From Branchiostoma floridae (lineage: Eukaryota > Chordata > Leptocardii > Amphioxiformes > Branchiostomatidae), in NCBI RefSeq assembly GCF_000003815.2, contig NC_049983.1, positions 27,587,088-27,651,087 of the forward strand: a stretch of 64,000 nt of DNA, written 5' to 3'. The translations under genes were made by a program, and so were the position numbers. Each line of letters starts with the position of its first letter. Within the stretch, counting starts at the first letter, position 1. The notes under the pieces were generated by a model. That model was not told where the DNA came from. It saw only the letters and a program-made list of their open reading frames with translations, and ran no database searches. Positions 1 to 64,000 of the stretch are shown piece by piece.

Positions 1-335
1 TGCTCCGGAGTAAAAAATACTGCTCCGGAGTAAAATAAAACTGCTCCGAAGTATGCTCCGGAGTAAGTGAGTAAGTATATTTGTTGTAATAAGTTAGTAT
101 ATTTGCCATGTACGTACGAACACATACCATCTATATGTAAATGCAGTGCATCATTGCTTTGGAGTAGCTATACGTGTCGCTCCGGAGTAAAATAAACTGC
201 TCCGGAGTAAAGATAAACTGCTCCGGAGTAAAATAAACTGCTCCGGAGTGAAATAAAACTGCTCCGGAGTAAAATAAACTGCTCCGGAGTAAATTAAACT
301 GCTCCGGAGTATGCTCCGGAGTAAATGAGTAAGTA
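1..335. repeat. CTCCGGAG-containing tandem array, left arm
   Basis: About a dozen copies of a roughly 20-bp unit contain the perfect 8-bp palindrome CTCCGGAG followed by TAAAATAAA-like spacers. A non-repeat block with TACGTACG and a CTTTGGAGTA degenerate copy separates two arrays. It is the mirror image of the right-arm array. Confidence 0.9.
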
Positions 336-640
336 TATTTGTTATAGGTAAGCATATTTGTCATGTACGTACGGACATATGTCATCTATATGTACATGCA
401 GGAAATCATTGCTTTGTAGTAAGTAGCCTTATACGTGTCTGTTATGTAGGCATATATCAACACAACACAAAAGACACTTGTGTACGGTGATCCTGTTTCT
501 CAACACTTTACTATCACTTGACGGCGATCAAAATTGTATTAAGGAATTCATAACCAACACACACGTCGTCCTATATGTCAAACATGGTATCACATTAGGA
601 AAGAAAAAAATTGTACTGCAAGCGATATGGCGACCTCACA

Positions 641-1276
641 TTACTTCAGGACGAGGTAACCATATTTTTTCATCAATATCTGTTCTGGCACCCAGTTCTT
701 GCTGTGTACAATCTCATTACTGTAACGAGGCAACGCAGCGAACTCTATTAGATAAAACTTTTTGCCAGCGCGCTTCTTCTGTTTGATGACACGTTGAGGA
801 ACATCGCCTGGCTGGTGAGGTAGTGCGATGGACCAGTCTCGATAGAGTGTCCACTCCTCTTCGTCACCGCTGTGGTAGCCGCTGTCGTAGCCGGTACATT
901 CACTTTCATCGGATGAAACCGTCCCGGAGGACACATCTGTCCCTGTATCACTCTCGGAACCACTTTGGTCGCTGTCGGTTTCTTCTGTGGAGTCTCCCTG
1001 CTCGGAGCCCATCACAGATTCGGCGTCTGAGACGCTTTCTTCATCTTGTGACGCCGTCGAATCCCCATCTTCGGAACCAACCGTATCCGTGTCGTGTTCA
1101 GACGACACATCGGAGTCGTCGAAAACATCGCGCTCCCGGTAAGAGCCCGTCTCGGCATCAACGACGACTTCTCCCGAGGCAACACCTGACTCGTCTCGGT
1201 GTTTTCTTTCAAGATGACGCTCGAGGTTGAACGCACGATCAAATTCCCGATCACAAATTTTGCAGACGTGAGGCAT
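641..1276 (-). CDS. Single C2H2 zinc-finger protein with acidic middle and chromo-like tail (left-arm copy)
   Basis: Intronless frame of 211 residues. The chosen ATG (1276-1274) opens directly into a C2H2 finger (HVCKICDREFD to HLERKH, C-x2-C then H-x4-H). The middle is strongly acidic and Ser-rich. The last 65 residues are basic then hydrophobic; KKFYLIEF and WVPEQIL resemble the YLVKW and WEPEENL positions of a chromodomain, which is a suggestion only. An upstream in-frame extension exists but is not conserved in frame between the arms, so the inner ATG is preferred. The product is nearly identical to the right-arm copy. The family is not recognised; nucleic-acid binding is inferred from the finger. 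It may be an element-encoded protein rather than a host gene. Confidence 0.65.
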   Translation of the reverse strand: MPHVCKICDREFDRAFNLERHLERKHRDESGVASGEVVVDAETGSYRERDVFDDSDVSSEHDTDTVGSEDGDSTASQDEESVSDAESVMGSEQGDSTEETDSDQSGSESDTGTDVSSGTVSSDESECTGYDSGYHSGDEEEWTLYRDWSIALPHQPGDVPQRVIKQKKRAGKKFYLIEFAALPRYSNEIVHSKNWVPEQILMKKYGYLVLK

Positions 1277-1376
1277 ACTTTTTGTTCGGTGGACAGAATG
1301 AAAATGATTAGATATTGATGTGCACACATATATTTGTCGCGCATTTAGGTTTTATGGGATCGTACGTCTTACACCC

Positions 1377-1476
1377 NNNNNNNNNNNNNNNNNNNNNNNN
1401 NNNNNNNNNNNNNNNNNNNNNNNNNNNNNNNNNNNNNNNNNNNNNNNNNNNNNNNNNNNNNNNNNNNNNNNNNNNN
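1377..1476. other. Assembly gap (100 N)
   Basis: A run of exactly 100 N at the centre of the palindrome, so the true spacer length between the arms is unknown. Confidence 1.
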
Positions 1477-1564
1477 ACGATCCCCAAAAACCTAAATGCG
1501 CGACAATATATATGTGTGCACATCAATATCTAATCATTTTCCTTCTGTCCACCGAACAAAAAGT

Positions 1565-2200
1565 ATGCCTCACGTCTGCAAAATTTGTGATCGGGAATTT
1601 GATCGTGCGTTCAACCTCGAGCGTCATCTTGAAAGAAAACACCGAGACGAGTCAGGTGTTGCCTCGGGAGAAGTCGTCGTTGATGCCGAGACGGGCTCTT
1701 ACCGGGAGCGCGATGTTTTCGACGACTCCGATGTGTCGTCTGAACACGACACGGATACGGTTGGTTCCGAAGATGGGGATTCGACGGCGTCACAAGATGA
1801 AGAAAGCGTCTCAGACGCCGAATCTGTGATGGGCTCCGAGCAGGGAGACTCCACAGAAGAAACCGACAGCGACCAAAGTGGTTCCGAGAGTGATATAGGG
1901 ACAGATGTGTCCTCCGGGACGGTTTCATCCGATGAAAGTGAATGTACCGGCTACGACAGCGGCTACCACAGCGGTGACGAAGAGGAGTGGACACTCTATC
2001 GAGACTGGTCCATCGCACTACCTCACCAGCCAGGCGATGTTCCTCAACGTGTCATCAAACAGAAGAAGCGCGCTGGCAAAAAGTTTTATCTAATAGAGTT
2101 CGCTGCGTTGCCTCGTTACAGTAATGAGATTGTACACAGCAAGAACTGGGTGCCAGAACAGATATTGATGAAAAAATATGGTTACCTCGTCCTGAAGTAA
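1565..2200 (+). CDS. Single C2H2 zinc-finger protein with acidic middle and chromo-like tail (right-arm copy)
   Basis: Mirror copy of the left-arm gene, 211 residues from the ATG at 1565. The finger is at residues 2-24, an acidic Ser/Glu/Asp-rich stretch at about 25-150, and a basic-hydrophobic tail ends in YGYLVLK. Another ATG at 1496 is in frame and would add 23 residues, but an indel shifts it out of frame in the other arm. I see one amino-acid change inside the shared product (Thr in the left arm, Ile in the right), so the duplication is recent, under conversion, or an assembly artefact. No introns are seen. Function unknown. Confidence 0.65.
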   Translation: MPHVCKICDREFDRAFNLERHLERKHRDESGVASGEVVVDAETGSYRERDVFDDSDVSSEHDTDTVGSEDGDSTASQDEESVSDAESVMGSEQGDSTEETDSDQSGSESDIGTDVSSGTVSSDESECTGYDSGYHSGDEEEWTLYRDWSIALPHQPGDVPQRVIKQKKRAGKKFYLIEFAALPRYSNEIVHSKNWVPEQILMKKYGYLVLK

Positions 2201-2510
2201 TGTGAGGTCGCCATATCGCTTGCAGTACAATTTTTTTCTTTCCTAATGTGATACCATGTTTGACATATAGGACGACGTGTGTGTTGGTTATGAATTCCTT
2301 AATACAATTTTGATCGCCGTCAAGTGATAGTAAAGTGTTGAGAAACAGGATCACCGTACACAAGTGTCTTTTGTGTTGTGTTGATATATGCCTACATAAC
2401 AGACACGTATAAGGCTACTTACTACAAAGCAATGATTTCCTGCATGTACATATAGATGACATATGTCCGTACGTACATGACAAATATGCTTACCTATAAC
2501 AAATATACTT

Positions 2511-3270
2511 ACTCATTTACTCCGGAGCATACTCCGGAGCAGTTTAATTTACTCCGGAGCAGTTTATTTTACTCCGGAGCAGTTTTATTTCACTCCGGAG
2601 CAGTTTATTTTACTCCGGAGCAGTTTATCTTTACTCCGGAGCAGTTTATTTTACTCCGGAGCGACACGTATAGCTACTCCAAAGCAATGATGCACTGCAT
2701 TTACATATAGATGGTATATGTTCGTACGTACATGGCAAATATACTAACTTATTACAACAAATATACTTACTCACTTACTCCGGAGCATACTTCGGAGCAG
2801 TTTTATTTTACTCCGGAGCAGTATTTTTTACTCCGGAGCAGTTTTATTTTACTCCGGAGCAGTTTATTTTTACTCCGGAGCAGTTTATTTTCACTCCGGA
2901 GCAGTTTATTTTACTCCGGAGCAACACGTATAGTTACTCCAAAGCAATGTTTCACTGCATGTACATATAGATGGTATATGTTCGTACGTACATGACAAAT
3001 ATACTAACTTATTACACCAAATATACTTACTCATTTACTCCGGAGCAGTATTTTTTTTACTCCGGAGCAGTGTTTTTGCTCTGGAGCAACACTATACGTT
3101 ACTTCAAAGCAATGTTTTACTGCATGTACATATAGATATGTTCGTACGTGTGTGACAATTATACATACTTACAACAAATATAGTTACTCACTTACTCCGG
3201 AGCATACTCCGGAGCAGTGTTTTTTCTCCGGAGCAACACGTATAGCTACTCCAAAGCAATAATCTTATTA
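2511..3270. repeat. CTCCGGAG-containing higher-order array, right arm and beyond
   Basis: Blocks of CTCCGGAG units alternate with a conserved spacer holding ACACGTATAG, a degenerate ACTCCAAAGCAAT copy, TGTACATATAGATG and TTCGTACGTAC. The block-plus-spacer module recurs about every 200 bp at 2,660, 2,930, 3,090 and 3,230 and extends past the point where the left arm leaves the window. Copies decay to the right. Confidence 0.88.
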
Positions 3271-3363
3271 TGCAATTATATAAATCAACATTACATCTAG
3301 CGTTAGCCAACCAGCGTACCGTGTGTGGGTGTGTTTCAACATGCTCGGGCGTGTTTTAACATG

Positions 3364-3768
3364 CTACGTCACGATGATGCAAACGTGAGCAGTGACAAGC
3401 CAACAGAGACACTGTACAACCGACGGGTATTTGTCGTGCCGCCGACAGTCAAGCCACCCGTCCCATCCACATTGGCGTAACATCCAGTTACCCACATAGT
3501 CACAAATCAACGTCGCTAACTCGGTGGAGATGGCGTCGGTACTTCCTTCATACTGTTCGTGCACGTTGACACATACGTCCACGGCGAAAGACATTGCGGT
3601 AACGAGTCGCCCCCAGTTTAATCGTTCCTCTTGCAGTACTTTTTCGAGCACCGTTTTCAGCCCATCCCTCGCGTTGGGTACGTTGGCCATGAAATTGTCT
3701 AAAATCTTTTCATATTCCTCGTCCGCCGAGATCGCATCCACCCATTGTATCACCTTTACGTACGCCAC
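3364..3768 (-). CDS. Bcl-2-family protein, 5' end unresolved
   Basis: The 134-residue frame holds a BH1-like motif (LNWGRLVTAMSF, compare NWGRIVAFF) and a BH2-like motif (WMLRQCGWDGWLDC, compare WIQENGGWDGF) at the family's usual spacing. A hydrophobic C-terminal segment (CLCWLVTAHVCIIV) could be a tail anchor. Upstream, VKVIQWVDAI may be a degenerate BH3 with Gly replaced by Val. Such proteins control mitochondrial apoptosis; whether this one is pro- or anti-apoptotic cannot be told. The frame stays open upstream to a stop at 3904-3906 without an ATG, while an ATG at 3866 lies in another frame. Either a 5' exon is spliced in or the gene is frameshifted. The coordinates start at a GTG and are a minimum. 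It lies right beside the palindrome and shows no intron in the visible part. Confidence 0.7.
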   Translation of the reverse strand: MAYVKVIQWVDAISADEEYEKILDNFMANVPNARDGLKTVLEKVLQEERLNWGRLVTAMSFAVDVCVNVHEQYEGSTDAISTELATLICDYVGNWMLRQCGWDGWLDCRRHDKYPSVVQCLCWLVTAHVCIIVT

Positions 3769-3906
3769 AGACCTGGGCGTCGCCGGTGTTCGGGAACCAA
3801 GTCTGGGGCTTTGTGATATAATAACTGACGAAAGACGTCTGTTGTTTGTGCTTTCAGCGCATCCATAAAGACTGATCTCAGCAGATGTTACCGGTTGATT
3901 GACTTA

Positions 3907-5765
3907 TAGACTTAGAACCAGGCCAAATAAGGACATGTCTTTCACGATTAGAGAGGGGGATGTTCATTTGGTGTGGGGCGGGGTTCTCTATCAAAAGGTC
4001 GGCCTGACCCCTATTTCACCCCTGCTCAGATCTAACAAAATACCTATTCCCCTAGATTTTGCCGTCATAACATAACCTCTGACCTGCTCCTGAATAAATT
4101 ATATCTGACCTTTCACTTGCTCCACCTGAATACATCATATTTGACCTCTGACCTGCTCCACCCGAATCAATCATATGTGACCTCTGACCTGCTCCTTCTT
4201 GCTCCTGAAAAATGGGACTCAGCGTGTCCCTACTATACTACTGACGTAAGTCTATAAATGTATGATCAAAAAATTATGACGTTATTCATACTAATTACTG
4301 ATAACAGTAAGTATCAAACTGTACCGTTGTAATAGGCTCGTGTTCATTGAAATGTAAAAAATGATATCGCCTGCCTTTACGAATTGATGTGGAGCAAATC
4401 ATAGACAGCATTACTGGTCCCCTCGTTTTCCAAAAGCCCTGTAATGTTTTACAAAATGCACCACAACATTCATATTGGTTTATGGCTTGGAAGGTTATTA
4501 TAGCCACGGGTTGGATTTCGCACCCTGAAAAATGACTGTCGCCTGAGAAGAAACGAAGAATTCAAATAGTAGCCAAAAATGGAACAATCCAGTGCACGAT
4601 GGATGGTAGCATAACTTTACATGTCAAACGACTTTGTAAACTATGGATTTGGTTGGTAGTAGCCTAGATTTAGCAATTCCGTTTCACTACAGGTAATGGT
4701 ATTTTACTAAGGTCGTCGTGACATGTTGATGAAAACACCACCTGTAAACTGCACCCAGCTACATGCACGTCGACCTGGTTGGTTTTGAAATACATGACTG
4801 ATTAGTTGCGTTAAACAATCATGAACATCTAAGACTTTCAAAAATTACAGGAATGTGAAATCCGCTCCTATGGTGCCTACGCTTAAATCACATTATATAC
4901 CATCGTCTGATGGGATATTTATTTAGTAAGACGGCACCTAAATGACATGAACATGAATTCCTATCAAATTTCTTAATTTCAAGAAATGGAATACCTTCGT
5001 CTCTATTTCAAGATGGGGACTTGAACTCACGTCTTATCAAGCCACCCCAACACCCCCACCCACACTTACCAATGTTGATTGTAGTACAAGATATTACTTG
5101 TATTACTTTATTAATATTCGTTAAGAATTGGTAATTGATAACAAAATCAATTTTAATTGGTACAGGGGAGAGGGCCTAGTATAAGCACGTGTTTTTATTT
5201 ATCATATTTTGTCATTTCTTTTTGTGCAAATAAACAAAAAGTGATAACATGTCAGTTCATGTTGTGACAACTAATGCTACATGATCATCAGGGATGCTAC
5301 GTTCGTGTAAAAAGTGCTGGTGCATGAAAAAAGCCTCGGGCTTTAATAATAACTTGATTGCATAACAATTGTCTCCGAGACTCAACCTCTGCTTGGAGAG
5401 TACAACAATTGTACGAGGTACAAAGTATGGCATCTACATAACTACAGTTCTATAGCTTAACTTAAGGCTTATCTAACTAATACAGGATCGAGTTGTTGTA
5501 TGGGAGAAGGTTTCTTACAATCATTGGAGGATTTTACAATTATTGGAGGAATTTCTTACGTCTAAACATTCTTTGATATCTTTTCCTATGTCTGCCATGC
5601 AGGGATTGTCACATGTCATGATGTATTTAAAGTTGCACTTCAGGTCCATTGAGATAAATCGTAGTGTATAAAATGACAGCCTTGTGTATTAAGAATTGCG
5701 TATATCAGAATATTTTGGACATACAATCATAAAGTGATATTCGTCTTCAATTAGCTCTGGACAGA
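3907..5765. other. Intergenic stretch without a recognised gene
   Basis: AT-rich sequence with no coding frame I can support. It holds the TGACCT repeat cluster listed separately and, near 5,333, a CTCGGGCTTTAATAATAA stretch that resembles the 3' end of a LINE. Confidence 0.6.
4073..4190 (+). promoter_or_regulatory. Cluster of DR1-type TGACCT direct repeats
   Basis: Two exact TGACCTCTGACCT sequences (4142-4154 and 4178-4190) and one with a single change (4073-4085) lie in imperfect repeats that end in GCTCC. TGACCT spaced by one base is the nuclear-receptor DR1 arrangement (reverse complement AGGTCAnAGGTCA). Occupancy is unknown; the repeat may exist only because of local tandem duplication. 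Confidence 0.4.
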
Positions 5766-5837
5766 ATGGACGACGCCGACGATGATGAAGGCAGACGCAA
5801 CCTCAGTTTTCTCGTGCGCTGTCAGCTGGGACTCCTG
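5766..5837 (+). CDS. Candidate first coding exon of an unrecognised gene
   Basis: An ATG opens a frame MDDADDDEGRR then LSFLVRCQLGLL and runs 24 codons to a strong donor (CTG|GTAAGT) in phase 0. The acidic start followed by a hydrophobic stretch is all that can be said. The next candidate exon, 6870-6966, is in a compatible phase. No family recognised. Confidence 0.4.
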
Positions 5838-6869
5838 GTAAGTCTGTTTAAGAGTCACATTCGTCAGATGTGTAAAGTGTTTGACTTGAATAATGTGTTC
5901 CCCTTTCTCTTCCCTGTTACTGTTTCATAGTTTCTGTTTGCCCTCCTTTCATACTAACTGTCAAACAGTAGTGTGCACAGGCAATGCCATTGAGACAAGT
6001 CGCCTTCTAAAGCCCCTGTCTGACTGAGTTTGCGCTTTTATAGCCAAATTTGTCGTGCGGTTACACTAACATTTGCGTCATTAAATGAAAAATTGATGTA
6101 AATGGTTAAAATGCATTAAAAAGAAATTTGTACTGATAAAAGAATGTTCACTTATGATACTTGGAACAACATAGCCTTCTAACCTTAGATGACTCTAACA
6201 GAAAAAAATGACCTAAACGAACCATATACCTGACTTTACTATAGTATGCATTTTGTGCCATCATTTTGTACCAGAATGAATGACACTTGTTGCTTTGCTT
6301 TGTACCCATTGCTGCCTTTTAGCTCCTAACGTTCGCGGTGTGTACTGCATCGGAAACAGATTTGCATTAATAAAAGGGTGTACACATCATAAAACATACG
6401 TTGAAGCTTGAAGCTGTCATTCGCGTTTTGATAGTTACCGTCATGGTGGTGCCATGGTGGGGGCACTGTGGAGGCACGGTAAGGGTATTTTGCCACTTGT
6501 TTATTTAAATTTCTAAACACAGCGCCTTTGCAAAAGGCACGTTCCAGTTCGTTTGAGGCACCGCGACACCAATTAAAGGCCCCGTGACGCCAGTTCAAGA
6601 CAGGGTGAAGGAACCTTTGCGTTGTCAAACTCCAACGTACCTCATCAGTACCTCAGCCCAGTGAGAAGGGCTAAACGAACTGTATAAACCTAAACCTAGA
6701 TTATCAGAGGTGGTGGGGATTTCAATATTAGGTAACCTGAGTTATGGATATTTAGTGATCAGATCTGACGAAAATAACAAAATCCACCTAACCTCTAGTT
6801 GTCGTTCTCAATAAGTATAGTGGGTGTTAAAGCTGCTTAACACAGACAAGCCCTTTTATGCATGCATAG

Positions 6870-6966
6870 GGTTCTGATATGTTGGAACTAGCGGCAACAA
6901 AGGCTGTGGCAGAAAAGATAATAGCATGGCTTGTGAAACGGGGATTTACACGGGCCGCGGCACAAG
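6870..6966 (+). CDS. Candidate internal exon, amphipathic Ala-rich
   Basis: From an acceptor (GCATAG) to a donor (CAAG|GTATGG). Read in phase 0 it encodes GSDMLELAATKAVAEK, then a segment ending RGFTRAAAQ, and leaves in phase 1. It joins in frame to the exon at 8052. It starts with the same GSD as the exon at 8914, so the two may be related. Family unknown. Confidence 0.4.
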
Positions 6967-8051
6967 GTATGGTGCAAATCTCACTTTGAAAACATGATTC
7001 AAATATCAAGTGAAAGTGGCAGCAATCGTTCTGAGACCTCATATTTCCACGAAATATTTAGAGCCTTTGTATGTTTATTGTTTCTTCTTGTTATATTGTT
7101 TATGAAAATAGGTTTATAACGTTGATTCGCAAATTCTTAAACTATGGTCTTCACTACCAAATTACATATATCGTACGTGTAAAGTCATTTACTTTGGTAA
7201 AATTCAATGTTTACGTTTCATCATAAATAATGCAAATGACTTGCACAGTTACATAATATATACGTAGTAATGTACCCTTTTAGTTAAACATTTACCTCTA
7301 AACCCATTTACCACTAAAGAATTGTCACTTTTACATCATTAAGTTAATTAGGCACTTGTTCGCATGATTGGTATCTGTCTGTCAATTTTCCACTGACCAT
7401 AAATTGCATACGTTAAATGTATTATGTCCTATCATGAAAAACGCTGGAATCAAAGAACTTCTTCATTGATTATGCAAATTAAGTCCACATTTACAAAATT
7501 TGTTTTGTTGTTTGTGGAAATTGGTTGTTCCTTTGTTGAGTTATTCTTGAGCGATACAATAGCGTCCCTGGAAGTACCAGAGGAAGCCCAATCCTACACC
7601 GATTCTTCCTGGTATGAAAAGCTATCTGCTCAACAAAAAAAAATCAAAACCACAGCATGACCAGGACGAAAGGTACAAAAACCGGAAGTTAATGCAGTGT
7701 AGCGGGGGGTCACGGGGGGTGGGGGTGGTGTGGCTGGAAACACAGACATATACAGACAGACACACCCAAAACTATACCCCCATTTTTATGGAGGTAATTA
7801 GAATAACTCATCACTACTGATATAATCTGAGTGCCATCCTCCGTAGTGACCGCTGGCTCAATTCTTTCGCTGGCTATTGAAGGTACTCAATACCCAAAGA
7901 GAAATGCCAACAAGGCAATTATAGTAGAGTGCATGCAAGGAAAGTTTTACAGACACAGAACCGATGTACTATATATGGCACAATGTAATGTATCAGCTAT
8001 TACCATTAGTAAGAATAACGATATGTTTATTTTGCCTCGATGATCTTCCAG

Positions 8052-8197
8052 CCCTCCTTAAGGGTGCCACGTCACCATGGCAGTTGTTAGCTGTTGCGAC
8101 TGAGATCTTATCGTACCATGGCGCCAAGGCAGCTGGAGTACCTGAGAGGGCAGCCCGCGTGTATGGAGACGTTGTACCTTTAGTCCAAGATAAATGA
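8052..8197 (+). CDS. Candidate terminal exon of the 5.8-8.2 kb gene
   Basis: After an acceptor (CTTCCAG), entered in phase 1, the frame reads ALLKGATSPWQLLAVATE and ends PLVQDK with a stop at 8195-8197. Joined to 5766-5837 and 6870-6966 it gives a protein of about 105 residues. No transmembrane segment or known motif is clear. An alternative path through 7563-7611 into 8914 is also phase-compatible. Confidence 0.35.
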
Positions 8198-8913
8198 CGG
8201 ATTGAAATGTTTAAGTTTAGAAAATAGATATTAGGAATGAAGGAAACCATCTTAATTTCAGAACATGACATGACCTGGTTTCCCTCTTTTTGCCTTCCAC
8301 TTTTCTTTTGCATTTTACTTTCTGTATTTAAAAGATAATCGCAACATGCCAGTTTCTCCGTCATGTACTATAAACACTTGATATTTGTGCTAAGTTTTAA
8401 CTGTGGCAACCCCGCTATGTACAGAAAGTATTTTATGCTCTTAGATATGCCACAACAGGCCTGCCATGTAAGACTGTAGGCACTGCCCATTTGCAAAATT
8501 TGATTGACCTTACCTAATTGTCTGTTTTGGAGACACGTCAATGGTTATCCAAATTTTCCGACTGATGTTATGTAGATAGCACACGTGAGCAATGGAGCAT
8601 AAGTTGCAGGAAGTCTATGGCGCCCACCGTCTCTGTTTAGAGAAGGCTTTAAAGCTCTGATATAGATGGCTTCTTTGATTCCTCTAGCAGAAAAATCTGG
8701 TTCTGTGTCCAGGATTCTCACGTGTCCAGGATTCTTATGATTACTTTTTGTAACTTATGAGCCACTGTTTACGGAGTCACGTGTGCCATCTACGTAATGT
8801 GACCTCACAGAAGCAGTGGATTGCGTTGGAAATTACAGTTCAACTTTATCCAGAATGACTTCTACCAACACAGATGAACTTTCAACTTAATTTTGTTTCT
8901 TTTCTTTTCAAAG

Positions 8914-9061
8914 TGGCAGCGATTTTGTTGGATTCGGCACTACCGTGGCTGCTAGCGCTGTGGGTGGTCCGGCGGGAGCAGCAGCAGGAGGTGCTATCTG
9001 GATGTTTTTCCGTGTATGCCCCGATGCGTTGTCGCAAGGGAGGAAGCTCCTTGGTTGGTAG
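8914..9061 (+). CDS. Candidate Gly/Ala-rich membrane exon (ISG12/IFI6-like flavour)
   Basis: After an acceptor (TTTTCAAAG) the frame entered in phase 2 reads GSDFVGFGTTVAASAVGG, then AGAAAGGAIWMFF, and stops at TAG 9059-9061. A small-residue hydrophobic helix of this kind recalls the interferon-inducible ISG12 family, but no diagnostic motif is present, so the comparison is weak. A donor (TTG|GTAGGG) overlaps the stop, so it could also be internal. Confidence 0.3.
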
Positions 9062-11023
9062 GGAGGTAGGTCATGTAAATCATGTCTATACAGGAAAAAC
9101 AACATTTAACAGTAGGGAGATGGCGGATATACAGCTTGTACTGATCAGTGTAAACTTTGTATGGTATGCCATGAGGCAGTTTACCGGGTATGCGAGACAA
9201 AAGAATAACAAAAACCAAATAGATTCATGTTGATTCAAACAACAAATGAAACATATCTTATATAACAGTCCCCTTGCTGCTGCATACCACAATACTGTAA
9301 CAGCATGCAAAAATCAAGCATATGCAAAACGCAGTATGATTTCATGTAAATTAAAACATGTCAATTATCATCTATAATATAGATGGAGATCTTCTTTAAG
9401 AAGCCATTATCAAAACCAGTGAGGATGATCACCTTTTTTCATGAAAAATATCTTTTTGACATAAATATCTCAAATCGGATTAACTTAGATAATGTTTTTT
9501 TCTTCATGCAGTGACTTCAGCACTGTTCTATGGAGGAAGTTGGCTTCTAAAGGACATGTACATGTTGGGACAGAGGGCCTTTGTTATGTGGTGAATGAGA
9601 AACTACACTTTAATCAACAGGTGGTGTAGCAACATCAGGGTCCAAAAAAAAGAGTGTTCAGAGATTTGCTGTTTTCTTTCCTGGGTTTGCCCTTATGGCT
9701 AGCATTGACAAGATGTAGGTTAGCACTTGTGGTGCTTTTATCGAGAAAATCGGCTTTGAACAACCAGCCTAAGGCCACACCGGCTTGATTGTATGAATGA
9801 CATCCTTGGACACCTCAAAACTAATGCGCGTGGGCGAAAAAAAATCCAGCAAAAATAAAAAGTGCTGCTTAAGTTAATCCACAGGACTAAACATCCAGAC
9901 CACTTTTCCCAGGCTTTTGTTTTATGTTCACTTCCAGTAAGAGACACTCGTCGCCATTTCAACCAAATCTATAATGCCATTCTCGTTTAAAGAGGGAACA
10001 GTGGTGCTGTGGTCCCATGCCCTGACCATGTGCCTCCTAGCCTTGAGACCAGGTCCTCCGGTAAGCATGAAATTCTGATTGATATGGGGGAAATGAGGCC
10101 ACAATCTTTTTTAAGAACGGGATGTCATCCATAAAATTAAGTCAGTGTGGCCTAAGCAAGGCTTTCAGCACAGATGTGAAAACATTGCTGCCATGGACTG
10201 CCATAGACTTGGTAGTTGTCTTTTCTGTTTGCCGCAATGCATTAGCAAGATATGGTTTTACACGTGTGAACATTGTATTATTCAAAAAGTCGAGATATTA
10301 TCAAGATTTGTTGTGATTAATCAGTCTACCTGGACAAATGTGAGTTTTTAGCAGAACTCTCAACTTTCTCTCAAATTGTGTTATTTGTTGTTTGTTTAGG
10401 TTCATAGTAAGCATGTCACGATTGAATTTCTTTAACCATTGGCTACTTTAACTTGGAAAGCTATCGATCTGATGCACGAGTTCTAGAAAATGTAAGTCAA
10501 CTGATGATGTTTTTTTGGCAATTTAAAGCTGGACTAAGGAACATTTGGACAATACAAAATTTTCCTGACATTGCACAGCATCAATGCACCATACAAACAG
10601 TAAAACATGTTTAAAAACTGTGTTCATCCAAACCAAAACACAGATGACCCAGCCAAAATATTCTGATTAAAATCAAATACAAAACAACAAATAGTTGTTC
10701 TAAATAGTTTATTCATGCACAGATTTACAGAAGAATCTCAAGTCTTGGAATTGCTTTTGGATTTCTACAGCTCACATCCATGTACTAGATACATGTGTTC
10801 AAACATGAAAGTATATCCATCCTCTGTGTCTGGTGTCATTCATCACAACAAAGTCCTTGTGAGCCAATACAACTCTAACTCACCTGCTATCTGCAGTACC
10901 ACTCTCTACAGGAAGATGGCGCTAGCAATGTTTGAGCAGATATTTCAATGATGGCATCTTCACAGCAACACACGACAATGAAACAAAAACATGTGCTGCA
11001 TTTCTTTAACAGAGATAAACCTG
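9062..11023. other. Intergenic stretch, no gene supported
   Basis: AT-rich. A 25-bp stretch around AAGCATGAAATTCTGATTGA occurs at about 10,060 and 11,479. A small exon-like frame at 10,000-10,061 ends at a GTAAGC donor, but nothing connects to it. Confidence 0.5.
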
Positions 11024-11029
11024 TTTATT
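11024..11029 (-). terminator. Poly(A) signal of NDUFA12
   Basis: AATAAA on the minus strand (TTTATT as written), about 95 bases past the NDUFA12 stop codon. Confidence 0.6.
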
Positions 11030-11123
11030 GTCTGTATTGATGTTATCGAATATTTTTCTGAAGACTGTTAGAGTATCTGAATAAACCAACAATTAAGAGA
11101 TGGGGGGGTGATACATTGTACAT

Positions 11124-14100
11124 CTACGAGGGGGTGTTCTTGGGGGGTTGCCAGCTCTCTATCTTGGGGGGTGTGGTGGTGTAGGGGACGTAGTTCTCTC
11201 TGCTGTTCCCCGAGAAGTTGATGCGATGCTCCTGCTTGAACTTGGGGTTGGTGAGCGGCACTTCTGTCGGGGGGTGTTCCCCGATACAGTGCATCCAACG
11301 GTGCCTGGGGGGACGGTAGAAAATGGCAAATATGAAATTGTGAGTATGTAAGGGTATACGGTGGGCTTTTAGCCAGGCATGTGTCATGGCGTCCTTTAGA
11401 CACAGTGACACTTTTCTAAAATGATATGAAATTGAACACACTGGACACCCTTACACTGGGGAGCAGATCCTCTGACAAGCATGAAATTCTGATTGACCAG
11501 GGATACCACTAGGTCATCTGTGGTCATGGTCTTCTACTGTGACATCTCTGACAGTAATTTTTTACCCCTCAGGATACCTTAGAATGCACAATTTTAACTT
11601 GAAATCTCAGAAACTCTGCCTGCACCAAGGAAGGTGGATGCCCCCGGACCCCCCTACAACAGTCACGCTTATATCACCGCAACTCACCAAGAAATGTGGA
11701 CTCCCTGTAATCAAGTCCTAGCTACATGCCTGGTATACAGCACAAAGCCTTGCAGTTTCATACTGACTTATTATAAGGGTGCACACCTATTTGGGACCTA
11801 AAGTCAAGGCACTCTGAAGTCAGTACTTAGGTCAAGCAACCATCCCTTCCAGGAAATACTTCTGAAGTAGAAAAGCCATATATGGAAATGACTAGGACTA
11901 TAAGAACAATCAAGTTTCAGTTTTGGGAGAAAAGTATTTCACATAAAAAATGATACTGGAAATTGGGAATTTTCTTCTCTCTATTCAAATCGTGACCTAT
12001 AGTTTACACATGACAATGACTGATCATGTCAGAAAGAGAAAACCCACCACTCCGCGGGGATCTGACTGGCGTCCGGCTCCCACCAGCTCTTCTGCTTGTC
12101 TCCAAACTCCACCCAGCGGTGACGGGCTGTGGACGAGAGGGACAGTAAATAAATCAGTCCCGCATGAACGTTGGGGTGGGGTGGGCGTATGGGTAATGTC
12201 TCCATACTCCACCCGATGAGTCAGGCCTGCCAACATACTTTTGTCACTATTCAACTGCGAAACTTTCGTCATCACATGTATTTGCTCACTCAACATTTGT
12301 GACAGTTAAGTTTTTTTTTGTCATTAAAACTGCTGCCTTTCCCACCAGCCGCTAGAATTACCTGCCACAATATTAAATGGACTTACAGTTACACTAAGTT
12401 ACAGTATCAAAAAGTCAGTCATCTTACTTTTACGTCACATTTGTACAGTAAGAAGAAACTCTGCCCACCGTAGAAATACTTCTTGTTCTCGAAGTACTTG
12501 TTTCCAAACTGGTCCACGCCCACCAGGGTGCCTTCCCGCAGGTCGCCGGCCCTGGAACATGGGAGAGAACCAAGCTGTTAGAATGTGGAGAACCTCTAGT
12601 TTTTTTTATCTAGATTCGATAAACCTTTTGAGCTGTCAGGGAAAATAACATCTACATCGGATAGTGAGTGAGTGAGTGAGTGAGTGAGTGTGTGTGAGTG
12701 AGTGTGTGAGTGAGTGAGTGAGTGAGTGAGTGAGTGAGTGAGTGAGTGACCTACATCATTCTACATTCCACTATGCCAAAATAACCCTATCAGAAGAAAG
12801 TTGGGGGAGTTGCGGTCACATGGCTAAGGCAGGCAAGTCTCCAGCCTGGCACAGAAGAACCCAACTGTGGGGACTGTCACGACCGTGCCAAGCAGGGAGT
12901 TCCACTCCGGTATATATAGTTCAGGGGGAAAAAAAATATTTGTAAGTGTCCGTTCGGGCTAGTATGGGCTGTAGTTTGTGTTGGTGGCTCCCTTGGGTGC
13001 GCCCCTGGGTTGGTTGGAGAAAACTAGTGGTGTCAATATTCATATGGTTGTTTATAAGTTTGTAGAATGTAGTAAGACGGGCGTTTCAGCTAACGGGTGG
13101 GGGGTGGAAGAGGTTTGATTGCAGGGTCGGGGTTCAACTTTAGTTTTGAACTAGGGCAGGGTTTGATCTGATGATTTGGAAATTTAGGAAGATTGAGAAT
13201 TTTGGATTAGGAACTAGGGCAGGGACAAAAAACTAATTTTGCACCTCTTCCACAGTCCACCCCTCCTCCACATTTATTTTTTGGGAACAATCCACTGAAT
13301 ATTTTGAAGGCTCACCCATCGCCGGTATCAGGACAACTCGGCACCTGGGACAACTCGTCCCCAGTCAATCAGGACGACTCGGCACCTGGCCCAGGACAAG
13401 TCGTCCCCTAGTTTAGGACATGTCGGCACCACATATATATGAGTACATAATTTGTGTAACTTGGGCCCGTAAAACGCTTTTAACGATCTTGGAGCTCTAG
13501 TCGATCTCATGACTATGATTTTCACTTTGCAAGCGAGATATTTTCATAGCGTCGGCGAACTTGGGTGCGCTCTGAGCGGAACCACTGTGACCTTGTCGGC
13601 CCCTGCCGTCAGTTCACCCGAGTCGGCTCAGAGACTGCTGGATTACATTATCATATAACGTTACTAGTAGGCTAAAAACTACATGACATTATGAAGCATA
13701 CACTAAGCTTCTTGGTCTTTGTGAATATGTGCTCTGTTTCTGCATATTTCAAATAAAGCTTACCCGTTTTTTGTGTATAAATTTTGAGTGACGATTCCGG
13801 TCCTGTTTGTGGACATAAAGTCCAATTGAGGAATAAAATGAAAGTGTCCAACGTTCTTTCATGGCTGTATATTATCTATAGATACACCCCTTCTTCGCCA
13901 AACATTGCCCACATTTCAGTAATGAACACAATATGCAGCGGTTTGCTCACTTACGCTGCGGCGTTCCATGGCGTTTACAAAACAAGAAAAATGGCGGATT
14001 TTCCAACCCAAGCTATACCATCATGCACCAGGCGTGACAGGACACTTCACAAGAAATCGTGTTTTTAATTAATGAATGAAGACCTTTATTGTCCAGTTCG

Positions 14101-17100
14101 TGGACATAAAGTCCAATTGAAGAATAAAATGAAACTGTCCAACGTCGTTTCATGTCTGTATATTATCTATAGATACACCCATTCTTCGCCAAACATTGCC
14201 CATATTAATGAACACAATATGCAGCGATTTTCTCACATTTTCCAACCCAAGCTATACCATCATGCACCAGGCGTGGCAGGAAACTTCACAAGAAATCGTG
14301 TTTTAATGAAGGAATGAAGACCAAGGAGGTTAACCTCTTTGATGAAGACCTTTATTGTACAGTTTTGCCCAATCGAGCTTAGTACAGGTCACAACAACAA
14401 CAACTATATCAATAAAAGTATCACAAATCTAGTCGGACACAGAAGTTTGGCTTCTTCTCGCTTCTTGGTAAATCTTCAGCTGTGGATATGATATCAGGCA
14501 ACAGGGGAGATCAGTATCCCCTGTTGCCCGACTGTCGCTCCGGCGAAAATGCCATACCACAAATGAAATTTACTAAGTCGCATGACGTGTAAAATTAACC
14601 TTCAGTCTTTCAGTCGCAATTTTATTGATCTGAAGCTTTAGTCGATTTAACTTTTTCTTTGCAGGTATTTTATTGCCCCGGCGTCTCGGTGCGCTCTGAG
14701 CGGGGGCACGGTGGTCTTGACCTTATCGGGCCCCCGAGTCGGCTAGCTGTAGTCCGATTCATGACAGTCCCAACGACTACTGTTATGTTTGAAATTTCAT
14801 ACGTAGCCGATTAGTGAACGGGTCCGGTCAGTTTGATACGGAAGCCACAGGGTCGAAACTAAGGAGGTTAACCTTCTTGCGGAAACCGACCGTCGATAGA
14901 ACAACAAAACACTTACAGCACTTTTTCCTACTATTGTAAGTTAGCCAACATACTAGGACATGCATATATTTAGGAGTTTAGTACAACACTGGATGTCCAA
15001 AATTTCTTGTATGTTGAACTGGCGGGTATGTTGTGAAGTAGGATCGCGAAGCACTAGTTGTGTGCACTTTTACCATGCAACACTTTCCTTTAAAATTTAA
15101 ATCAAACAGAAAGCTACTCTGTAATTCCTGATTTTTTTTCAATGTACTTTTATGTTGACGGTTTTCACGGTGACGACTGTAACGTGAAATTATCATTACT
15201 GAAAACAGCAAATAATAATAGCAAATAATTCGTAACCGTGAAGATTTAGTTCAGAGAACAAGTTAATGGGATGTCTTTGTTATGAAGAGAATAGACGCGC
15301 ATCACCTGTCAACGTGACTGTCAATGCCGGCGGTCTTCCTCTGTAATTACCTTCCCGTCTAACACCTTTCGAGCTTGTAATAAATAAATAAAGGTTCAAC
15401 AATACCAGCATGGCTTGGCGTCGGTATTGGATTAGTACCTGGCGCGTCACCTACTAGTATCAAGTTGATTGTCAATGGAGACCGTCTTCCTTCCTGGCGC
15501 GTCAACTATCAAGTTGATTGTCAATGGAGACCGTCTTCCTTTGTGATTCAGAACAGACAATCTTTGACATGGGTTTATAAGTCAGTCGGTTGGGCTATGT
15601 GTCCAGTTCATAGCAACAACTATGGCGACAACTTTCCCCTGCGTTGTGTGCAAGAAACACGTGCGTCCGAGACAGGAAGCCTTGCAGTGTGATGACTGCA
15701 ACAGGTGGCAGCACAGAACTTGTCAGAAAGGTAAGGTGTTATTGTTATTATTAGATAAAAAAATTAGTGAAGATAGCTTTAGAATTAGTGTAGATAGTCT
15801 TGACTTCTTCTCTCTAACCGAAACCTGGAGTAATGAATCTTCTGGGTGTTTTGGGTGATCTGAACGGCCGCTACACCTGCTATTCTATTGCCTCCCCTCC
15901 CTATTGAAACTGTTTAACAGCACATTATCAAAGGGGATACGTTTGTGAAGGTTAGACATCCAGGAATCGTTACAATTGAAGACGAATAAATCTTTACTTC
16001 TGGATACTTTATTTTTATACAGACGTAAAGATTTATTCGTCTTCAATTTTATCAAAGGGGATCTTTCCAAAAACGTGGTCCAAAAGTTATATTGTCCCCA
16101 TTTTCGAAACAGGACGGAAAGAAAACCCCAACAATTATCGGGGAATCGCAGTTTCAAGCTGTTTAGGAAAACTGTTCTCCTCAATACTAAACAAAAGACT
16201 ATTAACCTTCTTAGAGGAGAATGGCATCACAAAACCAAACCAAACAGGATTTCGCAAAAACTACAGAATATCTGATAACATTTTCATATTGAAAACTCTG
16301 ATAACTAAGTACACAGTCTGGAAAACGTCTGTTTGCTTGTTTCATTGACTTATCTGGCATGAGGGACTGTTGTATAAACTTCTTTCCATGGGGATCTCAG
16401 GCAAAGTTTTTGATATAATCAAAGACCTGTACAACCGATCTGAAGCTAGCGTCAAAACTAGGGAAGGCCTTAGCGATAGTTTTCCCATTGAAATTGGTGT
16501 CCGACAAGGGTGCGTTTTAAGTCCTACCTTATTTAACTTGTACATCAGCGATCTCATTGATGAATTCGATTCAGTAAACATAGATGCCCCTCTGTTACAA
16601 CGCTCAAAATTGAACAGCTTATTTTATGCTGACGACATTGTTTTGTTATCTGAAACTCAAGAGGGACTATACTACAGAACGCAATTAACGCTCTTGGCCG
16701 ATATTGCCAAAATGGAAATTAACAGTCAACCTAGCGAAAACAAAGATTATTGTATTCAATAAAAGCGGCCACTTATTTTCTAACTTATACTTCTCTTTAT
16801 ACAATAAAAGGATAGACATTGTTCCAACTTACTATTACCTAGGTATTATGTTTACAGCAGGTTGTACATTTAGCACTGCTGTAAAGAATCTAGAAAAGAA
16901 GGCCCTAAGAGCATTATTTATAGAAGTACATTAGGAGAAACTAGATCTTCTGTATCACTACATTGCAAACTGTTTGACACATGTATCCTACCGATTTTAT
17001 TGTATGGATCTGAAGTCTGGTGCAGTAGCAAATTGAACGACAAACCCCCGTTAGAGTCCGTTCACAGAAAATAATTGGGTGCACAGCTTCAATTTTGGGT

Positions 17101-20100
17101 GCACCTGGGTGCACATGCAGCGGGAGAGTTTTTTTATTTATTTTCTGACCTTGTAAAGTGCCTAGCGTGTTTCTATCGCACCTGTTGTTATATGTCTGCT
17201 ATTTTGACCCTTCCGAATATATACTAGTAATGGGTTCCTAGTAATGGAGTCTCTTTTTCTTCCATATCAAACACCAAACTCTATGTTCTGTTTTAGAAAT
17301 CACCAGAGAGTTCTACCGGCGGCTGGTGAATAAGGAGGCAGAGCTGGAGTACTGGCGGTGTCTGGACTGCAGTGCCCCACCAGCGCCAATGGATGTCGAC
17401 GAGCCCAGTATCGAGTTGCCGACCAGTCCTCCTCCTGGCGAGAGCACCCGCCTGTCCGACCTGCAGACCAACAGCTCTGTCGGCGAAGACTGGAGTCCTG
17501 AGTTCCCTCCGCGCCCGGGCCAAGAACTGTTGTATGAGAGCGGTGAGATGGACGGCAGCTTCGTCGGTGAGCTACAGGACGACGAAGACGAGAATTCTGT
17601 CGGCGAAGACTGGAGTCCTGAGTTCCCTCCGCGCCCGGGCCAAGAACTGTTGTACGAGAGCGGTGAGATGGACGGCAGCTTCGTCGGTGAGCTACAGGAC
17701 GACGAAGACGAGAATTCTGAAGCAAGCCTTGTGGACTTCAGCTACGGCAGTATCGAGCCCGTGGAGGAGGTGCGGGAGCTGCCCTGCCAACACCCGGCGG
17801 ACGAGACGATGGACCAGGACCCAGACACCACCATGTCCGACCGGGTGACCTTCACCATTGTGCCGGGCTCCACGCAGAGAGGAGGGCACATGCTGACCAG
17901 CAGCCTTGGATATAGCTATACGCGCAAGAAGTGGGATCGGGAAGAAGGGAGGTGGACCTACTGGCGGTGCAAGAAGCGCAGCAAGGGGGTCTACTGCAAG
18001 GCGACCATCAGCCAGGTGGGAGAGACGTTTACACCAGGTGTACACGAACACAATCACCCACCAGAGCTGGGCGCCACGCTCAAGGCGAACGTCGCAGTCG
18101 AGATCAAGACCAAGGCGCCTGAACAGATTTTCGACCCGGCGTCGAACTTGGTGGACGGCATGCTGTTGGAGGCAGGTGACCAGCCGGGAATGCCCAGCCA
18201 GGCGGCCCTTCTACGGCGAGTCAACCGGGTGAAGGCAAAGTTGCGGCCCGCGGAGCCACGGGACCTGGATTTCGAGCTGGCCGCCGACTACGTCCCGGAG
18301 AACTTCCTGGTGGGGGACCTTGAGGTGCATCTCGGCAGGCAGCAGCAGAAGGCAAGGCACCTGGTGTGGTCTACGCCGTATCAGTTGAAATTGCTGGCTG
18401 ACGCACGGCGATGGTATATGGATGGAACCTTCAAGGTCGTGCGGGAGCCGTTTAAACAACTCTTCTCCATCCACGCCTTCCTGCGGAGTGGCGACGACAT
18501 TAAGCAGGTGAGAATGGAACTTCGTCCTTGTATTTCTTCTAAGGTTATTTAGATTATATCATTTTGTCCCTGATCAATATTAGTTGTGATTTCATTCATC
18601 ATTATCTTTTGATCGTCATTGTTGTATTTTGATTTACTATGATTGATCCCTGATTGAATGACTGATCACCATTGATTGGATTGTTGTTATTGTTGTTGTT
18701 GACCGTTTATAACAACCTTTGTTACCTCATGATTGACCCTTGTCTTTCCCCACCTACATCTGCTGCAGGTTCCCCTTGCCTTTGCTCTTATGTCAAGGCG
18801 AAAGAAGGGCGACTATGAGGCGGTGCTGGCCTGCATCAAGTCCAAGCTCCCGACCCGAGCCGAGGTGGTGGAGTGCGTCCTCGACTTCGAGGAGGGCTTG
18901 TGGCGCGCCATCCCCCTCGTGTTCCCGGACGTCGGCATCAAAGGATGCGCCTTCCACTGGACGCAGGCCGTGTGGAAGAAGACACAGGCACTTGGGCTTC
19001 AGGTGGCCTACTCGGAGGACGAGCAGGTCCACCGATGGTTGCGGCGCCTGCTTGCCCTCCCGTTCCTGCCAGCGGAGCTCATCCCGCCAGCCCTTGACGC
19101 CCTGGAGGAGAAGGCGAGGGGTGCGCTGACGGAGCTCGTGGGGTATGTGCGGAGCACTTGGATTGAGAGTTCAGTCTGGTTGCCACGTCGCTGGTCTGTG
19201 TACAGGCAGTCCGTTCGCACGAACAATGACGTGGAAGGGTGGCACACCAGACTGAACTTCAAGGCCAAGAAGTCCGCCTTACCCCTGTACCTCCTCATGG
19301 ACCTGCTGCACCGCGAGGCCCAGCTGGTCAGGGTCCAGGCACGTCAGGTCTGTGAGGGGGAGCTCCGTCGCTACCAGTGCACTACCTACAGACGTCTGCA
19401 GGAACGACTGTTCGCGGCATGGGAGAGGTTCGAGACCGAGGAGCCACGTTCGGCAAGGAACCTGCTGGTCACATGTGCTAAGATCTTTGGCCCAGTTGTA
19501 GAATACATCAGAAACAACACAAGTGAGGAGTAAACTTTCACTTGTGTTGTGAATTGTGACTTAAGACGTTGCTAGTTATGAAGTGAAGTATTTTGCAAAC
19601 ATCCATCTACAACTGGGCCAAAGATCTCTGCACACGTGAATCATTTTGTCATTTTATTTTCATTTTATATAACCACTGTTTTTTGTGTGTAAACTGATGA
19701 TGCCATTTGTGCAAAAGTATTTAGCAAACATCCATTGTGAATCGTTTTGCCGTTTATTTTCATTGTAAATAACCAGTTTTTTTTTGTGAACTGATGATGC
19801 CATTTGTGCAAAAGTATTTAGCAAACCGTTTTGCCGTTTATTTTCATTGTAAATAACCAGTTTTTTTTGTGAACTGATGATGCCATTTGTGCAAAAGTAT
19901 TTAGCAAACATCCATTGTGAATCGTTTTGCCGTTTATTTTCATTGTAAATAACCAGTTTTTTTTGGTGAACTGATGATGCCATTTGTGCAAAAGTATTTT
20001 GAAGTATTTTCCGTTTTATTTTCATTGTATATAACCATTTTTTGTGAACTAATGTTGCCTTCCGAAAAAGTACATCCATGTGAATCATTTTGCCGTTTTA

Positions 20101-21279
20101 TTTTCATTGTATAAAATGTATATAACCGCTGTTTTTTTGTGAACTGATGATGTCATTTCTGCAAAAGTATTTTGCTTGTGAATAAATACCAATGGTGTAT
20201 TTCGTATGAATTGTGGCAAGTCGTTTTGTTCATCTTATCTTATATTCTTGTAGAAGTAAGACTTTGAATAATACCCCGATATGTAGCAATTCATTGTTAG
20301 TAATGCAGTAGTCCGAGGTTTTGAACAAGAAACAAATGTCCTCAAAGCATTAACAAAACAACACGTGTTAGAAACAACATCGTTAGAACATAAGTGTTAG
20401 TAAAGAAAGGTAGTTCACAACAATAACCAAATTGTCACAATGATAACCATAAACCGACCCCATAAACCATAGTCGCTTGATAAAAACGCATATTTCAATG
20501 CGAACGCATATTCATAAAATAAAACGTATAAGTAATGCAGTGGTCCGAGGCGTTGAACAAGAAACAAATGTCCTCAAATCATTAACAAAACAACACGTGT
20601 TAGAAACAACATCGCTAGCGCACCCCAAGTGCATCGGTGCGGTATATAGTACCTGTCGAGAAAAACAGGTATCGAAAAAAATTGACGTTTGAAACATAAG
20701 ATCCATGACACTAGTAGTTACTATTCTTCTTCTAAAATAAACATATTGTTGCTGTAATTTTGTTGCTCGGACATGTCCAAAACAAGGTGCCGAGTTGACC
20801 TGCGCTGGGTGCCGAGTCGTCCTGATTGCCTCGGGACGAGTTGTCCCAGGTGCCGAGTTGTCTCGAAATCCCATCGCCCCCCTCCCCCATACCGCAAAAT
20901 TATGTTTGGCCACCAAAAGTCAGCATATAGTTTCAAAGACGCGCATGACGTCATCGCAAAATAGTAAAGACAATACGCTAATACGCCATACTAAGAAAGC
21001 CCAACGACGCGACGTACTATAGGTACAAAAGAAAAGTATACGTCGACGTTATAATTTGTAGACGTAAACATGTATGTTTGAAGGTCACAACACGGTAACG
21101 TTGGACTCTCTAGCTCGTGAAAGCAGCGATGCCTGTAGTCTAAATCTTTACACAAACTCCATGAGAATGTCCACCAACCTTAGCAGCGTCCAGACGGACC
21201 CTATGACGCCGCCGTTGTGCCTGACGACGCTAAACGCGTTCCGGACAAGGTTCAGGTAAGGACTGATGAACCCCGCCAT
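11124..21279 (-). CDS. NDUFA12: NDUFA12, complex I accessory subunit (B17.2), four exons
   Basis: Exons: 21279-21179, 12551-12469, 12126-12048, 11304-11124. All junctions are GT-AG, the phases agree, and they give 147 residues (the human protein has 145). Exon 1 has the first in-frame ATG, in a good context (ACCAAGATGG), and HNGGVIGSVWTLLR, matching the family's HGGLRGYLRVFFR. Exon 2 encodes GTLVGVDQFGNKYFE, exon 3 RHRWVEFGDK to PAEW, exon 4 HRWMHCIGEHPPTE through NYVPYTTTPPK. These are the conserved segments of the B17.2 family, a peripheral-arm subunit of mitochondrial NADH:ubiquinone oxidoreductase. Intron 1 is about 8.6 kb because it contains a complete MULE transposon in the opposite orientation; the splice sites are intact, so the gene is probably still expressed. 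Confidence 0.93.
12663..12748. repeat. (GAGT)n microsatellite
   Basis: About 20 tandem GAGT units with a few TGTG interruptions, inside intron 1 of NDUFA12. Confidence 0.95.
13315..13323. repeat. 9-bp target site duplication, left (CCCATCGCC)
   Basis: CCCATCGCC directly precedes the left terminal repeat of the MULE; the same nine bases follow the right terminus at 20870-20878. Nine bases is the usual target duplication of Mutator-like elements. Confidence 0.8.
13324..13431 (+). repeat. MULE left terminal inverted repeat
   Basis: Contains repeated GACAACTCGGCACC/GACGACTCGGCACC motifs and ends near GGACATGTCGG; roughly 85% identical to the reverse complement of the right end. Confidence 0.85.
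13480..14745. repeat. MULE left subterminal direct duplications
   Basis: Two duplications overlap here. About 130 bp around GGACATAAAGTCCAATTGA occurs at 13,812 and again 290 bp on at 14,102. The segment with GGTGCGCTCTGAGCGG and CCGAGTCGGCT occurs near 13,565-13,630 and again near 14,688-14,742. AAGGAGGTTAACCT also occurs twice (14,323 and 14,862). No coding frame is credible. Confidence 0.75.
15465..15541. repeat. Short tandem duplication upstream of the transposase
   Basis: ATCAAGTTGATTGTCAATGG followed by AGACCGTCTTCCT occurs twice, about 50 bp apart, just before the transposase ATG at 15,622. Confidence 0.8.
15622..19533 (+). CDS. MULE transposase with PHD finger and FLYWCH finger
   Basis: Exons 15622-15730, 17297-18507 and 18769-19533 join in frame at GT-AG sites into 694 residues without a stop. 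Residues 7-61 form a C4HC3 PHD finger split by intron 1: C7-C10, C23-C26, H31-C34, C58-C61 with W56. Residues 97-136 and 137-176 are a near-perfect tandem repeat of an acidic linker. Residues about 221-294 are a FLYWCH zinc finger (YWRC, YCKA, HEHNH). The MULE catalytic domain follows: candidate DDE residues D412 (YMDGTF), D479 (VLDFE) and E596 (NNDVEGWH), with the family's CxFHW at 500-504. It would cut and join the element ends. PHD fingers read histone tails, so chromatin-guided targeting is a possible role. The exons are GC-rich, unlike the AT-rich surroundings. An AATAAA lies at 20181. Confidence 0.88.
15974..16048. repeat. Perfect 24-bp inverted repeat (foldback) at LINE edge
   Basis: 15974-15997 (AATTGAAGACGAATAAATC and on) is exactly reverse-complementary to 16025-16048, with a 27-base loop. 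It lies just before the LINE fragment in the transposase intron. Confidence 0.9.
16063..17075 (+). pseudogene. Degraded LINE reverse transcriptase in transposase intron 1
   Basis: Broken over several frames. Recognisable are FRNRTERKPQQ/KENPNNYRGIA, IGVRQGCVLSPTLFNLYI, the catalytic FYADDIVLLSE, YYLGIMF and LPILLYGSEVW, in reverse-transcriptase order. Frameshifts and stops interrupt it, so it is dead. The style matches the LINE tail at the right end of the window. Being intronic, it does not disturb the transposase frame. Confidence 0.85.
17476..17715 (+). repeat. Tandem 120-bp coding duplication in the transposase
   Basis: 17476-17595 and 17596-17715 are almost identical (I see one T/C difference) and encode the same 40 residues, starting SVGEDWSPEF and ending DDEDEN. 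The length is a multiple of three, so the frame is kept. Confidence 0.95.
19470..19638. repeat. Nested hairpin around the transposase stop codon
   Basis: 19470-19502 and 19606-19638 form a 33-bp inverted repeat with three mismatches (core AGATCTTTGGCCCAGTTGTA). Inside it, 19514-19525 (ACAACACAAGTG) pairs perfectly with 19539-19550, and the TAA at 19531-19533 sits in the loop. Confidence 0.9.
19660..20110. repeat. MULE right subterminal tandem repeat
   Basis: About five imperfect units of 83-100 bp, each with GTGAACTGATGATGCCATTT, GTGCAAAAGTATTTAGCAAA and TTTTGCCGTTTATTTTCATT. Probably transposase 3' UTR and subterminal sequence; minus-strand frames through it are only products of the repeat. 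Confidence 0.9.
20299..20615. repeat. Direct duplication near the MULE right end
   Basis: An 80-bp segment with GTCCGAGG, GAACAAGAAACAAATGTCCT and AACAAAACAACACGTGTTAG occurs at about 20,300-20,380 and 20,535-20,612. Confidence 0.9.
20768..20869 (-). repeat. MULE right terminal inverted repeat
   Basis: The reverse complement matches the left terminus: GGTGCCGAGTTGTC at the outer edge and GGACATGTCC at the inner edge. Confidence 0.85.
20870..20878. repeat. 9-bp target site duplication, right (CCCATCGCC)
   Basis: Exact copy of 13315-13323 on the other side of the element. Confidence 0.8.
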
Positions 21280-21604
21280 CTTGGTACCCCGAGCGATCCC
21301 GAAGATGGCCGAAAGGCGAGCCGAGCAGCGAGGACTGATCGGGTTTCCGAATATGACGTCATACCTGGACTGTACCAACAGTGTGGGGTGAGTTATGTTG
21401 AGACTGACAGGTGATGTCGAGGAAAGTTACCAGCCTCCCCCCTCCCCCCCAGTAAAATTATGGATATCGACCCTGATATCGACCAATTGCCACCGGCATG
21501 TTTGAAACGTAAACAATGGTGTTATTATGCTGAGTGGCCTTGCCCTTTGAGTACGGTAGGGTCCGGTAGGAACACATGGACTATGATCACTTATTTTTCC
21601 CAAA

Positions 21605-21775
21605 GTACGTTTCCTTGTTAGATAAGACCGGAGTGTTTATTTGTAGTTCGATGGCAGCAAACACACGCAGATCCTGACATAGAAGATTATAGAACCAGTT
21701 CCAAGTAAATATCCATGTCCAACCGGGCGGGCGTTGCCCGGGCAAGTGCAATGGCAGAAAATAGCCTCCATAGCA
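21605..21775 (+). repeat. Interspersed repeat family R1 (copy 1)
   Basis: Marked by ACGTTTCCTTGTTAGATAAG, GCAGCAAACACACGCAGA, AACCAGTTCCAAG and TGTCCAACCGGGCGG. Further copies are at about 29,088-29,225, 30,220-30,415, 35,732-35,870, 38,385-38,580, 46,232-46,480 and 48,060-48,215, with a partial one at 48,940-49,020. All point the same way. Minus-strand frames through it recur only because the repeat recurs. No tRNA-like head seen; origin unknown. Confidence 0.85.
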
Positions 21776-21898
21776 NNNNNNNNNNNNNNNNNNNNNNNNN
21801 NNNNNNNNNNNNNNNNNNNNNNNNNNNNNNNNNNNNNNNNNNNNNNNNNNNNNNNNNNNNNNNNNNNNNNNNNNNNNNNNNNNNNNNNNNNNNNNNNN
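21776..21898. other. Assembly gap (123 N)
   Basis: A run of N inside an R1 repeat copy; its 3' part resumes near 22,080. Confidence 1.
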
Positions 21899-24800
21899 GC
21901 GCTGAACGTAGGCCTTTTTAGGACAGTACAATACCGATAACGGAGCTTGGTGCAAAAGAAGGCTCTTGGGGGGCGGCAGTCAGAAAAGGCCAGCAATCAG
22001 CGACCAGTACCGTGACAAATAGAAATGGCCAGCAAAAGTGGCATAGCATTATGAGCCCAAAAACGCCCACAGAGAGCCTGCTATGGAGGCTAGGCAGAAA
22101 ACGCTTTGGGTCCTTTTTACGAATAACATTTTGCAGGCTGTTTTTTATAATATAATAATATAATATTAGAAAAGATTTAGTGGTTCTGCGGGGTTGTTTG
22201 TTTTGTGGATGTCTTTGCAGCTAAGTACCCTGTGGATGGGTTGCGATGATATTTGTAACGTAATTAGGTCACTGGTGTTGTGATCCTGATCTTTTCTATG
22301 CATTTTTGGCCTCCTGGTGGTTGACCATGAAACTTTAGAAGGTGTCTTATTTTTATGTTTTAAGTAAACATGTGTGAATAACCTTGGGATGGATCGCTAT
22401 GATTTTTGAGGTGTTAGATAGTTCTTGTGATCTGTAAGAAGTTACATTAGCTTGGGCCTCTTAGCGGCTAGTTTTGGAATTGCAGGGGCCTTGTTGTCAA
22501 AAACTACCGAGAAGGATAACTCAAGAAAGGAACAGTGGCTTGTCATGATTTCTGGCATGTAGGTAGCTCATACGAAGATGTACAAAATGGAAGATAGATC
22601 ATGCAAAATAGGAGACAATTTGATTAATTAATGAGAATATTTTATCATAGTAGTTGTTTTGATGTGTATTTGTTGTCTTGGACATGATGTAGTCTTAACA
22701 TTTTGGTGGAAGATAGCTTGTGACATACATTAGCCAGTGGTACTAAACTCAAGAAGACCGGGCTTATCTTAACGGCACCACTGGACGATACATGATACAT
22801 GACACACAACAGAAAACATGTAAATGGGAACGTATGATGTACATGTATATATGGGGATTTATATCAATACTTGTTGCTTGGGGCTATGGGAAAGTTTCTT
22901 ATATTTTGTGTTAAGGTGATTGATGGAAGTGAGGTGTTGAAGGCGCTGTTCAGCATTTTATGAGTTGATATAATGTTGGCCGTATACGCATACCTTTGGA
23001 AGTCCGATGGAAAGAAAAGTGGGGGAAAGAGGGGTCTTTCTACATGCAATTCGGAATTGTGTTGAGTGAATTGTGTTTAGACCATGTATGTTTATATGCA
23101 TGACATCCTCCGGGAACTCGAAAATTGACGCGAGCATCCGAATAAAAAAAGTTTGGCCAAAACAAGCCTACCGCTGCCTGTGATCCACGAGTATTGTATT
23201 GTTGTAATTCTAATAAACCAAATCAAAACAAAGTTGCGTTCATTATGGAGTCTATGTATAGTTAGGAAAGTTTGATTGAATATTACTAAACACGCAGAGC
23301 ATGGTGTACCAAACAATAGAGTATTAATTTTTGATCTATTATAACTTTGTCTTTGACTTTGGGACTTACTTTGGCATTCTAGGTCATTAGTATCTGTTTT
23401 CCGATTTTCTTTTGCAATATCCGGCATATAATTGTCATTTTACAACAGCTTTGTACGATTCATAATATGTTTAAAATTTTCTTTTGGAAACGATTGAAAA
23501 TTGATGCGCGTGCGGATGTCGTCCATATAATGAAATCAACATGGCCATATTATGGAAGGCTGAATTAGCAGATATGTTTAGTTGTACATCTTTATCGGTC
23601 ATGTGTTAAATTTGAGGTCTAATTTGTCAGTTTTCCTTTTTTTTCGTTGATTGGAAGGAGTAAGGTATGGGTTAGATTTAGAGCGGTTGTCAGTGTCTTG
23701 AACCTGTATTGTGTTGTGGAAAATTAAAGTTCTTATAGTTAGTAGTTATAGTTGGGAAATGAAACGTAAGTGACTTTTTTTTATTGACAACAGAACCGTC
23801 AAGATAAATCACCCTGAGGAACAACATTCATTCTAAGAACTAAAACTTAGTACAGTTAGTAATCTTTGTCCTTTCATAATTAATTGACCATGTTCCTTGC
23901 CAAGACCCCTCCACAGAAACCCAACCAACCCATAGAGAAGCACACTGAATATTCCATGGAGCGTTGGAGGTATGATGTCCAAGAACTCTTGTTGGTTTTG
24001 TTGTATTTAAACATAGTGAGAAGTACATGGTACACGGTTACATATTGCATCATATTCTAGTATGAAGTCAAGGGTCACATAAATCAATTTTAATTGCTAT
24101 ATGGTCGCTAAGTAATCACCGTCCAGTGAACTTGGGAGCGTTGGATAAAATTGGCCACAAGGTTTAACTTGAATTTGTAATTAACATGTGTTCTTTGCAA
24201 CCTATGATTTATTTCTATAAATATCGATCGCATTGTAAAGGCCTCGTCACCCTGACTTATTACTTGAGCACTGTTGCTGCGAGTTATTTTTCACCTGTAG
24301 TCTACCAGTATTGAAGCAATGAATCCAGATGTAGGCCGCTTAGTTACCGTTACCGACGATAGGTGCTTAGTTACCGTTACCGACGATATTTTCTCCTCCA
24401 TCGTAGCGTCGTACGCCGAACGTTTTAGAAGCAGGGGGCGCAGTAGTTTAACAATATTAGGTCGTGGTCAAAAACGTCATAGATAATCGCACGATCGGGT
24501 CAAAGGAGATTGAAGGACAGTACCTGTAGCAACAGGAAAATCACAGGTACATCAGTCATCGCTAAGTGTCGAGTGACGAAACCTACATTTGAAAAGGACT
24601 TTGACCAAGTTCAAAATATATATCGTGCGATGTTTATAGAGCAAAGTACAGACCGCAAAGGGTAGATCCGGTCCCTCCGCGAGTCGCTGTACAAGGTAAG
24701 GACGCTTCACTATGTACATTGCTTTAGTGACTATAACTGTACACTATGCTTCATACATCAATACAATCATCAATATCCATAGACCACAAAATTTATGAGA

Positions 24801-25494
24801 CAATCAGAAAGAGGGAGGGAGCATAAGAAAGACAGAGCGATAAAGCGATGACGTCTTCGTACGTGCGCAGCTGAAAAGGCTGTCTAGTCGTGCTAATCGT
24901 ATTAATCGCAAGTTTTACTTTTGTTCTTCACCAGTTAAGAAACTTGTTCATGACCTACTGCCACTCAGATATTTTGCTCGAAACTCTTGAACTCTGTTAG
25001 CTCCGGGCCCTTTCTAAATGTCGGGTCGCATACAATAACTGTTTCAGGATTATTTTGAACTTGCCTCGACGGCGTACAATGTTTGTTTACCACTCGACTG
25101 GCTCTTTTGAATCAAGGCGAAGGAGGGTATGTTATTCTTTCTTACATAGATTACTCTCCTCCCACAATTGTATCATCAAATGCTTGTAGACGTCTGACAT
25201 GTACTACTGCAACTTTCCCACAACTGTTATGGTCTGCTGTACAGATAGCTGTTTTTTTAAGTATATGTATGTTTGTATGTCCTTAAGTGTTGTGAGCCCT
25301 ATGGGGCTTTCATACCTGAAATGAATAAATGAACAAACATAAATAGCCATGCTAGTGTGCACCCTGCATTTTTTTTACAGAATGTTGCAATCGTACAGAT
25401 TATTTTGACCAGAACATCATTGTTTGGAAATAGCTTTAACATAAGTAGTGCAGTCATAACATATTCTTGCAATAATGAGCATAAGACAGCCAAG
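21899..25494. other. Intergenic stretch, no gene supported
   Basis: AT-rich and without a credible coding frame. Inside are an R1 tail (about 22,080-22,150), two copies of a GAAAATTGA(C/T)GCG motif (23,118 and 23,496), a 26-bp tandem doublet GCTTAGTTACCGTTACCGAC (24,338 and 24,363) and a LINE-3'-end-like segment with GTGAGCCCTATGGGGCTTTC near 25,288. Confidence 0.55.
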
Positions 25495-25507
25495 TACCTT
25501 GACAAAC

Positions 25508-25513
25508 TTTATT
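25508..25513 (-). terminator. Putative poly(A) signal, BRICHOS gene 1
   Basis: AATAAA on the minus strand, conserved at the same relative place in the other two units (32094-32099 and 42833-42838). Confidence 0.45.
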
Positions 25514-25895
25514 CAAATATTGAATGGAACAGCAGGCGAGATTAGCCTCGACAACATTTTCAATACGGTCCAAATAAAGTTGCGTAAAAACCATAAAGCT
25601 TGTTATACACTGAATCTAATGCGCACAGTTAGACAGTTACGTCTCCATTGGGATGTAAATCGATCGACAAAAAAGTGTATACATGTCTCCTGTCTCATTC
25701 AAAGGAGAATGCATTTAGAAAACAAGTTGATTTAGTTTATAATGGTGGAAATCTACATTTAATTTTTATTTCAGCACACACACAATAACACTTTTCACTT
25801 GTTTTGCACAAAGGCTTAAAACGTCAAACACAAAGGATTGTAAGAACCAAATTGCAGCTAAGACAAAAACCTTCTGACAGCCTGACAGATATTTC

Positions 25896-28244
25896 TCAAG
25901 GGCAGTAAGGTGTGCACTGCCATCCTGTGCCCGTATAGTCATGGCGCCGGGTGCAGTCATAATAGGATGGTTCCTGAAATGGGTTACTAAGGCGTTGACA
26001 ATTGTAGGTGTAGATGCACCTGTTGGTCTTCAATTGGCAATTGTACCTCCAAAGCCACGGCTCACAGTTTACGATGAGCCGAGCAGTTTTGTTCCCTAAT
26101 CAGAGAAAAAAACGGCAATGTTGAGCATATCTGCCGTCAGGATGACTGAAATTGAATGGTTAAATCAGAGGACTTTTAAGGGCCACACCCTGAGTTTATT
26201 TCGGGTTGCTTTACACCCTCAAGTCTAGCGACAGCCTTAGCCAGCAAATTATATTGTAGCTGAATGACTGTATATAGGCTGAGAGGATATTCTTTCAGCT
26301 GAGTCATGATCATTCAACTTATCTAATTTTGAAAAATTACAGGAAAAATCGTTATTTTCATGTGAAAAGTAATGCACAAAATCGGACGTTTCGCATTTGA
26401 TAAAACCCATTGAAAAGATTGTCAGGCATACCTGACTGTTGTTGTCAGAAAGAGGAAAACGCTGCGAGTGATCGAGCCAAGAAAATTCTACTACCACAAT
26501 TTTTTCATAAACATCCACGGAGTGCGGTACTGCAGCTTCGGACACAATCACACAACACCTCAGAGGTCAATCTGGGTCAAGGAATCGATTTACATTCTAG
26601 GCGTACGGATACCCTGAAATGAAGCTCAGGTCCAAACACAATTTTCACCAAAAGCACACCACTTCCTGCGCTTTAAGACATGTTCGTATTTAATGTACCT
26701 AATGAGAAATTCAAACCTAGTCGAAGAGCTAATCGAAATGTAGAAAATGATGTAAGATTTTACCTCCGTCCTGCTCGATGGATGCCCCAGGAACCACCTC
26801 CGTACTGTAGACAGGATACTTCTCGCACATCTGGGCCATCTGATCCCCCAACATGGACCGGTCCTTCACAGGCTGCGCGGCGGCGCGCTCGTAGGTCTCC
26901 TCCTTCTTCCTCTTGATGATGGTGCTCCGTGCTTGTGGATTCTATAAACATAGGCGGGGTATTTAATGTCAATATTATAAAATCAAAGCTCATGGCGTCT
27001 TTTGTGACCGTAACTTGTAGTCCTAAGTGTTCTCTCTGTACATTGACAATTAATTTTCTGAAAGTTCACTCACCGCCATCTCGCTCAACCCTTCCTCCAG
27101 CTTGTCGATAGTCAGCATATCGTCAGGCATGTGGGACAGGAAACAGACGTTCAGGTCCGGGAAGAGGGTCATCGCCAGACCCTGTAAAGTAAAATGCATG
27201 AATTTGTCAGTTACCACCGCTAGACTACATCTGTTCTTCTTTTAAACATAAGTACCATAAACATGTGGGTGTAAATCGTGTTGTACGCACCGTGTTGTAG
27301 TCCAGCATGAACTGATTGGCAGTCACGATGTTGTGCTGAGGCACGTGGAACACGACGATCTGATTCTCCCGGTCTACGTCAGTCACTTGGTTGAAAATCG
27401 TTCCTTCCTCGTTGATTTGGACAGTGTACTGATGCTAAAAAGGAGAATTCGGATCATGAATCAGCAGCAACAAATGCACGAGTAGGTACATGTAATGGTT
27501 TCTCTCTGGAAATGTAATTCCTACCATGACGTTATCTTAACCTGTCTGTATATGTGCCTGTAAAGCCGGTATAGCCGCCTTTGGTGTATCACACCAGCTT
27601 CTGTATCTGTATCTATATAGCCGGTATAACCGCCCTTCGGCGTAACACACCAGCTTCTGTATCTGTATCTGTATCTGTATGGTTGGTATAACCGCCCTTC
27701 GGCGTAACACACCAGCTTCTGTATCTATATCTGTATGGTTGGTATAAATGCATTTCATACCAATGTCAAATCTGATCAAAGTATATTCAACGTCATTTCA
27801 CTCCCTGTAGAATATCCTCTTGTACTTTTACCATTTGCCGTTTACAACATTAATCATTTTCAGATTGAAACATTAGATTCAACGGGGACAGATATACCTA
27901 CATTGCAGGACAGGCTCACTTGTGAAACCAAAGAAAAGCTGACATTTAAGCTGCACACTAATTTGTTGAAGATTTAAAATGTTATCTTCCCTACCTGGGT
28001 GGAGGGGGCCTTTTCCTCACACGTACAGGGGCATGTACAGGAGGGTGCCGCGTGGACGGTAGACAAAACCGCCAAGATGGAGAAGAGCAGAAATCCAGCC
28101 TGGGGAACATGAACAAATGTTACATGTTACATAAAATGAAATAAACTACACCCTAGTTTTTTATGTTACATAAAATAAAATAAACTACACCCTAACTTGA
28201 AGAGGCAGCGCTATCAGCATAAGAGAGTCTTGATGGCTTACCAT
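25896..28244 (-). CDS. Secreted BRICHOS-domain protein with 7-Cys tail, gene 1
   Basis: Exons 28244-28242, 28099-27995, 27434-27291, 27181-27074, 26941-26764 and 26095-25896 join at GT-AG sites into 245 residues. The first exon codes only for Met. Residues 1-18 are a signal peptide; CTCPCTC follows. The BRICHOS domain covers about 37-165: LDYNTGLA across the exon 3/4 junction matches the family's DYxTG, and C97 and C159 are the canonical pair. Exon 5 adds a basic KRKK insert. The last exon encodes a Cys-rich domain (C-x8-C-x6-C-x5-C-x14-C-x12-C-x3-C) ending TPYCP. BRICHOS acts as an intramolecular chaperone for a C-terminal client in gastrokine, surfactant protein C and arenicin precursors, so the tail is the probable effector. 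Gastric-type or antimicrobial function is inference. A TATA box lies upstream. Confidence 0.88.
27540..27745. repeat. 56-bp minisatellite in BRICHOS intron 2 (unit 1)
   Basis: About three units with ATAACCGCCCTTCGGCGTAA, ACCAGCTTCTGTATCTG and GTATGGTTGGT. Unit 2 has about five (34,095-34,390), unit 3 about one and a half (44,850-44,935). Repetitive minus-strand frames here are not genes. Confidence 0.9.
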
Positions 28245-28342
28245 GACGAACCAGTGGACAGTCGGTCTCTTCGGTCGAAGATTCAGTCACAACAGCTTTT
28301 GCGTGGATGGTTGGGGTATGTCACCAATCGAGCGGTGCACCC

Positions 28343-28350
28343 AATTTATA
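28343..28350 (-). promoter_or_regulatory. TATA box of BRICHOS gene 1
   Basis: CTATAAATTGGG on the minus strand about 100 bases before the ATG, conserved in the other two genes (34988-34995 and 45518-45525). Confidence 0.6.
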
Positions 28351-29389
28351 GAGGTTTGAAACAATGAACCTGTCAATCAACCAATCAATCAAGTTGTTTG
28401 TTACACAAAAATTCTTGGAAGCAACACTTCCTTGACTTTTGTGTAAATTCTGCAAAGCGCTGACTCATGAGAACAGAACATAAGTTGCTGACTTGTTATT
28501 TGCAATATGTATTGGAACGTGTCAATGTGGCTTGAGAACTCTAAGCTGTACCATTCATATATGTCATATAGTCATAGTAGTCTTACGTTGTCTTATCCTT
28601 GTTTCCTTTGGACTACTGAAAATATATCTTCCTAACTTTTTTGCAAATTGATTATGGAGGATAAACCTGTTTTCCAACTAGATCTCTTTTGCAAATCAAT
28701 TCACAGCTAGGATGTAAAAACCTCTCTCCAACAAGATCTCTTCAGTGTCACTGACGAAAGACACCGGATGTTGTTTGAACATTCTGGCTATTTCTTGTTG
28801 ACTCGTTAGCAAACCATGTTTGGAACAGCAACAGGGGTTATTAAGAGTAGCTGTCATTGTCATAAACATATTGAAATTCCTTAATGTACTTAAATTGTTC
28901 CGACAGGTAATCATGCACATCGAGATACTATTCTATAGTTTTGTCTGGAATCTTTCCAATGTGCGTGTGCTGACTGACAAGGGCGATTACATGCTCATGA
29001 GTCATGACCGAACTGTAAGTTATGCCGCGAGTTGTTTTTTTCGGAGCCTTGTCCTTTGACAAAGGTCCTACACTTGTTTGTCACAGAGTACGTTTCCTTG
29101 TTAGATAATATTTTTGTTCCATGGCAGCAAACACACGCAGAGCCCGACTTAGAACCAGTTCCAAGAAATCCACTCCATCGCCATGTCCAACCGGGCGGTC
29201 CTTGCCCGGTCAACCGCCCTGACATTTAAGCCTTTCGATTTCTTTGTCGTCAGAATTTGTAGACATTATCTTCATACCTCCACGATATATCTTTTTGTGA
29301 ATATCTTGTTTTATCTTGTTTCATTGATTATATGAATTTGGCTGTAATCAATAATTTTTCTAAAAGATGGTCTTCTCTTTCTTGTAACT

Positions 29390-30110
29390 CTGGTATTTGA
29401 ATGCAAGACTGTTTCTTGTATCAGTATCAGTCGGTACGTCCACCAGCTTATTGGTCATTTTGTACATCATGCAAAGTCTGGACATTTTCCTTCTGTCTTC
29501 AAGTGACATCCACTGCAAATCTGTTTTCATTTTGGTAACAGTGGCATCCCTGCTTGGGTCTGCACCCTTGCCAGTTTATCTTTGTCTTTCTTTGTATACG
29601 GGTCCCATACTGTTGCATACTGTTGCATCATATTCAAGATTAGGTCTTACCCCGGCTGGGCATGCCCACAAGTTACGTTTGATCACCCCCAATGTCTGTT
29701 TAGCCTTGTTTGTTATTTTGTTAACATAGAAACCCCACTTCAGCCTAGTTGTTAACGTGACACCTAGGTATGGGTGTGTTTTTGTGGTTGCTAATGTCTG
29801 ACCACAGAGCTGGTAATGGGGCACATTTGGTGTTCGTTTGTTCGTAATGTGCATGATATAGCACTTGTCAGGATTGAAGTGCATAAGCCATTTATTTCCT
29901 TTGTCATTCTTCCAGCGTGTTCAGGTCTTTCTGAAGGACTTGTGAATCACTCTTTGTGGATACCTCTATATATAACAGGCAATCATCGGCGAATAACCGT
30001 ATGTCTAGACGACAATGTTCCTTGGTATCTGTTACACTGTTGCTATTTAGAAGCGAGCTGACAAAGGCAGAACTACAAACTACCTGAAAACCTTTTATTT
30101 CCAAACCACG
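29390..30110 (-). pseudogene. LINE reverse transcriptase fragment A, unit 1
   Basis: Minus-strand pieces read IRLFADDCLLYIEVSTKSDS (catalytic FADD), MHFNPDKCYIMHITNK, HPYLGVTLT, RPNLEYDATVCN and KTDLQWMSLEDRRKMSRLCM: the palm-to-C-terminal part of a CR1/L2-like non-LTR element. Frames are broken and the 5' end is missing. It is paralogous to 37,446-38,268 in unit 2. Confidence 0.85.
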
Positions 30111-31099
30111 TGCCCTAATATAAACCTTCCTTCAACATGAATGAAACGTTAATAATGCTTTTATTGTGCTCAGAGACCTTTCCTCGTCTTCAAAGGTAGC
30201 AACATTTATTTTTCACAGAGTCTAAGGTTTCCTTGTTAGATAAGATTGTCGTTCCATGGTAGCAAACACACGCAGAACCCGACGTAGAACCAGTTCCTGG
30301 AAAATTACTCTATCGTCTTGTCCAACCGGGCTGACCTTGACCGGTCAGCTGCCCTGACAGAAACGCTTTTGAGTCTTTTTTTTGCGAAGGCAGAGGACGG
30401 CCATTTTGCAGGCTGATTTCCACAAAAAGGACAATTGGAAGAACTATAGTTCACCGATTCGATTAAATCATCAATATTTAGCGCTATAGCTTTATAGATA
30501 TTGTAGACATTGTATCAAATCTAAAGCATGGAAAGATATTGCACAGACACATAAATCAATTTTAATTGCTATACTTCAGCTGAGTCTACTTAGATGAACA
30601 AGACAAAATACATGTGCCTCCTGTAAATAAAGATTTGTTGTTTCTTTCGATAACCGTGTTCTATGTTTCAACTCAGAATACCAACTTTGTAGTCCCGTGC
30701 TTTAGCAGAATTTTTCCCTTGTATTTTTTTGCCATCCGCATTAGTTTTGGGGCTCTAATCAGTTGTGGAGTCTGGTGGAGGCTAAGTATTTCATACTGAC
30801 CTCATGCGGAACTTGACTATGTGCCTCTAAATAGCTAGACTTAAAATATATGAGACAGTGAGATAGTGAGATGGTTCAGTTAGTGAACAATAAAACACAT
30901 CGCAGCTACTTCTACACAGTAGAAGAGGCTGAATTGCGCATTTTAGACATTGTACTTCATACATGTGTAGCATCTATGAATTAATATACAATTACAAGAA
31001 GTCGTATTATAGAAATAAAGCAAAAGGAAACAAAACAAATTGTTATACAAAGTATAAATGAAGACTGTGACGGTGGATTAAGAGACATGGGAGATCTTT

Positions 31100-31965
31100 T
31101 CAGGTACATGTATTTAAAAGGTGGGTGAAGTATAGGATGGGGCTGTTTTTGTAGCGGTTTGTTTTGGTCGATGGAATGCAAAGTTTGTTCGCACATTTTT
31201 GGTCTCTACCATGGACTTCCGAACGTGTTGGAGGTAGCCAGCTTCTAAATATAGGGGAACTAATAATAAGAGATTTGGAAAACTTAAGGCTAAGGTTTTT
31301 CCTCCTGTTTTCTAAGGAGGGGAGACAAAAATGGGCTAGGGCTTCATCATAACATGTATAATGGAGGCCAAGGATAATTCTTAGGGCACGTTTTTGTACT
31401 CGCTCGATCTTCATGGATTGCAGCGCCGTGATACTCGGGCTCCAAACTGGAGCAGCGTACTCTAAAGTAGGCCGTATGTAACCTTGATAGAATTCAATGA
31501 GATCTTGTGTGGAAAGTCCAAATCGTCTTAATTTTTTTCAGCCAAAAAAGGCGTGAACTTGCCTTTTGTGTGATGATGTCAACATGTTTGCTCCAACTAA
31601 GATCTTTGGCGAACCATAGGCCAAGTATACATGCGTCTTCCGTGTATTCAAGGGGCGTATCGTTAAGTGAGATTGTCGGAGGAGGGGGGCAGTCTTTCAT
31701 AAACGAAATCATTAGTAGTTTAAATTTTTCACCGTTTAGGATCATGTCGTTTTTTGACGCACAGCCATTTAATTCATTCAGGGATGTTTGTACTTGGCTG
31801 GGTTCATAGAACATTCTACTTTCACATATTGATAAGTCGTCGACAAATTTATAACGGTCTAAAACGTCTTCTCTGAGGGCGTCGTTAATATAAATTAAGA
31901 AGAGGATAGGACCTAATTTTGTGCCTTGGGGGACGCCAGACGAAATTTCTCTCCAATATGATGGA
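31100..31965 (-). pseudogene. LINE reverse transcriptase fragment B, unit 1
   Basis: Starts at a microsatellite and reads SSGVPQGTKLGPILFLIYIN, YKFVDDLSICE (catalytic FVDD), SKNDMILNGEKFKLL, LEYAAPVWSP and RALRIILGLHYTCYDEAL. Several frameshifts separate it from the more open copy at 41,856-42,705. Confidence 0.85.
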
Positions 31966-32012
31966 TAGATAGATAGATGGAGAGAGAGAGAGAGAGGTAG
32001 AGAGATAGAGAA
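31960..32012. repeat. GATA/GAGA microsatellite
   Basis: (GATA)n then (GAGA)n at the 5' truncation point of LINE fragment B; the same junction is at 42,705-42,752 in unit 2. Confidence 0.9.
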
Positions 32013-32426
32013 AACACGTTTTTAAACTAAAACGTTGTAGTCAAAACAAATCTTTGTAGTAACGAACAATATGCAGTAAGTGCTTTGACAAACTTTATTC
32101 AAATGTTGAATGGAACCACAGGTGAGATTGACCTCGACAATGTAAAATGAAGTTGTGCGCAAATCAAACCGAATCTAATTCACACAGTAGGACAGCTACC
32201 TTGTGTAAACATATCTCATTTTGTCTCATTCAAATGAGAAAGCATTTAGAAAACAAGTTGAGTTTAGTTTATCAATGGAAATCTACATTAACACACACGC
32301 AATGACACGTTTTACGTGTTTTGCACAAAGGCTTAAAACGTCAAACACAAAGGATTGTAAGAACCAATTTGCCAGCTAAGACAAAAATTTTCTGACAGCC
32401 TGCCAGATATTTTTATCTTAAATTTC

Positions 32427-34889
32427 TCAAGGGCAATAAGGGGTGCACTCCCAGCCAATGCCTGTGAAGTCATGGCGCCGGGTGCAGTCATAATAGGTTG
32501 GTTGCTGAAATGGGTTACCATTGTTGTTACAGTTGTAGACGTAGACGCAGGTGTTGGTCTCACGTTCACATCTGTACATCCATGTCGTTGGTGGACAAGA
32601 CAGGGTCAGAGTACGAGCAGTTTTGTTCCCTAAGCAGTGAAAAAATTGACAATGTTTAGCATATCTGCCGTCAGGATGGCTGAAATTGAATGGTTAAATC
32701 AGAGGACTTTTAAGGGTCACACCCTGAGTTTATTTCGGGTTGCTTTACACCCTCAAGTCTAGCGACAGCCTTAGCCAGCAAATTATATTGTAGCTGAATG
32801 ACTGTATATAGGCTGAGAGGATATTCTTTCAGCTGAGTCATGATCATTTAACTTCTCTAATTTTGAAAAAGTACGGGAAAAATCGTTATTTTCATGTGAA
32901 AAGTAAGGCACAATCGGACGTTGATGATAAAACCCAATTAAAAGATTTTCAGGCATACCTGACTGTTGTTGTCAGGAAGAGGAAAACGTTGCGAGTGATC
33001 AAGCCAATTATAAAGGTAATTCTAGTACTAATGTTTTTTTTTTAAATCATCCATGACGCGGCGTATTGCAACTTCGGAAACAATCACACAACACCTCAGA
33101 GGTCAATCTGGGTCAAGGAATCAATTTACATTCTAGGCGTACGGATACCCCGAAATGAAGCTCAGGTCCAAACACAATTTTCACCAAAAGCGCACCACTT
33201 CCTGCGCTTTAAGACATGTTCGTATTTAATGTCATTTTGCAGTAACTAATGAGAAATTCAAACCTAGTCGAAGAGCTAATCGAGATGTAGAAAATGGTGT
33301 AAGATTTTACCTCCGTCCTGCTCGATGGATGCCTCAGGAACCACCTCCGTAGTGTAGACAGGATACTTCATGCACATCTGGGCCATCTGGTCCCCCAGCA
33401 TGGAGCGGTCCTTCACAGGCTGCGCGGCGGCGCGCTGGTAGGTCTCCTCCTTCTTCTTCTTGATGATGGTGCTCCGTGCTTGTGGATTCTATAAACATAG
33501 GCGGGGTATTTAATGTCAATATTATAAAATCAAAGCTCATGGCGTCTTTTGTGACCGTAACTTGTAGTCCTAAGTGTTCTCTCTGTACATTGACAATTAA
33601 TTTTCTGAAAGTTCACTCACCGCCATCTCGCTCAACCCTTCCTCCAGCTTGTCGATAGTCAGCATATCGTCAGGCATGTGGGACAGGAAACAGACGTTCA
33701 GGTCCGGGAAGAGGGTCATCGCCAGACCCTGTAAAGTAAAATGCATGAATTTCTCAGTTACCACCGCTAGACTACATCTGTTAAACAGAAGTACCATAAA
33801 CATGTGGGTGTAAATCGTGTTGTACGCACCGTGTTGTAGTCCAGCATGAACTGATTGGCAGTCACGATGTTGTGCTGTGGCACGTGGAACACGACGATCT
33901 GATTCTCCCGGTCTACGTCAGTCACTTGGTTGAAAATCGTTCCCTCCTCGTTGATTTGGACAGTGTACTGATGCTAAAAAGGAGAATTCGGATCATGAAT
34001 CAGCAGCAACAAATGCACGAGTAGGTACATGTAATGGCTTCTCTCTGCAAATGTAATTCCTACCATGACGTTATCTTAACCTGTCTGTATATGTGCCTGT
34101 AAAGCCGGTATAGCCGCCTTTGGTGTATCACACCAGCTTCTGTATCTGTTTCTATACAGCCGGTATAACCGCCCTTCGGCGTAACACACCAGCTTCTGTA
34201 TCTGTATCTGTATGGTTGGTATAACCGCCCTTCGGCGTAACACACCAGCTTCTGTATCTATATCTGTATGGTTGGTATAACCGCCCTTCGGTGTAACACA
34301 CCAGCTTCTGTATCTGTATCTGTATGGTTGGTATAACCGCCCTTCGGCGTAACACACCAGCTTCTGTATCTGTATCTGTATGGTTGGCATAACTGCATTT
34401 CATACCAATGTCAAATCTGATCAAAGTATATTCAACGTCATTTCACTCCCTGTAGAATATCCTCTTGTACTTTTACCATTTGCCATTTACAACATTAATC
34501 ATTTTCAGATTGAAACAGTAGATTCAATGGGGATAGATATACCTACATTGCAGGACAGGCTCACTTGTGAAACCAAAGAAAAGCTGACATTTAAGCTGCA
34601 CACTAATTTGTTGAAGATTTAAAATGTTATCTTCCCTACCTGGGTGGAGGGGGCCTTTTCCTCACACGTACAGGGGCACGTACAGGAGGGTGCCGCGTGG
34701 ACGGTAGACAAAACCGCCAAGATGGAGAAGAGCAGAAATCCAGCCTGGGGAACATGAACAAATGTTACATGTTACATAAAATGAAATAAACTACACCCTA
34801 GTTTTTTATGTTACATAAAATAAAATAAACTACACCCTAACTTGAAGAGGCAGCGCTATCAGCATAAGAGAGTCTTGATGGCTTACCAT
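32427..34889 (-). CDS. Secreted BRICHOS-domain protein with 7-Cys tail, gene 2
   Basis: Exons 34889-34887, 34744-34640, 33973-33830, 33728-33621, 33488-33311 and 32629-32427 give 246 residues, with the architecture of gene 1: signal peptide, CTCPCTC, BRICHOS with DYNTG and two cysteines, KKK insert, Cys-rich tail. Exons 2-5 differ from gene 1 by only a handful of residues. In the first half of the tail most residues between cysteines differ (TLTLSCPPTTWMYRCERE against LIVNCEPWLWRYNCQLK), while all seven cysteines keep their spacing. The last residues (DCTRRHD, CTPYCP) are shared. There is one extra residue before the first tail cysteine. The client-domain role is inferred from other BRICHOS precursors. 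Confidence 0.88.
34095..34390. repeat. 56-bp minisatellite in BRICHOS intron 2 (unit 2)
   Basis: About five units, more than in units 1 and 3; internally very regular, so recently expanded. Confidence 0.9.
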
Positions 34890-36229
34890 GACGAACCAGT
34901 GGACAGTCGGTCTCTTCGGTCGAAGATTCAGTCACAACAGCTTTTGCGTGGATGGTTGGGGTATGTCACCAACCGAGCGGTGCACCCAATTTATAGAGGT
35001 TTGAAACAATGAACCTGTCAATCAACCAATCAATCAAGTTGTTTGTTACACAAAAATTCTTGGAAGCAACACTTCCTTGACTTTTGTGTAAATTCTGCAA
35101 AGCGCTGACTCATGAGAACAGAACATAAGTTGCTGACTTGTTATTTCCAATATGTATTGGAACGTGTCAATGTGGCTTGAGAACTCTAAGCTGTACCATT
35201 CATATATGTCATATAGTCATAGTAGTCTTACGTTGTCTTATCCTTGTTTCCTTTGGACTACTGAAAATATATCTTCCTAACCTTTTTGCAAATTGATTAT
35301 CTAGGATAAACCTGTTTTCCAACTAGATCTCTTTTGCAAATCAATTCACAGCTAGGATGTAAAAACCTCTCTCCAACAAGATCTCTTCAGTGTCACTGAC
35401 GAAAGACACCGGATGTTGTTTGAACATTCTGGCTATTTCTTGCTGACTCGTTAGCAAACCATGTTTGGAACAGCAACAGGGGTTATTAAGAGTAGCTGTC
35501 ATTGTCATAAACATATTGAAATTCCTTAATGTACTTAAATTGTTCCGACAGGTAATCATGCACATCGAGATACTATTCTATAGTTTTGTCTGGAATCTTT
35601 CCAATGTGCGTGTGCTGACTGACAAGGGCGATTACATGCTCATGAGTCATGACCGAACTGTAAGTTATGCCGCGAGTTTTTTTTCGGAGCCTTTGTCCTT
35701 TGACAAAGGTCCTACACTTGTTTGTCACAGAGTACGTTTCCTTGTTAGATAAGATTGTTATTCCATGGCAGCAAACACACGCAGAGCCCGACTTAGAACC
35801 AGTTCCAAGAAAAACCACTTTATCGTCATGTCCAACCGGGCGGTCCTTGCCCGGTCAACCGCCCTGACATTGAAGCCTTTTGATTTCTTTGTCGTCTGAC
35901 TTTGCAGACCTTATCTCCATACCTCCATGATATATTCAAAGTTTTTGTGAATATCTTGTTTTATCTTTTTTCATTGATTATATGAATTTTGCTGTAATAA
36001 TAATAATAATCATCTGGTGTATTTTGCCAGCCAGTAGGTACCCAAAGTATGAGTAATGAGGCTGTTTAACGTGGTCGAGGCTCCAAAAGATGGTCTTCTC
36101 TTTTGACATGGAATAAGTTGTATGTGTGCGTGAAATTCTGTTTCCTTTGGCAGAACTACATTTCTTAACTAGAGTACCACGGCCGCATACCTTCGCCAAA
36201 TGATTCTACACTTTACAACTGCTATAATG

Positions 36230-36660
36230 TATTAATTTTGTTTGTCATTAATATGCAAATAAGGTTGTCATTGGAGTAAATTATATTACTTGATCATCTC
36301 CTCCACCAAACAACAGACATACACAATCTATGTTAAAATGATTTTTATCGCATTTTCTGCTAATTTATGCAAATGAGGTCATCATTTGCATAATTTATGT
36401 TCAACGATGCTCACCTATACATAACTTCCAAATGCCACAAGTAAAAGTTCCCGTCATTTGCCACAATGACGTTATAGCATTCCCTCAATAATTACGCAAA
36501 TTAGGTCTGTATTTTGCATGACATATCTATAAATATTCTTCTCTTTCTCAGTTACAAATGTCACATGTTGCAATGGTCATATGATAGATCTGAGCGTGTT
36601 TAAACGATTTCCTGATTAATTATGCATATAAGATTCCTATTTGCATAATTATGAAGTTAG
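36230..36660. repeat. ATGCAAAT-bearing imperfect tandem repeat
   Basis: Four imperfect units of about 120 bp, each with a TTATGCAAATNAGGTC-like stretch (36,250, 36,366, 36,490, 36,622) and often TTTGCATAAT nearby. A related segment is at about 48,400-48,610. No coding potential. Confidence 0.65.
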
Positions 36661-36792
36661 GGTTGTAGATCCGCTCGTAGATGACCTCCCTGACTCCGCG
36701 ATCATACCACCATGGTTCACGGTCAAGGATGCCTGTCATATCGATGAAGGTTAGACATCTACTGGCAGGTAAAAAGATACGTAAAAAAACAA

Positions 36793-36922
36793 TTACTCAA
36801 GCAACTGGATATGGTTTTGGAAACGATCAGACGTTTCAGATAACATCTGTTGTTTCTTGTCAGTGTCAATGTTATCTAAAACGTCTGACCGTTTCCACAA
36901 CCATATCCAGTTGCTTGAGTAA
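36793..36922. repeat. Foldback, 53-bp arms
   Basis: 36793-36845 (TTACTCAAGCAACTGGATAT and on) is reverse-complementary to 36870-36922 with few mismatches; the loop is 24 bases. GAAGGTTAGACATC lies just upstream, as it does before the foldback at 15,974, so both may derive from one LINE family. Confidence 0.88.
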
Positions 36923-37445
36923 CTGCTTTTTGGCGTAAGGATGTCTGTTGTCTCCAGTCTAAAGGAACGTTCTTGGTGTGGTAGAGGACGAGTATCCACA
37001 TGTTCAACCGGCGTTTCTAGTTAGATGTAAACTTGTATTGAATTGTTTCTGCCAGTTCATTCTAGTGACGCTGAAGAAGAGTGATTGATGTCACTCGTAA
37101 CGTCCGGAAGTAAATCGTTTTTTATCCAGTTGTAGAGATTGGATTGTATTTGGATATCGTTTACCTGGATGTGTAACATTCATAAACGTAAACGTACTAA
37201 AGTACTCGTTCCAAAATAGTTTCACCAACGACTATTTTTGTTTACTATTTGTGTGTATAAAATATAAATCGTCAGAGATTATTTGTAGATATCGGGTGTA
37301 CTTTGACCTCCCATATCTGTAACTGTATCTATATAGCCGGCATAACCGTCCTACGGCATAAAACACTAGATTCACAGGCACGCGGCGCGGCAGCAGCTGG
37401 TTACTTGTATAATACACTGAACGACCCGTCACACTCAACTTTTGT

Positions 37446-38268
37446 ATGTCTATCTGCAAGCGTTCTTTAAACCTCACCAGAGAAGATGTCCCTTATAGTT
37501 CTGGGAAAGTACGAATTTTTGAACACATCGATCCTAGGCTGGTAACTCTGGTATTTGAATGCAAGACTGTTTCTTGTATCAGTATCAGTCGGTACGTCCA
37601 CCAGCTTATTGGTCATTTTGTACATCATGCAAAGTCTGGACATTTTCCTTCTGTCTTCAAGTGACATCCACTGCAAATCTGTTTTCATTTTGGTAACAGT
37701 GGCATCCCTGCTTGGGTCTGTACCCTTGCCAGTAAGAGTTTATATTTGTCTTTCTTTGTATACGGGTCCCACACTGTTGCATACTGTTGCATCATATTCA
37801 AGATTAGGTCTTACCCTGGCTGGGCATGCCCACAAGTTGCGTTGAATCACCCCCAATGTCTGTTTATCCTTGTTTGTTATTTTGTTAACATAGAAACCCC
37901 ACTTCAGCCCAGTTGTTAACGTGACACCTAGGTATGGGTGGCTTTTTGTGGTTGCTAATGTCTGACCACAGAACTGGTAATGGGACACATTTGGTGTTCG
38001 TTTGTTCGTAATGTGCATGATATAGCACTTGTCAGGATTGAAGTGCATAAGCCATTTATTTCCTTTGCCATTCTTCCAGCGTGTTCAGGTCTTTCTGAAG
38101 GACTTGTGAATCACTCTTTGTGGATACCTCTATATATAACAGGCAATCATCGGCGAATAACCGTATGTCTAGACGACAATGTTCCTTGGTATCTGTTAGA
38201 CTGTTGCTATTTAGAAGAGAGCTGACAAAGGCAGAACTACAAACTACCTGAAAACCTTTTATTTCCAA
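37446..38268 (-). pseudogene. LINE reverse transcriptase fragment A, unit 2
   Basis: Paralogue of 29,390-30,110. It keeps more of the C-terminus: KNSYFPRTIRDIFSGEV, typical of the end of CR1/L2-type ORF2. RLFADDCLLYIEVS is near the 5' end. Frames are broken. Confidence 0.85.
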
Positions 38269-38883
38269 CCCACGTGCCCTAATATAAACCTTCCTTCAAC
38301 ATGAATGAAACGTTAATAATGCTTTTATTGTGCTCAGAGACCTTGCCCGTCTACAAAAGTAGCAACATTTATTTTTCACAGAGTCTAAGGTTTCCTTGTT
38401 AGATAAGATTGTTGTTCCATGGTAGCAAACACACGCAGAACCCGACGTAGAACCAGTTCCTGGAAAATTACTCTATCGTCTTGTCCAACCGGGCTGACCT
38501 TGACCGGTCAGCTGCCCTGACAGAAACGCTTTTGAGTCCTTTTTTTGCGAAGGCAGAGGACGGTCATTTTGCAGGCTGATTTCCACAAAAAGGACAATTG
38601 GAAGAACTATAGTTCACCGATTCGATTAAATTATAAATATTTAGCGCAATAGCTTTATAGATATTGTAGACATTGTATCAAATCTAAACCATGGAAAGAG
38701 ATTGCTCAGACACATAAATCAATTTTAATTGCTATATTTCAGCTGAGTCTACTTAGATGAACAAGACAACATACATGTGCCTCCTGCAAATAAAGATTTG
38801 TTGTTTCTTTCGATAACCGTGTTCTATGTTTCAACTCATAATACCAACTTTGTAGTCCCGTGCTTTAGCAGAATTTTTTCCTT

Positions 38884-38891
38884 GTATTTTT
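38884..38891. repeat. 8-bp target site duplication, left (GTATTTTT)
   Basis: GTATTTTT precedes the TIR element and recurs at 41476-41483. Unit 1 has a single copy at 30721-30728 in the same context, which is the unoccupied site. Confidence 0.88.
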
Positions 38892-39009
38892 GAGCTATGT
38901 CCAGTATCAGGGTGAAGTGCACGAAGTTAGGGTGTACGAAGTTGTACGAAGTTGTACTAAGTTACAACCGTTTCCCACTGGCTTTGATGCTATATCGGGA
39001 GTCACAGAT

Positions 39010-39540
39010 GACGTCAAAACATTTATTGGATGACGTCATCTAACTTTGGACAGTGGGCAGGGTAGGTCAACAAGTGTACGAAGTTGTCCTAAGTTGTGCA
39101 AAGTTACGTGACGTCATCTAACTTCGGACAGTGGGTAGGGTAGGTCAACAAGTGTGCGAAGTTGTCCTAAGTTGTGCAAAGTTACGTGACGTCATCTAAC
39201 TTCGGACAGTGTGCAGGGTAGGTCAACAAGTGTGCGAAGTTGTCCTAAGTTGTGCAAAGTTACGTGACGTCATCTAACTTCGGACAGTGGGTAGGGTAGG
39301 TCAACAAGTGTGCGAAGTTGTCCTAAGTTGTGCAAAGTTACGTGACGTCATCTAACTTCGGACAGTGGGTAGGGTAGGTCAACAAGTGTGCGAAGTTGTC
39401 CTAAGTTGTGCAAAGTTACGTGACGTCATCTAACTTTGGACAGTGGGCAGGGTAGGTCAACAAGTGTGCGAAGTTGTCCTAAGTTGTGCAAAGTTACGTG
39501 ACGTCATCTAACTCTGGACAGTGGGCAGGGTAGGGCGGCA
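39010..39540. repeat. 78-bp satellite with CRE-like TGACGTCA
   Basis: About six and a half units, each with GTGACGTCATCTAACTTCGG, CAGTGGG, GGTCAACAAGTGTGCGAAGT and TGTCCTAAGTTGTGCAAAG. The period between successive ACGTGACGTCA copies is 78 bases (39106, 39184, 39262). Every unit carries the exact 8-bp CREB/ATF palindrome. Confidence 0.93.
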
Positions 39541-40037
39541 TGTGTACGAATTTGTCCAAAGTTAATACATAGTAAAAACTTATATATGTGTAAATAAGAT
39601 ACACACCACTCACGCATATAAACAAATAAAATATAGATGCACATTAATCAGCACAAAATCAATGTTCATGCATTGTAAAAAATTTCATTTATTTCACTTT
39701 TTTTGTCTTTTATTTCTCCTCTTAACGTTCGTTTTAACAATGCACACAAAATAATTTACGTTCACTCTTAATATTATATTTCCCTTTTTTTACGTCACTT
39801 CTAAATACAAGTACCTGAAAACATCTCCCCTATCTATTTATAAACTACATGTATTGCAGTCATCTTTCACTACTTTGTATCATAAGAAGTAGTAGTTGTT
39901 ATTTTATTCCTTGTAATTTAACAATTAATTGAAGTACTTCCACCATTTAGTACATAAGTAAACCCAGCAGACGGACTACCACTGTCCGTATGGTCTTTCC
40001 GCAACTTCGTGTAAACATCAGTCACAAGTTCTTGAAT

Positions 40038-40809
40038 CTATTTGCAGATAGTAGATTTCCCAGCACCTGCCAAGACAACAGGTAAATGTCATTTTGATCC
40101 CCGCTAATAGATGTTTAAAAAGAATAGAACAAATGAAATAAAAGCAGCCGTGGCGCAATACAGAGATTGAAAAACGACACCATTCTACGAACGCATTCCA
40201 GGTTCGAATTAAAAAAAAACACCTGAGCAAATGACGTAAATGTCTGTTGGTGACGTTAAGCAAAAGAATGTTCGACAAGGTATGGTTCTAGAAATGACGG
40301 TTGTAAATTTTGAACATATAACGTTATATCTACATTTAATCAAACGTTTGATTTGAAACAATAAAAAAGGTGTTTATAAGTAAATCTACCTGTTGGCAGG
40401 CAGATGGCTGTCCACATGTACAGAAGAACATTTTCCCTCCATTTGGTGTCAGGTGGAGAGACTTGTGCATGGCTTACAGCAAAAGCCGCGACCGTGATAA
40501 GGCTATATAAAACAGCCACCATTGGCACGCACAAAACAGATGCAACAGCACAACATCCCTGTGAAGAATAAGACAAATCTTAATAAAGATAAGTAATCTG
40601 CATTCTGATAAAAAATATGTTGTTTTGTAAGATGTAACTTCTAAAGAATAGAAGATTTATGAATCAAAAGTCAGAACTCAAAACATATCAAGGTGCGATT
40701 AATACGACTAACCCACCTGAACAAGTTCTTCCGGAAAATCCTTCCAATCAAACTCGACTTTCCAGGACGAATGGAGATTTGTAGCCTTCAAAGAGTTACT
40801 GCACGACAT
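40038..40809 (-). CDS. Possible three-exon 96-residue gene inside the TIR element
   Basis: Exons 40809-40717, 40558-40390 and 40066-40038 join at consensus GT-AG sites with matching phases (0 then 1). Exon 1 begins MSCSNSLKATNLHSSW. Exon 2 holds a hydrophobic stretch of about 25 residues (CCAVASVLCVPMVAVLYS and on), likely a membrane helix, then WRENVLLYMWTAICLPT. Exon 3 completes GAGKSTICK and a stop. The junction creates a P-loop-like PTGAGKST, but it ends at once and lacks any ATPase domain, so this may be chance. No family recognised. It could be a captured host gene fragment or a mis-prediction. Confidence 0.4.
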
Positions 40810-41198
40810 GATATGATATAATTTGTCCGTAAATCCCCCGTTAAGAAAGTCTATTTCGTCAAAGACACAGACTAAAAAGTAGCCGTGGCGACTTCAGCGC
40901 CACACGGTTTCAAACTGTTAGACTGAAAAACGACACCATTCGAAGAACGCATTCCGGATTCGAATTACGAAAACACTTGAGTTAGTGACGTAAACGTCAG
41001 ATTGTGACGTCTAAGAAGATGAGAACATTAGAAGAAAGGTTCTAGAAATGACAGTTGAGACATTTGAACGTAACACAGAAAACGTGTAGACGCGTAGTGT
41101 AGTATATGTATCGCCAAAGTCATGCTAGGCGACATCTTCCTAGGAATACGCGACCTGATCAGTACACCCGGCTGACTGTCCAAAGTTTAGATGACGTC

Positions 41199-41420
41199 AT
41201 GGTTAGCGTGACGTCATAACTTCGGACAAGTTCGTACAACTCCGTACATCACCCGGCTGACTGTCCAAAGTTTAGATGACGTCATGGTTAGCGTGACGTC
41301 ATAACTTCGGACAAGTTCGTACAACTCCGTACACCACCCGGCTGACTGTCCAAAGTTTAGATGACGTCATAACTTCGGACAAGTTCGTACAACTTTGGAC
41401 AACTTTGGACAACTTCAGAC
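41199..41420. repeat. Right-end repeats of the TIR element
   Basis: Two and a half units of about 85 bp with GGCTGACTGTCCAAAGTTTA, GATGACGTCATGG and GTGACGTCATAACTTCGGAC, in inverted sense to the left array. Confidence 0.9.
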
Positions 41421-41475
41421 ATCTAACTTAACTTAGGACAACTTCGTGCATTTCACCTGATACTGGACATGGGTG

Positions 41476-41483
41476 GTATTTTT
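41476..41483. repeat. 8-bp target site duplication, right (GTATTTTT)
   Basis: Exact partner of 38884-38891; the following TTGCCATCCGCATTAG continues the unit 1 sequence. Confidence 0.88.
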
Positions 41484-41855
41484 TTGCCATCCGCATTAGT
41501 TTTGGGGCTCTAATTAGTTGTGGAGTCTGGTGGAGGCTAAGTATTTCATACTGACCTCATGCGGAACTTGACTATGTGCCTCTATATAGCTAGACATATA
41601 TAAATATATGAGACAGTGAGATAGTGAGATGGTTCAGTCAGTGAACAATAAAATACATCGCAGCTACTTCTACACAGTAGAAGAGGCTGAATTGCGCATT
41701 TTAGACATTGTACTTCATACATGTGTAGAATCTATGAAAATATACAATTACAAGAAGTCTTATTATAGGAATAAAGCAAAAGGAAACAAAACAAATTGTT
41801 ATACAAAGTATAAATGAAGACTGTGACGGTGGATTGAGAGACTTGGGAGATCTTT

Positions 41856-42705
41856 TCAGGTACATGTATTTAAAAGGTGGGTGAAGTATGGGATGGGGCT
41901 GTTTTTGTAGCGGTTTGTTTTGGTCGATGGAATGCTAAGTTTGTTTGCACTTTTTAGGTCTCTACCATGAACTTCGGAACGTGTTGGGGGTAGCCAGCTT
42001 CTAAATATAGGGGAACTAATCAGAGATTTGGCAAACTTAAGGCTAAGGTTTTTCCTCCTGTTTTCTAAGGAGGGGAGACATAAATGGGTTAGGGCTTCGT
42101 CATAACATGTATAATGGAGGCCAAGGATAATTCTTAGGGCACGTTTTTGTACTCGCTCGATCTTCATGAATTGCAGCGCCGTGATACTCGGGCTCCAAAC
42201 TGGAGCAGCGTACTCTAAAGTAGGCCGTATGTAACTCTGATAGAATTCGATGAGATCTTGTGTGGGGAGTCCAAATCGTTTTAATTTTTTCAGCCAAAAA
42301 AGGCGTGAACTTGCCTTTTGTGTGATGATGTCAACATGTTTGCTCCAACTAAGATCTTTGGAGAACCATAGGCCAAGTATACATGCGTCTTCCGTGTATT
42401 CAAGGGGCGTATCGTTAAGTGAGATTGTCGGAGGAGGGGGGCAGTCTTTCATAAACGAAATCATTAGTAGTTTAAATTTTTCACCGTTTAGGATCATGTC
42501 GTTTTTTGACGCCCAGCCATTTAATTCATTCAGGGATGTTTGTACTTGGCTGGGATCATAGAACATTTTATTTTCACATATTGATAAGTCGTCGACAAAT
42601 TCATAACGGTCTTCTCTGAGGGCGTCGTTAATATAAATTAAGAAGAGGATAGGACCTAATTTTGTGCCTTGGGGGACGCCAGACGAAATTTCTCTCCAAT
42701 ATGAT
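41856..42705 (-). pseudogene. LINE reverse transcriptase fragment B, unit 2
   Basis: A 236-residue frame plus an open upstream extension: GVPQGTKLGPILFLIYIN, FVDDLSICE, NDMILNGEKFKLLM, RPTLEYAAPVWSP, KRALRIILGLHYTCYDEAL. Relative to unit 1 it lacks 9 bases near 42,610, which keeps the frame. The 5' truncation at the GATA/GAGA microsatellite means it cannot encode a full ORF2. Confidence 0.88.
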
Positions 42706-42824
42706 GGATAGATAGATAGATGGAGAGAGAGAGAGATAGATAGAGAGAGAGAACACGTTTTTAAACTAAAACCTTGTAGTCAAAACAAATCCTTGTAGTA
42801 ACGAGCGATATGCAGTAAGTGCTT

Positions 42825-45800
42825 TGACAAACTTTATTCAAATGTTGAATGGAACCACAGGCGAGATTGACCTCGACAATGTAAAATGAAGTTGTGCACA
42901 AATCAAACCGAATCTAATTCACACAGTAGGACAGCTACCTTGTGTAAACATATCTCATTTTGTCTCATTCAAATGAGAAAGCATTTAGAAAACAAGTTGA
43001 GTTTAGTTTATCAATGGAAATCTACATTAGCACACACGCAATGACACGTTTTACGTGTTTTGCACAAAGGCTTAAAACGTCAAACACAAAGGATTGTAAG
43101 AACCAATTTGCCAGCTAAGACAAAAATTTTCTGACAGCCTGCCAGATATTTTTATCTTAAATTTCTCAAGGGCAATAAGGGGTGCACTCCCAGCCAATGC
43201 CTGTGAAGTCATGGCGCCGGGTGCAGTCATAATAGGTTGGTTGCTGAAATGGGTTACCATTGTTGTTACAGTTGTAGACGTAGACGCAGGTGTTGGTCTC
43301 ACGTTCACATCTGTACATCCATGTCGTTGGTGGACAAGACAGGGTCAGAGTGCGAGCAGTTTTGTTCCCTAAGCAGTGAAAAAATTGACAATGTTTAGCA
43401 TATCTGCCGTCAGGATGGCTGAAATTGAATGGTTAAATCAGAGGACTTTTAAGGGTCACACCCTGAGTTTATTTCGGGTTGCTTTACACCCTCAAGTCTA
43501 GCGACAGCCTTAGCCAGCAAAGTATATTGTAGCTGAATGACTGTATATAGGCTGAGAGGATATTCCTTCAGCTGAGTCATGATCATTCAACTTCTCTAAT
43601 TTTGAAAGATTACAGGAAAAATCGTTATTTCCATGTGAAAAGTAATGCACAAAATCGGGCGTTTCGCATTTGATAAAACCCATTGAAAAGATTTTTCAGG
43701 CATACCTGACTGTTGTTGTCAGAAAGAGGAAAACGTTGCGAGTGATCGAGCCAATTATAAAGGTAATTCTAGTACTAATTTTATCTTTTTAAATCATCCA
43801 TGACGCGGCGTATTGCAACTTCGGACACAATCACACAACACCTCAGAGGTCAATCTGGGTCAAGGAATCGATTTACATTCTAGGCGTACGGATACCCCGA
43901 AATGAAGCTCAGGTCCAAACACAATTTTCACCAAAAGCGCACCACTTCCTACGCTTTAAGACATGTTCGTATTTAATGTCATTTTGCAGTAACTAATGAG
44001 AAATTCAAACCTAGTCGAAGAGCTAATCGAGATGTAGAAAATGGTGTAAGATTTTACCTCCGTCCTGCTCGATGGATGCCTCAGGAACCACCTCCGTAGT
44101 GTAGACAGGATACTTCATGCACATCTGGGCCATCTGGTCCCCCAGCATGGAGCGGTCCTTCACAGGCTGCGCGGCGGCGCGCTGGTAGGTCTCCTCCTTC
44201 TTCTTCTTGATGATGGTGCTCCGTGCTTGTGGATTCTATAAACATAGGCGGGGTATTTAATGTCAATATTATAAAATCAAAGCTCATGGCGTCTTTTGTG
44301 ACCGTAAATTGTAGTCCTTGTTCTCTCTGTACATTGACAATTAATTTTCCGAAAGTTACTCACCGCCATCTCGCTCAACCCTTCCTCCAGCTTGTCGATA
44401 GTCAGCATATCGTCAGGCATGTGGGACAGGAAACAGACGTTCAGGTCCGGGAAGAGGGTCATCGCCAGACCCTGTAAAGTAAAATGCATTAATTTCTCAG
44501 TCAGTTATCACCGCTAGACTATATCTGTTCTTCTTTTAAACAGAAGTACCATAAACATGTGGGTGTAAATCGTGTTGTACGCACCGTGTTGTAGTCCAGC
44601 ATGAACTGATTGGCAGTCACGATGTTGTGCTGAGGCACGTGGAACACGACGATCTGATTCTCTCGGTCTACGTCAGTCACTTGGTTGAAAATCGTTCCTT
44701 CCTCGTTGATTTGGACAGTGTACTGATGCTAAAAAGGAGAATTCGGATCATGAATCAGCAGCAACAAATGCACGAGTAGGTACATGTAATGGTTTCTCTC
44801 TGCAAATGTAATTCCTACCATGACGTTATCTTAACCTGTCTGTATCTGTGCCTGTAAAGCCGGTATAGCCGCCTTTGGTGTATCACACCAGCTTCTGTAT
44901 CTGTATCTGTATGGTTGGTATAACTGCCCTTTATACCAATGTCAAATCTGATCAAAGTATATTCAACGTCATTTCAATCCCTGTAGAATATCCTCTTGTT
45001 GTACTTTTACCATTTGCCATTTACAACATTAATCATTTTCAGATTGAAACATTAGATTCAACGGGGACAGATATAAATGCATTGCAGGACAGGCTCACTT
45101 GTGAAACCAAAGAAAAGCTGACATTTAAGCTGCACACTAATTTGCTGAAGATTTAAAATGTTATCTTCCCTACCTGGGTGGAGGGGGCCTTTTCCTCACA
45201 CGTACAGGGGCACGTACAGGAGGGTGCCGCGTGGACGGTAGACAAAACCGCCAAGATGGAGAAGAGCAGAAATCCAGCCTGGGGAACATGAACAAATGTT
45301 ACATGTTGCATAAAATAAAATAAACTACACCCTAGTTTTTTATGTTACATAAAATAAAATAAACTACACCCTAACTTGAAGAGGCAGCGCTATCAGCATA
45401 AGAGAGTCTTGATGGCTTACCATGACAAACCAGTGAACAGTCGGTCTCTTCGGTCGAAGATTCAGTCACAACAGCTTTTGGATGGTTGGGGTATGTCAGC
45501 AATCGAGCGGTGCACCCAATTTATAGAGGTTTGAAACAATGAACCTGTCAATCAACCAATCAATCAAGTTGTTTGTTACACAAAAATTCTTGGAAGCAAC
45601 ACTCCATTGACTCTTGGGTAAATTCGGCAAAGCGCTGACTCATGAGAACAGAACATAAGTTGCTGACTTGTTATTTGCAATATGTATTGGAACGTGTCAA
45701 TGTGGCTCGAGAACTCTAAGCTGTACCATTCATATATGTCATATAGTCATAGTAGTCTTACGTTGTCTTATCCTTGTTTCCTTTGGACTCCTAACATTTG

Positions 45801-46640
45801 TCTTCCTCACTTTTTTTGCATATTGATTATGGAGGATTAACCCGTTCTTTAACTAGTTCTCCTTTGCATATCAATTCACAGCTAGGATATAAAAACTCTC
45901 TCCAACAATTTCCACTAGTGTCATTGACGAAAGACACCGGATGTTGTTTGAACATTCTGGCTATTTCTTCTTTAGTCGTTAGCAAACCGCGCTTGGAATT
46001 AAAACATGGACATATTCATATTCCTTAATGTACTTAAATTGTTCCGACAGGTAATCATGCACATCGAGATACTATTCTATAGTATTGTCTGGAATCTCTC
46101 CCGTGTGCGTGTGCTGACTGACAAGGGCGATTACATGCTCATGAGTCATGACCGAACTGTAAGTTATGCCGCGAGTTTTTTTTCGGAGCCTTTGTCCTTT
46201 GACAAAGGTCCTACACTTGTTTGTCACAGAGTACGTTTCCTTGTTAGATAAGATTGTTATTCCATGGCAGCAAACACACGCAGAGCCCGACTTAGAACCA
46301 GTTCCAAGAAATCCACTCCATCGCCATGTCCAACCGGGCGGTCCTTGCCCGGTCAGCTGCCCTGACAGAAAACGCTTTGGGTCCTATTTCTTGCGAAGGT
46401 AGACCTGAATTCACCATTAAGCGTTACCAAGACACCCCCCCTCTCATGCATACCCTCAAGGTAGTCGGGCATTTTGCAGGCTGATGCCCACACAAATGAC
46501 AATTGCAAGAACTATTCTTTCACCGACTCGACGACATTTCAAAAGTTTTGTGCAATATCCTTATAGATATTGTAGACATCAAGCCTTGTATATGGAAAGA
46601 TTGCAAGATTGCACAGATATGAAGGAGGCAGAATTCGCCG
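42825..46640. repeat. Segmental duplication, unit 3 (partial)
   Basis: Third unit: BRICHOS gene 3 and its upstream flank to about 46,380, then a short segment homologous to 30,404-30,600. Both LINE fragments are absent. Confidence 0.85.
43166..45423 (-). CDS. Secreted BRICHOS-domain protein with 7-Cys tail, gene 3
   Basis: Exons 45423-45421, 45278-45174, 44728-44585, 44471-44364, 44235-44058 and 43368-43166 give 246 residues with all splice sites intact. The last exon is nearly identical to gene 2 (I see one synonymous change in an Arg codon), so genes 2 and 3 are the closest pair and gene 1 is the outlier in the tail. Same signal peptide, CTCPCTC, BRICHOS cysteines and seven-Cys domain. It shares the TATA box (45518-45525) and poly(A) signal. 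The intron 2 minisatellite is reduced. Confidence 0.88.
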
Positions 46641-49600
46641 GAGAGATAGTAGAGTAAGAGACCTGGGAATGATTGTTGACCAAGAGACCGAGCCGCCAGA
46701 TAATGGCAACTTGCTGCGCTCATGAAACGCCCCCGTCAGCGCTGGATTGTACTAACTGTCATCCCTTGAGCTGAGTTATCCTCCTCACCAGAAGCTCCGC
46801 TTCCTCTATCTGCTTCGGGTACCTTCGGCATCCGTCGGAACCCGCCGTCGGAACGTTCGGCACCCGCTCGGGTGATCCCGAGTACTAAATATTTGAATCA
46901 CACTCGGAACACAAACCCGGGAATTTCAGCACGGGCGATTAAACAACAATTCCTTGGCTTACCGCATATAGTGACACGAGCGTGTCTTCCTTCAGATTTT
47001 CACCCTTTCTTTCGTATTGCCCTAAGACCGAGTTGAATTGCCTAGTCGTTGCAAGAGTTTGTAACTCAGCTTCAGCTGAGTGACTAAAGAATTCCATAAG
47101 CAAAATAAAGGACGATCTTTGGCTTTGTTGTATTTAAGTCACATTGTTATATATTGCATTGCAGGGCTGGAAATCCTGGGTGCATGTTCATCTTGGTGCA
47201 CCCAAAATTGGAGCTGTGCTCCCAGATATTTTCATAGCTTTACATATGTAAATACACGTATACACATATTCTTGACATCTAAGTGTTAGAGAGATGTCAA
47301 AATGTCTGTCATAGTACTTGGTTAAGACTATTTTGTTGCAATTTTCGACACTCCAAAACTGTTCAACTCGGTTGCCACAAAACCCGGGGGGGGGGGGGTG
47401 TACAGAGCCCGATGTTGTAAAAGAAAACCCCGACAGTAATTCTTTAGAGTCATGAGAAAAAGCTCTAAGGCCAAGGCTTTGTGTGAGGCTTTTATAAAAA
47501 TGTCATCCAGTTATCTTGTTTGGATTGTTTAAAATCTATAATTTTTTCCCTCCGTGGCAGTGCTTTGTGTCACCCTTACGCGATGTTAACTACGCTTTGG
47601 GACCATAATCAGTCACATTGATATTTCATCCAGATACTGAATAATTTATACACATATAAAAAGTAACTTGAATTGATATTGATACGCATTTCATTGGTAT
47701 TATTTTGACATGCTCGTTTTTGTTTTAAACTTTGCGACTAAAATTTGAAAGCTGATCCCAAATATAAAAGCAATGAATAGTTCTCTAGAAACATACCTTT
47801 ACTCTAGCAGTATAGATATATTAGATACAACAGAAATTTTATTGTTATTGTAATTTTCCAACGACATTCCATTTACAAATTTTCTGCCTGTTTTTTTAAT
47901 CTTTATAGCTGAAAAAAAATAATTTCGTGAACTATTTCTATTTAGTTTTCTTAGTTATAAACAAAAGGACTAGCAATAAGAAGTGTAAACTACCTGACAA
48001 CCTTCCATTCCCAACACAATTTTCCCTTTGACAACAGTAGTAACACTTGTTTTTCATAAAGTACGTTTCCTTGTTAGATAAGACCGGAGTGTTTATTTGT
48101 TGTTCCATGTCAGCAAACACACGCAGAGCCTGACTCAGAACCAGTTCCAAGAAAAAAACACTTTATCGTCATGTCCAACCGGGCGGTCCTTGCCCGGTCA
48201 ACCGCCCTGACATTGAAGCGTTTTGATTTCTTTCTCGTCAGAATTTGTAGACATTATCTTCATACCTCCAATGAATGGTATAAATGAATATAAATGAATA
48301 TACTATTTACGTATGTGCAACTTTAAGTACATGTTGCTCATATTACAAGTATGTGGTCACCGTTTACCACTAAGGAATGTGGTTCCCGTTTACCACTAAG
48401 GACACATTTACAGTAACAATGCAAATTAGACCCAATTTTCTTAATTGTAACCTGTAAATCTTTCACCTGCCATAAAGTACAAATGTTATATGTTATCAAA
48501 GTCCTATTACACAAAACATTGGAATTATAGAATTTCCTCTTTTATCATGGGCATTAAGTCCTAATTTGCATGAATAACAGCAAATTGCATACATCTATTA
48601 CTATGTCTAACATACCTTCATGCCAAATATCATGGTCATCCGAAGTTCACTTATTCACTTATCTTAGAAAGACCTTTAACAAAAACGTCTCTGCATTTCT
48701 AACAAACACCAAATACACGTAATGAAAATCCATTCAGATTCTTATGTTTTGGTAATTACATACATCCATCTTGATGGTCTTCATCATGGATGTGATTAAG
48801 GTGCTCCTCCTCAAGAGTGCAGAGATTTAGGATGTAAGAAATTTGATAATTGATGAGCACCAGAATTGTCATGTATGTAATCTGTGGCTAGGGCTTTCAG
48901 CGAACATTGCCTTTTGCCCACACTTGGTTCGCATATGGTACGTTTCGTAATAGATAAGGCCTGAGTGTTATTCGTTCGATAGCACGTACACACATGCAAC
49001 ATATCATTGTCCGGTCAGCTGCCTTGATGATATTTATGCATTAGCCTATATAGCAGAGTCTGGTATTGCGGTTTTGGTGATTAGGTTCTTTGTCTTGATT
49101 GTAGACGTTTCATTTCCCTACGCTCTCACGCTGTTCCTATATTTCAGTTGTAAAACAACCGTGTAAATGTTGTGTGTGTGTGGGGGGGGGGGGGGCAGGG
49201 TTAATAGATTAGCCTTGAGTGATATGGGGTATCTTTTAACATCCAATTAACGTCCTATCCGAGAGACGGTCCACGTCGAAGCTAGGTTCTCATTCGAACC
49301 TGAGTGAAGTGAGGAAGCCGTGTAAAGTGCCTTTCGCAAGGACATAAGATCGGTGACATGACAGAACTTGAACCCTGAACCACTTGCTTCTAAGCAGAAC
49401 ACACGTTATGTCACACGGTCACATAATTCTAACACAGTTTGTGCTGCACAGAATGGGTACAATATGTGCAATATATGATGTATTTGTCACCGTGATGCCT
49501 ATAAATCCGACAGCTTTGTCACAAAGTCCCGTGGAACAGGGCTTCTAACTAGCCTCCAAGGTCCAGGTAACACAAATATGTTTGGGAAAGGTTGCTTGGT

Positions 49601-50594
49601 ACGCAAAGGACCTTTTGTTTGCTCGGCAATAACATTGCATTGTTGTTTGCACAGGAGCCCCTGCTTCGTGCCGAATATTGCCAAACAAGCCACAGCTGCG
49701 TTAAACCTTGAACAAGTGATCCAACAAGAAACGGCAACAAGAGACCTACAAGGTATGATACAGTTGTTTTACTTGACCAATACATAAAAAATGTCGATCA
49801 GAAATGCGTCCTTGACCTGCAAGAAAGAGAAAACGTATTCAAGATGTAAAAAGATTGTAGATATTGAAAAACAATCATGCTTGCTTTGTTCGCGGATAAG
49901 GGAAGAATAGTGGTTATTATAATTGCTAACAGCAGCAATAGGAATCTAAATCTATTTAGTCCGTTATAGTCAATGTGTTTGTTGTTACAATATAAACATA
50001 AATGGCTATATTGCTGTAGCCGATGTGCGACGCAACTGAATTTAAAAAGACTGCAGTTGTTTCCTCGCCCGGTCACGTCTCCCGTGTTAATATTTAACCT
50101 GTGTTTAAAGCCTCCATAGCTGTGGTGAGGTGAACGAAATATATGACCAATGGCCAGCTACATTTGAAGTTATGTTTTAGATCATATTATAGGTGTCTTA
50201 TTCCTGACAGTGGCCGGAGGTGGCAGAAGCTGGCAGAAATAAGGTGATGGAACACAACAAAAAGTATATTTATATCTTCTGCCAACTTCTACCAATCTGC
50301 CATTACGTTTAACGCGAGACTATGGCTATTAAGTGAGTCAAGAATTCATAGCCATGTAACGTTGGGCATGGAAATAGATTCATAATGGTTTGTGTGTAAA
50401 GATACCAACTGAAAGTTACCTTTTTCGCATGACTCTGCCGATGGAAACGCCAGAATCGTATTTAGCGTCGTAATATACACACATTCATTTTTTGACGACC
50501 TTGTTTCATACGGTCATCATAAGCCACTGTCAAACATAGAATTTTAAAATGCGATGGTTGTTATTCACAAACATATCGGATTCCATTTTCGCAG
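46641..50594. other. Intergenic stretch upstream of the convertase gene
   Basis: No gene I can support. It holds poly-G runs (47,385-47,397; 49,170-49,195), an R1 copy (48,060-48,215), ATGCAAAT-related repeat (48,400-48,610) and a SINE. A GGTGCACCCAAAATTGGAGC segment at 47,195 is the inverted counterpart of one at about 17,075. An exon-like frame at 49,653-49,751 ends at a GTATGA donor but does not join the convertase in frame. Confidence 0.55.
49230..49425 (-). mobile_element. SINE-like repeat, copy 1
   Basis: Shares with 53,095-53,505 the segments CGTCCTATCCGAGAGACGG, AAGCTAGGTTCTCAT, AGTGAAGTGAGGAA, GTGCCTTTCGCAAGG and GATCGGTGACA. Its putative promoter head is degenerate (GGGTTCAAGTTCTG as B box on the minus strand). 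Confidence 0.65.
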
Positions 50595-53500
50595 ATGACG
50601 CTGCTCGTCTTAAGTCTTATTTGGTTGCGTATTGTGGCAACACAAACATCTTCGACAGGCACTTGGGCGGTTCAACTACAGGGAGGAGAGAAGGAGGCAA
50701 ATGTTCTCGCGGACAAAATGGACATGGTTTATGTCAGACATGTAGGTAGCATGTAGTAATTCATATTACGGCTCCGTGTGTACATTAGCAACTCACAAAT
50801 CTTATTTACCTTTATGAGAGTAATCAGTGACTGATGAATTTTTCGTCTTTGAAATAATGTGCGTGTATGGTCTAAGAACCATTAAGACAGAGGCATATAA
50901 GTGGATGGGGTTTTCGGACGGATTGAATCAGAAAGGCAATAAAAGAAGACGCATTTTGTGATTGGTACATTTCTGTATGCGACAGTCTTTGCCTTGTTGT
51001 AATTTGCATCATACATTCAGTCATTCATGAAATGTCACTCTTGATCTTCCAGGTTATTGAAGATTACTACCTCTTCAGAGAAAGGAATGGCATTAGGCGT
51101 AATGTAGACCAAAGAGGTGCACTGCTGCGTGCGGAGTCAAAGGTTCGTTGCATTGAACTACGTATCCGTATAAGTCTTTTTAGAGGTTAAAAGTAAGAAA
51201 GCATTACCGAAACGAAAGTATTACCATGTTTCAACAACGATGCAATGTCATGTTTGTCCAGGTGGAATGGTTCCAACAGCAAATGCCTCGCCCAAGACAC
51301 CTCTACACCTCCGAGGACACCACTGCCATCTGTACACCTAACAACCAGACCTATCCTGTACCACATTTCAATGACGAACATTGGATGAACAACCTGCAAA
51401 CTTACTTGGTAAATATACTCATTTCTTGATGGAGGAAATGGCATAAATTTGTTTATGCGGAAAGAAATTAATGCTATTCCTGTGAAGTTTCTACCTTTTG
51501 AGACTCCAAGCGTTAGTGTAAAGATGAAAGTTGGCGAAAGCAAAACATTTACCCGCTGTAAAATATTGATATTATATTATTCTGAAATACTATTTTAGTG
51601 TACAATACAAATGTAACGATCAATCTTGTCACACTATTACACACTCTTTCTGATGTACATGCAGGTATTTCCATTAATGTTCGCATGTTTTAAGCTTATT
51701 GCTCACTTCATCTAGTACTGCGGAAACGTTCACATGAACGTGCTGCCGGCGTGGGTTAGAGGCTACTATGGTCAAGGGGTTGTAGTTGGTGTGGTCGATG
51801 ACGGCATATTCTTGGAGAATCCCGATCTTATGCCTAACATTGTGAGTATAACAGGACTTACGTATGAAGTGGCCAACTACTTGGCTAATAGATTTTTGAC
51901 TAAACATGTGTTTATGATTTTGTGTGTGGCCAAGCGTTTCCCCAAGAAACAACATACTTTGAGTACTAATTTGTACTTGAAGTGGGAGTTACGCAGCGTA
52001 TGCTACTACTACTACTTCTACTAGTACCACTACTTCAGACTGACAAGAATTAAAAGCAGTATCATCAGTATCATGCGATACTTAAAAACTCGCCATTTCC
52101 ATTTGCAGGCCGAAGGTCTGTCATACAGTGTCGTCGATGACTCCTTGGACCCAACACCATCAGCTGCTGTTTTCAGGTAGGCAAACGTTTTGCACGATGT
52201 ATGTAATATGTTTCCTTTATATGTCGTTGAAAGTTTCTGCCCAAGAATGGTTTTGCATATGAAATGAATTGGTATATGATAAGGCTAAAGGTAATAATTT
52301 GAATATCCAACATCTGTTCGTTTTTTTTCTTACTTTTTGTAGCCATGGCACCAGATGTGCAGGAATAGTTGCCGCGAAAGCAAACAACAACTTCTGTGGC
52401 GTTGGAGTTGCACCTAAAGCCAAAATAGCAGGTGAGGTTTGAATTTTGCGATTCTTGCTGATCTATATTAAAGGGAATGAGCATCCTTGTTTTCTTTAAT
52501 TTTCCATGCATTAATTTACTCGCAGTTTCGTGAAAAATACCTTATCGTCATCACATCGACGCAAATTCCACTGTTGGGTTTTGATTGAGCTCATTTTGGG
52601 GTCATTTTTTGTACTATTCCCCTGTAACGACAAAGGACACGAGAAGAACAACGTTGCCCTTTTATGCACTTGTCTGGCCTTCTGCATAAGGAATGCTACC
52701 GTTATTGCATGTTTGTCTGTGAAACAGGCGGAAATTATATACCATAATCTTTGGAAACACTTTAACTTACCACAGCATTGTACAATTCCATCTATGCGTA
52801 AATAATGTCATCATGTTTCAGGAATGAAGCTATTTGTTGGTGCCTCAGCTGACCTTACAGACGCTGAAGAAGCCCTGGCCTTAAGTCACAGCTACAACGA
52901 CATCAGTATCTATTCCTGCAGCTTCGGTCCTTCTGACTACAACAACGTACTAGAGGGCCCTGACACTCTTACCTATGCCGCGATGAAATTGTCGGCTGAA
53001 AAAGTAAGATATCCATATATAATTGAATATTACATACAATTGCTTTGTTATTTGTTGTTGTTGGGTGGGCCGACTACTCTCTCTTCGTAACCAGCTGCAG
53101 GGGCTGAATTGCGAGGCGCTTACAATAGGCGGGGCTAAATCGCAAGGGTCTGGCGCTCAGGTGACCTCAATACGACAGTAATTACCCCAGATGCGGCCAT
53201 GGAACTGTAGGTTTTGAAACACTCACACCGGGAAGGACCCCTACTCTTTTCGAGAAGTGTGGTGGGATCTTTAACGTGCCCGGGGTGTGGCTTTTTCCAA
53301 ACACAGGACCTCCATTTAATATCCTATCCGTAGGACGGCCCTCACCAAAGCTAGGTACTCATTATCACCCGCAGTGAAGTGAGGAAAGTCGTCTAATGTG
53401 CTTTTCCCAAGGGCACAAGATCAGTGACACATCGGCGGATTCGAAATCATTACCTCTGGGGTCTGAGTCAAACACCTTACCGATTGCGCCACACGATCCC

Positions 53501-56043
53501 ACATTTTCTTATTGCTGTGAGGCATTTTCTTTGTCATAATTACATCTCACTCAGATCTATACAGTTACTACCTATATATTAGTACACCATGAGAATTTAT
53601 ACGGTTTAAGATCATTACTTCTTATAGTTACCGTCTAAGGTGTTTTCTTACATTTACGTTTCATCATCGTTTTAAGCTTACGCATACGTTTCTAGGCGAG
53701 GCCCATGAAAAGCCTTTATGGCTTCTGTCCTACCCCTGCATGCATTTATTTCCTAATTTGTTTTTAATGTCATGTATATATGTGCGAGAAAATAAGGAAC
53801 TAAAAAAACTAATGGACTCCATTGGATTTTTGTTTCAGGGCCGAAATGGGAAAGGATCAATCTACATGTTTTCCGCCGGCAATGGCGGGAATTACGGTGA
53901 CAGCTGTGCCTACAACGGTTACATCAACAACATCTACGCCATCGGTATCAGCGCAGTACTGACGGACGGAAGTCTTGCGAGGTACGACGAGGCGTGCACC
54001 AGCATATTCGGAGTTACCTACAGCAGGCAATATGATGACAATACAACCTTGGTAAATATCTTATTATGATTTTTTGTGCCAATAGTAGGGAGCCTGTTTA
54101 TTTATACTGCTAGTGAGTAGAAATTTTCGATTAACTTAGCAACAATAATTGTGACTTCAAAATGCGATTCTGCGTTGGACTGGCCAACCCTAACCGCTGT
54201 GACCGCTTCTGTACCTACAAATAGCGGGGAAGGCTTGTAGCAACAAGTCGCGTCAGTACTATATGATTGACATATGAAGTGCTTATCAATATTTTATTTA
54301 CCATGGTAGGTGGTGCCGTACGGTCCGGGTGGCTGCAAAACCAAATTCTCTGCAACTTCTGCGGCTGCTGCTATGGGCTCTGGCGTCATAGCGCTCGTTT
54401 TAAGTGCAAAGTAAGTTGCTTCAACTATCTTGTCCAATTATATTCATATTACAAAAAAGACCATATGCCATGTATGTCAATTGAGTTGTATGGGGGAAAT
54501 CCCACAGAGCTTACGTCTTTACCAAATGACAGTAATAGTTTCAATGAAGATGACTATTTCTCCCGTATTAACCAACGAAAATTACTTTATTCACAGCGAG
54601 GCACTATCAGCACGAGATGTCCAGCATCTGATCGCAAGAACGTCAAAAAACAACGGTATTTGCGGAAATACATGGAAGATGAACGCTGCTGGTTTTAGAG
54701 GTGGGTTGGTGAACATATTCATCAACTCAGTCTGTTTTGAAAACAGCAAAAGCATAATGAATTACATTGCTTTTTATTTCTGAAGTTGAATGAAATATCA
54801 ACAATTTCAACAAAGGTTAGGCAGTAGTCATTTGTCAGGTTCAAGAGACTGGGCAATTATTAGTACAACAGTGTTGTTTGATATATCTGACATTAATCGT
54901 GGTAGGACCATTGTTAATCGATAATTTCCTTTAACGTATGTAAACTGTTTGTTGCTTTTTTATTCAGTGAGTGACTACTGCGGATTCGGGCTGCTTGATG
55001 CCGGAAAGCTGACATCATTAGCTGTCACCTGGAGGTCCGTTTCAGAGCAGGTCGTGTGCAGTTTGAAACAGATTGAGGATAGGTAAGATTTTACGTTTAC
55101 TCGTTTCATACAAGTGCCTATAGCTGTTGGGATCTGATTTCTATGAGACTAAATGAGAGACCTTGTCCAGTATGTATATTTGCAGCAAAATACTATGGCT
55201 AATCATCTACTCTAGCCTGTACCAAACAGCATCAGCAATTTTTTGTATGTTAATATTGCATGAATAAAGTTAAAGGATCTGTTTTGTCTCGCTTTCTTTT
55301 GTTAAGGGTCATTCCACGGGAGGGACAGCTCGAAACGAATGTCACCGTGTCTCCCAAAAACTGCGAAAACGGAACAATTCAGCAGTTGGAACACGTCCTG
55401 TTGACCGTGAACATTACGTTCCCCCGCCGCGGCCACCTGCGAATCGCGATAACTACCCCCGAGAACACCACTTCCGTCATCGTCCCCGGTAGGCCTACTG
55501 ACGAGGAGCCGGACCTGGCCTGGACATTCATGACCATCCACCACTGGGGCGAGAGGACGGAGGGAACATGGCTTCTGCACGTTGAAAATACCCATCCTCA
55601 TCTGAACAACGCAGGTGAATGGTTGCAATTTGTGATGTATACGTAATTAACAATGCTTTACAAAACCCTGCAATGCTATACATTATGAGATCAAAATACT
55701 GTTGTCTATGCATATGTGTAGTGTGTATTAATGTACCTGGCTTCTTACACGGCAAGGCCCATATTGCTGGCTATCGCATTCGTAATTGTCTTAGGCAAAT
55801 GTAGGCAAAGGTATATATGTCAAGTGTAAAAGAACATTACTCTATTTTGCAGGCGTGCTGCATGATTGGGAGTTGAAGTTTCATGGAACAATAGATACTG
55901 CAGTACAAGATGGTGAAGTAGACAGCAGCATCGGTCCAGTTTGTTGCGACTTTTTCGTTCGGGACAGCGCTGCCATCACACACTCAACAACTTTAACCTT
56001 GATTAATCTTGTGCTAGTTTTGCTGTTCCACAACACCCAGTAA
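50595..56043 (+). CDS. Divergent proprotein convertase (kexin/furin, S8B), 13 exons
   Basis: Exons 50595-50741, 51053-51142, 51262-51408, 51716-51841, 52109-52176, 52343-52431, 52822-53003, 53839-54051, 54310-54410, 54597-54700, 54968-55082, 55307-55614 and 55853-56043, all GT-AG and phase-consistent, give 626 residues. Signal peptide 1-17; propeptide (WAVQLQGGEKEAN, DYYLFRERNG) ends near MPRPRH. Catalytic residues: D156 (VVDDGI), H194 (SHGTRCAG), oxyanion N298 (SAGNGG), S371 (SATSAAAA; family GTSASAP). P domain about 424-600. The enzyme class cuts precursors after basic residues in the secretory pathway. Oddities: N309 sits where furin has S1-pocket D306, the segment before the catalytic His lacks the acidic NDNR, and there is no Cys-rich or clear transmembrane domain; residues 603-626 are a hydrophobic tail. 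Poly(A) candidate 56473. Confidence 0.92.
53095..53505 (-). mobile_element. tRNA-derived SINE in convertase intron 7
   Basis: Read on the minus strand it begins with a tRNA-like head: A box GTGGCGCAATCGGTAAGGTG (53492-53473) and B box GATTTCGAATCC (53448-53437). The body shares several blocks with 49,230-49,425 and ends in CGCCTCGCAATTCAGCC-like sequence near 53,100. Confidence 0.75.
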
Positions 56044-57345
56044 TCTCACCACGTCACATCATTACAGAATCTCATTGATCTGTCATTGTTCTGTACATGT
56101 GTGATATCTGCGGGATTGATTGGTAAAAAAACCTCTTTAATAGTCATGCAAGGCGTGCTTGCTTCCAGTCGGCTAGCCTTAAAGGCAACCATACAGGATT
56201 TAACCATTGTATCAGTCGAATGACATCACTGTAACTTACATTTTGCCACTAGAGCTCTGGAAGACCCATATGCTGAGACTGATGTCTAGTTTTAGCAATC
56301 TGCGAATCATATTGCTTTGTGACTAATTCTCAAGGCGATGTAGAAAAATACTGCAAGAATGTAACGTTGCAGACGAGTACTTGATGCAAACGTCTTGCGC
56401 AAAGGGATTGGTGTACCCACATATGTATACATCACATCAGCGAATTGATGTCTATCATATGTTATTACAAAAAATAAATTGTTGCTCTATATGGTTACTA
56501 GTCCGTCTTGCATTCCTTTTTTCCTGAAACTTAAAGCCATTCGCCATTCATTTCATGACAAATACATATCCATTGTTTGTTACTGGCCAGATCAAAACTA
56601 GTTGCGTACATTAACGTCAGGGGTTATACGATTGAGTGACGGTTTGAGAGTGTAGGTAGTGTGGAGACTTTTACATGAAGAAGGTATGCGAACAGAAGGA
56701 AATATTGTCTGATCTGTCGAATTATGTTAAGCTTGAGTAACAACACTGTCATAGATACGAGCCTTGAGAAAACGACTTTTGGTACGAATTTTCTGCACTA
56801 TTCCTATATGTTATTCTAAGCATTCTGGCCATTTTAACATCTACATAACTTCTGAACAGAGCGCTATAGAATTGTACCATCTAGCTGCCTTACATTACAA
56901 TAACACATTCTGTGCAACGGTAGTTCCGCCTGAGGGACAAAGATCTTCGTCCTGCTAGACAAACATTGCAAGGTATTGCGCAAATACGTCTGAAAAACGT
57001 GACCTAGTGCGTTTGCTTTTGCTGCCTCTTTAAACTAAAACTTTGTTCGATAACAGGTTGGCAACACGTAGGCAAACATAACGTGTTGCCACCCTGAAGC
57101 CCGCACGTCACTTCTGCTTCTTGGTCTCATTATCCGTCCGTGGAGTTTTCTGTGGCATGACCTGCTCAATTGACGCATTTTGTAAGTCCCCAAATTTGTA
57201 TCAATCATGGGAGCTGTGCAAAAGGGCCAACTGGAATCAACTAGTACTTCTTGATCACATACCATTCCAGTTATCTTACGTCCAGATAAGCCGGCGTTAT
57301 GTGTGCATAAGGATATCAAGTACTGTCTATAGCTCCATTGGGACA
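56044..57345. other. Intergenic stretch after the convertase
   Basis: Contains the convertase 3' UTR, with AATAAA at 56473-56478. Nothing else supported. Confidence 0.6.
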
Positions 57346-57347
57346 TA

Positions 57348-58059
57348 CGAGGGGGGGTGATCATTATGGTTCCTTCGGGCTAACTAAGAAATAATAAGCA
57401 CAACTCAAATTCTGAGGCACAACTTTATAGTATTGAAGCCTTTTATCAATATCCTCCAAATTACAAATCATAGGAGTCATTACTTTCCAGGGCATTCGTT
57501 TTATGCAAATTAGAAGNNNNNNNNNNNNNNNNNNNNNNNNNNNNNNNNNNNNNNNNNNNNNNNNNNNNNNNNNNNNNNNNNNNNNNNNNNNNNNNNNNNN
57601 NNNNNNNNNNNNNNNNTCCATTTATATATTTTTATACAGTACGTGGGATTATTAATAAGTCCTCGGTTTTGCGGAGAAATAATAAGCACAGCTCAGATTT
57701 CAAAGAATAGATGTCAAGTATAACGTCTTCTATAAATCTGTACCATAATTCAAATTATTGTGATCATTACTTTGCAGGCGACACCCAGTAACGTTAGGTA
57801 AGGGATAACGAAAAAAAAGTGGACAATTTATCTAAAACCTGAGGTGTGCGGGTCAAATGGTCAGATCACACTTCACCCTTCTTTTTCTCGCCACTTACCT
57901 TCTAATTTGCATAAAACGAATGCCTGGAAAGCAATGACTCCAATGATTTGTAATTTGGAGAATATTGATAAAAGGCTTCATACTATAAAGTTGTGCCTCA
58001 AAATTTGAGTTGTGCTTATTATTTCTGGGTTAGGCCGAGAACATATTGATCACCCCTCG
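57348..58059. mobile_element. Mariner-type MITE with long terminal inverted repeats
   Basis: Flanked by TA (57346-57347, 58060-58061). Ends are CGAGGGG..TGATCA inverted copies, extending about 170 bp at high identity (AGAAATAATAAGCACAACTC, CGTTTTATGCAAATTAGAAG). A 100-base gap interrupts the interior. No coding frame. The TA target and CGAGGG termini fit the Tc1/mariner group. Confidence 0.85.
57517..57616. other. Assembly gap (100 N)
   Basis: A run of N inside the MITE, directly after its left inverted repeat. Confidence 1.
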
Positions 58060-58536
58060 TATGTGCCATTTATCCAACCCTAATAAATTTCCCCATGACC
58101 TCAATAAAAAGCTGCCTGAGAGTATATTTGAATAAACATAAATAAACAACAAACAAGCACTTACGATGACCTGCAGTCGAATTTATTGGTCAACAGAAAA
58201 TCGACGAATGTCACAAGAGTCGAGCGTATTTTTCGCCTGAAATCTATCCTTCACATTAGTCTAATGATTAGACGGGGCTTGGAGAGCTCACAGATGATCC
58301 CAAAGATCGTTCAGTGATCGATGAAATGCTACGGAAAATGTTTTTAGAGCTCCCAGGGCTAATAAGTAACTAACGCTACTACTAATAATATCCGAGCAGC
58401 CCCCCCTCCCGTTATAAGCTGGCGCGTGAATTGTACTAAAATTAGATTGATAGAGTAAGATTAACGATAGAGACAGCAACCAAACAAGCCAAAGCACGAA
58501 TGTTCTTAGTGTTGAGTCCCTGTTAGTAGCATCAGC

Positions 58537-58800
58537 ATGAAATTCTTACAGCGACTCACACCTTTCTCCGTGCCACCCCAAAACGCTTTTAACAGACGGC
58601 ATTATTGCACCAGAGATTTCTGCAAAACCAACGTAAATCGCCAGGAGTCCTCGTTGGCTGGAGAACAAAACATTCCAGACGTTATATCAAACCCCAGTCT
58701 ATTCTTGTATAAACACCTGGCGATCATAATATCAAGAAATGATTTTGAAACAAGGAAGCTGCCAGACGAAGAAATGGAGTCAGTGGTTGTAACGGAGTAA
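58537..58800 (+). CDS. Unrecognised 87-residue frame or first exon
   Basis: Starts MKFLQRLTPFSVPPQNAFNR then RHYCTR, an Arg-rich, acid-free N-terminus compatible with a mitochondrial targeting peptide, and ends EEMESVVVTE. A donor (ACGGA|GTAAGA) overlaps the end, so it may be exon 1 of a longer gene whose other exons I did not find. No homologue comes to mind. Confidence 0.25.
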   Translation: MKFLQRLTPFSVPPQNAFNRRHYCTRDFCKTNVNRQESSLAGEQNIPDVISNPSLFLYKHLAIIISRNDFETRKLPDEEMESVVVTE

Positions 58801-59336
58801 GAAAAGTATACGTCTATAGTATAACGTTAGGTCCATTCCGCACAAACGAAATAAGTTCAGTTCAGTTCATCCATTTGGTGAAATCATGAGATCCCACTAG
58901 GAAACAAGATGCCCCCTATTAAGATAGCCTAACAATATCTGTGATCTGTTTAGGGTAGACGTGATTGAAGCACGTAGGTAGTAAAGATCAACAAAAGCTG
59001 GCCTTGTGTCCAGCCATTGCGAGACAGGTGTTGACAGACCATCTAATATGGAGGAATGACGTACGACAGCGAGAGGCTTGAAGAGTAACCGACGCGTTTT
59101 CTGGACGATAAACATGGGTTCGACAGCAAATACGTGACCGGTGACAAAACGTTTGTCCCAACTCTGCCTAGCAAGGCGCCAGCCTGCGTACCTGAACGAG
59201 TTCCGCCTGGCGGAGCCGTCAACTTTAACTACCACCTGCTCCTGAGGCGATCCCGCCCGGGGCTGCCCTGGCACAACCACAGACCTGGAATGGCATCATG
59301 GTAGACGCCAAACGCTTATTAATTCTATTTAATTAA

Positions 59337-60200
59337 AGTGCTCCAATACTGGTCGGATGGTACCCAGAGTGTCAGGAGCCCCAGTACCGGTCGGATGGTA
59401 CCCAGAGTGTAAGGAGCCCCAGTAAAGGTCGGATGGTACCCAGAGTGTAAGGAGCCCCAGTACTGGTCGGATGGTACCCAGAGTGTAAGGAACCCCAGTA
59501 CTGGTCGGATGGTACCCAGAGTGTCAGGAGCCCCAGTACTGGTCGGATGGTACCCAGAGTGTAAGGAGCCCCAGTACTGGTCGGATGGTACCCAGAGTGT
59601 AAGGAGCCCCAGTACTGGTCGGATGGTACCCAGAGTGTCAGGAGCCCCAGTACTGGTCGGATGGTACCCAGAGTGTAAGGAGCCCCAGTACTGGTCGGAT
59701 GGTACCCAGAGTGTCAGGAGCCCCAGTACCGGTCGGATGGTACCCAGAGTGTCAGGAACCCCAGTACCGGTCGGATGGTACCCAGAGTGTAAGGAGCCTC
59801 AGTACTGGTTTGATGGTACCCAGAGTGTCAGGAGCCCCAGTACTGGTCGGATGGTACCCAGAGTGTAAGGAACCCCAGTACTGGTCGGATGGTACCCAGA
59901 GTGTCAGGAGCCCCAGTACTGGTCGGATGGTACCCAGAGTGTAAGGAGCCTCAGTACTGGTCGGATGGTACCCAGAGTGTAAGGAGCCCCAGTACTGGTT
60001 TGATGGTACCCAGAGTGTAAGGAGCCCCAGTACCGGTCGGATGGTACCCAGAGTGTAAGGAGCCTCAGTACCGGTCGGATGGTATCCAGAGTGTAAGGAG
60101 CCCCAGTACTGGTCGGATGGTACCCAGAGTGTAAGGAGCCCCAGCACTGGTCGGATGGTACCCAGAGTGTAAGGAGCCCCAGTACTGGTTGGATGGTACC
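59337..60200. repeat. 38-bp minisatellite, about 22 copies
   Basis: Unit: ACTGGTCGGATGGTACCCAG followed by AGTGTMAGGAGCCCCAGT. Variants alternate (GTCAGG/GTAAGG, ACTGG/ACCGG, GTCGG/GTTTG). The long frames in it on both strands arise only because the repeat lacks stops. Confidence 0.97.
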
Positions 60201-60252
60201 CAGGCTACCTTATGGCTGCCTTGGCCGAGCTGGGCTCAAAAGTAGGCTCTAA

Positions 60253-60352
60253 NNNNNNNNNNNNNNNNNNNNNNNNNNNNNNNNNNNNNNNNNNNNNNNN
60301 NNNNNNNNNNNNNNNNNNNNNNNNNNNNNNNNNNNNNNNNNNNNNNNNNNNN
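60253..60352. other. Assembly gap (100 N)
   Basis: A run of N between the minisatellite and a coding exon; it truncates the gene at 60,353-62,235. Confidence 1.
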
Positions 60353-62235
60353 TGGAGCCTGCCAGACTCGGTACGTCATCTTCTGTCGCCTCGGTGAACA
60401 GGAGTTTGAACGAAACCGTGCCTGGTGGAAATGTGACGTCATCTTTGAGCGCTGGCTCCCATGGCTTCTCCCAGAAGTCGCTGATTGTTTTGGCCCCGAA
60501 ATCGTTGTAGAAGCTCAGAGCCCAAGTCTGCAGCTAAAAAAAGGGCATACGTGGTACCATGTCAAAAAGCGCCCGTATAGTTTACATTGAAATGACTAAA
60601 AACCAACTACACGGCAATAAAACAAGAACCCAGACTTAAACCATTCATTCAGTAGACTAGGGTCTACACCTGATGAAAAGTGGAGTCAGAATAAAAGTTC
60701 CCTTTGGTGTTTTCATCAGGTCAAAGTCAGCCCAAATTCCAAATTTAGGGACATGTGCAAAATTGACCTACGTTCAGGGACTGCTAAGAAAATACTGTAA
60801 ATGCAGAAACTTTCGCGGTGGTTTAATGCTCGCGGTTTTCGCTGTTGCCACTTCACCCCGAATTTAAAACCACCGCGAACATTTTTCCATGGCAGTAAGA
60901 GACTACAGTGCATGTTTCTACCGCGAACTTAAAACCACCGCGAAAAGTCCTTTTTCCAAAATCACGAAAAGTGACCTACTTCTGGTAGCAGCCGCAGATA
61001 AGCAGCCGTACGCTAAAAAGACAAGAACCCAAACTTTGCAAAGATTCATCTGATAGCTAATGTTAGGTATCTAACGTTATACCTGTTATAGATTTTAGTC
61101 AAAAATATTTTACACTTTGAGACTTACAGTTCATGAAAGTTGGGCAAAAAATAAAGTTTTTTTGAAGACTGCAAACACGGTCTTGTTTTGAGGCTGCCCA
61201 TGGACTGAAAACTATATGTACATTGACTTTACACCTATTTTGTACAAAATTGGACATTAGTCTAACAAGACCCTTTTCTATTTTTCGTTTTGATAAAGCA
61301 TTTGGTAATGATCGGGTCCTAAACATGGCCAATATCCATATTGTTGACATGTTGACAAAAGTCTGTGAAAATGGCTCAAAGCTTGTTTGGGCTGTTGCCA
61401 TGGCAATAATGAGTTTTGGCCGGAAAGAAAGCTATTTTGAGGGCTTGCGTGGGCCAAGTACTATGACTGTGCAAAATATGAGCCAAATCAATTTTTTGAC
61501 CCTGAGCACTATTGTTTTGTTAAGGCCCTGGTATTTCCATTACTGAATACTGTACAGGATGTGACTACGGCGCTATATCGCGAACTCAAAACAACTACCG
61601 CGAAACTAAATCTACTTGAGATCGTGTGATCATGAGGCGTAATCGGCAAGGTATTTGGCTCAGAATCTATAGATTTCGGGTTTAAATTCTGTCATATATA
61701 TCACCGATTTTGTGCCATTGGGAAATTCACTTTACACGAACACATTGTCCTCGTCTGTTACGAGCAAATAAGATTTAAAAGCAAACATCCACACGATTTT
61801 GAATGCTATTACAATAACTGGTATGTAGTCGTAATGAAACGAATGTCTTACCCATTTCTGGTCCTTCAAACCGAAGTACTGTGGTTCAGTAGGCCTCTCC
61901 ATGGTCAAGCCGTGAATAGGCTCACGCCCAGAAGGTGGGTAGGCCATCCACGGGGCGTGGTACCAACGATCGGGATGCGTCCCGTTGTTCTCCACACGGA
62001 AATCACACTCGGTGTTTCCGTCAAAGCAGTAGTGGAGGACAGTGTCGAGGTAGTCCATCGGGCTCGTCTTGAAGTCGATCTTCATCCAGGGCAGCTTCTT
62101 GAAGTCTTCTTTCGGCTCTTCAGCAGGGAAATTAAAACTTGGAACGAACAGATCCCCATGGTAGTTCGCCGGGCGAGTGTTGTAGGCTGGCTTGAAGGCT
62201 ATTCGAGCTTTATGTTCCCAAAAACTGACGGCCAT
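60353..62235 (-). CDS. Partial gene resembling an uncharacterised bacterial family
   Basis: Two exons in phase: 62235-61852 and 60533-60353, the second cut by the gap. The first reads MAVSFWEHKARIAFKPAYNT, then ANYHGDLFVPSFNFPAEEP, WYHAPWMAYPPSGREPIHGL and TEPQYFGLKDQKW; the second LQTWALSFYNDFGAKTISDF and FPPGTVSFKLLFTEATEDDV. I recall an unnamed bacterial protein family with closely similar HAPW, REFIHG, WAVGFYN and FPEGTV-KLLFT segments, but cannot name it or verify this. The ATG at 62235 is the first in frame; an acceptor (CGTCAG, exon from 62224) could instead make it an internal exon. Function unknown. Could be a bacterial-type gene acquired early, now with introns. Confidence 0.6.
60790..60960. 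repeat. CGCGG-rich interspersed repeat in an intron
   Basis: AAACTTTCGCGGTGGTTTAA followed by two inverted TTAAAACCACCGCGAA copies (60,865 and 60,930). A related ACTACCGCGAAACTAAATCT lies at 61,590. Internal self-complementarity suggests a MITE end. Confidence 0.6.
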
Positions 62236-63139
62236 CACTTGTTTTTATTCTACAAGTCTGCGTGCGTGCCCAGATATGTCCAACAACAAAATGTTTCCTA
62301 AGGAACGCACTTGACGGTGCACATCCAAAATCCCTCCGAGTCGGGAATACACGGTAGAAATAGTGCATGGTGACCACAGGGTTTCCAAAGTGGTTTAAGG
62401 TCACATTGCTTTTCAAATGTAAAAGGATACACTTCAAGCACTAGCAGGTGGCTGTTAAAAAGTAAGAAGTGGTTATTTTGTCGTAAAGTGATAAGGGGTT
62501 CGAAACTTTAATAACAATACATCTGTGTATGCTTCCGCGCTGGTTGTGAGTGATCCCCCTCCCCTCACACACAAACACACATTGTCGTCTGTTACGTTAG
62601 GAGTTGCCATGGTGGTTGATACACGCCGTAGCATGGCAACTTTTCAGGGGAGGTCCACAAACGTATAGAATAGCACCCGTGGCATTCAGTAGATACGTGA
62701 CCAGTGGTCTAGCTGACAAAACTGCATGCTTATTGTTGATTATGTAAAGATTACCTCTGTCAATGCCAAATCAATAGGTTTGCCTATTCATTTCACACAA
62801 GAAGTGTTTCATTTCGTATTTTTTAACCCTATGTCGAGATGCTCATTTAAGTAAACGGCAAAGTTGTAAATATGAAATTGGATAAGGTATCCACGCAGCT
62901 GGCAGCGTTGGCGGCATTTGGAACTTTGGACAAATTGCTCATCTTTTGAAAGTCAATAAATGATATTTGCAACGAGCTGGAAAACTATGAACACATGTTG
63001 TTTGAACGTACTGGACTAAGGAACCTCTGGGGCGGAACAAATATCACTGAGGATAATCAATCAATCAATAATGTATTGTTGGAATGTAACAAATGTAAAG
63101 TAAAGTTTATTTGCAAGTTCTTGCCCGAGGGCTAATTGC
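62236..63139. other. Intergenic stretch, no gene supported
   Basis: A minus-strand frame near 62,290-62,400 is Cys-rich but has no credible start or splice sites. The last part, with CAAGTTCTTGCCCGAGGGCT at 63,114, looks like the 3' UTR of the LINE that follows. Confidence 0.5.
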
Positions 63140-64000
63140 AACATGAAACATACAGGAAATATAATAAACATACATAAAATGAAATACTTGTGTATAGATA
63201 ACAATGGTGACAAGTGTAAACAAGTGACTATTCTATCAATGATATGGGCTGCTGAGAGCTACAATCTACGCATTTGGGGTTTGACTTCTTTTCTGGAAGC
63301 AGTGGAAGACGAAGTGACCCACTTTTTCTATGATGAGTGGGTTATGTGATGTTAGCAGCGTAATAGTTTTGTTTTCGTCGGTAAGCGTTTGGAAATTTTT
63401 GTGGATTTTGCATGCCTCTTCAAATAACTCTTTTCTTTCCTGGTCGTTAGAGAGGCAGTTAGAAATAAAATGTATTTCGTCTTCCACCGGTTTTGCAATG
63501 CAATGGTTACAGGTTCTTTCGCCCACAGGTAGCTTTTTGTACCGTCCTCTCTCAATTTCAAGGGGGTGGGCGCTAATTCTAAGTTTGCACATTGCCGATC
63601 TGACCTCGAATTTATCTAGTAACGTTAAATAGGTTTCCATTGAGTATCCCTTCTTTAGTTTCTTGAAAAATCTTAACTTACCATTATCTGTCGATAGTCT
63701 ATGAGAAAATAACTGGATATATACATCTTCCAACCTTTTTCTTAACGATGTACAAATAAACTTAATGTCTAACTCTGAATTCATAGAGTTCCATAGGTAA
63801 GAGTAACCAGCATTATCTAGAATTTCCTTTACGTGTTGTAACCAGTGTTTCTTACGGCTGTTACTCGGTATATATTGCTGACAGAGTAAAGCGTCTACTT
63901 GTAAGGGATGTGTTGAGAAGTCTAACTGTTTGAGGCGTAGCCAATACTTAACTGTACGTATGGATATGTCTATATCTATTGGGTACATTCCAAGCTCCGC
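63140..64000 (-). pseudogene. LINE ORF2 C-terminal region, runs off the window
   Basis: A 240-residue minus-strand frame (63988-63266), continuing beyond the window, reads RSAMCKLRISAHPLEIERGR, GERTCNHCIAKPVEDEIHFI and CLSNDQERKELF: the Cys/His-containing C-terminus common in invertebrate non-LTR retrotransposons. The frame is intact where visible; whether the element is complete cannot be judged. Its style matches the fragment at 16,063-17,075. Confidence 0.82.

What the first reader, a model, noticed from the sequence alone, without database searches (positions are those of the whole stretch)
25896..45423. Tandem BRICHOS genes with a conserved chaperone part and a diversified seven-cysteine tail
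Three paralogues share almost identical signal, BRICHOS and intron sequence. In the last exon, gene 1 differs from genes 2/3 at most positions between the first four cysteines, yet the spacing C-8-C-6-C-5-C-14-C-12-C-3-C is unchanged. Known: BRICHOS precursors chaperone a C-terminal client, which in arenicins is an antimicrobial peptide. Inferred: the tail is a secreted effector, possibly defensive or mucosal, under diversifying selection while the rest is homogenised.
Basis: partly seen in the sequence, partly recalled or inferred. Interest (0 to 1): 0.78.

Follow-up and report, generated by a model that had tools for sequence, protein, structure and literature searches.

The report
BRICHOS gene trio with seven-cysteine tails
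Three neighbouring animal genes make chaperone-plus-tail proteins whose tail looked fast-evolving, but the tail is an old conserved domain and most of the odd pattern is best explained by copying between the genes that evened out nearly everything except the tail.

Summary
Three minus-strand genes (signal exon, exons 3-5 with linker and BRICHOS, tail exon) have identical exon 2-4 protein and g1-g2 introns 92-100% alike (gaps left out), while gene 1's tail is 65% identical to that of genes 2/3 with identical cysteine spacing.

Diversifying selection is not supported. The window's own genome holds at least six more genes with this tail (three in tandem on C15, one each on C14, C4, C11); all nine found keep the seven cysteines. 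Over eight of them the tail's dN/dS is 0.33, with no significant positive class; g1-g2 alone gives 0.37. Power is low. [quoted passage not shown] gene 2 is a mosaic. Gene 1's tail is sister to that of genes 2/3. A well-matched island after exon 6 is not explained by one tract. Tails are not strongly cationic (net -5 to +2), which speaks against an arenicin-like peptide. Tail function is inferred; structure prediction never ran.

The parts
25896..26095 (-). gene 1 exon 6: seven-cysteine tail and stop
   Evidence: in frame with exon 5 at phase 1; own-genome search
26764..26941 (-). gene 1 exon 5: second half of BRICHOS (second conserved Cys)
27074..27181 (-). gene 1 exon 4: BRICHOS (first conserved Cys)
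27291..27434 (-). gene 1 exon 3: linker and first residues of BRICHOS
27995..28099 (-). gene 1 exon 2: signal peptide and CxCxCxC stretch
   Evidence: signal read by eye
28242..28244 (-). gene 1 initiator ATG at end of exon 1
32427..32629 (-). gene 2 exon 6: seven-cysteine tail and stop
33311..33488 (-). gene 2 exon 5
33621..33728 (-). gene 2 exon 4
33830..33973 (-). gene 2 exon 3
34640..34744 (-). gene 2 exon 2
34887..34889 (-). gene 2 initiator ATG at end of exon 1
43166..43368 (-). gene 3 exon 6: seven-cysteine tail, same protein as gene 2
44058..44235 (-). gene 3 exon 5
44364..44471 (-). gene 3 exon 4
44585..44728 (-). gene 3 exon 3
45174..45278 (-). gene 3 exon 2
45421..45423 (-). gene 3 initiator ATG at end of exon 1
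25905..26080 (-). block where gene 1 departs from genes 2/3, between better matched flanks (exon 6 halves 67.0% and 82.5%)
25800..25895 (-). 3' flank island, 92 of 96 aligned bases identical g1-g2 (14 gap columns), before the 81% distal flank

Best explanation
The three genes are members of an old family of BRICHOS precursors with a signal peptide. The BRICHOS part is the intramolecular chaperone; the tail is a disulphide-rich, aromatic-rich domain of about 60 residues that it helps to fold, perhaps cut free after a (K/R)xxR site. [quoted passage not shown] Inside the tail the cysteine frame is held by purifying selection while about half the sites are nearly free. Shown: gene structure, family, conserved cysteines, omega below 1, mosaic pattern. 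Inferred: chaperone role, folding of the tail, cleavage, secretion, and the mechanism of homogenisation.
For: g1-g2 dS is 0.038 in exons 2-4, 0.078 in exon 5 and about 0.5 in exon 6 (rounded synonymous changes 16 of 47 against 6 of 122, p=3e-6), so exon 6 is older at silent sites too. Distal 3' noncoding is also old (81% identity, and lower still beyond). Informative sites: 5' flank to intron 1 g1=g2 60 of 72, exon 6 g2=g3 50 of 50, 3' side g2=g3 83 of 90, with a mixed stretch between, so gene 2 is a mosaic. Omega of the tail 0.33 over eight genes; g1-g2 0.37. Over the whole exon, nonsynonymous change (34 of 151) does not exceed the distal flank (43 of 228, p=0.43). Seven cysteines invariant in 8 of 8 distinct tails aligned. 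Gene 1 is sister to genes 2/3 in exon 6 and in exons 3-5. The C15 triplet shows no isolated exon 6 block: exon 6 is 74-86% against introns at 58-91%.
Against: The old block is bracketed on both sides: just after the stop 4 of 96 aligned bases differ (p=4e-4 against the distal flank), so one tract end does not explain it; two tracts, constraint or selection are needed. In the 5' half of exon 6 both nonsynonymous (25 of 62) and synonymous (10 of 19) changes exceed the distal 3' flank (43 of 228; p=7e-4 and 2e-3), so that half is more diverged than its neighbourhood predicts. Codon counts are small and the 5' half is near saturation (t=2.7). No formal recombination test was run; no structure, expression or cleavage data.
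Confidence: 0.62

Rival explanations
1. Selection keeps two different tails apart: conversion between the genes is frequent, but tracts that overwrite exon 6 are removed because both tail types are needed, so the tail persists as a protected cassette.
For: Low-divergence sequence on both sides of exon 6 (intron 5b 94.5%, proximal 3' flank 95.8%) with 67.0% and 82.5% in between; the 3' island is unlikely by chance. Gene 1 shares the front with genes 2/3 at dS 0.025-0.038 in exons 2-4.
Against: The C15 triplet does not repeat the bracketed pattern. Genes 2 and 3 have the same tail protein, so tails are not always kept apart. A divergent patch also lies in intron 5 (72%, about 26494-26551).
Confidence: 0.2
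2. The tail is a defensive effector under positive diversifying selection.
For: Tail evolves faster than exons 3-5 (omega 0.33 against 0.17; half of tail sites in the neutral class against 15%); 11 of 19 inter-cysteine positions differ between g1 and g2 (by eye); nonsynonymous change in the 5' half exceeds the distal flank.
Against: Omega below 1 overall and for g1-g2; M2a equals M1a, M7/M8 p=0.15. Silent sites are raised as well. Power is low: eight sequences, about 70 codons.
Confidence: 0.1
3. Gene 1 received its exon 6 from another locus by exon shuffling or ectopic conversion.
For: Nearly exon-sized divergent block.
Against: Nearest tail found in the genome is that of genes 2/3 (65%); next is C14 at 51%. 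g1 is sister to g2/g3 in exon 6 trees, support 0.83 (DNA) and 0.87 (protein).
Confidence: 0.05
4. The genes are arenicin-type precursors whose tail is a membrane-active antimicrobial peptide.
For: Signal peptide (by eye), acidic exon 3-5 part (net -11), C-terminal cysteine-rich part; RVRR directly before the tail in the C14, C4 and C11 genes.
Against: Tails net -5 to +2; genes 1-3 lack a dibasic site there, having KTAR; tail conserved across old paralogues.
Confidence: 0.08

Closest known systems
BRICHOS superfamily (Hedlund et al. 2009, PMC2751770, passages read)
   Same: Hydrophobic start, linker, BRICHOS, C-terminal region; conserved D and two C. D-to-C spacing is 16 here as in D144-C160 of ITM2A; C-to-C is 62 here against 59 there. 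The paper mentions a divergent group with echinoderm and amphioxus sequences.
   Different: The seven-cysteine tail had no Pfam match and only chance-level PDB sequence matches. Whether it belongs to that divergent group was not tested.
Gastrokines (GKN1, GKN2)
   Same: Hydrophobic start that is, or may be, a signal peptide instead of a membrane anchor (PMC2751770 passages; read by eye here).
   Different: No sequence or tree comparison with gastrokines was made; that their tails lack seven cysteines is recalled.
Annelid BRICHOS antimicrobial precursors (arenicins, nicomicins PMC6265681, HfBRI peptides PMC10745061; passages read)
   Same: Signal or membrane start, BRICHOS proregion (acidic in nicomicins), C-terminal part of 18-91 residues, many with disulphides.
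   Different: Those tails are enriched in positive charge and follow a dibasic site; these tails are near neutral or acidic and the window genes have KTAR.
Preproalvinellacin family of Alvinella (Papot et al. 2017, PMC5431198; abstract and sections 18 and 23 read)
   Same: Tandem paralogues with recombination between copies.
   Different: There the peptide is invariant and BRICHOS diversifies; here the BRICHOS part is nearly invariant among genes 1-3 and the tail differs.

Membership tests
BRICHOS superfamily | BRICHOS domain by profile | tested here: met
   PF04089 43.7 bits against cut-off 25, on spliced gene 1. The unspliced own-genome scan with the same family found 0 matches and rang in no control genome, so it says nothing.
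BRICHOS superfamily | Conserved Asp and two Cys with family spacing | tested here: met
   D-C 16, C-C 62; all three invariant in the five proteins of A3
BRICHOS superfamily | Chaperone action on own C-terminal client | not testable with these tools
   needs biochemistry
Annelid-type BRICHOS antimicrobial precursor | Dibasic (Lys/Arg-Arg) site before the tail | tested here: not met
   Genes 1-3 have NKTAR then L or T; C14, C4, C11 carry RVRR and h3 carries RR further from cysteine 1
Annelid-type BRICHOS antimicrobial precursor | Cationic mature tail | tested here: not met
   net +2 (g1), -1 (g2/g3); nine genes -5 to +2
Annelid-type BRICHOS antimicrobial precursor | Antimicrobial activity | not testable with these tools
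   none
Gastrokine family | Signal peptide, no membrane anchor | tested here: inconclusive
   hydrophobic exon 2 read by eye; no predictor run
Gastrokine family | Groups with gastrokines in a BRICHOS tree | not tested
   no gastrokine sequences compared
Positively selected effector | dN/dS above 1 overall or at a class of sites | tested here: not met
   low power, own code

The most novel reading that the evidence does not exclude
Exon 6 is a selectively protected cassette: recurrent gene conversion homogenises promoter, signal, chaperone and even the proximal 3' flank of tandem BRICHOS genes, but tracts that would merge the two tail types are purged, so one standard chaperone is kept matched to several distinct disulphide-rich clients.
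Probability: 0.2. Interest if true: 0.6.

Novelty: new member of a known kind. Interest (0 to 1): 0.35.

Why it matters
BRICHOS proteins are studied as anti-amyloid chaperones with very different clients. One animal genome carrying at least nine genes in which one chaperone architecture is paired with one conserved seven-cysteine domain gives a natural set for asking which client residues BRICHOS needs. It also shows how patchy homogenisation can look like diversifying selection when silent sites are not counted.

Tried and rejected
Positive selection on the tail was tested with NG86 counts, site models and pairwise likelihood and rejected at present power. M8 put 2.9% of tail sites in a class with an unstable omega of 84 (p=0.15); two alignment columns, 12 and 20, had posterior 0.80 and 0.89; this is not taken as signal. 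For exons 3-5 M7/M8 gave p=0.09, and NG86 for exon 5 of h2-h3 alone gave 0.99, so the front part is not uniformly constrained. NG86 gives higher tail values (g1-g2 about 0.6) than likelihood (0.37), both below 1. Import of exon 6 from another locus was rejected. PDB sequence searches gave only chance-level matches (best E 0.082). Bootstrapped trees timed out with nothing printed and were replaced by FastTree with SH-like support. The BRICHOS-like exon at C15 about 574.69 kb (L030) had no seven-cysteine tail recognised in the 10 kb read, plus strand listed, and was left out. Candidates L038-L040 (E 0.25-2.7) were not followed. Species: 513,431,437 bases in 431 contigs suggest a lancelet, Branchiostoma floridae; that is recalled, and a paper search (listing, one passage of one paper) did not confirm it. 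Searches for BRICHOS with amphioxus and with Branchiostoma each listed five papers of an open-licence library; of these only PMC2751770 was opened (passages), so absence of this tail from print is not claimed.

Rows dropped: gene 3 was left out of the codon models (same protein as gene 2); the partial gene h0 was left out of all alignments and counts; exons 3-5 of the C14, C4 and C11 genes were only partly covered (117 codons), and their signal exons were not looked for.
Full report
WHAT IS THERE. The window is part of a 513 Mb genome (contig C5), an animal by its gene content. Between 25896 and 45423 three genes lie head to tail on the minus strand. Each has an ATG at the end of exon 1, a signal-peptide exon, three exons holding linker and BRICHOS, and a last exon with the tail; splice sites and reading frame are consistent. 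BRICHOS is confirmed by Pfam on the spliced protein (E=3.4e-11, residues 77-165). The tails alone match no Pfam family. A scan of the unspliced genome with the same Pfam family found nothing and rang in no control, so it is uninformative.

Exons 2-4 give the same protein in all three genes, exon 5 differs at five of 60 residues between gene 1 and genes 2/3, and exon 6 is 64-65% identical, with identical cysteine spacing. Genes 2 and 3 encode the same protein.

THE TAIL IS AN OLD SHARED DOMAIN. Searches of the own genome with the gene 1 tail, with exon 3 and with the C11 tail agree on nine full genes, a lower bound: the three here, three in tandem on C15 near 1.86-1.88 Mb, and one each on C14, C4 and C11. 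Each has BRICHOS exons upstream of the tail; signal exons were seen for the C5 and C15 genes only and not sought in the others. The eight distinct tails share all seven cysteines and seven other invariant positions; h2 has an eighth cysteine. A tenth, partial gene (h0) lies at C15 about 1.846 Mb, with a signal exon, a shortened six-cysteine tail and a 100-N assembly gap where BRICHOS exons would be.

SELECTION. NG86 gives g1-g2 dN/dS of about 0.6 in exon 6; likelihood gives 0.37, below 1 at p=0.009, and 0.18 for the 5' half, which is near saturation. Over eight genes the tail has omega 0.33 and exons 3-5 0.17; neither M2a nor M8 improves the fit significantly (tail M7/M8 p=0.15, exons 3-5 p=0.09). 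In M1a half of the tail sites fall in the neutral class against 15% in exons 3-5. Tail pairs h1-h2 and h2-h3 (0.63, 0.54) are not distinguishable from 1. So the tail is faster and looser, not positively selected at the power available.

HISTORY. Silent divergence between gene 1 and gene 2 is 0.038 in exons 2-4 and about 0.5 in exon 6. Noncoding identity, gaps left out, is 98-100% from the 5' flank to intron 4, 92-95% in intron 5, 96% just after the stop and 81% further on. Informative sites show gene 2 with gene 1 at the 5' side (60 of 72) and with gene 3 in exon 6 (50 of 50) and beyond (83 of 90), with a mixed stretch between. The simplest reading is an old split, overwritten in front by conversion or unequal crossing over; no formal recombination test was run. 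Exon 6 and exons 3-5 both keep gene 1 next to genes 2/3 (support 0.83 and 0.76 on DNA, 0.87 and 0.91 on protein), so no foreign donor is needed; the order within the C15 triplet differs between trees, with support of 0.44-0.84. What this reading explains least well is the well-matched island just downstream of exon 6; two tracts, constraint, or selection against conversion of the tail are needed. The 5' half of exon 6 is also more diverged, at silent and other sites, than the distal 3' flank, while over the whole exon nonsynonymous change is not. A second divergent patch inside intron 5 shows that patchiness is not confined to coding sequence. In the C15 triplet exon 6 is less diverged than most introns, intron 4 excepted, so the pattern is not repeated there.

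HOW IT PROBABLY WORKS. By analogy with other BRICHOS precursors the domain would chaperone the tail during secretion (general knowledge of the superfamily; not shown here). A (K/R)xxR sequence stands before the tail in 9 of 9 genes: RVRR in C14, C4 and C11, KTAR in g1-g3 and h1, KTPR in h2, KTTR in h3; in the C15 genes about ten residues lie between it and the first cysteine (read by eye). RVRR fits a furin site; KTAR fits only the looser convertase pattern (both recalled). Five of the nine genes have an N-K-T glycosylation sequon at this point. The tails are near neutral or acidic, with 8-11 aromatic residues, unlike the cationic annelid peptides described in PMC6265681 and PMC10745061 (passages read). 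An odd cysteine number would suit a disulphide-linked dimer; this is inference.

VERDICT. A real, moderately interesting BRICHOS subfamily. The diversifying-selection story fails its own test; patchy concerted evolution explains most of the pattern, and a protected-cassette reading remains open.

Noticed in passing
window 51716-55646 (+): Exons of a proprotein-convertase-like gene lie about 6 kb beyond gene 3: P-domain E=1.9e-19 and a subtilase match below Pfam's cut-off (E=0.0021), with motif-like stretches for the catalytic Asp, His and Asn read by eye. No normal serine-motif exon was recognised in the stretches read, so it may be degenerate or incomplete. A processing-enzyme-like gene beside possible substrates may be coincidence.
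   Followed up: partly
L010-L012 (C15 near 1861955, 1867580 and 1878027): The signal-peptide exon is identical base for base in the three C15 paralogues (92 of 92) while introns are 58-91% alike, and exons 3-4 differ at 23 of 231 bases between h1 and h2.
   Followed up: partly
L041 3785-4746 (C15 about 1.846 Mb): Partial family member h0: signal exon and shortened six-cysteine tail separated by a 100-N assembly gap; BRICHOS exons not seen.
   Followed up: partly
L030 5690-5824 (C15 about 574.69-574.82 kb): Another BRICHOS-like exon (38% identity to exon 3, E=0.11 in the genome search) with no seven-cysteine tail recognised nearby.
   Followed up: partly
window 31103-32021 and 41859-42779 (-): Reverse-transcriptase-like frames downstream of genes 2 and 3 (RVT_1 E=1.3e-8 for the second, the only one scanned); the two stretches are 94-98% alike, which fits a shared duplication.
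   Followed up: partly
window 1-2840: Perfect 1333-base inverted repeat around a 100-N gap; possibly an assembly artefact.
   Followed up: no
window 17245-19530 (+): FLYWCH and MULE transposase domains in two neighbouring open frames, likely a DNA transposon.
   Followed up: no
window 3367-3903 (-): Bcl-2 family domain, E=3.6e-12.
   Followed up: no
window 59191-60288 and 38953-39654: Tandem repeats with 38-base and 78-base periods.
   Followed up: no
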